A stretch of DNA of 64,000 nt from Myxococcota bacterium (GTDB taxonomy: Bacteria > Myxococcota > B64-G9), in contig JAKLGA010000001.1 in the NCBI GenBank assembly GCA_022710975.1, positions 124,001 through 188,000 of the forward strand. Reading direction: 5' to 3'. The notes below the pieces were generated by a model. The model made no database searches and was not told the DNA's origin. It was given only the letters and a program-made list of their open reading frames with translations. Positions 1-64,000 of this stretch are shown here, one piece after another. The stretch's first letter is position 1; each line of letters opens with the position of its first letter. A program made the position numbers and the translations under genes.

Positions 1-1
1 G

Positions 2-1504
2 GTGCTGCGCCGCGCGCGCGTGGAGCTCAGGCCCGGCCGCCTGGCGCTCCGGCTCGGTCCGTGCACCCCGCTGCTCGCGGATCGCACGCTGCGCTGCCGG
101 GTGCGCTCGGCGGGCGCGGACGACGCCCCGGCCAAGGTGCTGGACTGGCGGGTGACGCGCGCGTACGTGGTGCGCGCCGCCCGGCCCGAGCGCGAGCAGG
201 AGCTGGTCCAGGCCTTGGAGGGTCTGGTGGCCGAGTACCTGCAGGAGAACCAGCGGGCCGCGGTGCGCCTGCACGAGCGCGGCCGGGTGGCCCAGGCCGT
301 GCGCGATCTCGCCCGGCACGTGGGCGAGCGGGTGGTGATCGGGCCCTTCGAGCCTGCCTGGGCCGAGGAGCTCGAGGCGGCCTTCGGGCGGCGCGGCGAG
401 CTGGAGGAGGAGCTGCTCGACCTGCAGTGGGCGCAGGACGACCGCCGGGCGCGGGTGGAGCGGCTGGTCCAGGAGCGGCGCGCGGCGTTGACCCCGGTCT
501 CGGACTACCGGGCCGAGGTCGGCCTGGAGGCGGTCATCGAGCGCGCCGGGACCTACCTGGTAGAGGTGGAGTACCAGGCGCCCTGCGCGCTGTGGCGCCC
601 GACCTACACCGCCGAGCTGGCGCCCGACGGCGCCGGGCTCGCCTGGGCCTCGGCCGGCATGGTGTGGCAGCTGACCGGCGAGGACTGGACCGGCGTGGAG
701 CTCGCCTTCTCCACCGCCCGGCCGAGCCTGGGGGCCGAGCTGCCCCTGCTCGAGGACGACTGGCTGTCCACCCGGGAGAAGACCGAGGTGGAGCGGAAGG
801 TGGTCGAGGTGGCCTCGCGTGACCAGGTCATCGCCACCACCGCCTCGGCCCCGCAGGGCCGCAGCAGCGACACGCCGCCCGGGCTGGACGACGGCGGCGA
901 GGCGCGCCTGTTCCGCGTCCCGGGCCGGGTGGACGTGCCCTCGGACGGGCGACCGCACAGGCTGGAGTTCGAGCGCTGGCAGGCGCCGACGGAGTGCGAG
1001 TACGTGTGCCTGCCGGAGAAGGCCGAGTTCGTCTTCCTGCGCTCCCTGCAGACCTACCCTGGCGCCCAGCCGCTGCTGGCCGGGCCGGTGGCGCTCATGC
1101 GCGACGGCGGCTACACCGGCCGCGGGCGCATCCGCTTCGTGGCGCCGGGGGAGCGCTTCGGGCTGTCGTGGGGCTCGGAGGACGGGCTGCCGGTCCACCG
1201 CGAGCAGCACCAGGAGTTCGAGGAGACGGGGCTGCGCAAGCGGCGCCAGCACGACTTCCGCGTGGAGCTGTACCTGGCCAACCAGTCCGGCGCCCCGCGC
1301 AGGGTGCGCGTGTCCGAGCGGGTGCCGGTGGCCGAGCTGGAGGCGGTGGAGGTGGAGATCCTGGCCAAGGAGACCAGCCCCGGGTACTCCCGGGACGCCC
1401 AGGGCCTGGTGACCTGGGCGCTCGAGCTCAAGCCGGGTGCGGACGCCCGGCTGAAGCTGGCCTACCGGGTGAGCATGCCGAGCCAGGTGATCTGGCGCGG
1501 CTGA
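2..1504 (+). CDS. MuiA-like (DUF4139) protein, 5' end at window edge
   Basis: Resembles the mucoidy inhibitor MuiA family, whose molecular function is not established. The visible 500 residues hold a charged helical, probably coiled-coil stretch (about 60-165) followed by the beta-rich DUF4139 region. In that region the segment around residues 185-200 (ALWRPTYTAEL) and the late SERVPVAE stretch are typical of the family. The GTG at base 2 is only the first codon that can be read; an N-terminal DUF4140 region and the true start probably lie outside the window. The 3' end overlaps the tail of the convergent FG-GAP gene by 77 bases. No signal peptide can be judged. Family assignment is fairly sure, function is not. 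Confidence 0.7.
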   Translation: MLRRARVELRPGRLALRLGPCTPLLADRTLRCRVRSAGADDAPAKVLDWRVTRAYVVRAARPEREQELVQALEGLVAEYLQENQRAAVRLHERGRVAQAVRDLARHVGERVVIGPFEPAWAEELEAAFGRRGELEEELLDLQWAQDDRRARVERLVQERRAALTPVSDYRAEVGLEAVIERAGTYLVEVEYQAPCALWRPTYTAELAPDGAGLAWASAGMVWQLTGEDWTGVELAFSTARPSLGAELPLLEDDWLSTREKTEVERKVVEVASRDQVIATTASAPQGRSSDTPPGLDDGGEARLFRVPGRVDVPSDGRPHRLEFERWQAPTECEYVCLPEKAEFVFLRSLQTYPGAQPLLAGPVALMRDGGYTGRGRIRFVAPGERFGLSWGSEDGLPVHREQHQEFEETGLRKRRQHDFRVELYLANQSGAPRRVRVSERVPVAELEAVEVEILAKETSPGYSRDAQGLVTWALELKPGADARLKLAYRVSMPSQVIWRG

Positions 1505-4052
1505 TCCGCCTGCCCCGCAGCCCGAGGAGCAGCAGGCCGAGGAGCAGGCTGCAGCCGGGGCCTGCGCCCGCACCGCCCGCGCTGGCGCAGCCGCTGTCCC
1601 CCTCGGCGCACAGGTCCTGCACCGGCACGCAGTTGCCCCCGCGGCAGGCGTCCCCGGCGGTGCAGGCGTCGCCGTCGTCGCAGGGGGTGCCGTCCGCCCT
1701 GGACAGCGCCTGGCAAGTGCCCGAGGCCGCGTCGCAGCTGCCCTGGCTGCAGACCCCGTCCAGCCAGGAGCAATCGCGGGGCGTGCCCATGCACTGGGCG
1801 GCGGAGCAGGTGTCGCCCTCGGTGCAGGGGTTCGAGTCGTCGCAGGGATCGGAGCTGTGCAGGTGGCCGCAGCTGCCGTCCGGGCGGCACTCGTCCGTGC
1901 TGCAGGGGTTCTGGTCGTCGCAGGAGAAGGGCGTGCCGTGGCAGGCGCCCGCGGCGTCGCACAGGTCCGGGTAGGTGCACGGGTCCAGATCGTCGCAGCC
2001 GCTGCCCACGGGCTCGCACAGGCCCGGGCCGTCCTCGACCCCCAGGTACAGGAAGGCGCGGCCGCCGTCCTGGCCCGGGATGTCCTGGTAGGGCGCGGAC
2101 GCCAGGAGGTCCGCGGCGCCGTCCGCGTTCACGTCCCCGGCCGGGGCCACGCACGAGCCGAAGCTCGCCCCGACCTGCTCGTCGCCCGAGGCGGACCAGG
2201 CCGGCGGCGTGAGCGGCCCGGACAGCGACCCCAGGTACATGAAGGCCCGGCCCACCGCGGTGCCCAGCGTGTCCTCGCCGGGGGCGCCCACCAGGACGTC
2301 GGCCTTGCCGTCGCCGTTCGCGTCGCCCACCCCGGCCACGGACCAGCCGAAGCGCGCCTGGGCCCGGTCGGTGCCCGAGTAGCGCCACCAGTAGGCCGTG
2401 GACAGGCCCGTGCCCGGCACGCCTCCGCGGTAGGCGTACGCCCGGCCCGCGCCGCCCTGGGCCGTGTCGTGCCCCGGGGCGCCCACCACCACGTCGTCGA
2501 AGCCATCGGCGTCCACGTCGCCGGCGCCGGCCACGGAGAAGCCGAACTGGGCGTAGGCCTGGGCGTCGCCCGAGGCGCTCCAGCTGGCCGTGGCCGCGGG
2601 TCCGCCCGCGCCGCCCAGGAACAGGAAGGCCCGGCCGCTGGCCTGGTAGGTGAAGGTGTGCAGATAAGCGCCGACGATCAGGTCGCCGAAGCCGTCTCCG
2701 TTCACGTCGCCCGCCCCGGCCACGGAGAAGCCGAAGCCGGCCCCGGCCAGGTCGTCTCCGAGGTGGGTCCAGGCGTGGGTCGAGGACAGGCCCTGCGCCG
2801 TGCCCAGGTACACGAACGCCCGGCCCGGGCCGCTGGTCGGGCCGAGCTCCATGCTCTGGGCCGGGGCCCCGACCACCAGGTCGGGGTAGGAGTCGCCGTT
2901 CACGTCGCCGGCCGCGGCCAGGGAGGTGCCGAAGTAGGCCTGCGCCTCGTCATAGCCCGAGGCGGCCCAGGCGGCGCTGGCTCCGGGGCCGTTGCTCGAG
3001 CCCATGAACACGAAGGCACGCCCGGCGTCGGTCTGGACCCCGTCCTGGTCGGGTGCGCCCACGGCGAAGTCGGCGTAGCCGTCCCTGTCGAGGTCGCCGG
3101 CCGGCGCGGCGGACAGGCCGAAGTGGGCCCGGGTGCGGTCGTCGCCCGAGGAGCTCCAGGCCGGGGTCGCGCCCAGCCCGGTGGCCTGGCCGTAGAACAG
3201 GTACGCCTTGCCGGCCGCGGTGTTGGCCGTGGAGAAGTAGGGCGCGGTCACCAGCACGTCGCCGAACCCGTCGCCGTTCACGTCGCCCACCCCGGCCAGC
3301 GCCCAGCCGAAGCGGGCCAGCTCGCGGTCCTGGCCCGAGCTCGTCCAGGCCGGGTCGATGGTGACCGGGTAGCGCCGGGCGTCCTGCACCTCGATCCACA
3401 GGCGCCCGGCCCGGCGGGCGAAGCTGCAGGGCAGCTCGCGGCCGTCCGGCTCGAAGGCCCGCGGTGGGCTGGCGCGCAGCACCTCGGCCCCGGCGTGGTC
3501 GACCCGCAGGCCGCCCGGGCTGAGCCCCCAGGCGGCGCCCTCCAGCCCGAAGCCCAGCGCGAAACGCTCCCCCTGCGGCGCGAGCACGTGCAGGGTCTGC
3601 TGGAAGGCCTCGGGGCCGTTGTCCAGCTCCTGCACCACCAGCCCGGGGTGCGACCAGCGCAGGCGCGTCCCCTCGGCCACCAGCGCCGCCGGCGGCAGCG
3701 CGCGCTCCTCGCCCCCCGCCGCGAGCCGCTCGAGGCGCACCTGCAGGCGCCAGGCCGGGGACGGCCCTGACGGCTCCAGGCTGAAGGCCGGGGCGGCGGC
3801 GCTCAGGCGCAGCCCGGGCCGGTGCGCGATGAACACCCCGCGCGCGGGATCGCGGTGCACCCGGCGCGCGTCGCGCTCCAGGAACAGCCTGGTGGCCTGG
3901 CCCCAGGTCGGGGCGGCGCGTGGCCCGGCCCGCAGCGCCGCGGCCTGCGACCCGGCCTCGGGCCTGGGCTCCCCGGGGGGCTGACAGGCCAGGCAGGTCA
4001 CGGGCAGCAGCAGCGAGGCGAGCCTCCACACGGCGCGGGTCTGGCGGGCCAT
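1428..4052 (-). CDS. FG-GAP repeat lipoprotein with Cys-rich repeats and MYXO-CTERM-like tail
   Basis: An exported surface protein of 874 residues. The N-terminus has a hydrophobic segment ending in LAC (Cys23), suggesting a lipoprotein. Seven integrin-alpha-like FG-GAP/Ca-binding repeats follow from about residue 250 (forms such as GDVNGDGFGDVLV), predicting a beta-propeller. Next comes a Cys-rich stretch with repeated CDDxxPC units, common in myxobacterial secreted proteins. The C-terminus has a Gly-Cys, a Leu-rich helix and RGRR, like a MYXO-CTERM sorting signal, but the frame then runs 25-26 residues further into the 3' end of the neighbouring gene. A GGGGAGG ribosome site lies about 8 bases before the ATG. 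Ligand unknown. Confidence 0.75.
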   Translation of the reverse strand: MARQTRAVWRLASLLLPVTCLACQPPGEPRPEAGSQAAALRAGPRAAPTWGQATRLFLERDARRVHRDPARGVFIAHRPGLRLSAAAPAFSLEPSGPSPAWRLQVRLERLAAGGEERALPPAALVAEGTRLRWSHPGLVVQELDNGPEAFQQTLHVLAPQGERFALGFGLEGAAWGLSPGGLRVDHAGAEVLRASPPRAFEPDGRELPCSFARRAGRLWIEVQDARRYPVTIDPAWTSSGQDRELARFGWALAGVGDVNGDGFGDVLVTAPYFSTANTAAGKAYLFYGQATGLGATPAWSSSGDDRTRAHFGLSAAPAGDLDRDGYADFAVGAPDQDGVQTDAGRAFVFMGSSNGPGASAAWAASGYDEAQAYFGTSLAAAGDVNGDSYPDLVVGAPAQSMELGPTSGPGRAFVYLGTAQGLSSTHAWTHLGDDLAGAGFGFSVAGAGDVNGDGFGDLIVGAYLHTFTYQASGRAFLFLGGAGGPAATASWSASGDAQAYAQFGFSVAGAGDVDADGFDDVVVGAPGHDTAQGGAGRAYAYRGGVPGTGLSTAYWWRYSGTDRAQARFGWSVAGVGDANGDGKADVLVGAPGEDTLGTAVGRAFMYLGSLSGPLTPPAWSASGDEQVGASFGSCVAPAGDVNADGAADLLASAPYQDIPGQDGGRAFLYLGVEDGPGLCEPVGSGCDDLDPCTYPDLCDAAGACHGTPFSCDDQNPCSTDECRPDGSCGHLHSSDPCDDSNPCTEGDTCSAAQCMGTPRDCSWLDGVCSQGSCDAASGTCQALSRADGTPCDDGDACTAGDACRGGNCVPVQDLCAEGDSGCASAGGAGAGPGCSLLLGLLLLGLRGRRISRARSPGSACSPGRPASAGRPHPA

Positions 4053-4139
4053 GACGTCAGCCTCCCCCCCCGCGCGCCGCGTGAGCGGACGGGCGGGGCT
4101 GGATCCTGCCTCGATTCTCGGGGGCGCCGGGGAGCCGAG

Positions 4140-4739
4140 TCAACTCGCCCGGACGGTGAAGCGCAGGCGGTGGTTGGAGATCAGGATCTCGTCCCCCTGG
4201 GACAGCCGGTGCTTGGTGATCTGCTCGCCGTCCAGCCAGGTGCCGTTGGCGGAGTTGAGATCCTCGATGAACCAGCCGTTCCGCTCGCGGGTGACGACCG
4301 CGTGCTCGCGGGAGACGGAGCGGTGCTGGATGACGTGATCGCACTTGCTGCCGCGGCCGATCAGGAAGATGTCCTTGCGCACGGAGATGAGCGGGCCGTC
4401 GTCCACCTGCAGCAGCAGCAGGTCGCCGCCGCCCGGGCGGGCGGCGGGCCGGGAGGCCGGGCGGGCGACGGGCGCGGGCGCGAGCTGCGGCGCGACGCTG
4501 GGGCGTCCCGGCCGGGCCGCGGGCGGGGGCTCCGGCTCGGCCTCGTCGAGGAGGTCCACCCCGGAGGGCGGCGCCATCGACACGGGGGTCACCTTGATGA
4601 GCCCCATGCGCCGGCCCAGATCGAACAGGGCCAGGTGGATGACCTGGTCCGGATCCAGGCCGGAGGTCTGACCGATCTGGCGGATGATCGCCAGCATGCG
4701 CGGATCGAGCTGGACCGACTTGCGCACGGGGTTGTCCAT
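4140..4739 (-). CDS. FHA-domain protein
   Basis: A 199-residue cytoplasmic protein. The C-terminal half is a forkhead-associated (phosphothreonine-binding) domain with the expected order of motifs: IGRGSKCDHVI, SREHA and NSANGTWLDG. The N-terminal 55 residues look like a small helical module (KSVQLDPRMLAIIRQIGQ), joined to the FHA domain by an Ala/Pro-rich linker. The frame is open to an ATG at 4793, but GAGG lies 7 bases before the ATG at 4739, so that start is preferred; an ATG at 4745 is also possible. It is last in a minus-strand operon, about 25 bases after the radical SAM gene. It probably reads a Ser/Thr-kinase phosphorylation; the partner is unknown. Confidence 0.8.
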   Translation of the reverse strand: MDNPVRKSVQLDPRMLAIIRQIGQTSGLDPDQVIHLALFDLGRRMGLIKVTPVSMAPPSGVDLLDEAEPEPPPAARPGRPSVAPQLAPAPVARPASRPAARPGGGDLLLLQVDDGPLISVRKDIFLIGRGSKCDHVIQHRSVSREHAVVTRERNGWFIEDLNSANGTWLDGEQITKHRLSQGDEILISNHRLRFTVRAS

Positions 4740-4764
4740 GATCATGCCTCGGCTGAGGCCCATG

Positions 4765-6093
4765 CTAGCGCAGGCCGCCGGGCCGATCAACAAACTGGCC
4801 CGGCCACTCCTCCCTGAAACGGTTGAAGCAGCCGAGCTCCAGGCCGGGCCTGCGCCTGGTGAGGGCGCGCAGGAAGGCGCGCATGCCCAGCGGGGCTCCG
4901 CCCGCGCGCGGCGGCCAGGGCCCGCCCGGGCGCGGATCCAGGTCGAGGTTGCGCACCTGCAGCATGTGCGCGCCGCTGCGCTCGAGCAGCCCGACGAGCG
5001 CCTCGAGCTCCTCGGGCCGGTCGGTGTGCCCGGGCAGGCTGAGCAGGTTGAAGGCGACCCACAGCCCCCGGGCCGCCGCGCGGGTGGCGAACTCCTCGAC
5101 CTCCGCCAGGCTGAAGTCGCCGCGGTGGTAGGCGCGGAAGGCGCGCGGCCGGGCGCTGGCCAGGCTCACCCGCACGCTCTGCAGCCCGGCCTGCGCCAGC
5201 GCCTCCACCGCCTCCGGGCGGCTGCCGTTGGTGTTCATGTGCAGGGTGCCGCGGGAGGTGCGGCGGCGGATGGCCCGCAGGGCCTCGACGATGCGCGCGG
5301 CCTCGGTCAGCGGCTCGCCCTCGCAGCCCTGGCCGAAGCTCACCATGGCCGGGCGGGCGTGGGACAGGTGGTGCACGGCCACCTCGACGATGTGGGCCAG
5401 GGGGGGCGCGGCGTCCAGGCGCACCTGCGGGCTCGGCACCGGCCCGTCGGACTCCGAGATGCAACCCCGGCAGCGCGCGTTGCAGCGCGGGGCCGTGGGC
5501 AGCCCGGCCTCGTAGGCGCCCAGGAACAGGTTGCTGGCCGTGCAGCAGCCGTACTCCGTCACGCAGCGGGCGAGCTGGGCCACCACCCGGTTGCGCGGGA
5601 ACCGCGTTCGGAAACGGGTCAGGCGCGCCCCCCAGTCCGGCAGGCGGAAACGCGCCGGATCCCAGTGGGTGTGGGGGTCCAGCCGGGAGAGCGCGCACAG
5701 GACGCCGCCGCGGTGGAAGCCCACCGCGGTGTAGGCGCGCAGCGGCAGCGGGGGCGCGCCCCTGCCGGCCTCGGCCGCCGGCAGCAGGTGCCGCACGTGG
5801 CCCGGGGGCGGCACGCCGGCCACGGCGTGCGGCCGCAGCGCGCGGCCGTGCAGCCGCACCTCGCAGAGCTCCACCGCGTGGCCGGTGCGCGGGTCCAGCC
5901 CCACCGGGCATCGGCCGGGCAAGTAGGCGAGCTGCAGCCCGTCGGGGGCCGGCATGCCGCCCCGTGCCTCGAGCGGTCGCAGCGCCTGGCCGTCCCAGCC
6001 GGCCGCCAGGAGCTGAGGGTGATCGTAGACCTGCCCGGCGTCGTCGGCCCACAGCAGGCGCGGGCGGGTGGACGGGCGGCGCTCAGGGCTCAA
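4765..6093 (-). CDS. Radical SAM protein
   Basis: A 442-residue iron-sulfur enzyme of the radical SAM superfamily. The cluster-binding motif CNARCRGC (Cx3Cx2C) lies near residue 205. It is followed by a glycine-rich SAM-binding stretch (FGQGCEGEP) and a strand with HMNTNGS, as in MoaA/SPASM-like enzymes. The N-terminal 200 residues are an extra domain with scattered Cys residues (about 168-180). I see no clear SPASM Cys cluster at the C-terminus. The start overlaps the end of rng by 11 bases, indicating translational coupling. The substrate cannot be told from sequence. Confidence 0.75.
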   Translation of the reverse strand: MSPERRPSTRPRLLWADDAGQVYDHPQLLAAGWDGQALRPLEARGGMPAPDGLQLAYLPGRCPVGLDPRTGHAVELCEVRLHGRALRPHAVAGVPPPGHVRHLLPAAEAGRGAPPLPLRAYTAVGFHRGGVLCALSRLDPHTHWDPARFRLPDWGARLTRFRTRFPRNRVVAQLARCVTEYGCCTASNLFLGAYEAGLPTAPRCNARCRGCISESDGPVPSPQVRLDAAPPLAHIVEVAVHHLSHARPAMVSFGQGCEGEPLTEAARIVEALRAIRRRTSRGTLHMNTNGSRPEAVEALAQAGLQSVRVSLASARPRAFRAYHRGDFSLAEVEEFATRAAARGLWVAFNLLSLPGHTDRPEELEALVGLLERSGAHMLQVRNLDLDPRPGGPWPPRAGGAPLGMRAFLRALTRRRPGLELGCFNRFREEWPGQFVDRPGGLR

Positions 6094-7624
6094 AGCGGAC
6101 CTCGTACTGCTCCAGGTGGAAGTGCGGCACCGCGTCCACGCGCAGCTGCACCCCCAGGCGGCGCTCGAGCGACTCGAGCACGGCCTGCTCCTCGTCGATC
6201 AGCCGCTTGGCGACCGCGGGGCTGGCGGAGACCCGCAGGATGCCCCGCCGGCCGCGGGCCTCGCGCTCCACGGCGCGCAGCAGCTCGTAGCACACCGACG
6301 CGGCGGACTTCACCCGGCCGGTGCCGTCGCAGTAGGGGCAGGGCTCGGTCAGGCTGCGGATCAGGCTCTCGCGCACCCGCTTGCGGGTCATCTCCACCAG
6401 CCCCAGCTCGGAGATCTTGAGGATGTTGGTGCGGGCCCGGTCGGCGGTCAGCGCCTCCTGCAGCGTGCTGAACACGCGCTCGCGGTTGGCCGGGCGCTCC
6501 ATGTCGATGAAGTCGATGATGATGATGCCGCCCAGGTCCCGCAGCCTGAGCTGGCAGACGATCTCGCGCACCGCCTCCAGGTTGATCTTGGTGATGGTGT
6601 CTTCCAGGTTGTGCTTGCCCACGTAGCGGCCCGTGTTGACGTCGATGGCGGTGAGCGCCTCGGTCTGGTCGATGACGATCGTGCCGCCGCTCTTCAGCCA
6701 CACCTTGCGGTCGAGCGCGCGGCCGATCTCCACCTCCAGGCCGAGGGCGTCGAACAGGGGCTCGCCGCCCTCGTACAGCTCCACCCGCGCGGCCAGGGCG
6801 GGCATGAAGGTGCGCACGAACTCGAGCAGGGTGCGGTGCTCGGCCGGGTCGTCGATGACCAGCCGGTCCACCTCGGCGGTGAAGAGGTCCCGGGTGGCGC
6901 GGCGGATCAGATCCAGGTCCTGGTAGAGCTGGGTGGGCGCGCCCGAGGCGCTGGCGCGCGCCTGCACGTCCTGCCACAGCCGGGTCAGGAAGCGCATGTC
7001 GGCCGCCAGGACCTCCTCGTCGGCGCCCTCGGCGGCGGTGCGGATGATGAAGCCGGTCTTGGGCTGGCGTAGCTGCTCGACCAGCTCCTTGAGCCGCCTG
7101 CGCTCGCCCTCCTGGAGGATGCGGCGCGAGATGCCGATGTGGTCGACGGTCGGCAGGAAGACCAGCAGCCGGCCGGGCAGGGTGATGTGGGTGGTCAGGC
7201 GTGCGCCCTTGGTGCCGATGGGCGCCTTGGCCACCTGGACCACGATCTCCTGGCCGTTGTGGAGCAGATCGGAGATGCGGGCCGGGGGCGGCAGCGACGG
7301 GCCCTCGCCCTCCTCGGCGCTCTCGTCCGGCGGCTTGACCTCGTCCTCCTCGTCGGCCTCCTTGTCGGCCACCAGGCCCAGGTCGGCGGTCGAGACGGGC
7401 TGGAGCACGTCGGAGACGTACAGGAAGCCGGCCTTGTCCAGACCGATGTCCACGAAGGCCGCGTCCATCCCCGGCAGGACGCGCACCACGCGGCCCAGGT
7501 AGATGTTGCCCACCAGGCCGCGGCCGCTGGGCCGCTCGATGTACAGCTCGGCCAGGGTGCCCTTCTCCACCAGCGCCACCCTGCGCTCGTGGTGCAGGGC
7601 GTTGATCGCCAGGAGCGTGCTCAT
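6083..7624 (-). CDS. rng: Ribonuclease E/G family protein
   Basis: A 513-residue endoribonuclease, the size of RNase G. It begins with the family opening around residues 5-50 (an S1-type RNA-binding fold, GNIYLGRVVRVLPGMDAAFVD). A Glu/Asp-rich insertion sits near residues 85-105. The catalytic core contains DVNTGR and IIDFIDME, whose Asp residues bind Mg in E. coli RNase E, and the zinc-link motif CPYCDGTG lies near residue 430. It lacks the long C-terminal degradosome scaffold of RNase E. Its role would be 16S rRNA 5' maturation and mRNA turnover. The ATG overlaps the stop of the upstream radical SAM gene (ATGA), a common pairing in other phyla. Confidence 0.93.
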   Translation of the reverse strand: MSTLLAINALHHERRVALVEKGTLAELYIERPSGRGLVGNIYLGRVVRVLPGMDAAFVDIGLDKAGFLYVSDVLQPVSTADLGLVADKEADEEDEVKPPDESAEEGEGPSLPPPARISDLLHNGQEIVVQVAKAPIGTKGARLTTHITLPGRLLVFLPTVDHIGISRRILQEGERRRLKELVEQLRQPKTGFIIRTAAEGADEEVLAADMRFLTRLWQDVQARASASGAPTQLYQDLDLIRRATRDLFTAEVDRLVIDDPAEHRTLLEFVRTFMPALAARVELYEGGEPLFDALGLEVEIGRALDRKVWLKSGGTIVIDQTEALTAIDVNTGRYVGKHNLEDTITKINLEAVREIVCQLRLRDLGGIIIIDFIDMERPANRERVFSTLQEALTADRARTNILKISELGLVEMTRKRVRESLIRSLTEPCPYCDGTGRVKSAASVCYELLRAVEREARGRRGILRVSASPAVAKRLIDEEQAVLESLERRLGVQLRVDAVPHFHLEQYEVRFEP

Positions 7625-10188
7625 CCGGGCGCCTCCTCGCGCGTGTCCGGCGCGGTCGGGGTTCCTGGCGCCGGCGGCAGGAGCGCCTCGCGCATCACGC
7701 GCGGGCGCGGCAGGCCGAGGGCCTCGGCGATCTCAGCCGGGCGGGGCACGGCGCCCCGGTTCACGGCCACCTCCAGCACCACGGCGCGTGCCTCCGGCTC
7801 GGCCAGGAGGCTGCGCAGGCCCGGCCTCAGATCCACGCTGCGGTGGGCGCCCTTGGCCTGACGCGTCATGACCCAGCTCGGCCGGGCGAGCAGGCCCGCC
7901 ACCCGCGCGGCCGCCTCGGCCGGGGACGGCTCGCCCTCCCAGGTCAGGCGGTAGCGCACCGCGCCCGCCACGCCGGAGGGGCCCGGCTCACCCGGCAGGA
8001 GCGCCCGCCCCTCGAGGAGCTCGAGCCCCTCCGGGAGCGCCTGGCGCAGCGCCGCGAGCAACCCCGCGGGCTCGTCCGCCCGGCGCAGGGCCACGTCCAC
8101 CAGCTCGGCCTGGCTCTCCACGCCCACCGGACAGGCCGGCCCGAAGGCCACGCGCGGCTTCGGGTGGAAGCCGCCGGAGTGGGCCAGCGGCCAGCCGGCC
8201 CGGCGCAGCGCGCGCTGGATCACGGCCATGGTCTCCAGGTGGCTGAGGAAGGCCGCCCCTCCGCGCCGGGCCAGCCGCAGGCGGAGGCGGACCACGGTCG
8301 GGGTGGCGGGCGACTGGGCGCCGAAGGCGGGCGCCTCGCTCGCCGCGGGCGGCGCGAGGGGCTCCACCAGGCGCGGGGCGATTCCCTCCTGACACACCCC
8401 GCAGCCGGCGCAGTCCCCCCGGGCGCAGTCGGGCGTGGGCTCCGCGCGCCGGGAGCGCCCGAGCTCCTCCAGCAGGAAGGCGCGCGTCGGGCCGGCCTGC
8501 AGGTGCTCCCAGGGCAGCAGCTCGTCCGGGCTGCGCGCGCGCAGGTAGTGGGCCGCTCCGCCCGGCACGGGCAGCTCGGCCAACGCCGCGGCGAAGCCCG
8601 CCTGGTCGAAGTGCTCGCCCCAGGCCTGCAGCCGCGCGCCGGCGCGGGCCAGCCGCTCCAGGGCGGCGAACTGGCGCCTGTCGCCGCGGGCCAGCAGCCC
8701 CTCGGCCCAGGCCATCTCGGGCCGGGTCCAGCCCACCTTGACGCCCGGGATGCGGCGCAGCTCGGCGCGCAGCTCGGCGTGCCAGGCGCTCACCTCGGCG
8801 GGCAGCGCCATGGCCTCCCACTGGAAGGGTGTGTGCGCCTTGGGCACGAAGGTCGACACGCCCACGTGGATGTCGGGGCGGTGGCCGGCGCGGCGGAGCT
8901 CGTCGCGCAGCCAGGCGGTCAGCCGGGCGATCCCGGCGCGATCGGCGGGCGTCTCGGTGGGCAGGCCGATCATGAAGTACAGCTTGATGAGCTGCCAGCC
9001 CGCCGCGAACGCCCCCAGGGCGGCCCGGAGCACGTCCTGGTCGCTGAGATCCTTGTTGATCACCCGGCGCAGCCGCTCGCTGCCCGCCTCGGGCGCGATG
9101 GTGAAGCCGGACTTGCGGACGGCCCGGACCTGCTCGGCCAGGGCGGGCGTCAGGGTCTCGGCCCGCAGCGAGGGCAGGCTGACCGACACGCACTCGCCGG
9201 CGTGCCGCGCGATCACCCCGGCCAGCAGCGCCAGGATCTGGGGGTGGTCCCCGGCCGAGAGCGACAGCAGGGAGACCTCGTCGTGGCCGCTGGAGCCGAG
9301 CCCCGCGTCCACGGCGGGGAGCAGCGCCGGCAGGGCGCGCTGGCGCACCGGCCGGGTGATCATGCCCGCCTGGCAGAAGCGGCAGCCGTGGGTGCAGCCC
9401 CGCTGGATCTCGAGCGTCAGCCGGTCGTGCACGGTCTGCATCCAGGGCACCACCGGCCGCGTGGGCGGCGGCAGCGCGCCGAGGTCCGGCTGCAGGGCCC
9501 GGGTGATCCGGGCCGGGGCGCCGTCCAGGGGCTCGAGCTCCGCCAGGCGCCCGTCCGGGGCGTAGCGCGGCCGGTAGCGTCCCGGCAGGTAGACGCCGGG
9601 GAAGCTCTGCAGGCAGTCGAGCTGCGCCCGGCGCGGCGCGCCACGGCGCCTGGCCTCGGCCAGGGCCGCCAGCATGTCCGGCAGGGCCCGGTCGGCCTCG
9701 CCCAGGAACACCGCGTCCAGGGCCTCGGCCAGGGGCTCCGGGTTGGCGGCACACGGGCCTCCGGCCAGCACCAGGGGATGGGCGTCCTGGCGCTCCGCCG
9801 CCCGCAGCGGCACGCCGCCGAGCTCCAGCATGCAGAGCACGTCGGGCAGGTTCAGCTCGTGCTGCAGGCTGAAGCCGATGACGTCGAACGCGGACAGCGG
9901 CGCGCCCGACTCCAGGCTGCGGAGCGGCTCGCCCGCCGCGCGCAGCGCCCGCTCCATGTCGAGATCGGGCGCGAACACGCGCTCGGCGGCCAGCCCCGGA
10001 CGCTGGTTGACGGCCTCGTAGAGCACCTGGAAGCCCAGGTAGCTCATGCCCAGCTCGTACAGCTCCGGGTAGGCCAGCACCAGCCGGGCGCGCACGTCGG
10101 CCGGCGCCTTGCGCACGGAGCCCACCTCTCCACCGAGGTAGCGGCTGGGGTGGCGGACGGACAGCAGCAGATCGTCGAGCGCGGCCAT
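7621..10188 (-). CDS. TIGR03960-type radical SAM protein fused to DUF2344
   Basis: An 855-residue two-part protein. The first 600 or so residues are a B12-binding-like plus radical SAM unit (TIGR03960 type). A cobalamin-binding-like N-terminus comes first, followed by the cluster motif CTHGCRFCQAG near residue 265 and a second Cys group (CARGDCAGCGVC) near 590. The C-terminal 220 residues match DUF2344/TIGR03936, with FLSHLETM and SGGFHPKPR. In many bacteria these two parts are separate neighbouring genes beside rng; here they are one chain. Linkage to rng suggests an RNA or ribosome-related modification, but that is inference. It starts the operon leading to rng, the second radical SAM gene and the FHA gene. 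Confidence 0.85.
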   Translation of the reverse strand: MAALDDLLLSVRHPSRYLGGEVGSVRKAPADVRARLVLAYPELYELGMSYLGFQVLYEAVNQRPGLAAERVFAPDLDMERALRAAGEPLRSLESGAPLSAFDVIGFSLQHELNLPDVLCMLELGGVPLRAAERQDAHPLVLAGGPCAANPEPLAEALDAVFLGEADRALPDMLAALAEARRRGAPRRAQLDCLQSFPGVYLPGRYRPRYAPDGRLAELEPLDGAPARITRALQPDLGALPPPTRPVVPWMQTVHDRLTLEIQRGCTHGCRFCQAGMITRPVRQRALPALLPAVDAGLGSSGHDEVSLLSLSAGDHPQILALLAGVIARHAGECVSVSLPSLRAETLTPALAEQVRAVRKSGFTIAPEAGSERLRRVINKDLSDQDVLRAALGAFAAGWQLIKLYFMIGLPTETPADRAGIARLTAWLRDELRRAGHRPDIHVGVSTFVPKAHTPFQWEAMALPAEVSAWHAELRAELRRIPGVKVGWTRPEMAWAEGLLARGDRRQFAALERLARAGARLQAWGEHFDQAGFAAALAELPVPGGAAHYLRARSPDELLPWEHLQAGPTRAFLLEELGRSRRAEPTPDCARGDCAGCGVCQEGIAPRLVEPLAPPAASEAPAFGAQSPATPTVVRLRLRLARRGGAAFLSHLETMAVIQRALRRAGWPLAHSGGFHPKPRVAFGPACPVGVESQAELVDVALRRADEPAGLLAALRQALPEGLELLEGRALLPGEPGPSGVAGAVRYRLTWEGEPSPAEAAARVAGLLARPSWVMTRQAKGAHRSVDLRPGLRSLLAEPEARAVVLEVAVNRGAVPRPAEIAEALGLPRPRVMREALLPPAPGTPTAPDTREEAPG

Positions 10189-10624
10189 GGCGGGCCCAAC
10201 CTACCCCGCGGGCCCCTGGGGCACAAGCGGCTTGTGGAGCGGGGCGGCGCCGAAACGCGGCCCTCCCGCCCGGAGCGAGTCCGGGTGGGAGGGCCCTGGA
10301 ACGGGAGCGAGAAAAGGAGGTTGGGAACACGCTCCGGCGAACCCGCCGGAGACTCTATGTGAACAGGGTCAGGGCCCCTGTCGGTCGCGAGCGGCCCCGC
10401 GAGGCCGCCCAGGAAGCACCGGCGCGGGCGCGGGCGGGGAGGGAAGCCCGGGTCGCACGCGTCCTTCGCCGGTGGTTCCTAGGGTGCCTGGCACCCTGGC
10501 CGTCATGCACAGCAAGGCGTGTGCCAGGCCCGGGGCCGTCCTGCGTCCGCTCTGGAATCGCAGCCTTGGAAGGAATCGCTCCGGCGCCGGCCGGGGGCCG
10601 CTGGCGCGGTTCACGACATTCCTG
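10189..10624. other. Intergenic region, ligA to radical SAM operon
   Basis: No convincing gene is seen in these 436 bases. They lie downstream of ligA and upstream of the radical SAM operon, both on the minus strand. They contain a strong GC-rich hairpin (annotated separately), a small perfect inverted repeat CACAAG-CGG-CTTGTG (10222-10236) and an 8-bp perfect inverted repeat AGGGTGCC-T-GGCACCCT around 10482-10498. A clear TTGACA/TATAAT pair for the operon was not found. Confidence 0.6.
10259..10295 (-). terminator. GC-rich hairpin, terminator or attenuator
   Basis: A 16-base stem (GGCCCTCCCGCCCGGA paired with TCCGGGTGGGAGGGCC, one G-T type mismatch) with a 5-base loop. It sits 330 bases after the ligA stop and 70 bases before the radical SAM start, on the strand that carries both. 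It lacks a strong U-tract, so it may be a weak terminator for ligA, an attenuator or an mRNA-stabilising structure. Confidence 0.5.
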
Positions 10625-14198
<3,574 letters not shown>

Positions 14199-14230
14199 GA
14201 CCGGCGGGCGGTGGCGGGCGGGGAAATGGC

Positions 14231-14258
14231 TTGACAAGCCGCTTGCCTCGACTAGAAT
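14231..14258 (+). promoter_or_regulatory. Sigma-70-like promoter of rpmE operon
   Basis: TTGACA (14231-14236), 16-base spacer, TAGAAT (14253-14258). This is one of the best consensus matches in the window. It lies between rho and rpmE and gives a leader of about 45 bases. Confidence 0.75.
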
Positions 14259-14311
14259 ACGCCGGCCATTCTGTCCAGGTGTGCGCGGAAGGCGAAGGAA
14301 TCGAGGACGTC

Positions 14312-14563
14312 ATGAAGGAAGGCATTCACCCCAAGTACGAGAAGGCCACGGTCGAGTGCGCCTGCGGCAACGTGATCGAGACCCGCTCGACGCGGGGCAG
14401 CTTCAAGGTGGACATCTGCTCCGCCTGCCACCCGTTCTTCACCGGCAAGCAGAAGCTGGTGGACAGCGCCGGGCGCGTGGACCGTTTCCTGAAGAAGTAC
14501 GGCCTGCAAGACAAGTCCAAGAAGGACGCCGGCCAGGCCGCCCCCGAAGGCGCCGCCGAGTAG
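14312..14563 (+). CDS. rpmE: 50S ribosomal protein L31
   Basis: An 83-residue L31 of the zinc-binding type, with Cys16, Cys18, Cys36 and Cys39 in ECACGN and [10 protein letters not shown]. It is part of the large ribosomal subunit near the subunit bridge. The frame is open upstream, but homology begins at [10 protein letters not shown] and the promoter lies across the upstream part, so 14312 is the start. The C-terminal [14 protein letters not shown] tail is an extra 15 or so residues, as often seen in high-GC deltaproteobacteria. The zinc-containing form suggests no dedicated zinc-starvation form here. Confidence 0.95.
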
Positions 14564-14656
14564 GCTGCCCCTGCCCGCGCTCCTCGTCGGTTGGGTTGGT
14601 CCGCACGGCCCGCCAGAGATCTCGCCGGGCGGGCCAGCTCCCCCCTGGAACACGAC

Positions 14657-15787
14657 GTGAGCCCTGCCGCGCGCAATCAGCTCAAGGTGGGCGGCCAGGC
14701 CGTCATGGAGGGCGTCATGATGCGCTCTCCCAACTGCCTGGCGGTCGCGCTGCGCCGCGCGAGCGGCGAGATCGTGCTGCGCGAGGCCCCCTGGCGGCCG
14801 CTGCTCAAGGGCTGGCGCTGGCTGCGCTGGCCGTTCCTGCGGGGCTCCCTGGTGCTCATCGAGTCGCTGGCCAACGGCGTCTCGGCGCTGAACTTCTCCG
14901 CCCGGGTGGCCATGGCCGACCTCGAGGCCGAGGAGCGCCGAAAGCAGGGCGAGGCCGGGGCGGCGGCGCCCTCGCTGGAGTCCCTGGCCGAGGAGAAGGA
15001 GTCGTCGCGGCTGGTGGTGTGGGCCACCATGGCGCTGGCCCTGGGGCTGGGCATCGGGCTGTTCATCGCCCTGCCGCACCTGGCGGTCTGGGGCGGGAGC
15101 CTGCTGGCGGGCAGGGAGCTGGGCGTGGAGGACGTGAGCTTCCACGCCATCGTGGGCGTGGTGAAGATGCTGGTGTTCGTCGGCTACATCGGGCTCATCT
15201 CGCTCATGCCCGACGTGCGCCGGGTCTTCCAGTACCACGGCGCCGAGCACCAATCGATCCACACCTTCGAGGCCGGGGAGGCGTTGACGGTCGAGCACGC
15301 CCGCCGGCACTCGCCCCTGCACCCGCGCTGCGGCACCACCTTCCTGCTGCTGGTCATCGCCCTGTCCATCCTGGTCTTCTCGCTGGTCTTCCCGGCGCTG
15401 GTGTGGCTCGTCGGGCAGCCGACCGGGATCGGCATCCTGGACCAGCTCATCTTCATCGCTATCAAGCTGCCGCTCCTGCTGCCCATCGCCGGGCTGGCCT
15501 ACGAGCTGCAGCGGCTGACCAGCCGCAGCCTGGGCCGGCTGTGGGCGCGCGCGCTGGCCTGGCCGGGCATGTTCATCCAGCGCCTGACCACCCGCCCGCC
15601 CGACGACCGCCAGCTCGAGGTGGCCCTGGCCTCGCTGCGCCAGACGCTGTGGCGGGAGGCCCGCGCCGACCGGGCCGAGCCCGGCGCTGCAGGCGCCTCC
15701 ACCATCCGCGTGTTCCCGGACTTCGGCGCCGTGGTCCAGGCCCTCGATGAGCCGGCCCCCGGTGCGGGCCCGGCCTGCGGCGCCTGA
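14657..15787 (+). CDS. DUF1385 integral membrane protein
   Basis: A 376-residue membrane protein of the DUF1385 family, function unknown. The family signature VGGQAVMEGVMMRSP is at the N-terminus. At least four hydrophobic helices follow (roughly residues 50-70, 118-140, 155-185 and 230-290), with HGAEHQSIHTFE and HPRCGTTFLL between them; these His/Cys-containing motifs are the conserved heart of the family. The family is often found between rpmE and prfA. A TTG at 14591 would extend the protein; the GTG at 14657 puts the signature just after the start and is preferred, although its ribosome site is weak. Confidence 0.85.
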   Translation: MSPAARNQLKVGGQAVMEGVMMRSPNCLAVALRRASGEIVLREAPWRPLLKGWRWLRWPFLRGSLVLIESLANGVSALNFSARVAMADLEAEERRKQGEAGAAAPSLESLAEEKESSRLVVWATMALALGLGIGLFIALPHLAVWGGSLLAGRELGVEDVSFHAIVGVVKMLVFVGYIGLISLMPDVRRVFQYHGAEHQSIHTFEAGEALTVEHARRHSPLHPRCGTTFLLLVIALSILVFSLVFPALVWLVGQPTGIGILDQLIFIAIKLPLLLPIAGLAYELQRLTSRSLGRLWARALAWPGMFIQRLTTRPPDDRQLEVALASLRQTLWREARADRAEPGAAGASTIRVFPDFGAVVQALDEPAPGAGPACGA

Positions 15788-15798
15788 GGAGGAGCCCC

Positions 15799-16869
15799 GT
15801 GCTCGAGAAGCTGGCCGAGGTGGAGAAGCGGTTCGACGAGCTCTCGGCGCTGCTCGAGGACACGCGCATCTACTCCGACCCCCAGCGGGTGCAGAAGCTC
15901 AACCGCGAGCGCAGGTCACTCGAGGAGGTGGTCGTCACCTTCCGCCAGTTCCGCAAGCTGGAGGCCCAGATCCGGGACAACGAGGAGCTCCAGCGCGGCG
16001 CCGACCGCGAGCTGGCCGCGCTCGCCCAGGAGGAGCTGCCTGGCCTGCGGGCGCGGCGCGAGGAGCTCCACCAGCGCCTGTTCGTCTTGCTCCTGCCCAA
16101 GGATCCCATGGACGAGAAGAACGTCCTGCTGGAGATCCGCGCGGGCACGGGCGGCGAGGAGGCGGCCCTGTTCGCCGCAGATCTCTTCCGCATGTACACC
16201 CGCTTCGCCGAATCCAGGCGCTGGCGCGTGGAGCTGCTCGGCGAGAGCCTGGCTGCGGCCGGGGGCCTCAAGGAGGTGGTGGCGCTGCTGAGCGGCGAGG
16301 CCGTCTACAGCACGCTGAAGCACGAGGCCGGTGTGCACCGCGTGCAGCGGGTGCCGGTGACCGAGGCCCAGGGCCGCATCCACACCTCGACGGTCACCGT
16401 GGCGGTGATGCCGGAGGCGGACGAGGTGGACGTGTCCCTCGAGGACAAGGATCTCGAGATCAGCGTGTGCCGCGCGAGCGGGCCGGGCGGGCAGGGGGTG
16501 AACACCACCGACTCGGCCGTGCGCATCGTGCATGTGCCCAGCGGCCTGGTGGTGCAGTGCCAGGACGAGCGCTCGCAGATCAAGAACAAGGCCCGCGCGA
16601 TGAAAATCCTCCGCTCGCGCCTGCTGGACATGAAGCTGGCCGAGCAGCACGCCGAGCGCACCCAGGCGCGCCGGAGCATGGTGGGCTCGGGGGAGCGGGC
16701 GGAGAAGATCCGCACCTACAACTTCCCGCAGAACCGGGTGACCGATCACCGCATCGGCCTCACCCTGCACACGCTCGATCGGCTCATGGACGGGGAGCTG
16801 GGTCCCCTGCTGGAGGCCGTCAAGGCCCATCACCAGGCCGAGGCCCTGCGCACGAGCAGCGGGGCCTAG
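15799..16869 (+). CDS. prfA: Peptide chain release factor 1
   Basis: A 356-residue RF1 that releases the peptide at UAA and UAG. The catalytic GGQ (residues 230-232) is in [15 protein letters not shown]. The stop-codon-reading domain precedes it, and the C-terminal end is of normal length. GTG start with GAGGAGG upstream. It is followed 13 bases later by prmC, which methylates the GGQ glutamine, so enzyme and substrate are co-expressed. The RF1 rather than RF2 call rests on the prmC pairing and the absence of the RF2 programmed frameshift. Confidence 0.95.
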
Positions 16870-16882
16870 GCCGGGGGATCCC

Positions 16883-17749
<867 letters not shown>

Positions 17750-17918
17750 CGCGGCGTGGGCCGAGGGACACCCCGCGCGTGTCCGGCCGGCCGCGATCGG
17801 CGGCCCGGATTCTCCGAACTCCACGGCTGGGCGCGGCCCGCGCATGCTGGCACGGCGGTTGCTCTGGACCCCGACCGGGCTGCCCCGGAGTGGGCGGCCC
17901 GGAAGGGAACGCCGGGTC

Positions 17919-19205
17919 ATGCAGCAGCTCATCCTCGAGGGCGGCGTGGCGTTGCGCGGGCGGGTGGCGGTGTCCGGGGCCAAGAACGCCGCCCTGCCGC
18001 TGATGATGGCCACCCTCCTGGCCGAGGGCGATCACCAGCTCGACAACGTGCCCGACCTCGCGGACGTGAGCACCAGCGCGCGGCTGCTGGAGAGCCTGGG
18101 CGCGGCGGTGCAGTACCGCCGGGGCCGGCTGGAGGTCTCCACGCACGGCCTGTGCCGCTGCGAGGCGCCCTACGATCTGGTCAGGACCATGCGCGCCTCG
18201 GTGCTGTGCCTGGGGCCGCTGGTCGGCCGCTTCGGGCTGGCGCGGGTGGCGCTGCCCGGCGGGTGCGCCATTGGCGCGCGCCCCATCGACCAGCACCTGA
18301 AGGGGCTGGAGAGGATGGGCGCCCGGGTGGAGCTCCGCCACGGCTACGTGGAGGCCAGCGCCCGGCAACTGCGCGGGGCCGAGATCGACTTCGACGTGGT
18401 CACCGTGACCGGCACCGAGAACCTGATCATGGCCGCGGTGCTGGCGCGCGGCACGACGGTGCTGCGCCGCGCGGCCCGCGAGCCGGAGGTCGTGCAGCTG
18501 GCGGAGGTGCTCAACGCCTCCGGGGCTCGCATCGAGGGCGCGGGCGGTGAGGAGATCCGCGTGGAGGGCGTGGCCGGGCTCGCGCCCTTGCGCTGCCGGG
18601 TGATCCCCGATCGGATCGAGGCGGGCACGCTGCTGCTGGCCGCCGCCATCACGCGTGGAGAGGTGATCGTCGAGGGGCTCGTGCCCGGGCACCTGGTCGC
18701 CGTGCTCGACAAGCTGCGCGAGGCCGGCGTCTCCCTGGAGCCGGTCGAGGGCGGGATGCGCGTGCGGGGGCCCGAGCGCCCGCGGGCGGTCGATCTGGAG
18801 ACACAGCCCCACCCCGGTTTCCCCACCGACATGCAGGCGCAGTTCATGGCGCTGCTGTGCCTGGCCGACGGGACCTCGAGCCTGTGTGAGCACATCTTCG
18901 AGAACCGCTACATGCACGCGCTGGAGCTCGAGCGCCTGGGCGCGCGCATCCGCATCGAGGGCTCCCGGGCGATCGTGAGCGGCGTGCCCAGGCTCTCGGG
19001 CGCGCCGGTCATGGCCACGGATCTGCGCGCCAGCGCCAGCCTGGTGCTGGCGGGTCTGGCGGCCGAGGGGTGCACTGCTGTGCAGCGCATCTACCACCTC
19101 GATCGGGGCTACCAGGGGCTCGATCAGAAACTGCGCGGGCTCGGCGCGTGCATCCGGCGCGCCTCGCCGGCATGTGACGACCAGCGAACCGTGCGGGCCG
19201 CGTAG
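17919..19205 (+). CDS. murA: UDP-GlcNAc 1-carboxyvinyltransferase
   Basis: A 428-residue MurA, catalysing the first committed step of peptidoglycan synthesis (PEP plus UDP-GlcNAc). The catalytic Cys is Cys116 in LPGGCAIG, so it is predicted to be fosfomycin-sensitive. The N-terminal GAKNAALP and the C-terminal YHLDRGY motif are intact. The frame is open far upstream into prmC, but homology begins at MQQLILEGG (17919), with GGAAGGG a little upstream. It ends the conserved block; the next gene (PilZ) is convergent. Confidence 0.96.
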
Positions 19206-19246
19206 TCTACGCCAGGGGATGAGGGCGGGGCGCCACGGCGCCGAGC

Positions 19247-19603
19247 TCAGCGGGGGCCGCCGGACTCCAGCAGGATCTTCTTGATGTGCTCGGCCAGGAT
19301 CTGGGAGCCATCGCCTTCCATGCGCACGATGCGCAGCTCCCAGCCACCCTGATCGTGGCTGATGCCGCGCTCCAGGGTGTCCTTGGCGGTCAGCAGGCGG
19401 CGGACCTCGGCGTGCGCCACCACCGCCTGGTTCTCCACCTTGAACTTCACCGTCACCTGCGTGCGGAGATCGACGGGCTGAGGCGTCGGCACGAACATGC
19501 CGACCGGACTGACGAACAGGATGGGGAACTTGAAGGTCTTGCGCGGTGACTCGATCTTGACGTCTCCATCGAGGCGCGACCACTGCTCGCGGGCGAGCGG
19601 CAT
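19247..19603 (-). CDS. PilZ-like domain protein
   Basis: A 118-residue single-domain protein resembling the TIGR02266/PilZ-type domains common in myxobacteria. It has the beta-rich layout DGDVKIESPRKTFKFPILF...TQVTVKFKVENQAVVAHAEVRR. The Arg-rich and DxSxxG c-di-GMP motifs are not clear, so binding may be lost or degenerate. The AGGAG ribosome site sits 8 bases before the ATG. It is convergent with murA and divergent from the lytic transglycosylase. A role in c-di-GMP or pilus control is only suggested by family. Confidence 0.65.
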   Translation of the reverse strand: MPLAREQWSRLDGDVKIESPRKTFKFPILFVSPVGMFVPTPQPVDLRTQVTVKFKVENQAVVAHAEVRRLLTAKDTLERGISHDQGGWELRIVRMEGDGSQILAEHIKKILLESGGPR

Positions 19604-19649
19604 GGGAACGCTCCTGTCTCCGGCTTTCCCACGCAGCCGGTTCCTCTCC

Positions 19650-19678
19650 TATGTAACACCCACGGTCCAGGGCGTCAA
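19650..19678 (-). promoter_or_regulatory. Candidate promoter of PilZ gene
   Basis: On the minus strand TTGACG (19678-19673), a 17-base spacer and TACATA (19655-19650). The predicted start gives a leader of about 40 bases before the PilZ ATG. Confidence 0.5.
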
Positions 19679-20010
19679 GAAAGCACTCGGAGCGGGGGGG
19701 TGTATACCGAGGGTTACAGTCAGTAGCTCGGAACATTTCCCCAGTCTCCCCCCACATCCCGCCTTAGCGCGTTGCGTCTATTCGAGAAAGCGGAGATGTT
19801 CCATTTTGATGATAGGTAGTTCGGGTTGCAGAGGCCAATTGATTCCAATTCATGCGTGTTAGGTATGAATAACACATCATGTTGTAAATAAAAGGATAAA
19901 TAGATTTATAGAATTTCCTTGGACAGTTGGAGTCCATCTTGCTAAGCGGTCGGCCCGAGGCGATCTGCGCCCCTGGGGCCAAGGTCGCGACGCGGATGGA
20001 GGTAGCTGTG
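19679..20010. other. AT-rich intergenic region
   Basis: No gene is supported here. From about 19790 to 19920 the base composition falls sharply to AT-rich, unlike the rest of the window, with runs such as GTAAATAAAAGGATAAATAG. Several promoter-like pairs fit, for example TTGTAA (19882) with TTTATA (19905) at 17 bases, so a single start cannot be chosen. A short inverted repeat TGGAC-N7-GTCCA follows (about 19921-19937). It probably carries the promoter of the lytic transglycosylase gene. Confidence 0.55.
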
Positions 20011-20766
20011 ATGTCCGGTTTCGAGGATCCCTACTTACGACGACCGATGACGATGGCGTGGGTGCTCGCGGTCGTGGTGCTGGCCCTGTGGACCAGCATG
20101 CCCGAGGCCGCGGACAGGCCCTGCTTCTCGGTGTCCGACTCGGGCGCCGCGGACATCCTGCTGACCCGCGGTGGGCAGTCCCCCGACAGCGCGGCCCTCA
20201 CGAACTGGGACCCCCACGAGCTCCTGGCCGAGATCCGGGACGCTGCCATGGAGGATGCGGTCCGGCGCGTCCTCGAGCAGCAAGCGGCCAACCTCCCGCC
20301 CGGCGAGGCCGAGCAACTCGCCCGCATGCTGACCGACGAGGGCAGGCGGGAGGGCATCGATCCCCTCTTCCTGGCCGCCCTCATCCGCGTGGAGAGCGCC
20401 TTCTCGAACCAGGCCATCTCGAACAAGGGCGCCCGCGGGCTGATGCAGGTGATGCCCGCGACGGGCCGCGAGATGGCGCTGTCGCTCGGGCTGGAGTGGA
20501 GCGGCGCCGAGCAGCTCCACGATCCGGCCACGAACGTCCGGCTGGGCACGGGTTACCTCGGCCGGCTGCTCGAGCTCTACCGGGGCAACTACCGCCTGGC
20601 CGTGACGGCCTACAACCGCGGGCCGCGTGGGGTGCGGTTCCTGGTCCAGCGGGACGGCGGGCTGGGCACCGAGTACACCGAGTACTTCCGCAAGGTCCAG
20701 GAGACCTACCGGGCCTACCTGCGCTCGCTCGGCACCACGGGCGTGGTGCTGCGCGCCTTCGGCTGA
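20011..20766 (+). CDS. SLT-type lytic transglycosylase
   Basis: A 251-residue peptidoglycan-cleaving enzyme. An N-terminal hydrophobic segment (residues 13-33, MTMAWVLAVVVLALW) is a signal peptide or anchor. The soluble lytic transglycosylase domain (about 105-245) has the catalytic Glu in LIRVESAFSNQA, then GARGLMQVMPATG and YNRGPRGV. It would open the cell wall in the periplasm. The start at 20011 is chosen because GGAGGT lies 7 bases upstream; an in-frame ATG at 19996 is less good. It sits with envelope genes and about 6 kb from pilus genes; a pilus role is possible but not shown. Confidence 0.88.
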   Translation: MSGFEDPYLRRPMTMAWVLAVVVLALWTSMPEAADRPCFSVSDSGAADILLTRGGQSPDSAALTNWDPHELLAEIRDAAMEDAVRRVLEQQAANLPPGEAEQLARMLTDEGRREGIDPLFLAALIRVESAFSNQAISNKGARGLMQVMPATGREMALSLGLEWSGAEQLHDPATNVRLGTGYLGRLLELYRGNYRLAVTAYNRGPRGVRFLVQRDGGLGTEYTEYFRKVQETYRAYLRSLGTTGVVLRAFG

Positions 20767-20821
20767 TCTGTTTGTGCCGCCGCACCCGGGGAGGTAAGAT
20801 GGCTTCCTCGGGAGGTGCTCG

Positions 20822-21280
20822 ATGCGGACCGCCTGCGTGTGCGTGGCCAGCCTGGCGCTGTGGGTGGCGGGTTGCGCGGCTCCGAGCCGCGCGCTGATCC
20901 ACCCGGAGGACGTGACCAAGGTGTTCCCCTGGCCGGGCGACAAGGACAGCCTGGTCGTGCGGGTGAAACCCAAGGGCCAGGCCCTGGCGCAGTTCCAGGA
21001 AGTCCCCGTCACGCCCGACACCACCTTCTACATCACCGACGATCTCGGCAAGCAGTTCGCCTACACGCCGCGGCTCTCCCCGATCCGGCGCCTGTCCACG
21101 GTCAGCTCCGTCGAGGTGCGCTGGCCCATCCGCGCTCCGGGCGAGGCGGCCGAGGACGCCCCCCCGGCGGCGGGCGGCGCCGTGGATGGAGGTCCCCCGC
21201 CCGCCGTGGCGGCGGATGGCGGCGTCGAGCCCGCCCCGGCGCCGGACGGAGGCCAGGCTCCCGGCCGGCCGCGAGATTGA
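20822..21280 (+). CDS. Hypothetical lipoprotein
   Basis: A 152-residue exported protein with a short signal peptide and a good lipobox, VAGC (Cys18). A compact middle region (residues 25-105) is followed by an Ala/Pro/Gly-rich, probably disordered tail. GGGAGGTG lies just before the ATG. It starts 55 bases after the lytic transglycosylase, so the two may be co-transcribed. I do not recognise the family. Confidence 0.7.
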   Translation: MRTACVCVASLALWVAGCAAPSRALIHPEDVTKVFPWPGDKDSLVVRVKPKGQALAQFQEVPVTPDTTFYITDDLGKQFAYTPRLSPIRRLSTVSSVEVRWPIRAPGEAAEDAPPAAGGAVDGGPPPAVAADGGVEPAPAPDGGQAPGRPRD

Positions 21281-21336
21281 CTCGCCTCGGAGGGGTGTGC
21301 CATCGTCCCCGTGGGCGGGGAGGTGTCGGAGCGTGC

Positions 21337-22881
21337 ATGGGTCTTTGGCGCAAGGTCTTCTACTGCCTCTGGTTGCGCCACGACGAGAAGCTGTCCCCGG
21401 AACGCATCCAGCAGCTCCAGCAGCGCCGCCTGAGGCGGCTGGTCCGCTTCGCCAAGGACCGCTCGCCCTTCCTGCGTGAGCACTACCGGCACGTGGATCC
21501 CGAGGCGCCGGACTTCTCCATCGAGCAGGTGCCGCCAACCTCCAAGGCCATGCTGATGGAGAACTTCGACCGGGTCGTCACCCGGCCCGACCTGCGCATG
21601 GACGAGATCCGGGAGTGGATCCGCGATCCCACCCAGGTCGGCCAGTGGTACCGCGGGCGCTACGTGGTGACCCACACCTCGGGCACCACGGGCGCGCCGG
21701 GCATCTTCGTCTTCGACCGGCGCGAGTGGGACTGGATCCACGCTTTCAGCGTGACCCGCGGGGTGCGCTTCAAGCCCTCGTTCGGGGCCTTCTTCCGCCA
21801 CGCGGCCAGCATCCTGGTGCACAAGGTAAGGGTGGCCCTGGTGTCCGTGCTGGGCGGGCACTTCGTGACCTACGTGCTCTTCCGCCTGACCCCGCGCGTC
21901 GCGCGGCTGGCCTCCCGCATCCACTACCTGCCTGTGGTCGAGCCGGTGGGCGCCCTGGTGGCCCGGCTGAACGCCATCCAGCCGCAGGTGCTCCACTGTT
22001 ACCCGACCATGCTCGAGATCCTGGCCCACGAGCAGCGCGAGGGCCGCCTGGCCATCCGGCCGTGGGTGATCTCCTGCTCGTCCGAACCGCTCACCCGTCT
22101 GGCCAGGCAGTCCATCGAGGGGGCCTTCCCGAGCAGCCCGCTGTTCGAGACCTACGGCACCTCGGAGGGCGTCAACCTGGCGAGCGAGTGCGGCCAGCAC
22201 GACGGACTGCACCTGAACACGGACTTCTACATCGTCGAGAGCGTCGACACCGACAACCGCCCCACGCCGAGCGGGCAGGCTGGCGACAAGATCCTGCTGA
22301 CCTGCCTGTTCACCCGGACGCTGCCCATCGTGCGCTACGAGATCAACGACGTCACCATGCCCATCGACGAGCCCTGCCCTTGCGGGCTCCCCTTCCCGCG
22401 CATCCGGGTGCAGGGCCGCACGGACGACATCTTCTGGGTCCAGGATCCGCGCGGCGAGTGGCTGCCCCTGCCGCCCATCCCCTTCGAGGCCCAGTTCCTC
22501 AACGTGGAGGGGCTGCTGCAGTACCAGCTGGTCCAGGTCGAGCGCCAGCGGTTGCTGGTGCGCTTCCGGCCGCGCAGGCGCGCGGACGTGCCCCGCCTGA
22601 CCGAGCAGATCCGCTGCCGCCTGCAGGAGCACCTCGCCCAGCGCGGGCTGGAGAGTTGTGTGTCCCTGGCGGTCGAGGCGGTGGACGAGATCCCGCGGGA
22701 TCCCAAGTCGGGCAAGATCCGTCAGATCCTGAGCCTGGTGGAGCGCCCGTACCTGCCTGGCCGGCCGCTGGGCGACCGGCGGACCGGCGACGAGCGCCGC
22801 CAGCTCGAGATCCCGGAGGCGGAAGAGGAGCGCCGCCAGGCGCCGCGGAGGTCCGAGGATGGCTCGGGGGAGGGAGCTTGA
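21337..22881 (+). CDS. PaaK/CapK-like adenylate-forming enzyme
   Basis: A 514-residue member of the phenylacetate-CoA ligase/CapK branch of adenylate-forming enzymes. The ATP-binding motif HTSGTTGAPGIFVF lies near residue 112. Later motifs FETYGTSEG and IRYEINDV/GRTDDIFW are present, as is the C-terminal subdomain Lys region (PKSGKIRQIL). It activates a carboxylate as an acyl-AMP; the substrate is unknown. The last 40 residues are charged. No phenylacetate genes are nearby, so a surface-polysaccharide or lipid modification role (CapK-like) is as likely. The stop overlaps the next start (TGATG). Confidence 0.75.
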   Translation: MGLWRKVFYCLWLRHDEKLSPERIQQLQQRRLRRLVRFAKDRSPFLREHYRHVDPEAPDFSIEQVPPTSKAMLMENFDRVVTRPDLRMDEIREWIRDPTQVGQWYRGRYVVTHTSGTTGAPGIFVFDRREWDWIHAFSVTRGVRFKPSFGAFFRHAASILVHKVRVALVSVLGGHFVTYVLFRLTPRVARLASRIHYLPVVEPVGALVARLNAIQPQVLHCYPTMLEILAHEQREGRLAIRPWVISCSSEPLTRLARQSIEGAFPSSPLFETYGTSEGVNLASECGQHDGLHLNTDFYIVESVDTDNRPTPSGQAGDKILLTCLFTRTLPIVRYEINDVTMPIDEPCPCGLPFPRIRVQGRTDDIFWVQDPRGEWLPLPPIPFEAQFLNVEGLLQYQLVQVERQRLLVRFRPRRRADVPRLTEQIRCRLQEHLAQRGLESCVSLAVEAVDEIPRDPKSGKIRQILSLVERPYLPGRPLGDRRTGDERRQLEIPEAEEERRQAPRRSEDGSGEGA

Positions 22882-23222
22882 TGCGAACGTTGCGCTGGGT
22901 GTTGCTGGTGGCCTGCCTGGCGGGCCTGGCCTATGTGGCCTGGGCCGTGCCGCTGGGAGGTCAGACGCTGTGGGATCGCCTCCGCGGGGCGCCTGCGCCC
23001 GCGACTCCGGCGGCGGCCGAGGCCCAGGCGGCTGCGCGCCCGGCCCCCGGGGGATCAGGCCCCGCGCGGCCGGAGCCCGGGGGCCCCGGGGCGGCCCAGC
23101 CCGCCGAGCCAGCGCCGCCCCCGGCCGACCTGACCACCGACTCCGATCGCCAGGCGCTGGATCGGCTGATCGAGGGCAAGCTGAAGGCCAGCCCGGAGGC
23201 CGGCGGCCCCGCGGCCCGCTGA
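22881..23222 (+). CDS. Small membrane-anchored protein
   Basis: 113 residues: one N-terminal hydrophobic helix (4-24), a long Ala/Pro/Gly linker, and a short helical end (TDSDRQALDRLIEGKLKAS). GGGAGGG lies before the ATG, which overlaps the upstream stop. It is supported by the ribosome site, the coupling and a sensible composition, not by known homology. The protease gene that follows begins at or inside its end. Confidence 0.6.
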   Translation: MRTLRWVLLVACLAGLAYVAWAVPLGGQTLWDRLRGAPAPATPAAAEAQAAARPAPGGSGPARPEPGGPGAAQPAEPAPPPADLTTDSDRQALDRLIEGKLKASPEAGGPAAR

Positions 23223-24589
23223 GCCGTCGGGGCGGACTCGCGCTGGCCTGCCTGGGTCTTCTGCTGGCCGGTGCGCCGCTCGGGGCCGAGGAGGCTCCGC
23301 CGTGGACGGAGCTGCCCCCCGGCCTCGAGCCCGCGGCGCCCGCCGAGCTGGCCGACCTGGTCGCCCGGGCCCGGGGCGCGGTCGTCGCGGTGCGGGCCGA
23401 GGGTCTGGCCGCTGCGCCCGCGGGGGAGGGGCTGGGGTCCGGGTTCTTCATCCGCCCGGATGGGCTGGCGGTGACCAACGCCCACGTGGTCGAGGGCGCG
23501 CAGCGGGTGTGGCTCCAGCTCGACGCAGGGCAGAGGCTCGCCGCCAGGGTGCTCGGGCTGGACGCCCGCACGGATCTGGCCCTGCTGAAGGTGGAGGTCG
23601 AGGGCCCGGTGCCCGCGCTGCCGCTGGGCGACTCGGATGCGCTGCGCGTGGGCGGCTGGCTGTTCGCCATCGGCCACCCCTGGGGCCTGCAGCCCGCGGT
23701 GACCAAGGGCGTGCTGAGCGGTGTGGGCCGGGCCGTGGGCGATCTGGAGCGGTTCCGCGCGGGCTTCTTCGACTTCCTGCAGACCGACGCCGCGATCGAG
23801 CGCGGCAACTCCGGCGGACCGCTGTTGAACCTGCGCGGCGAGGTGGTGGGCATCAACACCGCCACCAACGCCCGCGCCCGGGGCATCGGCTTCGCCATCC
23901 CGGTGAACGTGGCCCGGGCCGTGCTGCCCCACCTGCTCCGGGCAGGCCGGCTGCAGCGGGTCAGCATCGGCGTGGGCGTGGAGGACCTCTCCTGGGAGGT
24001 GGCCAGCTCGCTGGGGCTCACGGACACGCGCGGCGCCATCGTCACGCGCGTGAAGGCCGGCACGCCCGCGGCCACGGCGGGCGTGCGCACCGGAGACGTG
24101 CTGCGCGCCGTGGCGGGGCGGCCGCTCCGCGCGCGCTCCGATCTGGCCTGGCGGGTGGCGACCTGGCCGGCCGGGGTCCCCCTGCGCCTGCGGGTGTGGA
24201 GGGACGGGGCCGAGCTGGAGCTGGAGGTCCGGCCCACACCGCGCGCCGGGGACGGAGAGCTGGCCGCGCCCGCCGCGGACGAGCCCGTGGCCCCCGGAGA
24301 GCTCGGCCTCGAGGTGGAGGAGCTGTCCGCGGCGGCCTCGCTCGCCGCCGGCCTGGATGGCGGCGTGGGCGGTGTGCTGGTGCTGCGCTCGGACGGGGAG
24401 GCCGGCCTCGGTGGTCTCAGGCCGGGAGACGTGCTACTCGAGCTCGACGGGCGTCCCATCCTCGATCGGGCGGATCTGCGCGCACGCCTGTCGGCGGCCC
24501 CGCCGGGCGCGATGCTCCGCTTCTACCTGCTGAGGCAGCAGGCGGCGCGCTACCTGGCATTCCCCAAGCGTTGGAGGGGGGGGGAGTAG
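23219..24589 (+). CDS. HtrA/DegP-like serine protease with PDZ domains
   Basis: A periplasmic trypsin-like protease of about 456 residues. A signal peptide (LALACLGLLLAGAPLGAEE) is followed by the protease domain with the full triad: His89 (TNAHVV), Asp119 (RTDLALL) and Ser198 (RGNSGGPL). Two PDZ domains follow (about 245-335 and 350-445). No ATG, GTG or TTG lies in frame between the end of the upstream gene and the signal peptide. The coordinates use a CTG at 23219 that overlaps the upstream stop. A GTG at 22970 with a good ribosome site or an ATG at 22859 would add an implausible low-complexity leader. Likely role is protein quality control in the envelope. Confidence 0.8.
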   Translation: MSRRGGLALACLGLLLAGAPLGAEEAPPWTELPPGLEPAAPAELADLVARARGAVVAVRAEGLAAAPAGEGLGSGFFIRPDGLAVTNAHVVEGAQRVWLQLDAGQRLAARVLGLDARTDLALLKVEVEGPVPALPLGDSDALRVGGWLFAIGHPWGLQPAVTKGVLSGVGRAVGDLERFRAGFFDFLQTDAAIERGNSGGPLLNLRGEVVGINTATNARARGIGFAIPVNVARAVLPHLLRAGRLQRVSIGVGVEDLSWEVASSLGLTDTRGAIVTRVKAGTPAATAGVRTGDVLRAVAGRPLRARSDLAWRVATWPAGVPLRLRVWRDGAELELEVRPTPRAGDGELAAPAADEPVAPGELGLEVEELSAAASLAAGLDGGVGGVLVLRSDGEAGLGGLRPGDVLLELDGRPILDRADLRARLSAAPPGAMLRFYLLRQQAARYLAFPKRWRGGE

Positions 24590-24605
24590 CCGGACGGCGA
24601 GCTTG

Positions 24606-24920
24606 TCAGGCCGGGGCAGCGGGGGCAGCAGCCGGCGCAGCCGCGGGCGCCTCGGGGGCCTTGCCCATGGCGGCCTTGAAGTGCTCCTCGCACAGCCCGG
24701 CCTGGAACACCTTCTTCAGGCATTCCTTCTTCTCACCGTTCTTGAGCTTCTTGACCCCGTGGTTGCAGGTCTTGTAGCGGGCCTTGGGCATGTCGCCCTT
24801 GCGCCACTTCAGGTAGTGCGTGGTGCAGTAGCCCTTGGCCCGGTAGGGCCGCTTGCAGCCCTTGATCGTGCAGGCCTTCTTGGTCTGCGGCTTGGTCTCG
24901 GTCTTCTTCTCGTCCGCCAC
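24606..24920 (-). CDS. Small Cys/His-rich putative zinc-binding protein
   Basis: 104 residues. After a Lys-rich start come two related Cys/His units: Cx4Cx9Cx2H (CTIKGC...YCTTH) and a second ending in Cx9Cx2H (ECLKK...LCEEH) with an upstream CNH. Each could bind one zinc. The tail is an Ala/Pro repeat (APAAAP). The frame is open further upstream, but GTG at 24920 has AGGAGG about 6 bases before it and the protein becomes Lys-rich and ordered from there. The basic charge suggests nucleic-acid binding; this is inference. I believe related proteins are widespread in Myxococcota, but the function is unknown. Confidence 0.65.
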   Translation of the reverse strand: MADEKKTETKPQTKKACTIKGCKRPYRAKGYCTTHYLKWRKGDMPKARYKTCNHGVKKLKNGEKKECLKKVFQAGLCEEHFKAAMGKAPEAPAAAPAAAPAAPA

Positions 24921-24990
24921 GGCGCTCCTCCTGGGGTCAGGCTTGCTTCGCTCCAGGCCCACCGGTCCGGCCGGGGGCCAAGGGCAGGGA

Positions 24991-25019
24991 TGTCTAGCGC
25001 ATCGCCGGCCCGGTTGCAA
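24991..25019 (-). promoter_or_regulatory. Weak candidate promoter of Cys/His-rich gene
   Basis: Minus strand TTGCAA (25019-25014), 17-base spacer, TAGACA (24996-24991). Match is modest; position relative to the GTG start is right. Confidence 0.35.
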
Positions 25020-25037
25020 CAAAAAACGGGCCTGGCC

Positions 25038-25066
25038 TTGACCCTCCCCGGGGGGCGTGCTAACGG
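25038..25066 (+). promoter_or_regulatory. Weak candidate promoter of ribF
   Basis: TTGACC (25038-25043) followed after 17 bases by TAACGG preceded by TGC. If used, the ribF transcript would be nearly leaderless from the ATG at 25075. Confidence 0.3.
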
Positions 25067-25074
25067 CAGACCCC

Positions 25075-26073
25075 ATGCTGTGGGCCGGTGATCACCTCGA
25101 GCTGCGCGGCGCGCTCGGGCCGAGCGCGCTGACGATCGGCTCCTTCGATGGCTTCCACCTCGGCCACCAGCTCCTGCTGCGCACGGTGCGCGCGGAGGCC
25201 CAGCGCAGGCGGCTGGCGCCCGGCCTGGTCACCTTCGACCCGCACCCCGCCCGGACCCTGGCCCCCGCCTTCAGCCCGCCCTTGATCATGCCGACCGGCC
25301 GCAGGCGCGAGGCGATCGCGCGCGCGGGGCTGGAGTGGGCCCTGCTGCAGCGGTTCGGACTCGACTTCGCGGCCATGCCGCCCGAGCGCTTCGCGGCGGA
25401 GGTGCTGGCGGCCAGCCTGGCGGCCCGCCTGGTGGTGGTGGGAGACGACTTCACCTTCGGGCGGGATCGCGCGGCCGGGGTGTCCGAGCTGGCGGCGTTC
25501 GGGGCTGCGCTCGGCTTCGAGGTGCTGGCCGTGCCGCGGCTGGCGGTCCAGGGCATGATCGCCTCCTCCACCCGCATCCGCGCCTTCTTGATGCAGGGCT
25601 CGCCCGAAGCGGCCGCGGTGCTGCTCGGCCGTCCCTTCACCCTGTTCGGCCCGGTGGTGGCCGGGGCGGGCCGGGGACGCCGGCTGGGCTACCCCACGGC
25701 CAACCTGGCCTGCGACGCCGAGCTGCGCCCGGCCTCGGGGGTGTACGCCTGCCGGGCCTGGTCCCCCGGCTGGCCGGCCGCCAGGTTGGCCGTGGCCAAC
25801 CTGGGCCGCAATCCGACCTTCGGCCCCGGACCCTGGACCGCCGAGCCGCACGTGCTGGACTGGGACGGGGACCTGCGGGGCCAGCAGCTGGCGCTGGCGC
25901 TGGTCGTCCGGCTCCGGGAGGAGAGGACCTTCTCCTCTCCTGGCGAGCTCTCGGCGCAGATCGCCGAGGACGTGGAGCTGGCCCGCGCCCTGGCTGCCTC
26001 CTGGCCTGCCTGCCCCGCCCCGGCGCCCATGGACGGCATCGTTCTTGACAACATGCCGTCGTCGCAAAGATAA
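25075..26073 (+). CDS. ribF: Bifunctional riboflavin kinase / FAD synthetase
   Basis: A 332-residue RibF that makes FMN and FAD. The N-terminal FAD synthetase has GSFDGFHLGHQ (nucleotidyl-transfer HxGH) near residue 25 and ISSTRIR-like SSTRIR near 168. The C-terminal riboflavin kinase has GRRLGYPTANL near 205 and NLGRNPTF. The start at 25075 removes six residues from the longest reading and fits a promoter just upstream. Its 3' end carries the -10 region of the pilB operon promoter. Confidence 0.93.
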   Translation: MLWAGDHLELRGALGPSALTIGSFDGFHLGHQLLLRTVRAEAQRRRLAPGLVTFDPHPARTLAPAFSPPLIMPTGRRREAIARAGLEWALLQRFGLDFAAMPPERFAAEVLAASLAARLVVVGDDFTFGRDRAAGVSELAAFGAALGFEVLAVPRLAVQGMIASSTRIRAFLMQGSPEAAAVLLGRPFTLFGPVVAGAGRGRRLGYPTANLACDAELRPASGVYACRAWSPGWPAARLAVANLGRNPTFGPGPWTAEPHVLDWDGDLRGQQLALALVVRLREERTFSSPGELSAQIAEDVELARALAASWPACPAPAPMDGIVLDNMPSSQR

Positions 26074-26074
26074 T
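26045..26074 (+). promoter_or_regulatory. Sigma-70-like promoter of the pilB operon
   Basis: TTGACA (26045-26050), 18-base spacer, GATAAT (26069-26074). It overlaps the last codons and stop of ribF. The pilB leader would be about 110 bases. Confidence 0.7.
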
Positions 26075-26189
26075 TGCCGAACTTGGAGGCGGCCCCAGTC
26101 GCTTCTGGGAGCCAGGGTGTGCCCGCGTACACGCGGGGCCGTCCGCGCTCCAGGCGACCGGGGCATCACCACGGGCTCGAGGAGGCGTC

Positions 26190-27890
<1,701 letters not shown>

Positions 27891-27936
27891 GCGGAAGTGT
27901 CCGAGCGCGGGCCTCGGGGCCCGCGGGGAGCCGAGG

Positions 27937-29091
27937 ATGCCGAACCTGCACCAGCTGCTGAAGGCGATGATCGAGAAGGGGGCCTCCGATCTCCACATCA
28001 CCACGGGCTCGCCTCCGCAGCTGCGCATCGACGGCCGGCTGGTCCCGCTCAAGACCCCGCCGCTGACGCCCGTGGAGACCCGGCAGCTGTGCTACTCGGT
28101 GCTGACCGACGCGCAGAAGCACCGCTTCGAGGAGGAGAACGAGCTCGACCTCAGCTTCGGCGTCAAGGGCCTGAGCCGCTTCCGCTCGAACATCTTCATG
28201 CAGCGCGGCGCGGTCGCGGGCGCCTTCCGCACCATCCCCTTCAAGATCCTCTCGTTCACCGAGCTGGGCCTGCCGCCCGTGGTGGCCGAGCTCTCCAAGC
28301 GCCCACGCGGCCTGGTGCTGGTCACCGGCCCGACCGGCTCGGGCAAGAGCACCACGCTGGCGGCGATCATCGACAAGATCAACTCGGAGCGCCACGAGCA
28401 CATCGTGACCATCGAGGATCCCATCGAGTACCTGCACCCGCACAAGAACTGCATCGTCAACCAGCGCGAGGTGGGCGCCGACACCCAGAGCTTCAAGCGC
28501 GCGCTCAAGTACATCCTGCGCCAGGATCCCGACGTGGTGCTGATCGGCGAGATGCGCGACCTCGAGACCATCGAGTCGGCCCTGGTGGTCTCCGAGACCG
28601 GACACCTGAGCTTCGCCACCCTGCACACCAACAACGCGGTGCAGACCATCAACCGCGTGCTGGACGTGTTCCCGCCCTACCAGCAGCCGCAGGTGCGCGC
28701 GCAGCTGTCCTTCGTGTTGCAGGGCATCCTGGCCCAGCAGCTCATCCCCAAGGCCTCCGGCCAGGGGCGGGTGATCTGCGTCGAGGTCATGGTGCCGAAC
28801 CCCGCCATCCGCAACCTGATCCGCGAGGACAAGGTCCACCAGATCTACAGCCAGATGCAGGTGGGCCAGTCCAAGTTCGGCATGCAGACCATGAACCAGG
28901 CGCTGTACGCGCTGTACTCGCGCAAGATGATCACCCTGGACGAGGCGCTCGGGCGCAGCACGAACGTGGACGAGCTGCGCGACATGCTGGCCACGGGCGC
29001 GGGCGGTGGTTCGGCCACCGGCCCCAGGGCGGCGCCCGAGACGGCCGGCGCCGGTGGACCGAAGGGACCGGGGCCGAAGTTCAGCTCTTGA
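27937..29091 (+). CDS. pilT: Type IV pilus retraction ATPase
   Basis: A 384-residue PilT that drives pilus depolymerisation and twitching. Walker A GPTGSGKS is at about residues 131-138, Walker B GEMRDLETIESA, His box HTNNAVQTI, and the PilT-specific AIRNLIRE motif is near residue 288. The last 30 residues are a Gly/Ala/Pro tail beyond the usual end. It follows pilB by 46 bases. Confidence 0.97.
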   Translation: MPNLHQLLKAMIEKGASDLHITTGSPPQLRIDGRLVPLKTPPLTPVETRQLCYSVLTDAQKHRFEEENELDLSFGVKGLSRFRSNIFMQRGAVAGAFRTIPFKILSFTELGLPPVVAELSKRPRGLVLVTGPTGSGKSTTLAAIIDKINSERHEHIVTIEDPIEYLHPHKNCIVNQREVGADTQSFKRALKYILRQDPDVVLIGEMRDLETIESALVVSETGHLSFATLHTNNAVQTINRVLDVFPPYQQPQVRAQLSFVLQGILAQQLIPKASGQGRVICVEVMVPNPAIRNLIREDKVHQIYSQMQVGQSKFGMQTMNQALYALYSRKMITLDEALGRSTNVDELRDMLATGAGGGSATGPRAAPETAGAGGPKGPGPKFSS

Positions 29092-29138
29092 CGGTCCGGC
29101 TGTCTCACGGCTCCTGAGGGGGCCCGGAGGGCGTGACC

Positions 29139-30356
29139 ATGGCTTCGTTCACTTGGGAAGGCAAGACCAAGGCCGGCGAGTACCGCTCTGGCCAGATGGA
29201 CGCCAAGAACGCCGAAGAGGTGAACCAGAAGCTCAAGGCCCAGGGCGTCACACCCACCAAGGTCAAGGGCAAGGGCATCGTCATCCGGATGCCCAAGCTG
29301 CCGGGCTTCGGCGGCGTGGGCACCAAGGACCTGGTCATCTTCACCCGCCAGTTCTCGACCATGATCGACGCCGGCCTGCCGCTGGTGCAATGCCTGGAGA
29401 TCCTCTCCACGCAGTCCGACAACACGGCCATGAAGGAGGTGCTGCGCGGGGTGAAGGAGAACGTCGAGGGTGGCGCCACCTTCGCCGATTCGCTGCGCAA
29501 GTACCCCAAGGTGTTCGACAACCTGTTCGTGAACCTCGTGCAAGCCGGCGAGGTGGGCGGCATCCTGGACACCATCATGAACCGCCTGGCGGTGTACATC
29601 GAGAAGAACATGAAGCTGATCAAGAAGATCAAAGGCGCCATGATCTACCCGATCTGCATCGTGGTCGTGGCCATCATCGTGATGATCGTGATGCTGTATT
29701 ACATCATCCCGGTGTTCGAGAAGATGTTCCACGACTTCGGCGCCCGGGCGGTCCTGCCCGGACCGACCCAGAACCTGATCGACCTGTCCAAGTGGGTGCG
29801 CACCAACTGGTACATCGTGTTCGGCACGCTCGCCTTCATCATCTTCGGCACGCGTTACTTCAAGAAGACGAAGAAGGGCCGGTACCTCTGGGACAAGATG
29901 ATGCTCAAGGTCCCGATGATCGGCTCGCTGCTGCGCAAGGTGGCCGTGGCCAAGTTCACCCGCACCATGGGCACCATGGTCTCCTCGGGCGTGCCCATCC
30001 TGGACGCGCTGGACATCGTGGCCAAGTCGGCCGGCAACAAGGTGATCGAGGAGGGCATCTACTACACCCGGGAGAAGATCAGCGAGGGCAAGACCATGGC
30101 CGAGCCCCTGGCCGAGGCGGGGGTCTTCCCCGGCATGGTGGTGCAGATGATCGCGGTCGGCGAGAACACCGGCGCCCTGGACCAGATGCTGAACAAGATC
30201 GCTGACTTCTACGACGAGGAGGTGGACGTGGCCGTCGAGGCGCTCACCTCCCTGATGGAGCCCTTCATGATGGTCTTGCTGGGCGGCATGGTCGGCTACT
30301 TCATGGTCGCCATGTACCTGCCCATCTTCGGCCTGGCCAACGCGATCGAAGGCTAG
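29139..30356 (+). CDS. pilC: Type IV pilus inner-membrane platform protein
   Basis: A 405-residue GspF-family polytopic membrane protein on which pilins are assembled. Two homologous cytoplasmic helical repeats are seen: FTRQFSTMIDAGLPLVQCLE near 70 and FTRTMGTMVSSGVPILDALD near 273. Membrane segments are near 170-192, 218-240 and 375-400. The start at 29139 has GGAGG 8 bases upstream; a GTG two codons earlier is too close to the ribosome site. Part of the pilBTC unit. Confidence 0.96.
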   Translation: MASFTWEGKTKAGEYRSGQMDAKNAEEVNQKLKAQGVTPTKVKGKGIVIRMPKLPGFGGVGTKDLVIFTRQFSTMIDAGLPLVQCLEILSTQSDNTAMKEVLRGVKENVEGGATFADSLRKYPKVFDNLFVNLVQAGEVGGILDTIMNRLAVYIEKNMKLIKKIKGAMIYPICIVVVAIIVMIVMLYYIIPVFEKMFHDFGARAVLPGPTQNLIDLSKWVRTNWYIVFGTLAFIIFGTRYFKKTKKGRYLWDKMMLKVPMIGSLLRKVAVAKFTRTMGTMVSSGVPILDALDIVAKSAGNKVIEEGIYYTREKISEGKTMAEPLAEAGVFPGMVVQMIAVGENTGALDQMLNKIADFYDEEVDVAVEALTSLMEPFMMVLLGGMVGYFMVAMYLPIFGLANAIEG

Positions 30357-30382
30357 GCTCCGCGGAGAGAGGGCCTCGGCCC

Positions 30383-32088
30383 TTGGGCGCCACCTCCAGC
30401 TCGCCGCCGTCCGGCCGTCCGACCCAGGAGGGCTCCGAGCGCAGGCAGCACATCCGCCTGCTGGTCGTCGTGCGCAGCGCGGTCGTCGCGCCGCTCGCGG
30501 CCGCGACCCTGTTCTTCAACTTGAAGGCGGGGCTGCCGTTCCTGGGGGCGACCCAGCTCAGCCTGATCCTGGTCCTGGCCTTGGTGCTGGGGGCGACGAT
30601 CCTGTACGCCGCCTGGGCGCAGGCCAGGGCGCCGCGCTGGGGTTGGCACCTCCAGATCCAGGTCGTCCTGGATTTGCTGGTGTCGACCTGGCTGGTGTTC
30701 CTCACCAACGGCGCGGAGAGCCCGTTCACCTTCCTGTTCGCGTTGCCCATCATCGCCGCGGCCCTGTTCTTCCCCCGGCGCGGCGCGATGCTGACCGCGG
30801 GGCTGGCCTGCCTGCTGGTCGGGGCGATGTTCATGCTGCAGAGCCTGGGTTACCTGCCCATGGAGCTCGAGGGCGAGCGCGTTCTCCCGCCGGCCACCGG
30901 GCGGGTGGTCTTCCTGATGGTGTTCCACTTCGCCGTGTTCTTCGCCGTGGCCTGGCTGGCCGCCCAGCTCGGCGAGCAGCTCCAGCGCACCGGGCGCGAG
31001 CTGCGCACCGCCTCCGAGGATCTCCAGGCCCTGGCCTCGCTGAACCGGGACATCGTGCAGAGCCTGCGCTCCGGGCTGATGGCCATGGACCAGGCCGGCC
31101 GGGTGCGCCTGCTGAACCCGGTGGCCGAGGAGATCCTGGGCGCGCGGGCCGCGGACAGCCTCGGCAGACCCGGGGTGGAGCTGCTGCCGCCGCTGGCCAG
31201 GCTGCTCGAGGGCGAGCCGGCTCACGCCGGGCGCGGCGTGGCGGCCGTGCTCCAGCGCGTCCAGGTGCTGCACCAGCGCCTGCCGGGCCCGCGCGAGGTG
31301 CCGGTGGGCCTGACCCTCTCGGCGCTCTCCAGGGCCGACGGGAGCGCTGCGGGCACGCTGGTGCACATGCAGGATCTGACCGAGCTGCGCGCGCTCGAGG
31401 CCAAGATGAAGAAGGCCGAGCGCCTGGCCGCGCTGGGCGGCATGGCCGCGGTGCTGGCGCACGAGATCCGCAATCCGCTGGCCTCGATCAGCGGCTCGGT
31501 GCAGATGCTGCAGCGCTCCTCGCTGCTCGACGGCGCCGACCGCAAGCTGATGGAGATCATCCTGCGGGAGACCGGCCGCCTGGATGGCCTGCTGGGCGAG
31601 TTCCTGGCCTTCGCCCGGCCCAAGGAGCCACGGCGCGTGGAGTGCGAGCTCCACGCCCTGGTCCAGGATTCGCTGACCATGTTCGCGCGCTCGGAGCTGG
31701 GCGGGCAGCTCGAGCTCGTGCCCGAGCTCGAGGACGTCCACGGCCTGGTCGATCCCGACCAGATCCGCCAGGTGCTGTGGAACCTGCTGAGCAACGCGGC
31801 CCAGGCGCTGGGCGGAGAGGGCCGCGGCCGCATCCGGGTGCGGCTGTGGCGCACGCTGGAGGCAGGGGCGGCGCGCGTCCACCTCGAGGTGCGCGACAGC
31901 GGGCCGGGCATCCCGCCCGAGCTGCAGGAGCGCGTCTTCGAGCCGTTCTTCTCCACGCGCGAGAAGGGCACGGGCCTGGGCCTGGCCGTGGTCAACCAGA
32001 TCGTCGAGGCGCACGGCGGGCAGGTCGAGCTCGACTGCCCGCGTGAGGGCGGCTGCCGCGTCGAGGTGCGCCTGCCGGGGGTGTCGCC

Positions 32089-32092
<4 letters not shown>
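30383..32092 (+). CDS. pilS: PilS-like sensor histidine kinase
   Basis: A 569-residue membrane kinase. Six hydrophobic helices lie in the first 200 residues, as in PilS, then a PAS-like domain (about 210-335), a HisKA domain with phospho-acceptor His360 (LAHEIRNPLASI), and a HATPase domain with N box (NLLSNAAQA), DSGPGIPP and GTGLGLAVV. It should phosphorylate PilR. In Pseudomonas, PilS senses pilin in the inner membrane. TTG start; the stop overlaps the pilR start (GTGA). Confidence 0.9.
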
Positions 32093-33453
<1,361 letters not shown>

Positions 33454-33506
33454 GCTCGGCCGGCAGGCACGGGCTTGAAATTCTTGCCGGCTGCGCAATC
33501 ATTTCA

Positions 33507-33552
33507 TGGCAGGACCCGCCTGGTTCCTGGCAGGGTTCCAGTGACTGGCAGG
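33507..33552 (+). promoter_or_regulatory. Three TGGCAGG repeats, candidate activator sites
   Basis: TGGCAGG occurs at 33507-33513, 33528-33534 and 33546-33552, all in the same direction and spaced 21 and 18 bases apart. The last is followed by CCCTGCCC, making an imperfect palindrome. They lie 90-136 bases upstream of the -24 element of the first pilin promoter, the usual distance for enhancer sites of NtrC-type activators. The first is 54 bases after the pilR stop. Confidence 0.5.
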
Positions 33553-33642
33553 TCCCTGCCCCGGTCGCCGGAGATTGCGCTTGCGGTACGACGTGTTGCG
33601 AGAGAGGCGCGCTCCCCGTGCGCTGGCCGGAAACTGGCGTGA

Positions 33643-33658
33643 TGGCATGGAACGTGCT
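33643..33658 (+). promoter_or_regulatory. Sigma-54 promoter of first pilin gene
   Basis: TGGCATGGAACGTGCT fits the -24/-12 consensus TGGCAC-N5-TTGCW with exact GG-to-GC spacing. It gives a leader of about 55 bases to the pilin ATG at 33723. Confidence 0.75.
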
Positions 33659-33722
33659 ACCCCGGAAACAGATCCATGGGTCGGGCGCTCGCAGGGAAGG
33701 GCGTTGGAAGGAGGCGCGCAAG

Positions 33723-34277
33723 ATGCTGATGGCTCTGAAAACCCGGCGATCCGGCATCACGCTCATCGAGCTCATGGTCGTGGTGGCCATCGTGGGCATC
33801 CTGGCCGCCGTGGCCATCCCCGTGTTCGGCTCGTACATGCGCCGCTCCAAGGCCTCCGAGGCCTTCACCGTGCTGCAGGGCATCCGCGATCGGGAGGAGG
33901 AGTTCTTCGGCGAGTTCCGGCGCTACACCGAGCCGTTGCCCTTCCGGCCGGCGGGTGGGACCTGCGCCGAGTGCTGCTCGAACTCGCGCGTGTGGAACTT
34001 GCCCGTGGGCGACCCGTGGCTCAACCTGGGCTTCGCGCCGGACGGCCCGACCTACTACAACTACGAGGTGCAGTCGCCGTACAACGCGGCCGGTGTGTTC
34101 AACAGCGGCGCGGCCCGGCCCCCCAACCTGGGCACCACCTGGCCCGCCACGGTGCGGCCGTGGTTCCTGGGCCACGCCTGCGGCGATCTCGACTGCAACG
34201 GGCTGTCCGCGAACTTCTGGATCTCCTCCGCGAACAAGAACGTCTTCCACGACCGCGCCAGCACCAGCGAGTTCTGA
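33723..34277 (+). CDS. pilA: Type IV pilin, family A (M. xanthus PilA-like)
   Basis: 184 residues with a type III prepilin signal: short basic leader, cleavage after Gly11 in RRSG/ITLIELMVVV with Glu at +5, then the hydrophobic helix ending AAVAIPVF. The first mature residue would be Ile rather than Phe. The globular part has FFGEFRRYTE and LGFAPDGPTYYNYEV, a layout like M. xanthus PilA. Four or more Cys residues could form disulfides. GGAGG lies 8 bases before the ATG. It follows pilR and has its own sigma-54 promoter. Confidence 0.9.
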   Translation: MLMALKTRRSGITLIELMVVVAIVGILAAVAIPVFGSYMRRSKASEAFTVLQGIRDREEEFFGEFRRYTEPLPFRPAGGTCAECCSNSRVWNLPVGDPWLNLGFAPDGPTYYNYEVQSPYNAAGVFNSGAARPPNLGTTWPATVRPWFLGHACGDLDCNGLSANFWISSANKNVFHDRASTSEF

Positions 34278-34298
34278 CCGGACCGTCAGGAGCGTGCC

Positions 34299-34913
34299 AT
34301 GCCATCGCCTCTCGCGCGCGTTCTTTCCAGCGGCCGGACCTCCCGCGGCTCGACGCTGATGGAGCTGATGATCGCCATCGTGGTGGTCGGGGTGCTGGCG
34401 GCCGTCGCCATCCCTGCCTTCAGCACCTACAAGAAACGCGCCTACCTTTCGGAGGGGACCGCCAACATCCAGGGCATCATGGAGGCCATGCAGGCTCACT
34501 TCGTCCGCTTCCAGCGGTACCTCCCGGCGCTGCCGCTGTGCCCGCCAGCCCCCCCGGCCAACATCGGCCAGAAGCAGCTCTTCAACCTGGCCCTGTGTAG
34601 CGCCGACTGGAGGACGCTCGGCTGGACGCCGGACGACGCAGTGGCCTTCCAGTACCGGACCTTCTCGGCCTACAACGCCGTCGGCGCGCGGGTCTTCCAC
34701 CCGGTGAGCGCCGCTCCCCCGGGCATGCTCTGCCCGGGCGGGAAATGCTACGGCCTCGACTGGAGCACGGAGGTCTCGGCCAACCTGGCGGTCATGCAGC
34801 CCTGGGTGGTGGTCGAGGCGGTGGGCGACACGGACAAGGACGGGGCGCAGGTCTTCATCCGGACCAACAACATCAACAACCGTACCTTCATCACCCCCGA
34901 CGACACCTACTGA
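34299..34913 (+). CDS. Type IV pilin paralogue, family A
   Basis: A 204-residue prepilin with cleavage site RG/STLMELMIAIVVVG and Glu at +5; the first mature residue is Ser, which is unusual. The layout after the helix matches the preceding pilin (WRTLGWTPDD...FQYRTFSAYNAVG), so the two are diverged tandem copies. It starts 22 bases after the first pilin and shares its transcript. It may be a minor or alternative subunit. It converges on pilI with only 9 bases between them and no visible terminator. Confidence 0.85.
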   Translation: MPSPLARVLSSGRTSRGSTLMELMIAIVVVGVLAAVAIPAFSTYKKRAYLSEGTANIQGIMEAMQAHFVRFQRYLPALPLCPPAPPANIGQKQLFNLALCSADWRTLGWTPDDAVAFQYRTFSAYNAVGARVFHPVSAAPPGMLCPGGKCYGLDWSTEVSANLAVMQPWVVVEAVGDTDKDGAQVFIRTNNINNRTFITPDDTY

Positions 34914-34922
34914 AGCCGCGCC

Positions 34923-35690
34923 TCAGGTCATGTCCCTGCGGGAGAAGACCGCCGCCGCGAGCAGCAGCAGGACGGCCATGTAGCTCAGCCCGTAGAGCGC
35001 GGTCCAGCCGACCTGGGCCGGGCTGGGCGGCACGCCGAACACCACCTGGGACGAGAGGTTGAAGCCGCTGAGGTCGGGCAGCAGCTGGGTCAGGCCGCGC
35101 GCCAGCGCGCGCAGGCCGGCTGACTCGATGCTGTCCGCCAGCCCCAGCAGCGAGGGCAGCGAACGGCCGATGACGAACAGGCCCAGGGTGAACAGGCCCG
35201 ACAGGTACGGGCTGGCGAGGGCGGCGAAGAAGGTGGCCATGGCGGCCACCAGCAGGATCTCCAGCAGCGCCAGCCCCAGCGCGGCCAGCAGCGAGGCGTC
35301 CACCGGGCCTCCCTCGACGGCCAGCAGGATCGCCAGGGCCACCGACAGGCACAGCACCTCGAGGATGAGGGTGGTGCACATGCCCAGGTACTTGCCGAGC
35401 ACGTACTGCCAGCGCCGGATGGGGCGGGTGAGCACCACGTAGATGGTCTTGCGCCGGACCTCCTTGTGCACCTGGCTGACGCCCAGCAGGATCGCCAGCA
35501 GCACGCCGAAGGCCGTCACGCAGAACAGCCCCCAGTCCTGGATGACACGGACGCGCTGGTCGAGGGCCAGCTCGGCCAGCAGCAGCGCCGAGGCGACGAA
35601 GGCCACGGCCAGGAGCAGCACCCCCAGCAGCGTGCGGCTGCGGATGGACTCGCGGAAGGCCGTGGCGGCCACGCTGAGCACGGCGCGCAT
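34923..35690 (-). CDS. pilI: ABC transporter permease, PilI-like
   Basis: A 255-residue ABC-2 type permease with six hydrophobic helices (about 20-40, 55-80, 105-130, 140-160, 165-180 and 230-248). It pairs with the ATPase gene 4 bases upstream. In M. xanthus, pilG, pilH and pilI follow pilA and encode an ABC transporter needed for normal pili. Order and family here match, so the name is by synteny. The transported substrate is not known. Confidence 0.75.
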   Translation of the reverse strand: MRAVLSVAATAFRESIRSRTLLGVLLLAVAFVASALLLAELALDQRVRVIQDWGLFCVTAFGVLLAILLGVSQVHKEVRRKTIYVVLTRPIRRWQYVLGKYLGMCTTLILEVLCLSVALAILLAVEGGPVDASLLAALGLALLEILLVAAMATFFAALASPYLSGLFTLGLFVIGRSLPSLLGLADSIESAGLRALARGLTQLLPDLSGFNLSSQVVFGVPPSPAQVGWTALYGLSYMAVLLLLAAAVFSRRDMT

Positions 35691-35694
35691 GATC

Positions 35695-36630
35695 TCAGCC
35701 CTCCTTGCTCTGGCGGACCCGCTCGAGGAACACGTCCTCCAGCGAACGGTGCTGGCGCTGGACCGAGCGCAGGCGCAGGGCGCGGCCGAGCAGGTGGGCC
35801 AGCAGCTCCTCCGGCCGGCGCTCGACCGGCGCGCGGATGAGCGTGTCGGACCCGGTCTGCTCGGCCCGCGCGCCGAACGCCGTGAGCTCGTCCGGCCCGA
35901 ACGCGGGGTGGCCCTCCAGCGCGATCTCCCAGCCGCTGGCCTGCTGCTGCAGCAGCTCCTGCATGGCGCCCTGGTCCACCAGCGCCCCCCGATGCAGGAT
36001 GGCCACCCGGTGGCAGATGGTCTCCGCCTCGGCCAGCACGTGCGAGGAGAAGAACACGGTCTTGCCTCGCCTGCCCAGCTCGAGCAGCAGGTCCTTGACC
36101 CAGCGGCGGCCGAGCGGGTCCAGCCCGCCCATGGGCTCGTCCCAGATGTACAGGTCGGGATCGGCCAGCAGGGTCTGGGCGATGCCCACCCGCTGCAACA
36201 TGCCCTTGGAGAACTTGCGCAGCGCCCGGCGCTCGGCCGGGTCGAGGCCGACCGTCTCCAGCACCTCGGGCACCTTGCGGCGCAGGCTGGCGCGGTCGAG
36301 GCCCGCCAGGCCGCCCACGTGGGACAGGAACTCGCCCGGGGTGAGGTAGTCGTAGAAGTCGGGCAGCTCGGGCAGGTAGGCCAGGCGGCGGCGCGCGGCC
36401 GGCTGGCTCACCGGCACCCCGAAGATCTCCGCTTGCCCGGCGTCCGCGCGCAGCAGCCCCACCAGGATCTTGATGGTGGTGGTCTTGCCCGCGCCGTTGT
36501 GGCCCAGGAACCCGAACACCTCTCCGGGCTCGACCTGCAGGTCCAGCCCGCGCACGGCTTCGCTGCGCTTGCGGCGCAGGCCGGAGCGGAACTCCTTGCG
36601 CAGGCCGCGGATGGCGATGGCATGGGTCAT
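35695..36630 (-). CDS. pilH: ABC transporter ATP-binding protein, PilH-like
   Basis: A 311-residue ATPase with Walker A GHNGAGKT near residue 43, signature FSKGMLQRVG near 142, Walker B LYIWDEPMGGLDP and H-loop FFSSHVL. The last 80 residues form the extra domain often seen in ABC-2 exporters. The frame is open upstream through pilG, but the ATG at 36630 overlaps the pilG stop (ATGA), and homology starts there. Named by position between pilG-like and pilI-like genes next to pilA. Confidence 0.8.
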   Translation of the reverse strand: MTHAIAIRGLRKEFRSGLRRKRSEAVRGLDLQVEPGEVFGFLGHNGAGKTTTIKILVGLLRADAGQAEIFGVPVSQPAARRRLAYLPELPDFYDYLTPGEFLSHVGGLAGLDRASLRRKVPEVLETVGLDPAERRALRKFSKGMLQRVGIAQTLLADPDLYIWDEPMGGLDPLGRRWVKDLLLELGRRGKTVFFSSHVLAEAETICHRVAILHRGALVDQGAMQELLQQQASGWEIALEGHPAFGPDELTAFGARAEQTGSDTLIRAPVERRPEELLAHLLGRALRLRSVQRQHRSLEDVFLERVRQSKEG

Positions 36631-37436
36631 GGTGAATCTTCCTCGCGCAGCAAGAGGTACAGGTCGAGCGGGATGTGCTCGTAGGAGCCGCGCCAGCCCT
36701 GCAGCCAGCGCTCCCGGCCGCGCGCGACCGCCGCGCGGGTGTCCTCGTCCAGCAGGACGGCCAGACGCTGCTGCAGCGCCGGGCCGAGCTGCAGCTCCTC
36801 GGTCTCCATGGCCAGCTCCTGGACCATCCTCCGGGCGAGCTCCCGGTTGCCCTCGCGGGTGTACAGGTCGGCCAGCTTCTGGCGCAGCCAGGGGGGCGCG
36901 CCCGGCAGGCGCGCGGCGCGCTCGAAGTAGGGGATGGCCGCGTCGGCCTGGCCGAGCTCGTAGTGCAGGTTGAAGGCGATGCGCATGGGGAATCTGGAGT
37001 CCTGGGGGAAGCGCCGCATGCCGCGCTCGAGGATCTGGTTGGCGCGCTGGACCCACTCGGGCAGGGTGTCCGTGTTGACCCGGCGGCGGTACACGGAGGT
37101 CACCGCCCCCCACAGGTAGATCTTGGCGAAGTCCGGGTCCAGGGCGATCACCTCCTCCACGAAGGTGTCCAGCCAGGGCAGGGACTCGTCGCCGAGGATG
37201 TGCTGCCCGTAGTACAGGTTGGCCCGGATGAACAGCAGGTCGGCGGCCAGGGTGTGGTAGCCCAGGTCGAGGTGCCTGAGGATCCGGCCGGGCGGCACGA
37301 GCAGGACCTCCTTGCCGCGCAGCTCCTCCGAGGATGGGTACTGGAGCTGCCCCCAGCGGCCGAGCCCGGCCAGGCCCATCAGGCCCAGGCACAGGCCAGC
37401 GGACAGGAGCCGGCTGGGGAGTGCGCGGGTGCCCAT
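36627..37436 (-). CDS. pilG: PilG-like membrane-anchored TPR-type protein
   Basis: 269 residues. An N-terminal hydrophobic segment (about 8-28) is followed by helical repeats of tetratricopeptide type (for example LPEWVQRANQILERGMRRFP and DAAIPYFERAARLPGAPPW). It matches M. xanthus PilG in place and general form, an accessory component of the PilGHI system; similarity at residue level cannot be tested here. A longer reading starts inside the pilA terminator (TTG 37454 or ATG 37448), so the ATG at 37436 is preferred. No clear ribosome site is visible, so translation may be weak. Confidence 0.65.
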   Translation of the reverse strand: MGTRALPSRLLSAGLCLGLMGLAGLGRWGQLQYPSSEELRGKEVLLVPPGRILRHLDLGYHTLAADLLFIRANLYYGQHILGDESLPWLDTFVEEVIALDPDFAKIYLWGAVTSVYRRRVNTDTLPEWVQRANQILERGMRRFPQDSRFPMRIAFNLHYELGQADAAIPYFERAARLPGAPPWLRQKLADLYTREGNRELARRMVQELAMETEELQLGPALQQRLAVLLDEDTRAAVARGRERWLQGWRGSYEHIPLDLYLLLREEDSP

Positions 37437-37450
37437 CGTTCGGATCATTA

Positions 37451-37485
37451 ACAAAAAGGGGGCGGGGCTTCAACTGCCCCGCCCC
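37451..37485 (-). terminator. Intrinsic terminator between pilA and pilG
   Basis: On the minus strand a perfect 10-base stem GGGGCGGGGC / GCCCCGCCCC with a 7-base loop is followed by CTTTTTGTT. It lies 32 bases after the pilA stop (37517) and 15 bases before the preferred pilG start. It is the only textbook Rho-independent terminator I see in the window. Confidence 0.9.
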
Positions 37486-37516
37486 GAGAAGAGGTCAGGT
37501 CGAGACGGATCGGGGT

Positions 37517-38092
37517 CTACCAATCATCGACCGTGTTGTCCGCCCACACGTGGCCGCCCTGCCAGGAGGAGGTCGCCACGCGGTACGTGCCGCGCTTCAC
37601 CCAGTGGGCCTCGATGTCGTCGTTGTCGATGTCGGTCCAGGCCTCGCAGTCGAAGGTGCCGGTGTCAGGCGGCGTCGCGTTGGGGAACGGGGTGGTGTAC
37701 TGGTAGGCGCCGTAGGTCGCCTCGGTCAGCACGAAGCCGAGGGACTTGAAGATCACACAGGTGCCGCCCGCGTTGTACTGGGTGGCCACGATGATCTGCG
37801 AGTCGCCGCTGAGCGGCAGCGGGGGGGCGCAGCGCGCCGCCATGGCGGGCGGGAGCAGCGACGAACGCACCGTGCCGTCCGTCTGGCCGCGCGGCTTGTC
37901 GAAGTAGTCCACGACGCCCTTGTAGCACTTGTCGAGGTTCTCGTTGACTTCCGTCGCCTTCGACTTGCGGATGTAGTTGATGAACGCCGGGATGGCCACC
38001 GCGGCCAGGATGCCGATGATGGCGACGACGATCATGAGCTCGATCAGCGTGAAGCCCTTGGCGTTGAACTTCCTGCGAATCCTCAGAATCAT
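37517..38092 (-). CDS. pilA: Type IV pilin, family B, copy next to pilGHI
   Basis: 191 residues. Prepilin leader with cleavage in [27 protein letters not shown], a textbook N-terminus with Phe at +1 and Glu at +5. The globular part has a Cys pair in DKCYKGV and RCAPP, a central TCVIFKS, and ends [17 protein letters not shown]. It is about 85% identical to the next gene by eye. GGAGG lies just before the ATG. A sigma-54 promoter stands 150 bases upstream and a strong terminator follows. Probably a major pilin. Confidence 0.92.
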
Positions 38093-38411
38093 TTTTCCTC
38101 CGTCTTCTTGCTCTCCGTGTCTCCACGGAGTCCGTTTCACTCTCGCGACCTGGACCTCCGGGTTCTCATCCACGAACGCACTTGCTTGCCCTGGGCGCGC
38201 GCCTCCTTTCCTCGCTCGTTCCAGTCAGCGGTCGCATTGTATACGCAACATCCGTGCCGCACAAGCTCCCGTCGCAACTGGCCGGATCGGCTCGGAACCT
38301 GCGGCGGGCGGGGGCGCGTGGCCTCGGTCCGGACGAAACTCGTCAGCCGCCGGGTGACGGCAATTGTCAGTCTGCCCGAGGGAGTCCTGTGTGCCTGGTG
38401 CGCGCATCTCT
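38093..38411 (-). other. Leader and promoter region between the two family-B pilins
   Basis: No gene is seen. The region holds a sigma-54 promoter (listed separately) and, upstream of it, inverted repeats TGAC-N7-GTCA (about 38352-38366) and GACGA-AAC-TCGTC (38332-38344). I see no intrinsic terminator for the upstream pilin copy, so read-through into this copy is possible. The leader before the downstream pilin is about 140 bases. Confidence 0.6.
38244..38259 (-). promoter_or_regulatory. Sigma-54 promoter of pilA (pilGHI-proximal copy)
   Basis: Minus strand CGGCACGGATGTTGCG (38259 to 38244): GGCAC and TTGC with exact -24/-12 spacing, the best sigma-54 match in the window. Confidence 0.8.
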
Positions 38412-38990
38412 TCACCAGTCGTCCGCGCCGTTGTCGTTCCACACGTGGCCGCCCTGCCAGGAGGAGGTGTTGGTGTGGTAAGTCCCGCGCTTGACCCAGT
38501 GGGCCTCGGAGTCGTCGTTGTCGATGTCGGTCCAAGCCTCGCAATCGAAGGTGCCACCCTCGGGCGGGGTCGCGTTCGAGAACGGGGTGAAGAACCGGTA
38601 GGCTCCGTACGTGGCCTCGGTCAGGATGAAGCCGAGCGACTTGAAGATCGCGCAGGTCCCGCCCGCGTTGTACTGGGTGGCCAGGATGACCTGTGAGTCA
38701 CCGCTGAGCGGGAGCGGGGGGGCGCAGCGGGCGGCCATGGTCGGGGGGAGCGCCGCCGAGCGCACCTGGCCGTCGGTCTCCCCGCGCGGTTTCTCGAAGT
38801 AGTCGACCACGCCCTTGTAGCAGCGATCCAGGTTCTCGTGGACCTCGGTGGACTTCGACTTGCGGATGTAGTTGATGAAGGCCGGGATGGCCACCGCGGC
38901 CAGGATGCCGATGATGGCAACCACCACCATGAGCTCGATCAGGGTGAAGCCTCGGGGACGGCCTACACGCGGAGAAGAGAGGATCAGCAT
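38412..38990 (-). CDS. pilA: Type IV pilin, family B, upstream copy
   Basis: 192 residues, tandem paralogue of the preceding entry. It has a different leader (MLILSSPRVGRPRG) but the same mature start FTLIELMVVVAIIGI with Glu at +5, the same Cys positions and the same ending (NGADDW). About 27 substitutions over roughly 178 residues are seen. They concentrate in the middle (TPFSNATPPEGG) and near the C-terminus (YHTNTSSW), while the Cys framework is kept. GGAG lies 7 bases before the ATG. It has its own sigma-54 promoter. Confidence 0.92.
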   Translation of the reverse strand: MLILSSPRVGRPRGFTLIELMVVVAIIGILAAVAIPAFINYIRKSKSTEVHENLDRCYKGVVDYFEKPRGETDGQVRSAALPPTMAARCAPPLPLSGDSQVILATQYNAGGTCAIFKSLGFILTEATYGAYRFFTPFSNATPPEGGTFDCEAWTDIDNDDSEAHWVKRGTYHTNTSSWQGGHVWNDNGADDW

Positions 38991-39039
38991 TCCATGACTC
39001 CAGCCTGCCGTTTGCGCAGAGCGCGACGGCGCGCATTCT

Positions 39040-39055
39040 TGCAGTTTCCATGCCC
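39040..39055 (-). promoter_or_regulatory. Sigma-54 promoter of upstream family-B pilin
   Basis: Minus strand GGGCATGGAAACTGCA (39055 to 39040), exact -24/-12 spacing. It resembles the first pilin promoter (TGGCATGGAACGTGCT) beyond the consensus. Leader about 40 bases. Confidence 0.7.
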
Positions 39056-39075
39056 CGGATGCAGCCTCCGGACCG

Positions 39076-39159
39076 CCATGGAAACGCGACGTTTTCATGG
39101 CGGGACTGGGTCGATCCGGGTCGCAGGTGACGTTCCTGGGTACAGGAAACTGCCGTTTC
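39076..39159 (-). promoter_or_regulatory. Palindromes upstream of pilin promoter
   Basis: A 25-base near-perfect palindrome (39076-39100) has arms CCATGGAAACG and CGTTTTCATGG around CGA. A second palindrome GAAAC-TGCC-GTTTC lies at 39146-39159. Both share a GAAAC/GTTTC core and lie upstream of the -24 element, so they are candidate activator-binding sites. Confidence 0.45.
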
Positions 39160-39281
39160 TCGTCAGTGTCAACCCCTTCCTCCTGTCCGGAGGTCCGCTT
39201 GCATTCCTGGGTCTCCCGGGAGATGCTCGCCAGTGTCGTCCGGGCGGCCACCTGCGACCCGGCGCCCGGGGAGGCAGGCCG

Positions 39282-39749
39282 ATGAACTGCAAGAACTGTG
39301 GAGCGCCCATGCGCCCGGCCGGGGGCGGCGAGTACTTCACCTGCGACCACTGCACCAGCTTCCACTTCCCGGAGCGCACGGCGGACGGGGTGCGCTCGGC
39401 CGGGGAGCCCTCCGAGCTCGAGTGCCCGGTCTGCCGGGCCGGGCTCGTGGTGGGGTACATCCGCCGCCACCGGGTGCAGGCCTGCCCGAAGTGCCAGGGC
39501 GTGCTGGTGGGGCCGGGCAGCCTGTCGCTGCTGGTGGACGAGCTGCGCGCGCGGCATTCCGGCCCGCGCCTGCCGCCTGCGCCGCTCGCCCCGCCGGAGC
39601 AGGAGCGCCGGCTCCAGTGCCCACGCTGCCGGGCCGCCATGGACCTGCATCCGTACTACGGCCCGGGCCGGGTGCTGATCGACACCTGCGGGCCGTGCGC
39701 CCTGGTCTGGCTCGATCGCGGGGAGATCGCCACCATCGCCAGATCGTGA
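39282..39749 (+). CDS. Zinc-ribbon (TFIIB-type) protein
   Basis: 155 residues with four CxxC knuckle pairs: CKNC and CDHC (first ribbon), CPVC and CPKC (second), then CPRC and CGPC (third). The second part resembles the zf-TFIIB family (CPKCQGVLVGPGSLSLLVDEL, with a matching LVWLDRGEI at the end). Function unknown; related proteins often lie in membrane or secretion gene clusters. It starts just 25 bases before pilD and probably shares its transcript. The ribosome site GGGGAGG is clear. Confidence 0.75.
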   Translation: MNCKNCGAPMRPAGGGEYFTCDHCTSFHFPERTADGVRSAGEPSELECPVCRAGLVVGYIRRHRVQACPKCQGVLVGPGSLSLLVDELRARHSGPRLPPAPLAPPEQERRLQCPRCRAAMDLHPYYGPGRVLIDTCGPCALVWLDRGEIATIARS

Positions 39750-39774
39750 GCGCCGCGCGCGCGGGAGGTCACCC

Positions 39775-40710
39775 TTGGATCTGCTGGATCCCCAGGCCTG
39801 GTGGGTGGGCGTGTTCGTGTTCCTGTTCGCGGCCACGGTGGGCAGCTTCCTGAACGTGGTCATCTACCGGCTGCCGATCCCGGGCAAGTCCATCGTGCGG
39901 CCGCGCTCCGCCTGCCCGGCCTGCGGCGCGCTCATCCGCTGGTACGACAACGTGCCCATCCTGAGCTTCCTCTGGCTGCGGGCCCGGTGCCGTTCCTGCC
40001 GGGCGCCCATCTCCTGGCGCTACCCCCTGGTCGAGGCGCTGACCGGCGCCCTGGCCGTGGCGCTGTGGTGGCGGTTCGGGCTGAGCGCGGCGCTGGGGGT
40101 GCACTTCGCCTTCAGCGCGGCCCTGGTGGCCATCGCGTTCATCGACTACGACCACCGCATCATCCCCGACGAGATCAGCCTGCCCGGGATCGCGATCGGC
40201 TTCGCCTGCTCCTTCCTGTGGGAGGGCATGTGGCTCGAGTCCCTGATCGGCCTCCTGGTCGGCGGGCTGGGCCTGTTCCTGATGTCCTGGGGCTACGCGC
40301 TGCTGCGCGGGCGCGAGGGCATGGGCATGGGCGACGTCAAGCTGCTGGGCATGCTGGGGGCCTGGTTGGGCTGGCGCTCGCTGCTGTTCATCGCGCTGTT
40401 CGCCTCCCTGCAGGGCGTGCTGGTGAGCGTGGTCCTGACGCTCGCGGGGGTCAAGCTCAAGCCGCCGCTGCCGGAGGAGTGGGAGCTCGAGGAGGAGCAG
40501 CGCCGCGCGGCCGAGGCCGCGGGTGCCGCCCCGCCCGCGCAGGGCGCGGCCGATCCGGAGGCGACCGGCGCGGGCGCGGACGGCGGGCAGGAACCCGCCG
40601 TCGGCTTCCTCGGCGCGGCCATCCCCTTCGGCCCGTTCCTGGCGCTGGCCGCGGTCGAGTACCTGTTCCTGGGGCCGTGGTTCTACGGGTTGCTGGCCGG
40701 GCAGGGGTAG
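39775..40710 (+). CDS. pilD: Prepilin peptidase / N-methyltransferase
   Basis: A 311-residue polytopic aspartic protease that cuts prepilin leaders and methylates the new N-terminus. The cytoplasmic zinc loop is CPACG...CRSC. The catalytic aspartates are in FIDYDHRIIPDE and GMGMGDVKL (GxGD motif). Eight or so hydrophobic helices are present. A Glu/Ala/Pro-rich insertion (about residues 225-275) lies before the last helix and is longer than usual. TTG start with GGGAGGT upstream. It serves all the pilins of the window. Confidence 0.96.
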   Translation: MDLLDPQAWWVGVFVFLFAATVGSFLNVVIYRLPIPGKSIVRPRSACPACGALIRWYDNVPILSFLWLRARCRSCRAPISWRYPLVEALTGALAVALWWRFGLSAALGVHFAFSAALVAIAFIDYDHRIIPDEISLPGIAIGFACSFLWEGMWLESLIGLLVGGLGLFLMSWGYALLRGREGMGMGDVKLLGMLGAWLGWRSLLFIALFASLQGVLVSVVLTLAGVKLKPPLPEEWELEEEQRRAAEAAGAAPPAQGAADPEATGAGADGGQEPAVGFLGAAIPFGPFLALAAVEYLFLGPWFYGLLAGQG

Positions 40711-40723
40711 GGGAGGGGCCGGC

Positions 40724-42334
40724 ATGGTCCGCGCGGGCATCGGGCTCAAGCCGCTCCTGGCGCTCCACCTGGCGGTGCTGCTCGGGCTGGGCGCGCTGCT
40801 GATGAGCCTGGCCGCGAACCGGCTGCTGCGCTACGGCATGCTGGTGGAGTTCGCCAACTCGCGCCGAGGGGTGCTGCTCGAGCTGGGCGAGCGCCTGCCG
40901 GCGGTCTGTCCGGGCCTGCTGGCGCGCCAGCCCTGTCCAGGGCTCGCGGCCTGGACGCGCGCCAGGACCCGGCTGCACCCGGATCTGCACGCCTTGACCG
41001 TGCTGGACCCGGCGGGCCGGCCCGCGGTGTCCAGCGAGCCGGGCGCCGGCTGGGACGGCCTGGCCGGCGGGTCCGCCTCCTCGCCGCCCGGCCTGCCGGC
41101 GGGCTGGGAGATCGTCGAGCTCGGCCGCCAGGCGCGCGGGCTGCGCACCGACGTGCCGGTGGGCGGCGGGGGCTGGCGGCTGCAGGGCACCTTCCTGCTC
41201 GCGGACACCGATCGCGCCGCCCGGCGGGCGACCGCCAGCATCGCGCTGTACGCCTTCCTGGTGGCGGGCGGCCTGGTGCTGCTCGGCTTCGGGCTGCTCT
41301 GGCGCCTGGTGGTGCGGCCGCTCGACCGGCTGCTGCGGGTGGCCGAGCGCGCCTCCGAGGAGGGCGATCTGGCCTGGCTGCGCGACGCCGATCTGGGCAA
41401 CGAGGTGGGCCGCCTGGGGCTGTCCCTCGGCCGCATGGCCAGGCGCATCGAGGCGGACCGCGATCGCCTGCGCGCGCAGATCGCCGAGCTCGAGCGGCTC
41501 AACGCCCACCTGCACCAGACCCAGCAGGGGCTGGTGCGCACGGAGAAGCTGGCCTCGGTGGGCCGGCTGGCGGCCGGCCTGGCGCACGAGGTCGGCAACC
41601 CCATCGCCGCGGTGCTGGGCTACGTGAGCATGCTGCGCACCGAGCGCATCCCGCCCGAGGAGGCGGCCGACATGCTGCGGCGGGTGGAGCGCGAGGTCGA
41701 GCGCGTGGACCGCATCATCCGCGATCTGCTGGCCTACTCGCGGCCGGGCCGGGGCAGCGTGGCCCCGCACGCGCCCGCGGCGCTCGTGGACGACGCGCTC
41801 GGCCTGCTCCGCCCGCAGAAGAAGTGGAAGAGCATCACCTGCGCCGTGGAGCTGTCCGCCGACCTGCCCGCGGTGCAGGTGGACGCCGATCTGCTGCGCC
41901 AGGTGCTGGTGAACCTGCTGCTCAACGCCCTCGACGCGCTCCCGGAGGGCGGGCACCTGTGGGTGCGCGCCGCGGTCGCGGAGGCGGAGCCCGCGGGCGA
42001 GACGCGCTGGGTGGGCGGCGAGCCGGCCTCCTTCGGCCTGGGCGAGCTGCACGCCATCCAGCTCCCGCGGGGGGGCGCGGGCCTGCCCGCCGGGCGGCGC
42101 GCGGTGGTGTTCAGCGTCACCGACGACGGCGCGGGCATCGCTCCGCAGGATCTCCCGCACGTGTTCGACCCCTTCTTCACCACCAAGGAGCCCGGCCGCG
42201 GCACGGGCCTCGGGCTGGCCATCTGCCAGTCCGCGGTGGCCAGCCTGGGGGGCGAGATCTGGGCCTGGAGCCGGCCCGGCCTGGGCACCCAGGTGGCCTT
42301 CTTCGTGCCTGCGGTGGCCCCCCCCGGTCTTTGA
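40724..42334 (+). CDS. pilS2: NtrB-like sensor kinase (PilS2-like)
   Basis: A 536-residue membrane kinase with two transmembrane helices (about 10-30 and 165-190) around a periplasmic domain of some 130 residues. A HAMP domain, a coiled coil, HisKA with His288 (LAHEVGNPIAAVLGY) and a HATPase domain (NLLLNALDA, DDGAGI, GTGLGLAIC) follow. This layout differs from PilS, which has six helices. As I recall, M. xanthus also has a second pair, pilS2/pilR2, near pilD; the symbol is by that synteny. It follows pilD by 13 bases. Confidence 0.8.
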   Translation: MVRAGIGLKPLLALHLAVLLGLGALLMSLAANRLLRYGMLVEFANSRRGVLLELGERLPAVCPGLLARQPCPGLAAWTRARTRLHPDLHALTVLDPAGRPAVSSEPGAGWDGLAGGSASSPPGLPAGWEIVELGRQARGLRTDVPVGGGGWRLQGTFLLADTDRAARRATASIALYAFLVAGGLVLLGFGLLWRLVVRPLDRLLRVAERASEEGDLAWLRDADLGNEVGRLGLSLGRMARRIEADRDRLRAQIAELERLNAHLHQTQQGLVRTEKLASVGRLAAGLAHEVGNPIAAVLGYVSMLRTERIPPEEAADMLRRVEREVERVDRIIRDLLAYSRPGRGSVAPHAPAALVDDALGLLRPQKKWKSITCAVELSADLPAVQVDADLLRQVLVNLLLNALDALPEGGHLWVRAAVAEAEPAGETRWVGGEPASFGLGELHAIQLPRGGAGLPAGRRAVVFSVTDDGAGIAPQDLPHVFDPFFTTKEPGRGTGLGLAICQSAVASLGGEIWAWSRPGLGTQVAFFVPAVAPPGL

Positions 42335-42358
42335 CATCCCCGGGGCCGCCTGTACAAT
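42331..42358 (+). promoter_or_regulatory. Sigma-70-like promoter of pilR2-like gene
   Basis: TTGACA (42331-42336), 16-base spacer, TACAAT (42353-42358) with an extended TG. The -35 element overlaps the stop of the kinase gene. The leader to the ATG at 42375 would be only about 10 bases. Confidence 0.7.
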
Positions 42359-42374
42359 GGCGCCGGGAGCACCC

Positions 42375-43778
<1,404 letters not shown>

Positions 43779-43974
43779 GGAGACTCCCGGGCGACTCTTC
43801 CCTGTCCTCGGGGAGTGGAAAAGATTGCAGGACGTGGAAATGTTTTCCTATTCCACCCCGGTCCAGCGCAGCCCATTGGCGCAGATTTCATATTTCAAAC
43901 AATATGTTGAGAGCCAACCCGGGGTGGTATGTGGATTGCAGGCATGGCCTCGGATGGCGAAGCGGAGGTCCAGC
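43779..43974 (+). other. Regulatory region before minor-pilin operon
   Basis: No gene is seen. The region contains a 13-base perfect palindrome GGAAA-TGT-TTTCC (43836-43848), flanked by GTGGAA and TTCCAC-like arms, about 90 bases upstream of the sigma-54 promoter. It also holds a short AT-rich stretch (ATTTCATATTTCAAACAATATG, here split across 43887-43908). Confidence 0.55.
43925..43940 (+). promoter_or_regulatory. Sigma-54 promoter of minor-pilin operon
   Basis: TGGTATGTGGATTGCA has correct -24/-12 spacing, with a T for C at the fourth position and a full TTGCA. Predicted transcription start near 43951. Confidence 0.7.
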
Positions 43975-44568
43975 ATGGGCGCGAATCGCAGGCGACGCCG
44001 GACAGGCGGCTTCAGTCTCATGGAGCTCATGGTGGTGGTGGCCATCATCGCCTTCGTGTCGGCCGCCGTGGTGCCGACCTTCGCCATGTCGCTCCAGCGC
44101 GGCCGGCAGCGCGAGGCGGGCTGGCTGATCGTCGAGGGGGTCTTCACCGCCCGGTCGCGCGCCGCCCGCACCGGCCGCTGCCACCGGGTGGTGGTGGCCC
44201 CGGCCAACCCCGCGGTGAGCGGGGGCACGGGGGGCTGGGTGGCGGTGCAGGAGTCGAACATGGCCGAGTGCAGCCGCGCCATGAACTCCGGCACCTGGAC
44301 CTCGGTCTCCGTGAAGTCGGTGGGCGGCGGCAACGTGCTGGGCCAGCCGCGTGTCGCCCTGGCGGGCAAGGACGTGGCCATCTCGGCCATGATGGGCAAC
44401 CTCAACAACCCGGACACGGTCGTGTTCGAGCCCTCGGGCGGGCTGTGGGTGCGCAACGCCGACCCGCGCGCTTACACCATCACCATGTACACCGACGCCG
44501 GGGTGCCGCGGGGGCTCCCGCGGCGGGTCATCATCACCTCGGGTGGCTCGGTCCGCTACGGCGGCTGA
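43975..44568 (+). CDS. fimT: Minor pilin, FimT/GspH type
   Basis: A 197-residue prepilin with a basic leader (MGANRRRRRTGG), cleavage before FSLMELMVVVAIIAFV and Glu at +5. The beta-rich C-terminus ends in PRRVIITSGGSVRYGG, typical of FimT/GspH pseudopilins. The frame is open back into the preceding gene, but GGAGGT lies 6 bases before the ATG at 43975, just after the predicted sigma-54 start. First gene of the fimT-pilV-pilW-pilX-pilY1 operon that forms the priming tip complex. Confidence 0.87.
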   Translation: MGANRRRRRTGGFSLMELMVVVAIIAFVSAAVVPTFAMSLQRGRQREAGWLIVEGVFTARSRAARTGRCHRVVVAPANPAVSGGTGGWVAVQESNMAECSRAMNSGTWTSVSVKSVGGGNVLGQPRVALAGKDVAISAMMGNLNNPDTVVFEPSGGLWVRNADPRAYTITMYTDAGVPRGLPRRVIITSGGSVRYGG

Positions 44569-44584
44569 CGCGAGGGGAGCGAGC

Positions 44585-45235
44585 ATGAGGCGCAGCGCAC
44601 AGGCAGCAGGCAATCCGGGCGCGGGCAGCGGCCGGGCCGGCTTCACCCTGATCGAGGTGATGATGGCCATGGTGGTGATGTCGCTCGGCGTGTTCGCGGT
44701 GATCCAGCTCCAGGTGGTGGCGATCCGCGGCAACGCCTACGCCCGGGAGCGCACCGAGGCCTACGAGATCGCGCTCGGCGTGGCGGAGGAGATGCGCCTG
44801 CAGTCGTTGCGCTGGAAGCCGGGCACCGTCTTCTCCGCGGTGTTCTACAACCCCTCCTCGCTGCCCAACCCCGGCGCCCAGCCCCTGGACGGCGTGGACA
44901 TCCTCGACACCCAGCTTCAGACGTTCCCCTTCTACAACGATACACCCTTGGGCGATTCGGCCTTCGAAAACGCCGATCCAATCAACGTGTTCGGCGCCCT
45001 GGCTGGCGCCGTGGACGGGCAGCGCTCCATCTACCGGGTGCACTACGCCATGTACCAGGTCCGCCCGGCGCCCGGCCTGCCCGTGAACCCGGGCTTGGTT
45101 CGAGTGACGGTGCTGGTGTCCTGGGACAACAAGGACCACGGGCTGCAGACCGGGGCGTGGGAGAACCCCGCGCTGGCGGCCTTCTGGAACCGGCACATGA
45201 TCGCCATCACCTTCTACCTGGCCCAGGTGCTGTGA
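44585..45235 (+). CDS. pilV: Minor pilin PilV
   Basis: A 216-residue prepilin with a Gly-rich leader, GRAG/FTLIEVMMAMVVMSLGVFAVIQLQ and Glu at +5. The sequence VAEEMRLQSLRW after the helix is typical of PilV. GGGGAG lies 6 bases before the ATG. It is part of the tip complex with PilW, PilX and FimT. Confidence 0.87.
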   Translation: MRRSAQAAGNPGAGSGRAGFTLIEVMMAMVVMSLGVFAVIQLQVVAIRGNAYARERTEAYEIALGVAEEMRLQSLRWKPGTVFSAVFYNPSSLPNPGAQPLDGVDILDTQLQTFPFYNDTPLGDSAFENADPINVFGALAGAVDGQRSIYRVHYAMYQVRPAPGLPVNPGLVRVTVLVSWDNKDHGLQTGAWENPALAAFWNRHMIAITFYLAQVL

Positions 45236-45257
45236 GGGCGGGGCAGAGGCGGGAACC

Positions 45258-46424
45258 ATGAGCGCGAGAACGAGGACCGGATTCACGCTGATCGAACTGA
45301 TGGTCGCCCTGGCGGCGGCCGGGCTGCTGATGGCCTCGGTGGTGGGGCTGTCGGCCTCGGTGCAGCGCTCCTTCGGCTACGCCAAGGACATCACCGAGCT
45401 GCAGGGCAACCTGCGCTTCGCCATGAAGACCGTGGTGGACGATCTGGCGCGGGTGTCCTACATGCATGCGCCGAATCCCGGCACGGATTGCCACCGAGAC
45501 GGCCCGGAGCCTCCTGCGATGCCTGCGTTGGCGTTCGACGGCAGCGTGCTCTCGCTGCGGGGCAACTTCGTCAGCGCCCGCGACTACCTGATCGACCTGA
45601 ACCTCGGCAAGGTCATGTGCCGTAACGAAATGGACCTCAATGCCGCAGTGGTGTCGGCCGAAATGAGCGGCGAGTGTGGAGGGTACGAGCCCTACCTGGC
45701 ACCCTTCGCGGACGGGCCGGACAACCTGGGCGACGTGTTCTGCCCGGGGCAGATCGTGCGCATGGAGACCAGCCCAGGCAGGTTCCAGTACCTGCCTGTC
45801 ACCTCCGTGAACCCTGGCACAAACGGCATCCTGTTGAACCTGGCCGCCTACAGCTTCAACGAGAAACAGGGCTACCTCCACTTCACCAATCCGCTGACCC
45901 TGGTCCAGTATCAGGTCGCCGAGGATGCCGGCTACACGGTCCCCTTCTCCAACCCCACCGCTGCCGCCAAGCGCTGGGTGCTGACCCGCCAGCACGACGG
46001 GTGCGAGAACGGGGCGCTGACCTGGGCCAACCCCATCGAGCTGGCCGAGTTCCTGCTGCCCCAGGATCCAGCGCTGCCCTCGGGCTTCAGCCTGGAGTTC
46101 GTCGATGACACCAACCCCGCCAACTTTCCCGCCCCGGGCCAGTGCCCAATGAACAGCGCCCCGGCGATGTTCGGCCCGCGCACCCTGCTCACCGCGGCCG
46201 GCCAGCTCAACCCGACCCGGGTGCGGGCCTTCGTGATCACCCTCCGCGGCCGGACCGTGGCCGAGGATCCCAACTACTTCCTGCCGAACCTGAGCGCGGC
46301 CCCGGCCATCTGGATGAACCACGGGGTGGATCTCGACAACTCCCTGAGCAACGGGCTGGCCTACGTGCGCTCCGAGCGCACGGTGATCCAGCTCCGCAAC
46401 CTGAGCCTCAACCTGACCCTGTGA
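45258..46424 (+). CDS. pilW: Minor pilin PilW
   Basis: A 388-residue prepilin, long for this class, with [25 protein letters not shown] and Glu at +5. LRFAMKTVVDDLAR after the helix is typical of PilW. The large globular part holds scattered Cys residues. It starts 22 bases after pilV. Confidence 0.85.
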   Translation: MSARTRTGFTLIELMVALAAAGLLMASVVGLSASVQRSFGYAKDITELQGNLRFAMKTVVDDLARVSYMHAPNPGTDCHRDGPEPPAMPALAFDGSVLSLRGNFVSARDYLIDLNLGKVMCRNEMDLNAAVVSAEMSGECGGYEPYLAPFADGPDNLGDVFCPGQIVRMETSPGRFQYLPVTSVNPGTNGILLNLAAYSFNEKQGYLHFTNPLTLVQYQVAEDAGYTVPFSNPTAAAKRWVLTRQHDGCENGALTWANPIELAEFLLPQDPALPSGFSLEFVDDTNPANFPAPGQCPMNSAPAMFGPRTLLTAAGQLNPTRVRAFVITLRGRTVAEDPNYFLPNLSAAPAIWMNHGVDLDNSLSNGLAYVRSERTVIQLRNLSLNLTL

Positions 46425-46435
46425 GGAGGTGGCCG

Positions 46436-47116
46436 ATGGGAGTTTGCATCCTTCGCGCGCGCTCCGCCCGGGGCAACGCGCTGGTCCTGTCGATGATGAT
46501 CCTGCTGTCCCTGACCGCGGTGGGCATCATGTCCGTGATGCGCACCAACACCGAGCTCATGGTGTCGGGCAACGTGGCCCGCTCCATGCAGGCGGGCCTG
46601 GCCGCGGAGGCCGGCCTGTTCCACGCCCTGGGGCTGGTGGCAGGGTCGCCGCCTTCCTACACCCTTGCGGCCATTGCGCAGCGGGATGCCGCGAACAGCG
46701 CTCGCTCGGTGGACATGAGTGGTCTGCAGGCCGTGACTTGCACCCCCCCGAGTGCCAGCAAGCGGCTGGCCGTGGACGTGGCCTGCCGCAGCAGCGCCCT
46801 GGATGTGCCCAACCCCGCGCAGCACCTGCCCGTGGTCCAGCCCGCCGCGCCCCTGGAGCTGGCCCGGCTGAACCAGGACCTGGCGTACGACTCCGAGCTC
46901 ATCCCTCTGGGTGAGCGCGAGGTTACTGGTTTCGGACTCGACGATCGAAAGATTTGTCATGGTGTCTTTGATTTCAACGCACGCGGCGGCATCCCCACCA
47001 AGCTCGAGGCCATCTCCAGCACCCTGTGTCCCCGCAACGACCCGGCCTGCGTGGCCGAGACCGTGGTGATCGAGACCCGGGCCCGGGCCGTGGCCGGGCC
47101 GATTCCGTGCAAATGA
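46436..47116 (+). CDS. pilX: Minor pilin PilX
   Basis: 226 residues. PilX-type N-terminus: a short leader, RGNALVLSMMILLSLTAVGIMSVM and then NTELMVSGNVARSMQAGLAAEAG. Glu at +5 is absent, as is normal for PilX-like subunits. The frame is open well upstream, but GAGGAGG precedes the ATG at 46436. It ends 61 bases before pilY1. Confidence 0.83.
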   Translation: MGVCILRARSARGNALVLSMMILLSLTAVGIMSVMRTNTELMVSGNVARSMQAGLAAEAGLFHALGLVAGSPPSYTLAAIAQRDAANSARSVDMSGLQAVTCTPPSASKRLAVDVACRSSALDVPNPAQHLPVVQPAAPLELARLNQDLAYDSELIPLGEREVTGFGLDDRKICHGVFDFNARGGIPTKLEAISSTLCPRNDPACVAETVVIETRARAVAGPIPCK

Positions 47117-47177
47117 TTCTGTCTGTTGGGATACGAGGATATTTCTTGTTCTTACGAGGAAACGAAGGAGGCAGGCC

Positions 47178-50100
47178 ATGACGAGGAGAGCGGCGCTGGT
47201 GGCGTTCGGCACGGCGCTGGCCGTGCTGGCGGCGTGGGGCCCGGCTCAGGCCCAGGGGATCTACTCGGGGGACGATCCCCTGCTGGCCCTGCCCGACGTG
47301 TTCACCATCATCGACACCTCGGGCTCCATGGCGGGCGGCTGGTACCCGTGCGGCGGCGGCGCGGCCACGGGCCACTGCTCGGCCTGGTACTCCACCCGCG
47401 AGGTGCTCACCGGGACCTACCTCCAGACCCGCGGCACCTGCGGCGGGATCGGGGTCCAGGCGGAGAACGGCATCCTGGACATCTACAAGGACCTGGTGCG
47501 CTTCGCCTTCGCCACCTTCGACGACGAGCGCTGGTCCTGCGGCTACGAGCGGGGCCAGAACACCTACAACTACCCGGTCTGGGGGCTGGGCGACTCCAAG
47601 GCCAGCAAGGGCCAGCTCGGCATCAAGGGCCGCGGCCAGCCCCACGGCGGGCTGGTCGATCTGGTGAACCCGGCCGATCCCGCGGACGTGCTGGGCAACA
47701 ACGTGAAGGTCCAGCAGGGCGCCTGCGCGACCGACGCGTCGAGCTGCACCCCGCTGAACGCGGCCCTGTGGGACGCCCGCTGGTACTACACCCACTGGAC
47801 CACCGAGGTCACCCCGGCCTACACGGACCCGCTGGAGCTCTGCCGCCGGAGGTTCGTGCTGCTGATGACCGACGGCGGCAACAACGGCCCCTCGGCCTGG
47901 GGCTACCAGTCGCCCGAGATGGAGGCCTTCCTCCTGTTCTCCATGGGCGTCCCGGTGTTCGTGGTCGGGTTCGGCGACGTGCGCCCCTGGACCGACCCCA
48001 TCGCCTACGCCGGCTCGGGCGGGCTGGTGCCCTCCTTCGTGGCCGACGACCCGCTGACGCTCTACCTGGCCTTCTCCGCGGTCCTGGACGCCATCCTGTC
48101 CGGCGCGGCCAGCCGCACCGAGATGACCTCGGTGGCCTCCAGCCTGAGCTACGACAAGAGCTACGAGTTCGCCGCCTACTTCGAGGTCAGCCTGTCGGGC
48201 GTCGGCTGGCAGGGCCACCTCATCCGCATCCCGGTGATCCTGGACGCGTCCGGGGACCCGCAGTGGACGCCCCAGGCCCAGTGGACCCGCTTCGACGAGG
48301 TGCTGGCCACCCAGAACCCGAACACCCGGCGCATCTACACCGTGGTCAACGACCCGCGCTCCTCCACCTTCCTGGCCAGCCAGCTCCCGCGGCCGGTGTC
48401 GGCCAACCCGAACGACGGCCTGTACTCCTTCGAGGCCGGGCTGCACGACACCGACCCCTGGATGTGCCTGTGGGACAGCGAGGGCATCGGCGTGCCGGCC
48501 CTCTCGGACAAGATCAAGAACTTCGTGCGCGGCGTGCCCGGCACGAACTCGGTGGGCAACAAGGTGATCCTGACCGCCCCCTACCTGGGCGACATCTTCC
48601 ACTCCAACCCGACGGTGGTGGGCGCGCCGTCCGCGCTGGGCGAGGACTACAAGTACGAGTTCCACTACCGCAACAACATCGATCGCCACACCATGGTGTA
48701 CGTGGGCGCCAACGACGGTCTGCTGCACGCCTTCGTGGCCGAGGACGTGGACGGGGTGGGGGCGGACGAGACCGGGAAGGAGCTGTGGGCCTTCCTCCCC
48801 AACCAGCTCCTGCACAAGATCCAGAACGTGCGCATGCGGCACGACTACTACGTGGACAACACGCCGGTGGTGCGCGACGTGTACTTCAACAAGGTGCCGC
48901 TGCTCGACAAGCTGGGCAACCCGGTCAAGGACGCCGCCAACCAGCCCATCCTGGGCGCCTACCGCACGGTGCTGTTCGGCAGCCTGCGCGGGGGCGGCTC
49001 GGGCTACTTCGCGCTGGACGTGACCGACCCGCAGAACCCCAAGTACCTGTGGGAGTACCGGCCCGACATCGACGTGACCATGGACTACTCCGTCAAGCAG
49101 TGCAGCGGCTCGCGGACCCAGTCCTTTGCCCGGCCCATCGTGGGCCAGGTGTGGCTGAAGGACGCGAACGCCGGCGCGGGCGAGCCGGCCTACGTCAGCA
49201 AGCCGGTGATGATCATCCCGGGCGGCTACGTGTCCCCGGCGTCGCTGCTGAACGTGACCAACTGCATCGACTTCGTCGAGGGGCTGACCTCGGCCAACGC
49301 CGTGCACGTGATCGACGTGGAGACCGGCAAGCTGCTCAAGCGCTTCGTGGTCTCCAACGCGGTGCCGGCCAGCAACCAGGCCATGCTGGACGACTTCTAC
49401 GACGCGCTGGCCAACAACCCGACCGGGAACTGGAACGCCAGCCCGCGCTTCGAGGGCGAGGGCTGGACCTGCGACGAGAAGCGCGACGAGGTGCAGAACC
49501 CGCCCTACGTGCCGGACGATCTGCTCGACCACTGCACGGTGGTCGACGACGCCGTCCACTACCTGAAGGAGTGCTGCTACAACCCGGGCAACGGCGACCT
49601 CACCTGCAACGGCACCACCCCCTGCCACTACACCTACGAGAAGCTCAAGGGCGTGCCCGGCGGCATCTACATCTTCCTCAAGACCGAGGGCTGCGCCCTG
49701 CCCGGGCCGTTCGGCAAGGGTCGCTTCGAGCTGGACGTGGACGACGACTTCATGATCGAAAGCGTGGCCGGCACGCCCGTGGCCTACAACACCAGCCTGG
49801 GCGAGTACATCACCTCGGCCTTCTTCCCCACCACCAAGGGCCGGGTGTACCAGGTCGGCTTCGAGACAGCGCTCTACAATAGAACCGGCCTGGAGACCGA
49901 GAAGAGCAACGTGGCCAACATGCTGATCCAGCCCAACGTGGCCGGCGCCACGACCTACCGCTGGGACGTGGGCCGGGTGGACAACGATCCCGCCAAGGAG
50001 CCCTCGCCCTGGTTCGACATGCAGCGGGACAAGGGCCTCACCCCGCGGCCGATCATGGTGTCGCCCACCCTGGCGCTGAACTACGAGCGCAACCTGGTGC

Positions 50101-50567
50101 TGTTCTTCGGCACGGGCGAGAACGACACCTTCGAGCACCGCACCAACCAGGAGTACTTCTTCGGGGTGGAGCAGACCCTGTCGGGCGACGCCTCGAGCTA
50201 CCGCAAGCCGGACGCCCTGGGCTTCCTCGATCCCAAGATGTTCACGCTCCTGGGGGCGGGCGAGCGCATGTGGGGCAAGCCGCTCGTGGCGGGCGGCAAC
50301 GTCTACTACACCACCTACATCTCCAACGCGAACCGCTGCGATCAGGGCACGGGCAAGCTGTACGGCCTCGACTTCGCCGACTTCACCGATCAGGTCATCC
50401 CACCGTGGGAGCCTCCGACCAAAGGACCGCCCCCTCCTCTGACTGTTGTGTTCACCCCCGACGGTAAGCCCAAGGCGAGAGAGATGGTGGGCACCGACGT
50501 CTACACCATAGACATCCCGGGCCTGGCGCCGAGCGCCCAGATGTCCAGCTGGGGCCGCGTGCTCTAG
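47178..50567 (+). CDS. pilY1: PilY1-like pilus tip adhesin
   Basis: 1129 residues, secreted (signal peptide to about residue 25, ending AQA). The N-terminal von Willebrand A domain has the MIDAS motif DTSGS at 46-50 in VFTIIDTSGSMAGG and a second metal-loop region (LLMTDGGNNG near 230). The C-terminal half carries the PilY1 beta-propeller (VYVGANDGLLHAF near 515), with many Cys residues. A GPPPPL stretch near the C-terminus would be a ribosome-stalling site relieved by EF-P, whose gene lies 9 kb downstream. PilY1 caps and primes the pilus, and in other species mediates adhesion and calcium-dependent retraction control. Confidence 0.92.
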   Translation: MTRRAALVAFGTALAVLAAWGPAQAQGIYSGDDPLLALPDVFTIIDTSGSMAGGWYPCGGGAATGHCSAWYSTREVLTGTYLQTRGTCGGIGVQAENGILDIYKDLVRFAFATFDDERWSCGYERGQNTYNYPVWGLGDSKASKGQLGIKGRGQPHGGLVDLVNPADPADVLGNNVKVQQGACATDASSCTPLNAALWDARWYYTHWTTEVTPAYTDPLELCRRRFVLLMTDGGNNGPSAWGYQSPEMEAFLLFSMGVPVFVVGFGDVRPWTDPIAYAGSGGLVPSFVADDPLTLYLAFSAVLDAILSGAASRTEMTSVASSLSYDKSYEFAAYFEVSLSGVGWQGHLIRIPVILDASGDPQWTPQAQWTRFDEVLATQNPNTRRIYTVVNDPRSSTFLASQLPRPVSANPNDGLYSFEAGLHDTDPWMCLWDSEGIGVPALSDKIKNFVRGVPGTNSVGNKVILTAPYLGDIFHSNPTVVGAPSALGEDYKYEFHYRNNIDRHTMVYVGANDGLLHAFVAEDVDGVGADETGKELWAFLPNQLLHKIQNVRMRHDYYVDNTPVVRDVYFNKVPLLDKLGNPVKDAANQPILGAYRTVLFGSLRGGGSGYFALDVTDPQNPKYLWEYRPDIDVTMDYSVKQCSGSRTQSFARPIVGQVWLKDANAGAGEPAYVSKPVMIIPGGYVSPASLLNVTNCIDFVEGLTSANAVHVIDVETGKLLKRFVVSNAVPASNQAMLDDFYDALANNPTGNWNASPRFEGEGWTCDEKRDEVQNPPYVPDDLLDHCTVVDDAVHYLKECCYNPGNGDLTCNGTTPCHYTYEKLKGVPGGIYIFLKTEGCALPGPFGKGRFELDVDDDFMIESVAGTPVAYNTSLGEYITSAFFPTTKGRVYQVGFETALYNRTGLETEKSNVANMLIQPNVAGATTYRWDVGRVDNDPAKEPSPWFDMQRDKGLTPRPIMVSPTLALNYERNLVLFFGTGENDTFEHRTNQEYFFGVEQTLSGDASSYRKPDALGFLDPKMFTLLGAGERMWGKPLVAGGNVYYTTYISNANRCDQGTGKLYGLDFADFTDQVIPPWEPPTKGPPPPLTVVFTPDGKPKAREMVGTDVYTIDIPGLAPSAQMSSWGRVL

Positions 50568-50593
50568 GCTGCAGCGCGCAAGCGGGGTAGGGC

Positions 50594-50618
50594 GTGGGCG
50601 GGCTTGAGCCCCGCCCAC
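50594..50618 (+). terminator. Hairpin after pilY1
   Basis: Perfect 9-base stem GTGGGCGGG / CCCGCCCAC with a 7-base loop, 26 bases after the pilY1 stop. No U-tract follows, so it may work with Rho or only block exonucleases. Its loop overlaps a promoter for the next gene. Confidence 0.5.
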
Positions 50619-50632
50619 CCCTCTGCTAGGCT
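50604..50632 (+). promoter_or_regulatory. Candidate promoter of lipoprotein gene
   Basis: TTGAGC (50604-50609), 17-base spacer, TAGGCT (50627-50632) preceded by TGC. Leader of about 22 bases to the ATG at 50661. Confidence 0.45.
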
Positions 50633-50660
50633 CGCGGGCGCGAGGAGAGGGGAGAGGACC

Positions 50661-51152
50661 ATGCACGAAGGAGCCCGGCTGCGCTTCCTTGGGATGATGC
50701 TGTTGCTGGCGGGCCTGGGCGCCGCGGCCGGCTGCCGCGGCTGCCAGGAGGCGCCTCCTCCCGCGGACGCCGGCCCACAGGCTGCGGCCGCGGACGGCGC
50801 CGCCGCGGCCCCGGAGCCGGCTCCGGTGAGCCCGGCGCCCGGCGTGGCCCCGGCCGGCGAGCAGGACGCGTTCGGCAAGCGCTACGAGCCCCCCACGGAC
50901 GCGCCGCAGCCGATGGAGTCGGGCAAGCCCATGCGCCTCGTGCCGCTGCCGGCGGTGAGCGACGAGGAGATCGACAACGATCCCGCCCTGAGCAAGAACC
51001 CGAACCTGCCCCCGGGCACGAAGCGGACCCTCAAGGTGCTGCAGAAGCTCACCCAGACCGACCCGCGCTTCGACCCCAAGCGCAACCCGGGCGACCCCAC
51101 CGCCGAACCGCCCTCCGACAACGTCAAGAAGGGACCCGCCAAGGCTCCCTGA
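50661..51152 (+). CDS. Hypothetical lipoprotein
   Basis: 163 residues with a signal peptide and lipobox AAGC (about Cys25), followed by CRGC. Then an Ala/Pro-rich linker and a Pro/Lys-rich C-terminal part (about 70-163) with no recognised domain. GGAGAGG lies before the ATG at 50661. It sits between the minor-pilin operon and the pilMNOPQ unit, so an accessory role in the pilus is plausible but unproven. Confidence 0.7.
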   Translation: MHEGARLRFLGMMLLLAGLGAAAGCRGCQEAPPPADAGPQAAAADGAAAAPEPAPVSPAPGVAPAGEQDAFGKRYEPPTDAPQPMESGKPMRLVPLPAVSDEEIDNDPALSKNPNLPPGTKRTLKVLQKLTQTDPRFDPKRNPGDPTAEPPSDNVKKGPAKAP

Positions 51153-51267
51153 GACCCTCTCCTCCGGCCACACCACAAGCCCTTGGAGCGCCCCGCGGGC
51201 GGGGCCCAAGATGTAGTCATTTATGCCTAATTGATATCTAATTTGAGCTAACTTTACCGTCGGTTTC

Positions 51268-51297
51268 TTGACTTGATCGCCTGGGCTGGAAGATACT
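51268..51297 (+). promoter_or_regulatory. Candidate promoter of XRE-pilMNOPQ unit
   Basis: TTGACT (51268-51273), 18-base spacer, GATACT (51292-51297). The preceding 50 bases (about 51210-51260) are AT-rich, with TTGATATCTAATTTGAGC, and could hold a second promoter or an UP-like element. Confidence 0.5.
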
Positions 51298-51355
51298 CGG
51301 GCTGTCCAGGATCGGGCCGCCCCTGGGTGCTGGGGCGAACGGGAGAGCGACGGTG

Positions 51356-51667
51356 ATGAAAAAGGACCGAAGCCGGACGGCGGACATCGTGCTGGAGCGC
51401 GAGGCGGAGGAGGTCCGGGCCCCCGCGGAGCCCCAGGGTGCGGACCAGGCCGCGGCCGAGGAGGCCCAGCGGCTGGTGAACCACGTGCGCGAGCTGCGCG
51501 AGGCGCTGCTGATGAGCAAGGCGGAGCTGGCGCGCAAGGCCGGGCTCTCCGCGCTCACCATCGATCGGGTCGAGAACGGGTTCAGCTGCCGCATGGACAC
51601 CAAGCGCAAGATCATCCTGGCGCTGGGGCTGAAGGTCGCGGACAAGGCCAAGGTGTTCGAGTCGTGA
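51356..51667 (+). CDS. XRE-type helix-turn-helix regulator
   Basis: 103 residues. A charged N-terminal part (1-45) is followed by a Cro/CI-type helix-turn-helix (REALLMSKAELARKAGLSALTIDRVENG, positions about 50-77) and a short tail. It ends 28 bases before pilM, so the two are probably co-transcribed. It may control the pilMNOPQ genes; no operator has been identified. A GTG one codon earlier is an alternative start. Confidence 0.8.
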   Translation: MKKDRSRTADIVLEREAEEVRAPAEPQGADQAAAEEAQRLVNHVRELREALLMSKAELARKAGLSALTIDRVENGFSCRMDTKRKIILALGLKVADKAKVFES

Positions 51668-51695
51668 CCGCCCAGGGTGCGGGGAAAGAAGAGCC

Positions 51696-52760
51696 ATGGG
51701 CAAAGCGAAGAACGTGATCGGGCTGGACATCGGATCGAGCGCGGTGAAGCTCATCCAGCTCAAGCCGACCAAGCGGGGCTACCAGCTCCAGCACTTCGGC
51801 ATGGCGCCGCTGCCGCCCGAGGCGATCATCGACGGCGCGCTGATGAACTCCACGGTGATCGTCTCCACCATCCGCGAGCTGCTCTCCTCCCAGCGCGTGA
51901 AGCACAAGGAGGCGGGCATCGCCATCAGCGGCCACTCGGTGATCATCAAGAAGATCACCCTGCCGGCCATGACCCAGGAGGAGCTCGAGGAGTCCATCCA
52001 GTGGGAGGCCGAGCAGTACATCCCCTTCGACATCAACGACGTCAACATCGACGTCCAGGTGCTGACCCCCGAGCCCACCGAGCAGGGCCAGATGGACGTG
52101 CTGCTGGTGGCCGCCAAGAAGGACATGATCAACGACTACCTGGCGGTCGTGCAGGAGGCGGGGCTGCAGCCGGTGATCGTCGACGTGGCCGCCTTCTGCG
52201 CCGAGAACGCCTTCGAGACCAACTACGAGCTGCCGCCGAAGGACACCCTGGTGCTCATCAACATCGGCGCCAGCGTGATCAACATCAACGTGCTCACCAA
52301 CGGCATGACCGCCTTCACCCGCGACATCTCCATGGGCGGGAACCAGTTCACCGAGGAGATCCAGAAGCAGCTCAACGTCTCCTACGACGAGGCCGAGGCG
52401 CTGAAGCTGGGCGGCGGCAGCTCGGCCGACGCCGACTCGGTGGTGCCCCAGGAGGTCGAGCGGGTGATCGTGTCGGTGTCCGAGACGCTGGCGGGCGAGG
52501 TGCAGCGCTCGCTCGACTTCTACGCCGCCACGGCGGCCGAGAGCCACATCTCGCGCATCTACCTGAGCGGCGGGACGTGCAAGATCCCCTCGCTCTACAA
52601 GATCATCGAGAACAAGGTGGGCGTGCCGGTCGAGATCATGAACCCGTTCCGCAACATCGAGTTCGATCCCAAGCGCTTCGACCCGGAGTACATCCGGGAC
52701 GTGGGGCCAGCCGCCGCGGTGGCGGTGGGGCTGGGGCTCAGGACCCCTGACGACAAGTGA
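51696..52760 (+). CDS. pilM: Type IV pilus alignment protein PilM
   Basis: A 354-residue actin-like cytoplasmic ATPase with phosphate-binding motif GLDIGSSAVKLIQL and later INIGASVININV and YLSGGTCKIP. It binds the N-terminal tail of PilN and forms the inner-membrane alignment complex. First of pilMNOPQ; 10 bases separate it from pilN. Confidence 0.95.
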   Translation: MGKAKNVIGLDIGSSAVKLIQLKPTKRGYQLQHFGMAPLPPEAIIDGALMNSTVIVSTIRELLSSQRVKHKEAGIAISGHSVIIKKITLPAMTQEELEESIQWEAEQYIPFDINDVNIDVQVLTPEPTEQGQMDVLLVAAKKDMINDYLAVVQEAGLQPVIVDVAAFCAENAFETNYELPPKDTLVLINIGASVININVLTNGMTAFTRDISMGGNQFTEEIQKQLNVSYDEAEALKLGGGSSADADSVVPQEVERVIVSVSETLAGEVQRSLDFYAATAAESHISRIYLSGGTCKIPSLYKIIENKVGVPVEIMNPFRNIEFDPKRFDPEYIRDVGPAAAVAVGLGLRTPDDK

Positions 52761-52770
52761 GGCCCGGGCC

Positions 52771-53442
52771 ATGATTCGAATCAACCTGCTCCCGATCAAG
52801 GCGGCGCGGAAACAGAAGTCCGTCAAGCAGCAGATGTTGCTGTTCGCCATCCTGCTGCTGGGCGGCGGCATCGCCATGTACTTCGCCTACGACTACATGG
52901 AGGGCCAGCTCGATCAGCGGCGGCGCACGATCACCCAGACCCAGCAGCAGATCGAGCAGTACCAGAAGGCCATCGGCGAGGTCGAGAAGTTCAAGGGCCT
53001 CGAGGAGCAGCTCAACCGCAAGCTGGCCATCATCGAGAGCCTGATCAAGGGCAAGACCGGCCCCGTGCGGGTGCTGGACCGCATCAGCGCCCTGGTGCCC
53101 AAGCAGGTGTGGCTGACCAGCTGGCACGACAAGGGCGGCCTCGTCATCCTGGAGGGCGAGGCCATCAGCAACAAGTGGGTGTCCACCTTCGTGACCGCGC
53201 TGAAGGAGAGCCGGGAGGCCCCGAGCGGGCCCGCCGCGGCCGCGCCCGCGGCGCCGGCCGTGCCCGCGGCGCCGGCGCCCGCGGTCCCGGGTCAGCCCGC
53301 GCCGGCCCCGGTGGCCGCGCCGGGTGGCCTCAGCTTCTTCAGCAACATCCAGATCGTGATGACGGAGACGTACTTCGAGAAGGACGCGGGCAAGAACTTC
53401 GTCAAGTTCAAGCTCACCATGACGGTGAACTACGCGATCTGA
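52771..53442 (+). CDS. pilN: Type IV pilus alignment protein PilN
   Basis: 223 residues. The N-terminal INLLPIK motif binds PilM; one transmembrane helix (about 25-45) is followed by a coiled coil and a ferredoxin-like fold. An Ala/Pro insertion of about 35 residues (roughly 152-187) breaks the folded domain, which ends with VKFKLTMTVNYAI. It pairs with PilO in the periplasm. Confidence 0.93.
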   Translation: MIRINLLPIKAARKQKSVKQQMLLFAILLLGGGIAMYFAYDYMEGQLDQRRRTITQTQQQIEQYQKAIGEVEKFKGLEEQLNRKLAIIESLIKGKTGPVRVLDRISALVPKQVWLTSWHDKGGLVILEGEAISNKWVSTFVTALKESREAPSGPAAAAPAAPAVPAAPAPAVPGQPAPAPVAAPGGLSFFSNIQIVMTETYFEKDAGKNFVKFKLTMTVNYAI

Positions 53443-53479
53443 GCTGGGTGCACGGCCTTCGCGCGAGGGCAGGGAAGCC

Positions 53480-54124
53480 ATGGAAAAAGTCATCGCCATC
53501 CTCCAGAAGACCCCGATGAGCCAGAAGTTGGCCGTGGTCGGCCTGCTGCTGGTGATGTTGGGGGTCGGGCACTACTTCCTGATCTACACGGATCAAGACG
53601 AGGAGCTGGCCCGCCTGGACGGGCAGCTCGCCAAGCTGGAAGAGGAGCTGATGGCGAAGCAGGAGATCGCCGGCAACCTCACCAAGTACAAGAAGAAGGT
53701 CGAGTACCTGCAGCAGAAGCTCGAGGAGAAGAAGAAGAACCTGCCCGACGACGCCAACCTGGATCAGCTGCTGAAGACGCTCAACGAGCTGTCCGAGAAG
53801 TCGGACATGCGCATCATGAAGTTCATCCCGCAGCCCGAGGCGATGAAGAACTTCTACGCCGAGATCCCGGTGGCCATGGAGATCGAGGGCAACTACCACG
53901 AGATCGCCACGTTCTTCGACAAGGTCTCGAAGGAAGAGCGCATCATCAACATCACCAACATCGAGTTCGCCGACCCGAGCGTGCGCAACGGCAAGGTGAT
54001 CCTGAAGGGCGCCTGCCTGGCCAAGACGTTCAAGGCGGTGCCCGAGCGGCCGGGCGCCGCCGCGCCAGGCGCCGTGGCAGGCGCCCCGGGCGCTCCGGGG
54101 GCTGCGCCGCCGGCCGGTCCATGA
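53480..54124 (+). CDS. pilO: Type IV pilus alignment protein PilO
   Basis: 214 residues: one transmembrane helix (about 14-33), a coiled coil (40-90) and a ferredoxin-like domain (YHEIATFFDKVSKEERIINI). The last 25 residues are an Ala/Pro/Gly tail. It forms heterodimers with PilN and contacts PilP. Confidence 0.93.
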   Translation: MEKVIAILQKTPMSQKLAVVGLLLVMLGVGHYFLIYTDQDEELARLDGQLAKLEEELMAKQEIAGNLTKYKKKVEYLQQKLEEKKKNLPDDANLDQLLKTLNELSEKSDMRIMKFIPQPEAMKNFYAEIPVAMEIEGNYHEIATFFDKVSKEERIINITNIEFADPSVRNGKVILKGACLAKTFKAVPERPGAAAPGAVAGAPGAPGAAPPAGP

Positions 54125-54176
54125 GGGTGAGGGTCTGGCCTTGAGGGCTCGATTGGGAAGGCGAGAGGAACGGGCC

Positions 54177-54737
54177 ATGCGAACGGTTCTCGGAAACATG
54201 CCAAGGCTGGGGACGTCGCTGCTGCTCTGTCTCCTGGTGGCCTGCGGGGTGAGCTGCGGCGACGTCGCCACCGGCTCCCTCGACCCGGGCCCGGGCGGGA
54301 CCGCGCCGGTCGCCGGCCCCGCGCCGGTCGCCGCCCCGGCGGTCGCCGATCCGACCGCGACGGCCGAGGGCGAGACCTACATCTACACGCCGGTGGGCAA
54401 GCGCGATCCGTTCAAGTCCTTCTACAAGGAGGACAAGAAGCCCGGCGTCAGCGGGGACAAGGGACCCAACGCGACCACCATCCTGCAGCTCTACGAGATC
54501 GACCAGCTCAAGCTCATCGCCGTGGTCTCGGGCATCTCGCAGCCGAAGGCCATGGTGGTCACCCCGGACGGCCGGGGGCACACGGTCAAGATCGGCACGC
54601 TGATCGGCAAGAACTTCGGGCGGGTGGTGCGCATCAAGACCAGCGAGGTGGTCATCGCCGAGGACTACCGCGATCCCATCGGGCGCAAGGTGACCAACTA
54701 CATCACCATGGCGCTCGAGGTGGAGAAGGCCAAGTGA
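54177..54737 (+). CDS. pilP: Type IV pilus lipoprotein PilP
   Basis: 186 residues, lipoprotein with Cys candidates in LVACGVSC. An Ala/Pro linker (about 35-60) leads to the PilP beta domain (KRDPFKSF... LIAVVSGISQPKAMV... VKIGTLIGKNFGRVVRI). It bridges PilNO to the PilQ secretin. The start at 54177 follows GAGAGGAA; the frame is open 36 bases earlier. Confidence 0.93.
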   Translation: MRTVLGNMPRLGTSLLLCLLVACGVSCGDVATGSLDPGPGGTAPVAGPAPVAAPAVADPTATAEGETYIYTPVGKRDPFKSFYKEDKKPGVSGDKGPNATTILQLYEIDQLKLIAVVSGISQPKAMVVTPDGRGHTVKIGTLIGKNFGRVVRIKTSEVVIAEDYRDPIGRKVTNYITMALEVEKAK

Positions 54738-54808
54738 GCTCGCGCGGCGAAGTGGCTCCTGTGATTCGTTCCTGGGCGCGCCAGCCCGGGCGGTGAAGGA
54801 GAGGATCC

Positions 54809-57583
54809 ATGGCATCTCGCAAAGTCGTGGTCAGCTGGCTGGTGGTCCTGGCCCTCGGGGTTGGGGGCGCAGCGACCGGCGTGGCGGGTGAGGCGGACAA
54901 CCTGGTCACTGGACTCGAGGTCCAGGCGGGCGCCCACGCCACCCAGGTGGTGCTGCACGCCAGGAGCACGCCGACCTTCACCGTGTTCAAGCTCAAGAAC
55001 CCGGATCGGCTGGTCCTGGACCTGTTGAACGCCGACCTCGGCGAGGACGCCCGGCAGCCGCGGGTCGTGGACGACGGCCGCGTCGGCCGCATCGGCACGA
55101 CCCAGTTCCGCCAGGCGGGCAGCCTGGTCAGCCGGGTGATCGTCGGCCTGCGCGAGGGCGTGCGCTTCAACGCGCGCACCGAGGGCAGCTCGGTGATCGT
55201 GTCCATTCAGGACAAGGACGCCCCGGCCGACTCCGCGGCCGCGCCCGCCCCCGAGGCCGTGCCGGCGCCCGAGGCGGCCCCGGCCGAGGCGGCGCAGGCC
55301 GAGGCCGCGGAGGTGCCCGCCCCGGCGGCCGCCGCGGTGGCCGCCCCCGCGCTCGAGGCCGAGGTGCCGCCTCCGCCCGCGCCTCCGGCGGACTTCAAGG
55401 TGGTCGAGACCCACGGCCAGCGCGAAGGCGCCGCGCCGGTGGCCATCCGCCGGGTGCGCCCCGAGGCGGCCGGCCTGAGCGTCGAGACCAACCGGCCCGT
55501 GGTCGCCTACGAGGTCCTCGAGGTGTACAACCCCCTGCGGCTGGTGGTGGACATCTACGGCGGCGCGCTGCGCCGCAAGGCCATCGAGCAGAAGCTCGAA
55601 GGTTCCGTGGCCGAGCGCGTGCGGTTGGCGCAGCACGACGGCAAGGTCCGCATGGTGATCGATCTGGCCGCTGGCGCGCGGCCCAGCTACCGCATCGAGA
55701 AGGGCCGCAAGGGCCTGCAGATCCGCTTCGACTCCGTCCAGCCGGCCGCCGAGGAGACCGCCAGCGCGACCGTCCAGGGCGCCGCGGCCGAGCCGGCCTC
55801 CGCCGCGGGGGCCCTGGCCAAGCTGCAGGACCTCACCTTCCGCCAGGTGGGCGGCGAGTCGCGCGTCATCCTCGACGTGCAGGGCGAGGCCGCGCCCAAG
55901 GTGGTGCACGCGGACGGGCGCTCGGCGGTGCTCGAGATCCCGGGCTGTCAGATGTCCGCCCTGCTGGAGCGCACCCTGGACACCTCGGAGTTCGGCGGCG
56001 TGGTCCAGTCGCTGGCCGCGTACCGGGTGCAGGCCTCGCGCTCGATCAAGGTGGTGGCGGTGGTCGGCGGCCTGGCCCCGAGCCGGCTGGAGCGCGAGGA
56101 CGGCAAGCTGGTGTGGGTCTTCGAGGGCCAGGCCCCTGCGGCTCCCGAGGCCGCCGCCAAGGCGCCTGCCGCGGCGTCCGCGGAGTCGGTGCAGTACGCC
56201 TACGCGCCCGACGAGGTGGCCGGTTACTCGGTCCGGCAGCCCGAGATGGCGCCCGAGGGCGGCGGCGGCGCCCGCAAGGCCCGCTACACGGGCCGGCGCA
56301 TCTCCCTCGACTTCAAGGACGCCGACATCCACAACATCCTGAGGCTGATCTCCGAGGTCGCCAAGCTGAACATCGTCACCAGCGACGAGGTGTCCGGCAA
56401 GATCACCATCACCATGCGCAACGTGCCGTGGGATCAGGCCCTGGACATCATCCTGAAGACCAAGAAGCTGGGCATGGTCAAGCACGGCAACATCATCCGC
56501 GTGGCCAAGCTCGAGGAGCTCGCCAAGGAACAGGAGATGCAGGCCAAGGCCGAGGAGGCCAAGAAGGTGCTCGAGCCGCTGCGCGTGCGCCTGATCGCGG
56601 TGAACTACGCCCGCGCCAAGGACATCGAGACCCAGGTGCGCAACCTGCTGTCCGAGCGCGGCACGATCAGCATCGACGAGCGCACCAACGTGCTGATCAT
56701 CAAGGACGTGCTGGAGAACCTGGTCAAGGCCGAGGGGCTGGTGCGCAGCCTGGACACCGAGACGCCCCAGGTGCTGATCGAGGCCCGCGTGGTGGAGGCC
56801 AACACCCAGTACCTGCGGCAGGTCGGCATCCAGTGGGGCCCGCGCATGGACTTCACCGGGGCGACCGGCAGCAACACGGGCCTGCCGTTCCCCAACGACA
56901 TCTCCATCCGCGGCGGGGCCGACCAGCCGGACAGCAACAAGGCAGAGTCGGGCACCGGCAACCCCGGCAACTTCGCCATCAACCTGCCGGCCGCCGTCGG
57001 CATGGGCAGCGGCGGCGCGCTGGGCTTCATCTTCGGCTCGGCCGGCGGCGCGGTGGGGCTGAACCTCCGCCTGAGCGCGCTGGAGAACAAGGGCGCGGTC
57101 AAGATCATCAGCGCGCCCAAGGTCACCACGCTCGACAACAAGAAGGCCAAGATCAGCCAGGGCGTGTCCATCCCCATCACGGTGACCTCGGCCGCGGGCG
57201 CCAACACGGTGTTCGTCGAGGCTCGCCTGGAGCTGGAGGTCACCCCGCACATCACCCAGGAGGGCAGCGTGCTCCTGGAGATCGACGTGAAGAAGAACGA
57301 GCCCGACTTCTCGCGCACGGGCGCCAAGGGCGACCCCACCATCCTGCGCAAGGAAGCCCAGACCCAGGTCCTGGTGAAGGACGGGGACACCACGGTCATC
57401 GGCGGCATCTACACCCGCAAGACCTCCGACAACGTCGCCGGCATCCCGGTGCTATCGCACATCCCCATCCTCGGTTGGCTCTTCCGCAATACGCAGTATA
57501 ATGATGAGAGGACGGAGCTGCTCATCTTCATCACGCCGCGCATCGTGAACCGGCTCCAGTCCAGCGTGACGGCCAAGCAGTAG
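54809..57583 (+). CDS. pilQ: Type IV pilus secretin PilQ
   Basis: A 924-residue outer-membrane secretin. A signal peptide is followed by AMIN domains (about 30-130, 215-310 and 345-430) that bind peptidoglycan. Ala/Pro/Glu linkers lie between them. Next come the N0/STN domain (about 497-590), the N1 domain, and the secretin pore domain ending in VLSHIPILGWLFRNT and TPRIV. Long for the family because of the third AMIN domain and linkers. It forms the gate through which the pilus passes. Confidence 0.96.
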   Translation: MASRKVVVSWLVVLALGVGGAATGVAGEADNLVTGLEVQAGAHATQVVLHARSTPTFTVFKLKNPDRLVLDLLNADLGEDARQPRVVDDGRVGRIGTTQFRQAGSLVSRVIVGLREGVRFNARTEGSSVIVSIQDKDAPADSAAAPAPEAVPAPEAAPAEAAQAEAAEVPAPAAAAVAAPALEAEVPPPPAPPADFKVVETHGQREGAAPVAIRRVRPEAAGLSVETNRPVVAYEVLEVYNPLRLVVDIYGGALRRKAIEQKLEGSVAERVRLAQHDGKVRMVIDLAAGARPSYRIEKGRKGLQIRFDSVQPAAEETASATVQGAAAEPASAAGALAKLQDLTFRQVGGESRVILDVQGEAAPKVVHADGRSAVLEIPGCQMSALLERTLDTSEFGGVVQSLAAYRVQASRSIKVVAVVGGLAPSRLEREDGKLVWVFEGQAPAAPEAAAKAPAAASAESVQYAYAPDEVAGYSVRQPEMAPEGGGGARKARYTGRRISLDFKDADIHNILRLISEVAKLNIVTSDEVSGKITITMRNVPWDQALDIILKTKKLGMVKHGNIIRVAKLEELAKEQEMQAKAEEAKKVLEPLRVRLIAVNYARAKDIETQVRNLLSERGTISIDERTNVLIIKDVLENLVKAEGLVRSLDTETPQVLIEARVVEANTQYLRQVGIQWGPRMDFTGATGSNTGLPFPNDISIRGGADQPDSNKAESGTGNPGNFAINLPAAVGMGSGGALGFIFGSAGGAVGLNLRLSALENKGAVKIISAPKVTTLDNKKAKISQGVSIPITVTSAAGANTVFVEARLELEVTPHITQEGSVLLEIDVKKNEPDFSRTGAKGDPTILRKEAQTQVLVKDGDTTVIGGIYTRKTSDNVAGIPVLSHIPILGWLFRNTQYNDERTELLIFITPRIVNRLQSSVTAKQ

Positions 57584-57615
57584 GCCGTGGCTGCGAGCGA
57601 GAGGGAGGTGTCCCC

Positions 57616-58380
57616 ATGCGGTCGCTGAAGCTCGGTACCCTCGTCACCCTGATCGCCCTGGCCCTGCTGGCCGGCGCTTGCGACAACGCCAACTTCAACA
57701 TGGTGATCATGTACGCCGTCGCCCCGGACGCCGACACCTGCGATCACCAGATCCAGGACTCCGAGTCGGAGTTCAGGTTCCTGTCGCACGGGATGATCGA
57801 TCTCGGCCACCCCATTTACGGACTGCCGGACGTGGTGCCCAACTACTACATCTGGATGCAGGTGCACAACTACACGCAGAACAACGGTGACGACGAGGTC
57901 GGGCGCATCAACAGCCGGGACGTCATGCTACAGACCGTGGAGGTGTCGTACGCCTGGATCCGCAACGAGTCCCTGCTGGCCTCCGACCCCTACCAGCTCC
58001 TGCGTGCGTTGGAGGACGAGGACGTGTCCATCCCCATGTCGGGCATGGTGGGCGCCGCCGCGAGCCCCGACGAGCCGGGGAGGCTGCTGCTGGGGACCGG
58101 CATCATCCCGCATCATCTCGGCTCCCGGCTGGTGACCCTGGCGGACTTCGCCAACGACCCGGACAACCTCTCGCAGCTCGTGCTGGGGGCCAACATCCGG
58201 GTGGTCGGCACGACGCTCGGTGGCACCCGCGTGGAGTCCACGCCCCTCCTGTTCCCGATTTACTTCTGCTTCGGCTGTGTGTCAGGGGGCGTGTGCTCCG
58301 ACGGCGTGACCCCGATGGAGGGCTGCGTCCCTGGGCAAGACGGCCTCAACCCGGAGTCCTGCCCGGACGATGCGACCTGA
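57616..58380 (+). CDS. Lipoprotein downstream of pilQ
   Basis: 254 residues with signal peptide and lipobox LAGAC (Cys22). The middle has no recognised domain; the C-terminus is Cys-rich (CFGCVSGGVCSD...EGCVPGQDG). It begins 32 bases after pilQ, so it is likely co-transcribed. It could be a pilotin-like or secretin-associated protein, but known pilotins (TPR type such as Tgl/PilF) do not resemble it. Confidence 0.7.
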   Translation: MRSLKLGTLVTLIALALLAGACDNANFNMVIMYAVAPDADTCDHQIQDSESEFRFLSHGMIDLGHPIYGLPDVVPNYYIWMQVHNYTQNNGDDEVGRINSRDVMLQTVEVSYAWIRNESLLASDPYQLLRALEDEDVSIPMSGMVGAAASPDEPGRLLLGTGIIPHHLGSRLVTLADFANDPDNLSQLVLGANIRVVGTTLGGTRVESTPLLFPIYFCFGCVSGGVCSDGVTPMEGCVPGQDGLNPESCPDDAT

Positions 58381-58417
58381 GGCCGGCCTGGCCGCTCCCT
58401 CCCCAGCCCCGCGTGGC

Positions 58418-58444
58418 TTGACAGCCGAGCGCTCCTCGGATAAT
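58418..58444 (+). promoter_or_regulatory. Candidate promoter of 77-residue protein gene
   Basis: TTGACA (58418-58423) and GATAAT (58439-58444), with a 15-base spacer (16 if ATAATC is used). The leader would be about 50 bases. Confidence 0.5.
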
Positions 58445-58499
58445 CAAAGGGCGGCGATGCTGGCGGATCTGGGCCAGGGGCCGTCGCTGCGAGGACCGG

Positions 58500-58733
58500 A
58501 TGGCACGCGAGAACAGGTTGGTCGCCCTGAGGTGCCTGCTCGCCCGCTTGCGCGGGGAGCCGCCGCCCGCGCCCGAGCACCCGCCTGCCGTGCTGAGCGC
58601 GCCCAGCGTTCCCCTGGACGCGCCGGAGGCTGCGGCGCCCGCTGCGGTGCCGGATGCCCGCGCCCGCCGGCTCCAGGCCCTGCGCAGCATGCTGGCGCGC
58701 CTGGGCCAGGCCGCGACCGCGCCCGAAGCCTGA
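58500..58733 (+). CDS. 77-residue protein with a duplicated helix motif
   Basis: A small basic protein made of two similar amphipathic helices: RLVALRCLLARLRG near the N-terminus and RLQALRSMLARLGQ near the C-terminus. They are joined by a Pro/Ala-rich linker of about 30 residues. GAGG lies 6 bases before the ATG. It precedes the Roadblock gene by 10 bases in the same orientation, suggesting co-translation. I recognise no family. Confidence 0.6.
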   Translation: MARENRLVALRCLLARLRGEPPPAPEHPPAVLSAPSVPLDAPEAAAPAAVPDARARRLQALRSMLARLGQAATAPEA

Positions 58734-58743
58734 GGAGGTCCGC

Positions 58744-59109
58744 ATGTCGTTCCAGGAGTCCCTGCAGAAGCTCTGCAAGACGGTACCCGGCGCGCGCGCG
58801 GCCTGGGTCATGAGCACCGACGGCATCTCCGTGGCGCAGCACCTCGAAGGCGACCTCGGTCCGATGGATCTCGAGGCGCTGCTGGTGGAGCTCGGCGGGC
58901 CGATCAAGTCGCTGCGCAACGGGTTGTCGCTGGCGCAGGCCGGCACGGTGCGCAGCCTGGAGCTGCAGACGGAGCTCGGCGTCGTCGTCCTGCGCATGCT
59001 GAACGAGGAGTACTTCGTCGCGCTGATCCTCGAGCCCGGGGGCCTGGTCGGCCGGGGCCGGTTCGAGGTCCGGAACCACGCGGTCGATCTCGCCCGTGAG
59101 CTCGCTTGA
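58744..59109 (+). CDS. Roadblock/LC7 domain protein (MglB-like fold)
   Basis: 121 residues, a single Roadblock/LC7 domain (ESLQKLCKTVPGARAAWVMSTDGISVA ... VVVLRMLNEEYFVALILE). In myxobacteria such proteins regulate small Ras-like GTPases, for example MglB for MglA in polarity and pilus switching. No GTPase gene lies in this window. GAGGAGG precedes the ATG. It could instead be an unrelated regulatory dimer. Confidence 0.8.
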   Translation: MSFQESLQKLCKTVPGARAAWVMSTDGISVAQHLEGDLGPMDLEALLVELGGPIKSLRNGLSLAQAGTVRSLELQTELGVVVLRMLNEEYFVALILEPGGLVGRGRFEVRNHAVDLARELA

Positions 59110-59162
59110 ACCCCTGACCATCCAAGCTCGGATTCCTTCCGACTGAGCAGAGAGGCAGTCCC

Positions 59163-59723
59163 ATGTACGAGACTTCCGAATTCCGACGGGGCCTGAAGAT
59201 CGAGATCAACGGTGAGCCGTTCGTCATCATCGAGTTCCAGCACATCAAGCCGGGCAAGGGCAACGCCTTCACGCGGACCAAGATCAAGAGCCTGCTGACC
59301 GGCAACGTGCTCGAGCCGACCTTCAAGTCGGGCGACAAGGTGGGGCGGCCGGACCTCGAGGAGAAGGAGATGCAGTTCCTCTACCGCGAGGGCGATGCCT
59401 TCCACTTCATGGACACCAAGAACTACGAGCAGCAGTCCCTCGACATCTCCCAGATGCAGGGCAACGAGATCTGGCTGGTGGAGAACACCATGGTCGATGT
59501 GCTGTTCCACAACAACAAGCCCATCACCCTGGAAGTGCCTACCTTCGTGGAGTTGAAGGTGAAAAAGACCGATCCAGGCCTGCGCGGCGACACCGCCACC
59601 GGGGGCACCAAGCCTGCCACCATGGAGACGGGCGCGGTGGTTTCGGTCCCCCTGTTCGTCAACGAGGGGGAGCGCATCCGGATCGACACCCGCACCGGCA
59701 TGTACATGGAGCGCGTCAAGTAG
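59163..59723 (+). CDS. efp: Translation elongation factor P
   Basis: A 186-residue EF-P, which prevents ribosome stalling at polyproline stretches. The three-domain layout is normal. The modification loop is KPGKGNAF with Lys32, the form modified by beta-lysylation in E. coli (PGKGQAF). Its targets in this window probably include the PPPP stretch of PilY1 and the Pro-rich linkers of the pilus proteins. No modification enzyme gene is visible here. Confidence 0.95.
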   Translation: MYETSEFRRGLKIEINGEPFVIIEFQHIKPGKGNAFTRTKIKSLLTGNVLEPTFKSGDKVGRPDLEEKEMQFLYREGDAFHFMDTKNYEQQSLDISQMQGNEIWLVENTMVDVLFHNNKPITLEVPTFVELKVKKTDPGLRGDTATGGTKPATMETGAVVSVPLFVNEGERIRIDTRTGMYMERVK

Positions 59724-59767
59724 CACCCGCCACGGCCTCGCCGGGCAGCCATCCGCCGAAAAAGAAA

Positions 59768-59796
59768 TTGACTGAGCGGTAGGATCCAGCTAATAT
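59768..59796 (+). promoter_or_regulatory. Sigma-70-like promoter of TPR gene
   Basis: TTGACT (59768-59773), 17-base spacer, TAATAT (59791-59796). Clear match, giving a leader of about 145 bases. Confidence 0.7.
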
Positions 59797-59819
59797 CATT
59801 TGCTGGGTTCGTGTGCCGG

Positions 59820-59844
59820 AAACCCTTTTGTTTTCAAAGGGTTT
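59820..59844 (+). other. Perfect hairpin in leader of TPR gene
   Basis: Stem AAACCCTTT / AAAGGGTTT, 9 base pairs, with a 7-base loop TGTTTTC. It lies about 17 bases after the predicted transcription start and 105 bases before the GTG. It has no U-tract after it, so it is more likely an mRNA-stabilising or protein-binding element than a terminator. Confidence 0.6.
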
Positions 59845-59948
59845 GCCGTCCGGCGCGCGAGCGCTTCGGCCCTCGTTTCGGCAGAAACGGAACCGAGGCG
59901 TCGAGGTGCGTGTAGGAACTGGGCGGCGCGGCCGCCCGAGGGCTGACC

Positions 59949-62900
59949 GTGGCCATCAACAAGAACAAGATCAACGACGCGGCCCTCAAGTTCGTTCAGA
60001 AGGGTCAGCTCAAGAAGGCCATCAAGGAGTACGACAAGATCCTGGCCGAGGATCCGGCTGACGTCCGCACCCTGCTGAAGAAGGGCGACCTGCTGGTCCG
60101 GGCCGGGGAGCGCTCGGACGCCGTCGAGACCTACCTGCAGGTGGCCAACGCCTACTCGCAGCAGGGCTTCCACCTCAAGGCCGTGGCGGTCTTCAAGCAG
60201 ATCCTCAAGATCGACGAGAGCCGCATCGACGTGAACCTGCGCCTGGCCGAGGAGTACCAGAACCTCGGCATCACCGGCGATGCCATGTCGCACCTGCAGA
60301 TCATGGCCGGCTACTACGACCAGCAAGGCATGGTGCGCGAGTCGCTGGACATCCTGCGGCGCATGGTGGAGCTCGATCCCGAGAACGTCGCCAGCCGCAT
60401 CAAGCTGGCCGAGATGTACTCGCGCGAGCAGATGGTGGCCGAGGCCGTCCAGGAGTTCAACCAGGCCGCCGAGTTCCTCAAGAACGCGAACCGCATCGAG
60501 GACTACATCAAGGTCGCCGAGCGGCTCATCTACCACGACCAGAGCAACGTCGTGGTGATGAAGGAGCTGGCCGGCATCTACCTGCAGCGCGGCGACACCA
60601 AGCGGGCCCTGGGCAAGCTCCAGGTGTGCTTCAAGGCCGAGCCGCGCGATCTCGACACGCTGAGCATGCTGGCCATGGCCTTCCAGGAGCTGAACCAGCT
60701 CTCCAAGACCATCTCCGTGTACAAGGAGATGGCCAAGATCTACCAGGACATGGGCGCGGTCGAGGAGATGCAACAGACCTATCGCCGCGTCCTGGAGGTC
60801 AGCCCCGACGACCCCGAGGCCCGGCAGGCGCTGGGGCTCGAATCGGGTGCGCCTGCGCAGGCGGTGGAGCTCGACGGAGGCTTGCCGGCCGAGCCCGCCA
60901 CCGTCGCGGAGCTGGAGCTGCCCGCCGAGGCCGACCTGGATCTGCCTGCGGAGCCCGAGATGGAGGCCGTGGAGGTCAGCGCGCTGACCGCGCCCACCGC
61001 CCCAGGGGCCGAGCCGCAAGGCCAGGCCGGCGCCGAGGCCGGGCACCTGTCCGAGGCCGAGCGGGAGACGATCTCCCGCCTGCTGACCGAGACCGACGTC
61101 TACATCAAGTACGGCCTGACCAACAAGGCCTACGAGCACCTGCAGCGGGTCTTCGAGCGCGATCCGAACAATGTGGAGGCCCACGAGAAGCTCAAGGACC
61201 TGTACGTGGCCGCCGGGCAGATGGACCACGCCGCGCAGGAGCTGGCCACGCTGGCCCACCTGAACATGCGGCGCGGGCGGACGGACGCGGCCCGCAACCA
61301 CCTGCGCGCGCTGCTCAGCATCGCGCCCAACCACCCGATCGGCCTGCAGCTCGTGGCCCAGCTCGACGCCCAGGCCCCGCTGGCCGAGGTGGGGTCCGAG
61401 GCCGGGGGCGGTGAGTTCGCGGTGGTCGAGCCAGGCGCCTCCGACGTGCTCGTGTCGGACGACGGCGGCGCGGTCCAGGTGGGCGAGGAGCCCGAGTCGA
61501 TCGACGTGGCCATCGACGCCGAGATCGACATCGACCTGCCGCCGGGCATCGAGGAGGACAGCGGTCAGTTCGAGGCGGTTCAGCCCGAGCCGGGTGCGGA
61601 GGCGGTCCCCGAGGTCGTCGTGCTGGAGGACGGCGCGGGCCAGGCCGCGGAGGCGCAGGACGCCCTGCCCGACTTCGACGACCTGGACGACGAGCTCGAG
61701 GTGGGTCTCGATCCCGCCGCGGGCGACCTGGATCCGGCCCTGGTCGAGGAGCTGGACGCCGACCCCGCGGCTTCGCCCGAGGCGGGGGCGGTCGAGCTCT
61801 CAGACGCCAGCCCGGAAGACCTGGCCCTGATCGCCTCGGTGGACGACGTGGAGGAGGAGGAGGAGGAGGGGGAGCTCCCCACCCGCGTGGCCAGCATGTC
61901 CGAGCTCGACGCCGCCTCGCTGCGGTCCCTCTCCCCGGCGCCGGTCGCGCCCGCGGAGCCGGCCGCGATCGACGTGCCGTCCCTGCTCGAGGAGCCAGCC
62001 TCCACCCTGGACGACTACCAGGTGGGCGACGAGACCATGGAGGCGGAGGCCCTGCGCGGAGATCCGGCGACCCAGGTCCCGCCGGCCTCGGCCGAGCCCG
62101 AGCTCCTGCCCTTCGAGGAGGAGGAGCAGGAGAACGAGTTCTTCCGCGGGGAGCCCGCGGCGACGCCGGTCGCGGGTCACGACGAGCTCGAGCCCGAGGA
62201 CATGTCGGAGGAACCCGAAGTCGCGGAGGCCCAGCTCGACGCTGGCGCCGGACAGGCGGAGGCCGGGGACGCTCCTGGGCCGGGCCTGGAGGCGAACCTG
62301 GAGGCGGATCTCGAGGAGCTGCCCTCGGCCTCGGCCGACGACGTCGATCTCCTCGACGCGGGCGAGGCGGCCGAAGTCGATCCGCCCTCGACCGAGTTGG
62401 AGATGACGGTGCCCGGCGCGGGCGCGAGCGAGGCAGCGCCGCTCAGCTCGCTGGAGGAGGAGATCACCGGGCCGATGGGGTCCAGCCACCGGGCGCCCGC
62501 GCCTCCGGTCGAGAGCGAGGAGGTGGGCGATCCGCTCGCGGACAGCCTGGAGGAGATCGACTTCTTCCTGGAGCAGAACCTGATCGACGAAGCCCGGGAC
62601 GGCCTGGCCGCCCTGCGGGCCGAGCACCCTGGTCACGCGGGCGTGCTCGAGCGCCAGGCCAAGCTCGATCGGCTGCTGGCCGGCGAGTCGCAGGCCCCGG
62701 CCGTGTCCCCGGAGGAGCTGTCCGACGGCTTCGACCTGGCGCAGGCCATCTCCGACGAGGTCGGGGGTGACACCTTCAGCGCGCCGATGACCGACGAGTT
62801 CCAGTACTCGGTCGACGACGTGCTGTCCGAGTTCAAGAAGGGCGTGGCCAAGGTGGTGGCCAAGGAGGACTCGGCCACCCACTTCGATCTGGGCATCGCT

Positions 62901-63359
62901 TACAAGGAGATGGGGCTCATCGACGACGCCATCGGGGAGTTCTCCCTGGCCGCGCAGGACGCGCACAAGCAGGTCGAGGCGCTCAGCATGGTGGGGCTGT
63001 GCCTGTCGGAGAAGGGCCAGTACAGCGACGCGATCAATCGGTTCAAGGACGCCCTGCACACCCCCGGGCTGGACGAGGAGAAGGCCACGGGCCTGTACTA
63101 CGAGATGGGCCTCGTGTACGAGCTGCTGCACGAGTCAGGCGAGGCGCTCTACTACTTCAAGAAGGTCTTCAAGCGCGATCCCAAGTTCCGCGATGTGGCC
63201 CAGCGGCTCAAGACCCTGGTCAAGGGGGCGGGCGCGGCCGGCGGCAAGGCCACGGGGGGCAACGGGGCGGAAGGCACCGAGGACGCGGCCGAGGACGCGG
63301 CCGGGCCCGGGCAGGGGACGCCCTCGGCGGGGAAGAAGGACAAGATCTCGTACATGTGA
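59949..63359 (+). CDS. Large TPR scaffold protein with acidic linkers
   Basis: 1136 residues, cytoplasmic (no signal peptide). TPR helices fill residues 1-285, then an acidic, probably disordered stretch, a second TPR block (about 360-470), a long acidic region (about 480-860, with a run of Glu near 640) and a third TPR block (about 860-1095). The organisation recalls Pseudomonas FimV (acidic, TPR-bearing T4P factor) but FimV has a LysM and membrane segment that I do not see. GTG start; no clear ribosome site. It is followed 21 bases later by the ExeA-like gene. Probably a protein-binding hub. Confidence 0.8.
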   Translation: MAINKNKINDAALKFVQKGQLKKAIKEYDKILAEDPADVRTLLKKGDLLVRAGERSDAVETYLQVANAYSQQGFHLKAVAVFKQILKIDESRIDVNLRLAEEYQNLGITGDAMSHLQIMAGYYDQQGMVRESLDILRRMVELDPENVASRIKLAEMYSREQMVAEAVQEFNQAAEFLKNANRIEDYIKVAERLIYHDQSNVVVMKELAGIYLQRGDTKRALGKLQVCFKAEPRDLDTLSMLAMAFQELNQLSKTISVYKEMAKIYQDMGAVEEMQQTYRRVLEVSPDDPEARQALGLESGAPAQAVELDGGLPAEPATVAELELPAEADLDLPAEPEMEAVEVSALTAPTAPGAEPQGQAGAEAGHLSEAERETISRLLTETDVYIKYGLTNKAYEHLQRVFERDPNNVEAHEKLKDLYVAAGQMDHAAQELATLAHLNMRRGRTDAARNHLRALLSIAPNHPIGLQLVAQLDAQAPLAEVGSEAGGGEFAVVEPGASDVLVSDDGGAVQVGEEPESIDVAIDAEIDIDLPPGIEEDSGQFEAVQPEPGAEAVPEVVVLEDGAGQAAEAQDALPDFDDLDDELEVGLDPAAGDLDPALVEELDADPAASPEAGAVELSDASPEDLALIASVDDVEEEEEEGELPTRVASMSELDAASLRSLSPAPVAPAEPAAIDVPSLLEEPASTLDDYQVGDETMEAEALRGDPATQVPPASAEPELLPFEEEEQENEFFRGEPAATPVAGHDELEPEDMSEEPEVAEAQLDAGAGQAEAGDAPGPGLEANLEADLEELPSASADDVDLLDAGEAAEVDPPSTELEMTVPGAGASEAAPLSSLEEEITGPMGSSHRAPAPPVESEEVGDPLADSLEEIDFFLEQNLIDEARDGLAALRAEHPGHAGVLERQAKLDRLLAGESQAPAVSPEELSDGFDLAQAISDEVGGDTFSAPMTDEFQYSVDDVLSEFKKGVAKVVAKEDSATHFDLGIAYKEMGLIDDAIGEFSLAAQDAHKQVEALSMVGLCLSEKGQYSDAINRFKDALHTPGLDEEKATGLYYEMGLVYELLHESGEALYYFKKVFKRDPKFRDVAQRLKTLVKGAGAAGGKATGGNGAEGTEDAAEDAAGPGQGTPSAGKKDKISYM

Positions 63360-63380
63360 CGCGCGCGGCACGTGAGGCCC

Positions 63381-64000
63381 ATGAACTACCTGCAACACTT
63401 CCAGCTCAGCCAGGAGCCTTTCTCGAACGCGCCGGTCACGCGCTTCTACTACAACAGTGTCCAGCACTCCCAGGCCATGCTGCGGCTGATGTACGCCGTG
63501 GACAGCATGCGCGGCCTGGCGCTGTGCGTGGGTGACATCGGCGCGGGCAAGACCACGCTCGCGCGGCGCATGCTGGACCACATGCCCGAGGCGCAGTACG
63601 AGGCCGCGCTGCTGGTCATCATCCACTCGGGCATCACCGCGAGCTGGTTGCTCCGACGCATCGCGCTGCAGCTCGGCGTCCCCAGCCCGGCCGATGACAA
63701 GCTGGCGCTGCTCAGCCAGCTCTACCAGCGGCTGGTGGAGGTGTACGAGAAAGGCAAGCGCGCGGTCGTGCTGATCGACGAAGCCCAGATGCTGCAGACG
63801 CGCGAGATCATGGAGGAGTTCCGCGGGCTGCTCAACCTCGAGGTGCCCGAGCGCAAGCTGCTGTCCTTCGTGTTCTTCGGCCTGCCCGAGCTGGACCAGA
63901 ACCTGATGCTCGACCCGCCGCTGGCGCAGCGGGTGGCCCTGCGGTACAAGCTCGAGCCCTTCAACCAGGAATCCACCGAGGCCTACATCAAGCACCGGCT
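63381..64000 (+). CDS. ExeA/GspA-like AAA ATPase, 3' end cut by window
   Basis: 206 residues visible, continuing past the window. The start (MNYLQHFQLSQEPFSNAP) is typical of the ExeA/GspA family. Walker A is GDIGAGKT near residue 53 and Walker B is VVLIDEAQ near 130. ExeA-type ATPases work with a peptidoglycan-binding partner to assemble secretins, and in M. xanthus-like genomes similar genes lie near envelope or secretion loci. The C-terminal peptidoglycan-binding domain of ExeA, if present, lies outside the window. No strong ribosome site; GTGAGG lies 5 bases upstream. Confidence 0.85.
   Translation, partial: MNYLQHFQLSQEPFSNAPVTRFYYNSVQHSQAMLRLMYAVDSMRGLALCVGDIGAGKTTLARRMLDHMPEAQYEAALLVIIHSGITASWLLRRIALQLGVPSPADDKLALLSQLYQRLVEVYEKGKRAVVLIDEAQMLQTREIMEEFRGLLNLEVPERKLLSFVFFGLPELDQNLMLDPPLAQRVALRYKLEPFNQESTEAYIKHR

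Follow-up and report, generated by a model that had tools for sequence, protein, structure and literature searches.

A candidate activator site common to two major-pilin promoters, and a long palindrome beside one of them, in a Myxococcota bacterium

The window analysed here is a 64-kb stretch of DNA, within which all positions are counted. The piece of interest sits in a 291-bp divergent region separating the gene of pilin A' (38412-38990, minus strand) from a zinc-ribbon gene (PF13453) on the plus strand. The ATG of the latter is at 39282, a start near which is supported by the ortholog in the relative G008, and the gene is followed by a prepilin peptidase gene (39775-40710, plus strand). 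Long open frames cross the divergent region on both strands (38838-39749, plus; 38412-39863, minus). Pilin A' is a paralog of the main pilin A (37517-38092, minus strand), the proteins being 82% identical; at the DNA level, 37535-38056 and 38430-38951 are 85% identical over 522 bp. This homology begins exactly at the prepilin cleavage codon, and the leaders and promoters of the two genes are unalignable by blastn. Such a boundary may reflect gene conversion or an exchange of leader and promoter. The window also holds a PilR-type regulator of the NtrC family (32089-33453, plus strand), the gene of pilin B adjoining it, a second NtrC-family regulator named EBP2 (42357-43778, plus strand) and a FimT/GspH-like minor pilin gene (43975-44568, plus strand), named by its position and weak family matches.

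The -24/-12 consensus of sigma-54 (RpoN) is TGGCAC-N5-TTGCW, with a GG-N10-GC core. An earlier sequence-only reading of this DNA had placed a sigma-54 promoter on the minus strand, and a sigma-54-like site, GGGCATGGAAACTGCA, was indeed found there at 39040-39055, upstream of pilin A'. It has the GG-N10-GC core, although its -24 element begins with G and not T, and its score of 27.3 is reached or exceeded at 12 of 127,970 window positions. The main-pilin promoters of seven relatives from the same family score 28.0-31.2. The corresponding site of pilin A, CGGCACGGATGTTGCG, lies at 38244-38259 on the minus strand.

We compared the sequences preceding 41 prepilin genes, taken from the window and from 15 loci of relatives. 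Those of the main pilins have in common a palindrome, which we call UAS1: it reads TGAC-N7-GTCA and lies about 80 bp before -24. UAS1 followed by a sigma-54 core was searched for across 58 genomes, and 25 of them were matched. The genome of the window (G000) gave a single match, the promoter of main pilin A (38245-38369), and matches upstream of prepilin genes were present in other families as well (G019, G021, G043, G038 and G040). A prepilin gene follows immediately at 8 of the 20 loci that we read but not at the other 12, so the combined pattern alone is unspecific. Unsupervised motif discovery yielded no clean motif from the pilin B set alone or, at the widths tried, from the A set. UAS1 originates from the upstream comparison and the combined pattern, and pilin B promoters were scored with the fimT motif described below.

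A symmetric 19-bp UAS1 motif was trained on 12 sites from 11 other genomes, the window being excluded. It was applied to 74 prepilin upstream regions of 30 genomes, counting sites of at least 14.7 no more than 160 bp ahead of the best sigma-54-like site. This motif search in relatives, which the earlier reading had proposed as a check, recovered UAS1 upstream of the sigma-54-like site of a prepilin gene in 27 of the 30 genomes, many of which are close relatives, their occurrences not being independent events; G010, G011 and G035 gave no match. Among the genomes held out of training the count was 17 of 20, while 300 column-permuted motifs reached a mean of 0.09 of the 20 and a maximum of 7. UAS1 is separated from -24 of main pilins by about 58-105 bp, and by 58-103 bp where the sites counted here are concerned. 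A copy at -71 to -83 is present in all seven family relatives, and five of these have another, scoring at least 10 bits, at -100 to -105. A site scoring 18.5 at -33 of a minor pilin in G002 may be due to chance. We found no description of a TGAC-N7-GTCA major-pilin site in the full-text literature searched, a limited collection.

Main pilin A has two UAS1 copies in tandem on the minus strand. The distal one (38353-38371, ACTGACAATTGCCGTCACC) has the top score of the window, 19.2, and the proximal one (38329-38347) ranks fourth with 11.7 bits. At pilin A', the site ACTGACGAGAAACGGCAGT (39149-39167, minus strand) ranks third with 16.2 bits, next to a position of equal standing at 54689 (16.3) that lies within a coding stretch as far as readable. 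The score of the A' site is reached at 3 of 63,982 window positions, its own included, and by none of 2000 shuffles of the A' region; 100 shuffled windows hold a mean of 0.05 sites of at least 16.2. With TGAC-N7-GGCA, the A' site keeps seven of the eight half-site bases (GGCA standing for GTCA), and the changed half-site (GGCA/TGCC) occurs in ten other genomes. At 39126-39144 (minus strand), 80 bp upstream of -24, where relatives keep the proximal copy, A' has a degenerate second position with one intact half-site, GTCACC, and a weak score of 1.9. The strong site is 103 bp upstream of -24 at A', exactly as the distal copy is at A. Since the leaders and promoters of the two genes are unalignable, the retained UAS1 and its distance look constrained at both. 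The short palindrome GAAAC-N4-GTTTC that the sequence-only reading had singled out is present as GAAACTGCCGTTTC at 39146-39159 and overlaps the A' UAS1 by 11 bases. Both further GAAAC occurrences that it listed, at 38335 and 33630, also exist, the former falling inside the second UAS1 copy of pilin A.

A different class of sites, class C, characterizes the fimT promoters, which in eight genera, the window's included, have the consensus tGgAAA-N2-TTTcCa in common. The motif was trained on seven relatives with the window left out, and six of the eight promoters carry two copies of at least 8.4 bits, near -102 and -82. In the window, the two best class C sites lie on the plus strand at 43834-43849 (15.8) and 43815-43830 (15.6), upstream of the sigma-54-like site of fimT, TGGTATGTGGATTGCA (43925-43940, plus strand). 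The first holds GGAAA-TGT-TTTCC, the palindrome noted earlier at 43836 (GGAAATGTTTTCC, 43836-43848). Its existence is confirmed, but its supposed likeness to the palindromes beside A' is not: it is part of a class C site, the short palindrome is part of a UAS1, and the long palindrome described below scores 3.0 for class C. The promoters of A and A' score at most 3.0 and thus fall outside the class.

Pilin B, the "first pilin" of the earlier reading, has class C sites at 33474-33489 (12.5) and 33493-33508 (10.6), on the plus strand and with the same 19-bp spacing as at fimT, upstream of a sigma-54-like site, TGGCATGGAACGTGCT (33643-33658, plus strand). Two sites of such strength appeared in none of 2000 local shuffles of either promoter, while single sites appeared in 68 of 2000 at pilin B and 50 of 2000 at fimT. 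A class C score of 10.6 is not unusual, with 3.1 such sites per shuffled window; the motif is AT-rich, and it scores high in some relatives' main-pilin promoters too (18.8 at -18 in G005). Five of six pilin B promoters have a class C site of at least 12.5, the exception being G002 (6.7); that of G007 also has a weak UAS1 match (10.9). The TGGCAGG repeats that had been regarded as the mark of this promoter do occur in three copies (33507-33556), just downstream of the tandem class C pair. In five relatives, the 161-220 bp preceding -24 of the B promoter contain no such repeats.

Two regulators of the window might serve these sites. The PilR-type protein carries GAFTGA and a helix-turn-helix (HTH), and G049 and G053 each have a gene with GAFTGA about 1 kb ahead of their pilin, in the same orientation. 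The frame of the PilR-type gene of G049 ends just before a UAS1 pair, with the pilin beyond. The regulator of G049 and PilR of the window have in common the HTH GVKTxAAxLLGxSFRSxRYR, including SFRSxRYR, and over the whole protein the former shows 49% identity with PilR and 42% with EBP2. By our reading, 18 of the 27 genomes with UAS1 encode a PilR-type HTH of at least 60% identity on the contig of the UAS1 pilin and at most 15 kb from it. Gene adjacency in G049, the common HTH and this linkage make PilR the best candidate, and most likely the reader, of UAS1. Two observations weigh against PilR: pilR in the window adjoins pilin B, which is without UAS1, and the top PilR-HTH match in G003, where UAS1 is present, is only 48%.

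EBP2 orthologs, 70-76% identical and with nearly the same HTH, are found directly upstream of fimT in all seven relatives examined, and EBP2 probably reads the class C sites of fimT and pilin B. In five genomes of other families (G015, G027, G038, G043 and G045), an EBP2-like gene lies within about 6 kb of a UAS1 pilin, so EBP2-type proteins stay on the list of candidate UAS1 readers. In the 600 bp that follow these five EBP2-like genes there is no prepilin gene, and class C scores do not exceed 7.1; class C is therefore demonstrated for the family only. EBP2 has GAFTDA in place of GAFTGA. The same variant occurs in the orthologs of six of the seven family relatives (GSFTDA in G008) and in the five EBP2-like genes of other families, and GAFTDA is listed for a Desulfovibrio regulator (PMC4641369).

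Such evidence leads us to consider it likely that the 39040-39167 region is a sigma-54-dependent A' promoter activated by a PilR-type protein, A and A' having UAS1 in common and fimT and pilin B belonging to class C. RNA polymerase with sigma-54 would occupy 39040-39055, and a dimer of the PilR-type activator would bind the 19-bp UAS1 at 39149-39167, 103 bp upstream of -24. NtrC-type activators loop over to the promoter and open it using ATP, and the PilR-type activator would do likewise at A', with the long palindrome inside the looped DNA that separates UAS1 from the promoter. With the same UAS1 at the same distance in its paralog A, the two major pilins would be turned on jointly, while the fimT and pilin B promoters would instead use class C, probably through EBP2, encoded beside fimT. 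The sites themselves are shown here, with their locations, conservation and statistical weight; the protein-to-site assignments and the activity of the promoters are our inference. Counting against this scenario, A' has a single strong UAS1 with one half-site changed and a degenerate second copy.

One could instead suppose that A' has an activator of its own, distinct from that of A. Outside the sites, its leader and promoter are indeed non-homologous to those of A, only 54 of the 132 bases from UAS1 to -12 being equal. However, UAS1 stands at the same 103-bp distance in both genes, and the half-site variant of the A' kind recurs in ten other genomes, which makes a separate activator quite improbable. 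Overall, a single activator, most likely PilR, probably controls both A and A'. The earlier suggestion that different activators serve different pilins is thus supported by sequence, but with another grouping: A and A' (UAS1) versus fimT and pilin B (class C). The contrast it drew between A' and the first pilin stands, whereas its link between A' and the fimT promoter does not. The stretch that attracted attention is, as we read it, a real and ordinary regulatory region with one copy of a widely conserved candidate activator site of major pilins. If so, the two classes would offer a testable operator code for the type IV pilus genes of this family, and one that for the major pilin reaches further, with one class for major pilins, another for minor pilins and an accessory pilin, and a nearby candidate activator for each.

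Among known systems, the PilR-dependent pilA promoters of Myxococcus, Geobacter and Pseudomonas likewise combine a sigma-54 major-pilin promoter with upstream activator sites. In Geobacter, pilA is located immediately downstream of pilR (PMC2725144), an order that resembles the arrangement in G049. The hallmarks described for P. aeruginosa, a NifA-like TGT-N11-AGA sequence and GTCT elements (PMC6058289), differ from UAS1, which is TGAC-N7-GTCA and often in tandem. The sites of Myxococcus xanthus NmpR are GCGCA-N5-TGCGC, with two per promoter (PMC11841059): here, too, an NtrC-like regulator has palindromes in pairs ahead of a sigma-54 site, although their half-site and spacer are not those of UAS1. 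NmpR failed to bind the pilA promoter (PMC6211767). Half-sites resembling those of UAS1 are found in the yGTCA-N6-TGACr repeat upstream of DVU2894 orthologs and in the GTCA-N6-TGGC of FlrA (PMC4641369), but their order is opposite, the spacer is N6, and these repeats are flagellar and not pilin elements. Finally, M. xanthus uses a separate NtrC-like regulator, HsfA, for its pilY1/minor-pilin operons (PMC9109919), which resembles the role proposed for EBP2 at the minor pilin.

The long palindrome lies between the UAS1 and the sigma-54-like site of A', at 39073-39103, and reads CCGCCATGGAAACG-CGA-CGTTTTCATGGCGG. The near-perfect palindrome reported earlier therefore exists, but its length is 31 bp and not 25: it has 14-bp arms with 13 of the 14 pairs matched, a single mismatch, and a 3-nt centre. 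Its 25-base core matches only its own site in the genome of the window (7.13 Mb, up to 3 mismatches), and the next match of 39030-39290 in that genome, among the matches listed, has 36.5 bits over about 28 bases. The matches listed from the 58 genomes searched include no counterpart that aligns with the region: the best has 41.9 bits over 30 bases and lies outside the palindrome, and the few that touch it cover about 20 bases each. A looser palindrome pattern gave 16 forward matches, the own site included, against 6 for the reversed control, in 10 of 20 genomes. None but the own site was on a contig where pilins were found in these 20 genomes, and we take the others as chance, though 15 versus 6 is an excess. 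Viral contigs held no exact copy of the palindrome. We also considered and rejected several known kinds of element: a dispersed repeat of the REP/MITE type requires several copies, and the core is single to 3 mismatches in the genome; an intrinsic terminator needs a G+C-rich hairpin with a T run, and no terminator-like site is present within 38800-39400; in a class C site the spacing of GAAA and TTTC differs, and 3.0 is the top class C score here. The palindrome belongs to neither UAS1 nor class C and was seen only in this genome. Of the palindromes that had been linked earlier, the 31-bp one is absent from orthologous promoters as far as searched, in a comparison where pilin A' itself is without an ortholog, whereas the sites overlapping the short palindrome and the one at 43836 do recur.

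As for the role of the palindrome, we regard it as a tentative possibility that it is the operator of a further dimeric regulator acting on A', on the divergent zinc-ribbon/pilD genes or on both, such as a repressor or, at a position often taken by IHF, a bending protein. Its centre is about 33 bp upstream of the start of the A' -24 element, between UAS1 and that element, and shuffling the surrounding 301 bp 3000 times never produced an inverted repeat of such quality. At pilE of commensal Neisseria, the stretch that separates the activator site from the RpoN site is bound by IHF (PMC6528607). A regulator of this kind would, however, own one known site, the core being single in the genome, and relatives lack a counterpart as far as searched. 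Arms of 14 bp are also long for an operator. It is somewhat unlikely that the palindrome is simply a chance or drifting sequence without function. Judged window-wide it is not rare: 60 shuffled windows of the same composition hold 0.47 repeats of this quality on average and at most 2, and two are observed. Conservation was not found in the relatives searched. The surroundings argue against chance, since the 291-bp intergenic region holds a second inverted repeat, perfect over 14 nt (CCGGGTCGCAGGTG/CACCTGCGACCCGG, 39116-39129 and 39249-39262), and its fold is among the strongest of the window. The only other inverted repeat of the palindrome's quality in the window (13 of 14 arm pairs, spacer of at most 8) is at 10260-10294.

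An RNA-level role, with the palindrome as a hairpin in a structured 5' leader controlling translation of the plus-strand zinc-ribbon and prepilin-peptidase genes, seems unlikely to us. What speaks for it is the fold of 39060-39280 (221 nt), a stretch comprising the palindrome, the perfect 14-nt inverted repeat and the zinc-ribbon Shine-Dalgarno region: the plus-strand RNA is predicted to fold with -125 kcal/mol (z -5.45, 0 of 200 shuffles), a fold that takes in the 14-nt repeat and pairs the Shine-Dalgarno GGAGGC (39270-39275) with GCCTCC (39064-39069), and a nearby plus-strand frame ranks third among the 3190 scanned. Nevertheless, the minus strand also folds well (-111.1 kcal/mol, z -4.13, 0 of 200 shuffles). 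There is no sigma-70-like promoter in 38800-39400 to transcribe such a leader, plus-strand sigma-54-like sites in 38950-39300 score 24.7 at most, Rfam gives no match in the region, and no homologs were found in the genomes searched. It would be tempting to combine the two views and suppose that the region acts twice, as a PilR-type site in the DNA and, in the plus-strand RNA, as a leader that masks the ribosome-binding site ahead of the peptidase gene. Pilin production would then be tied to its processing enzyme, and the long palindrome would be one hairpin of the leader; we consider such a double action highly doubtful.

At E of at most 1, 32000-46000 has a single weak match to a known Rfam RNA, at 45282 and under its gathering score. 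The only two frames of the window that exceed the focal region in fold strength over expectation are 59721-59940 and 54961-55180. The divergent region also contains a 12-nt direct repeat, CTCGTCAGTGTC, at 39159 and 39226, with 11 of 12 bases equal.
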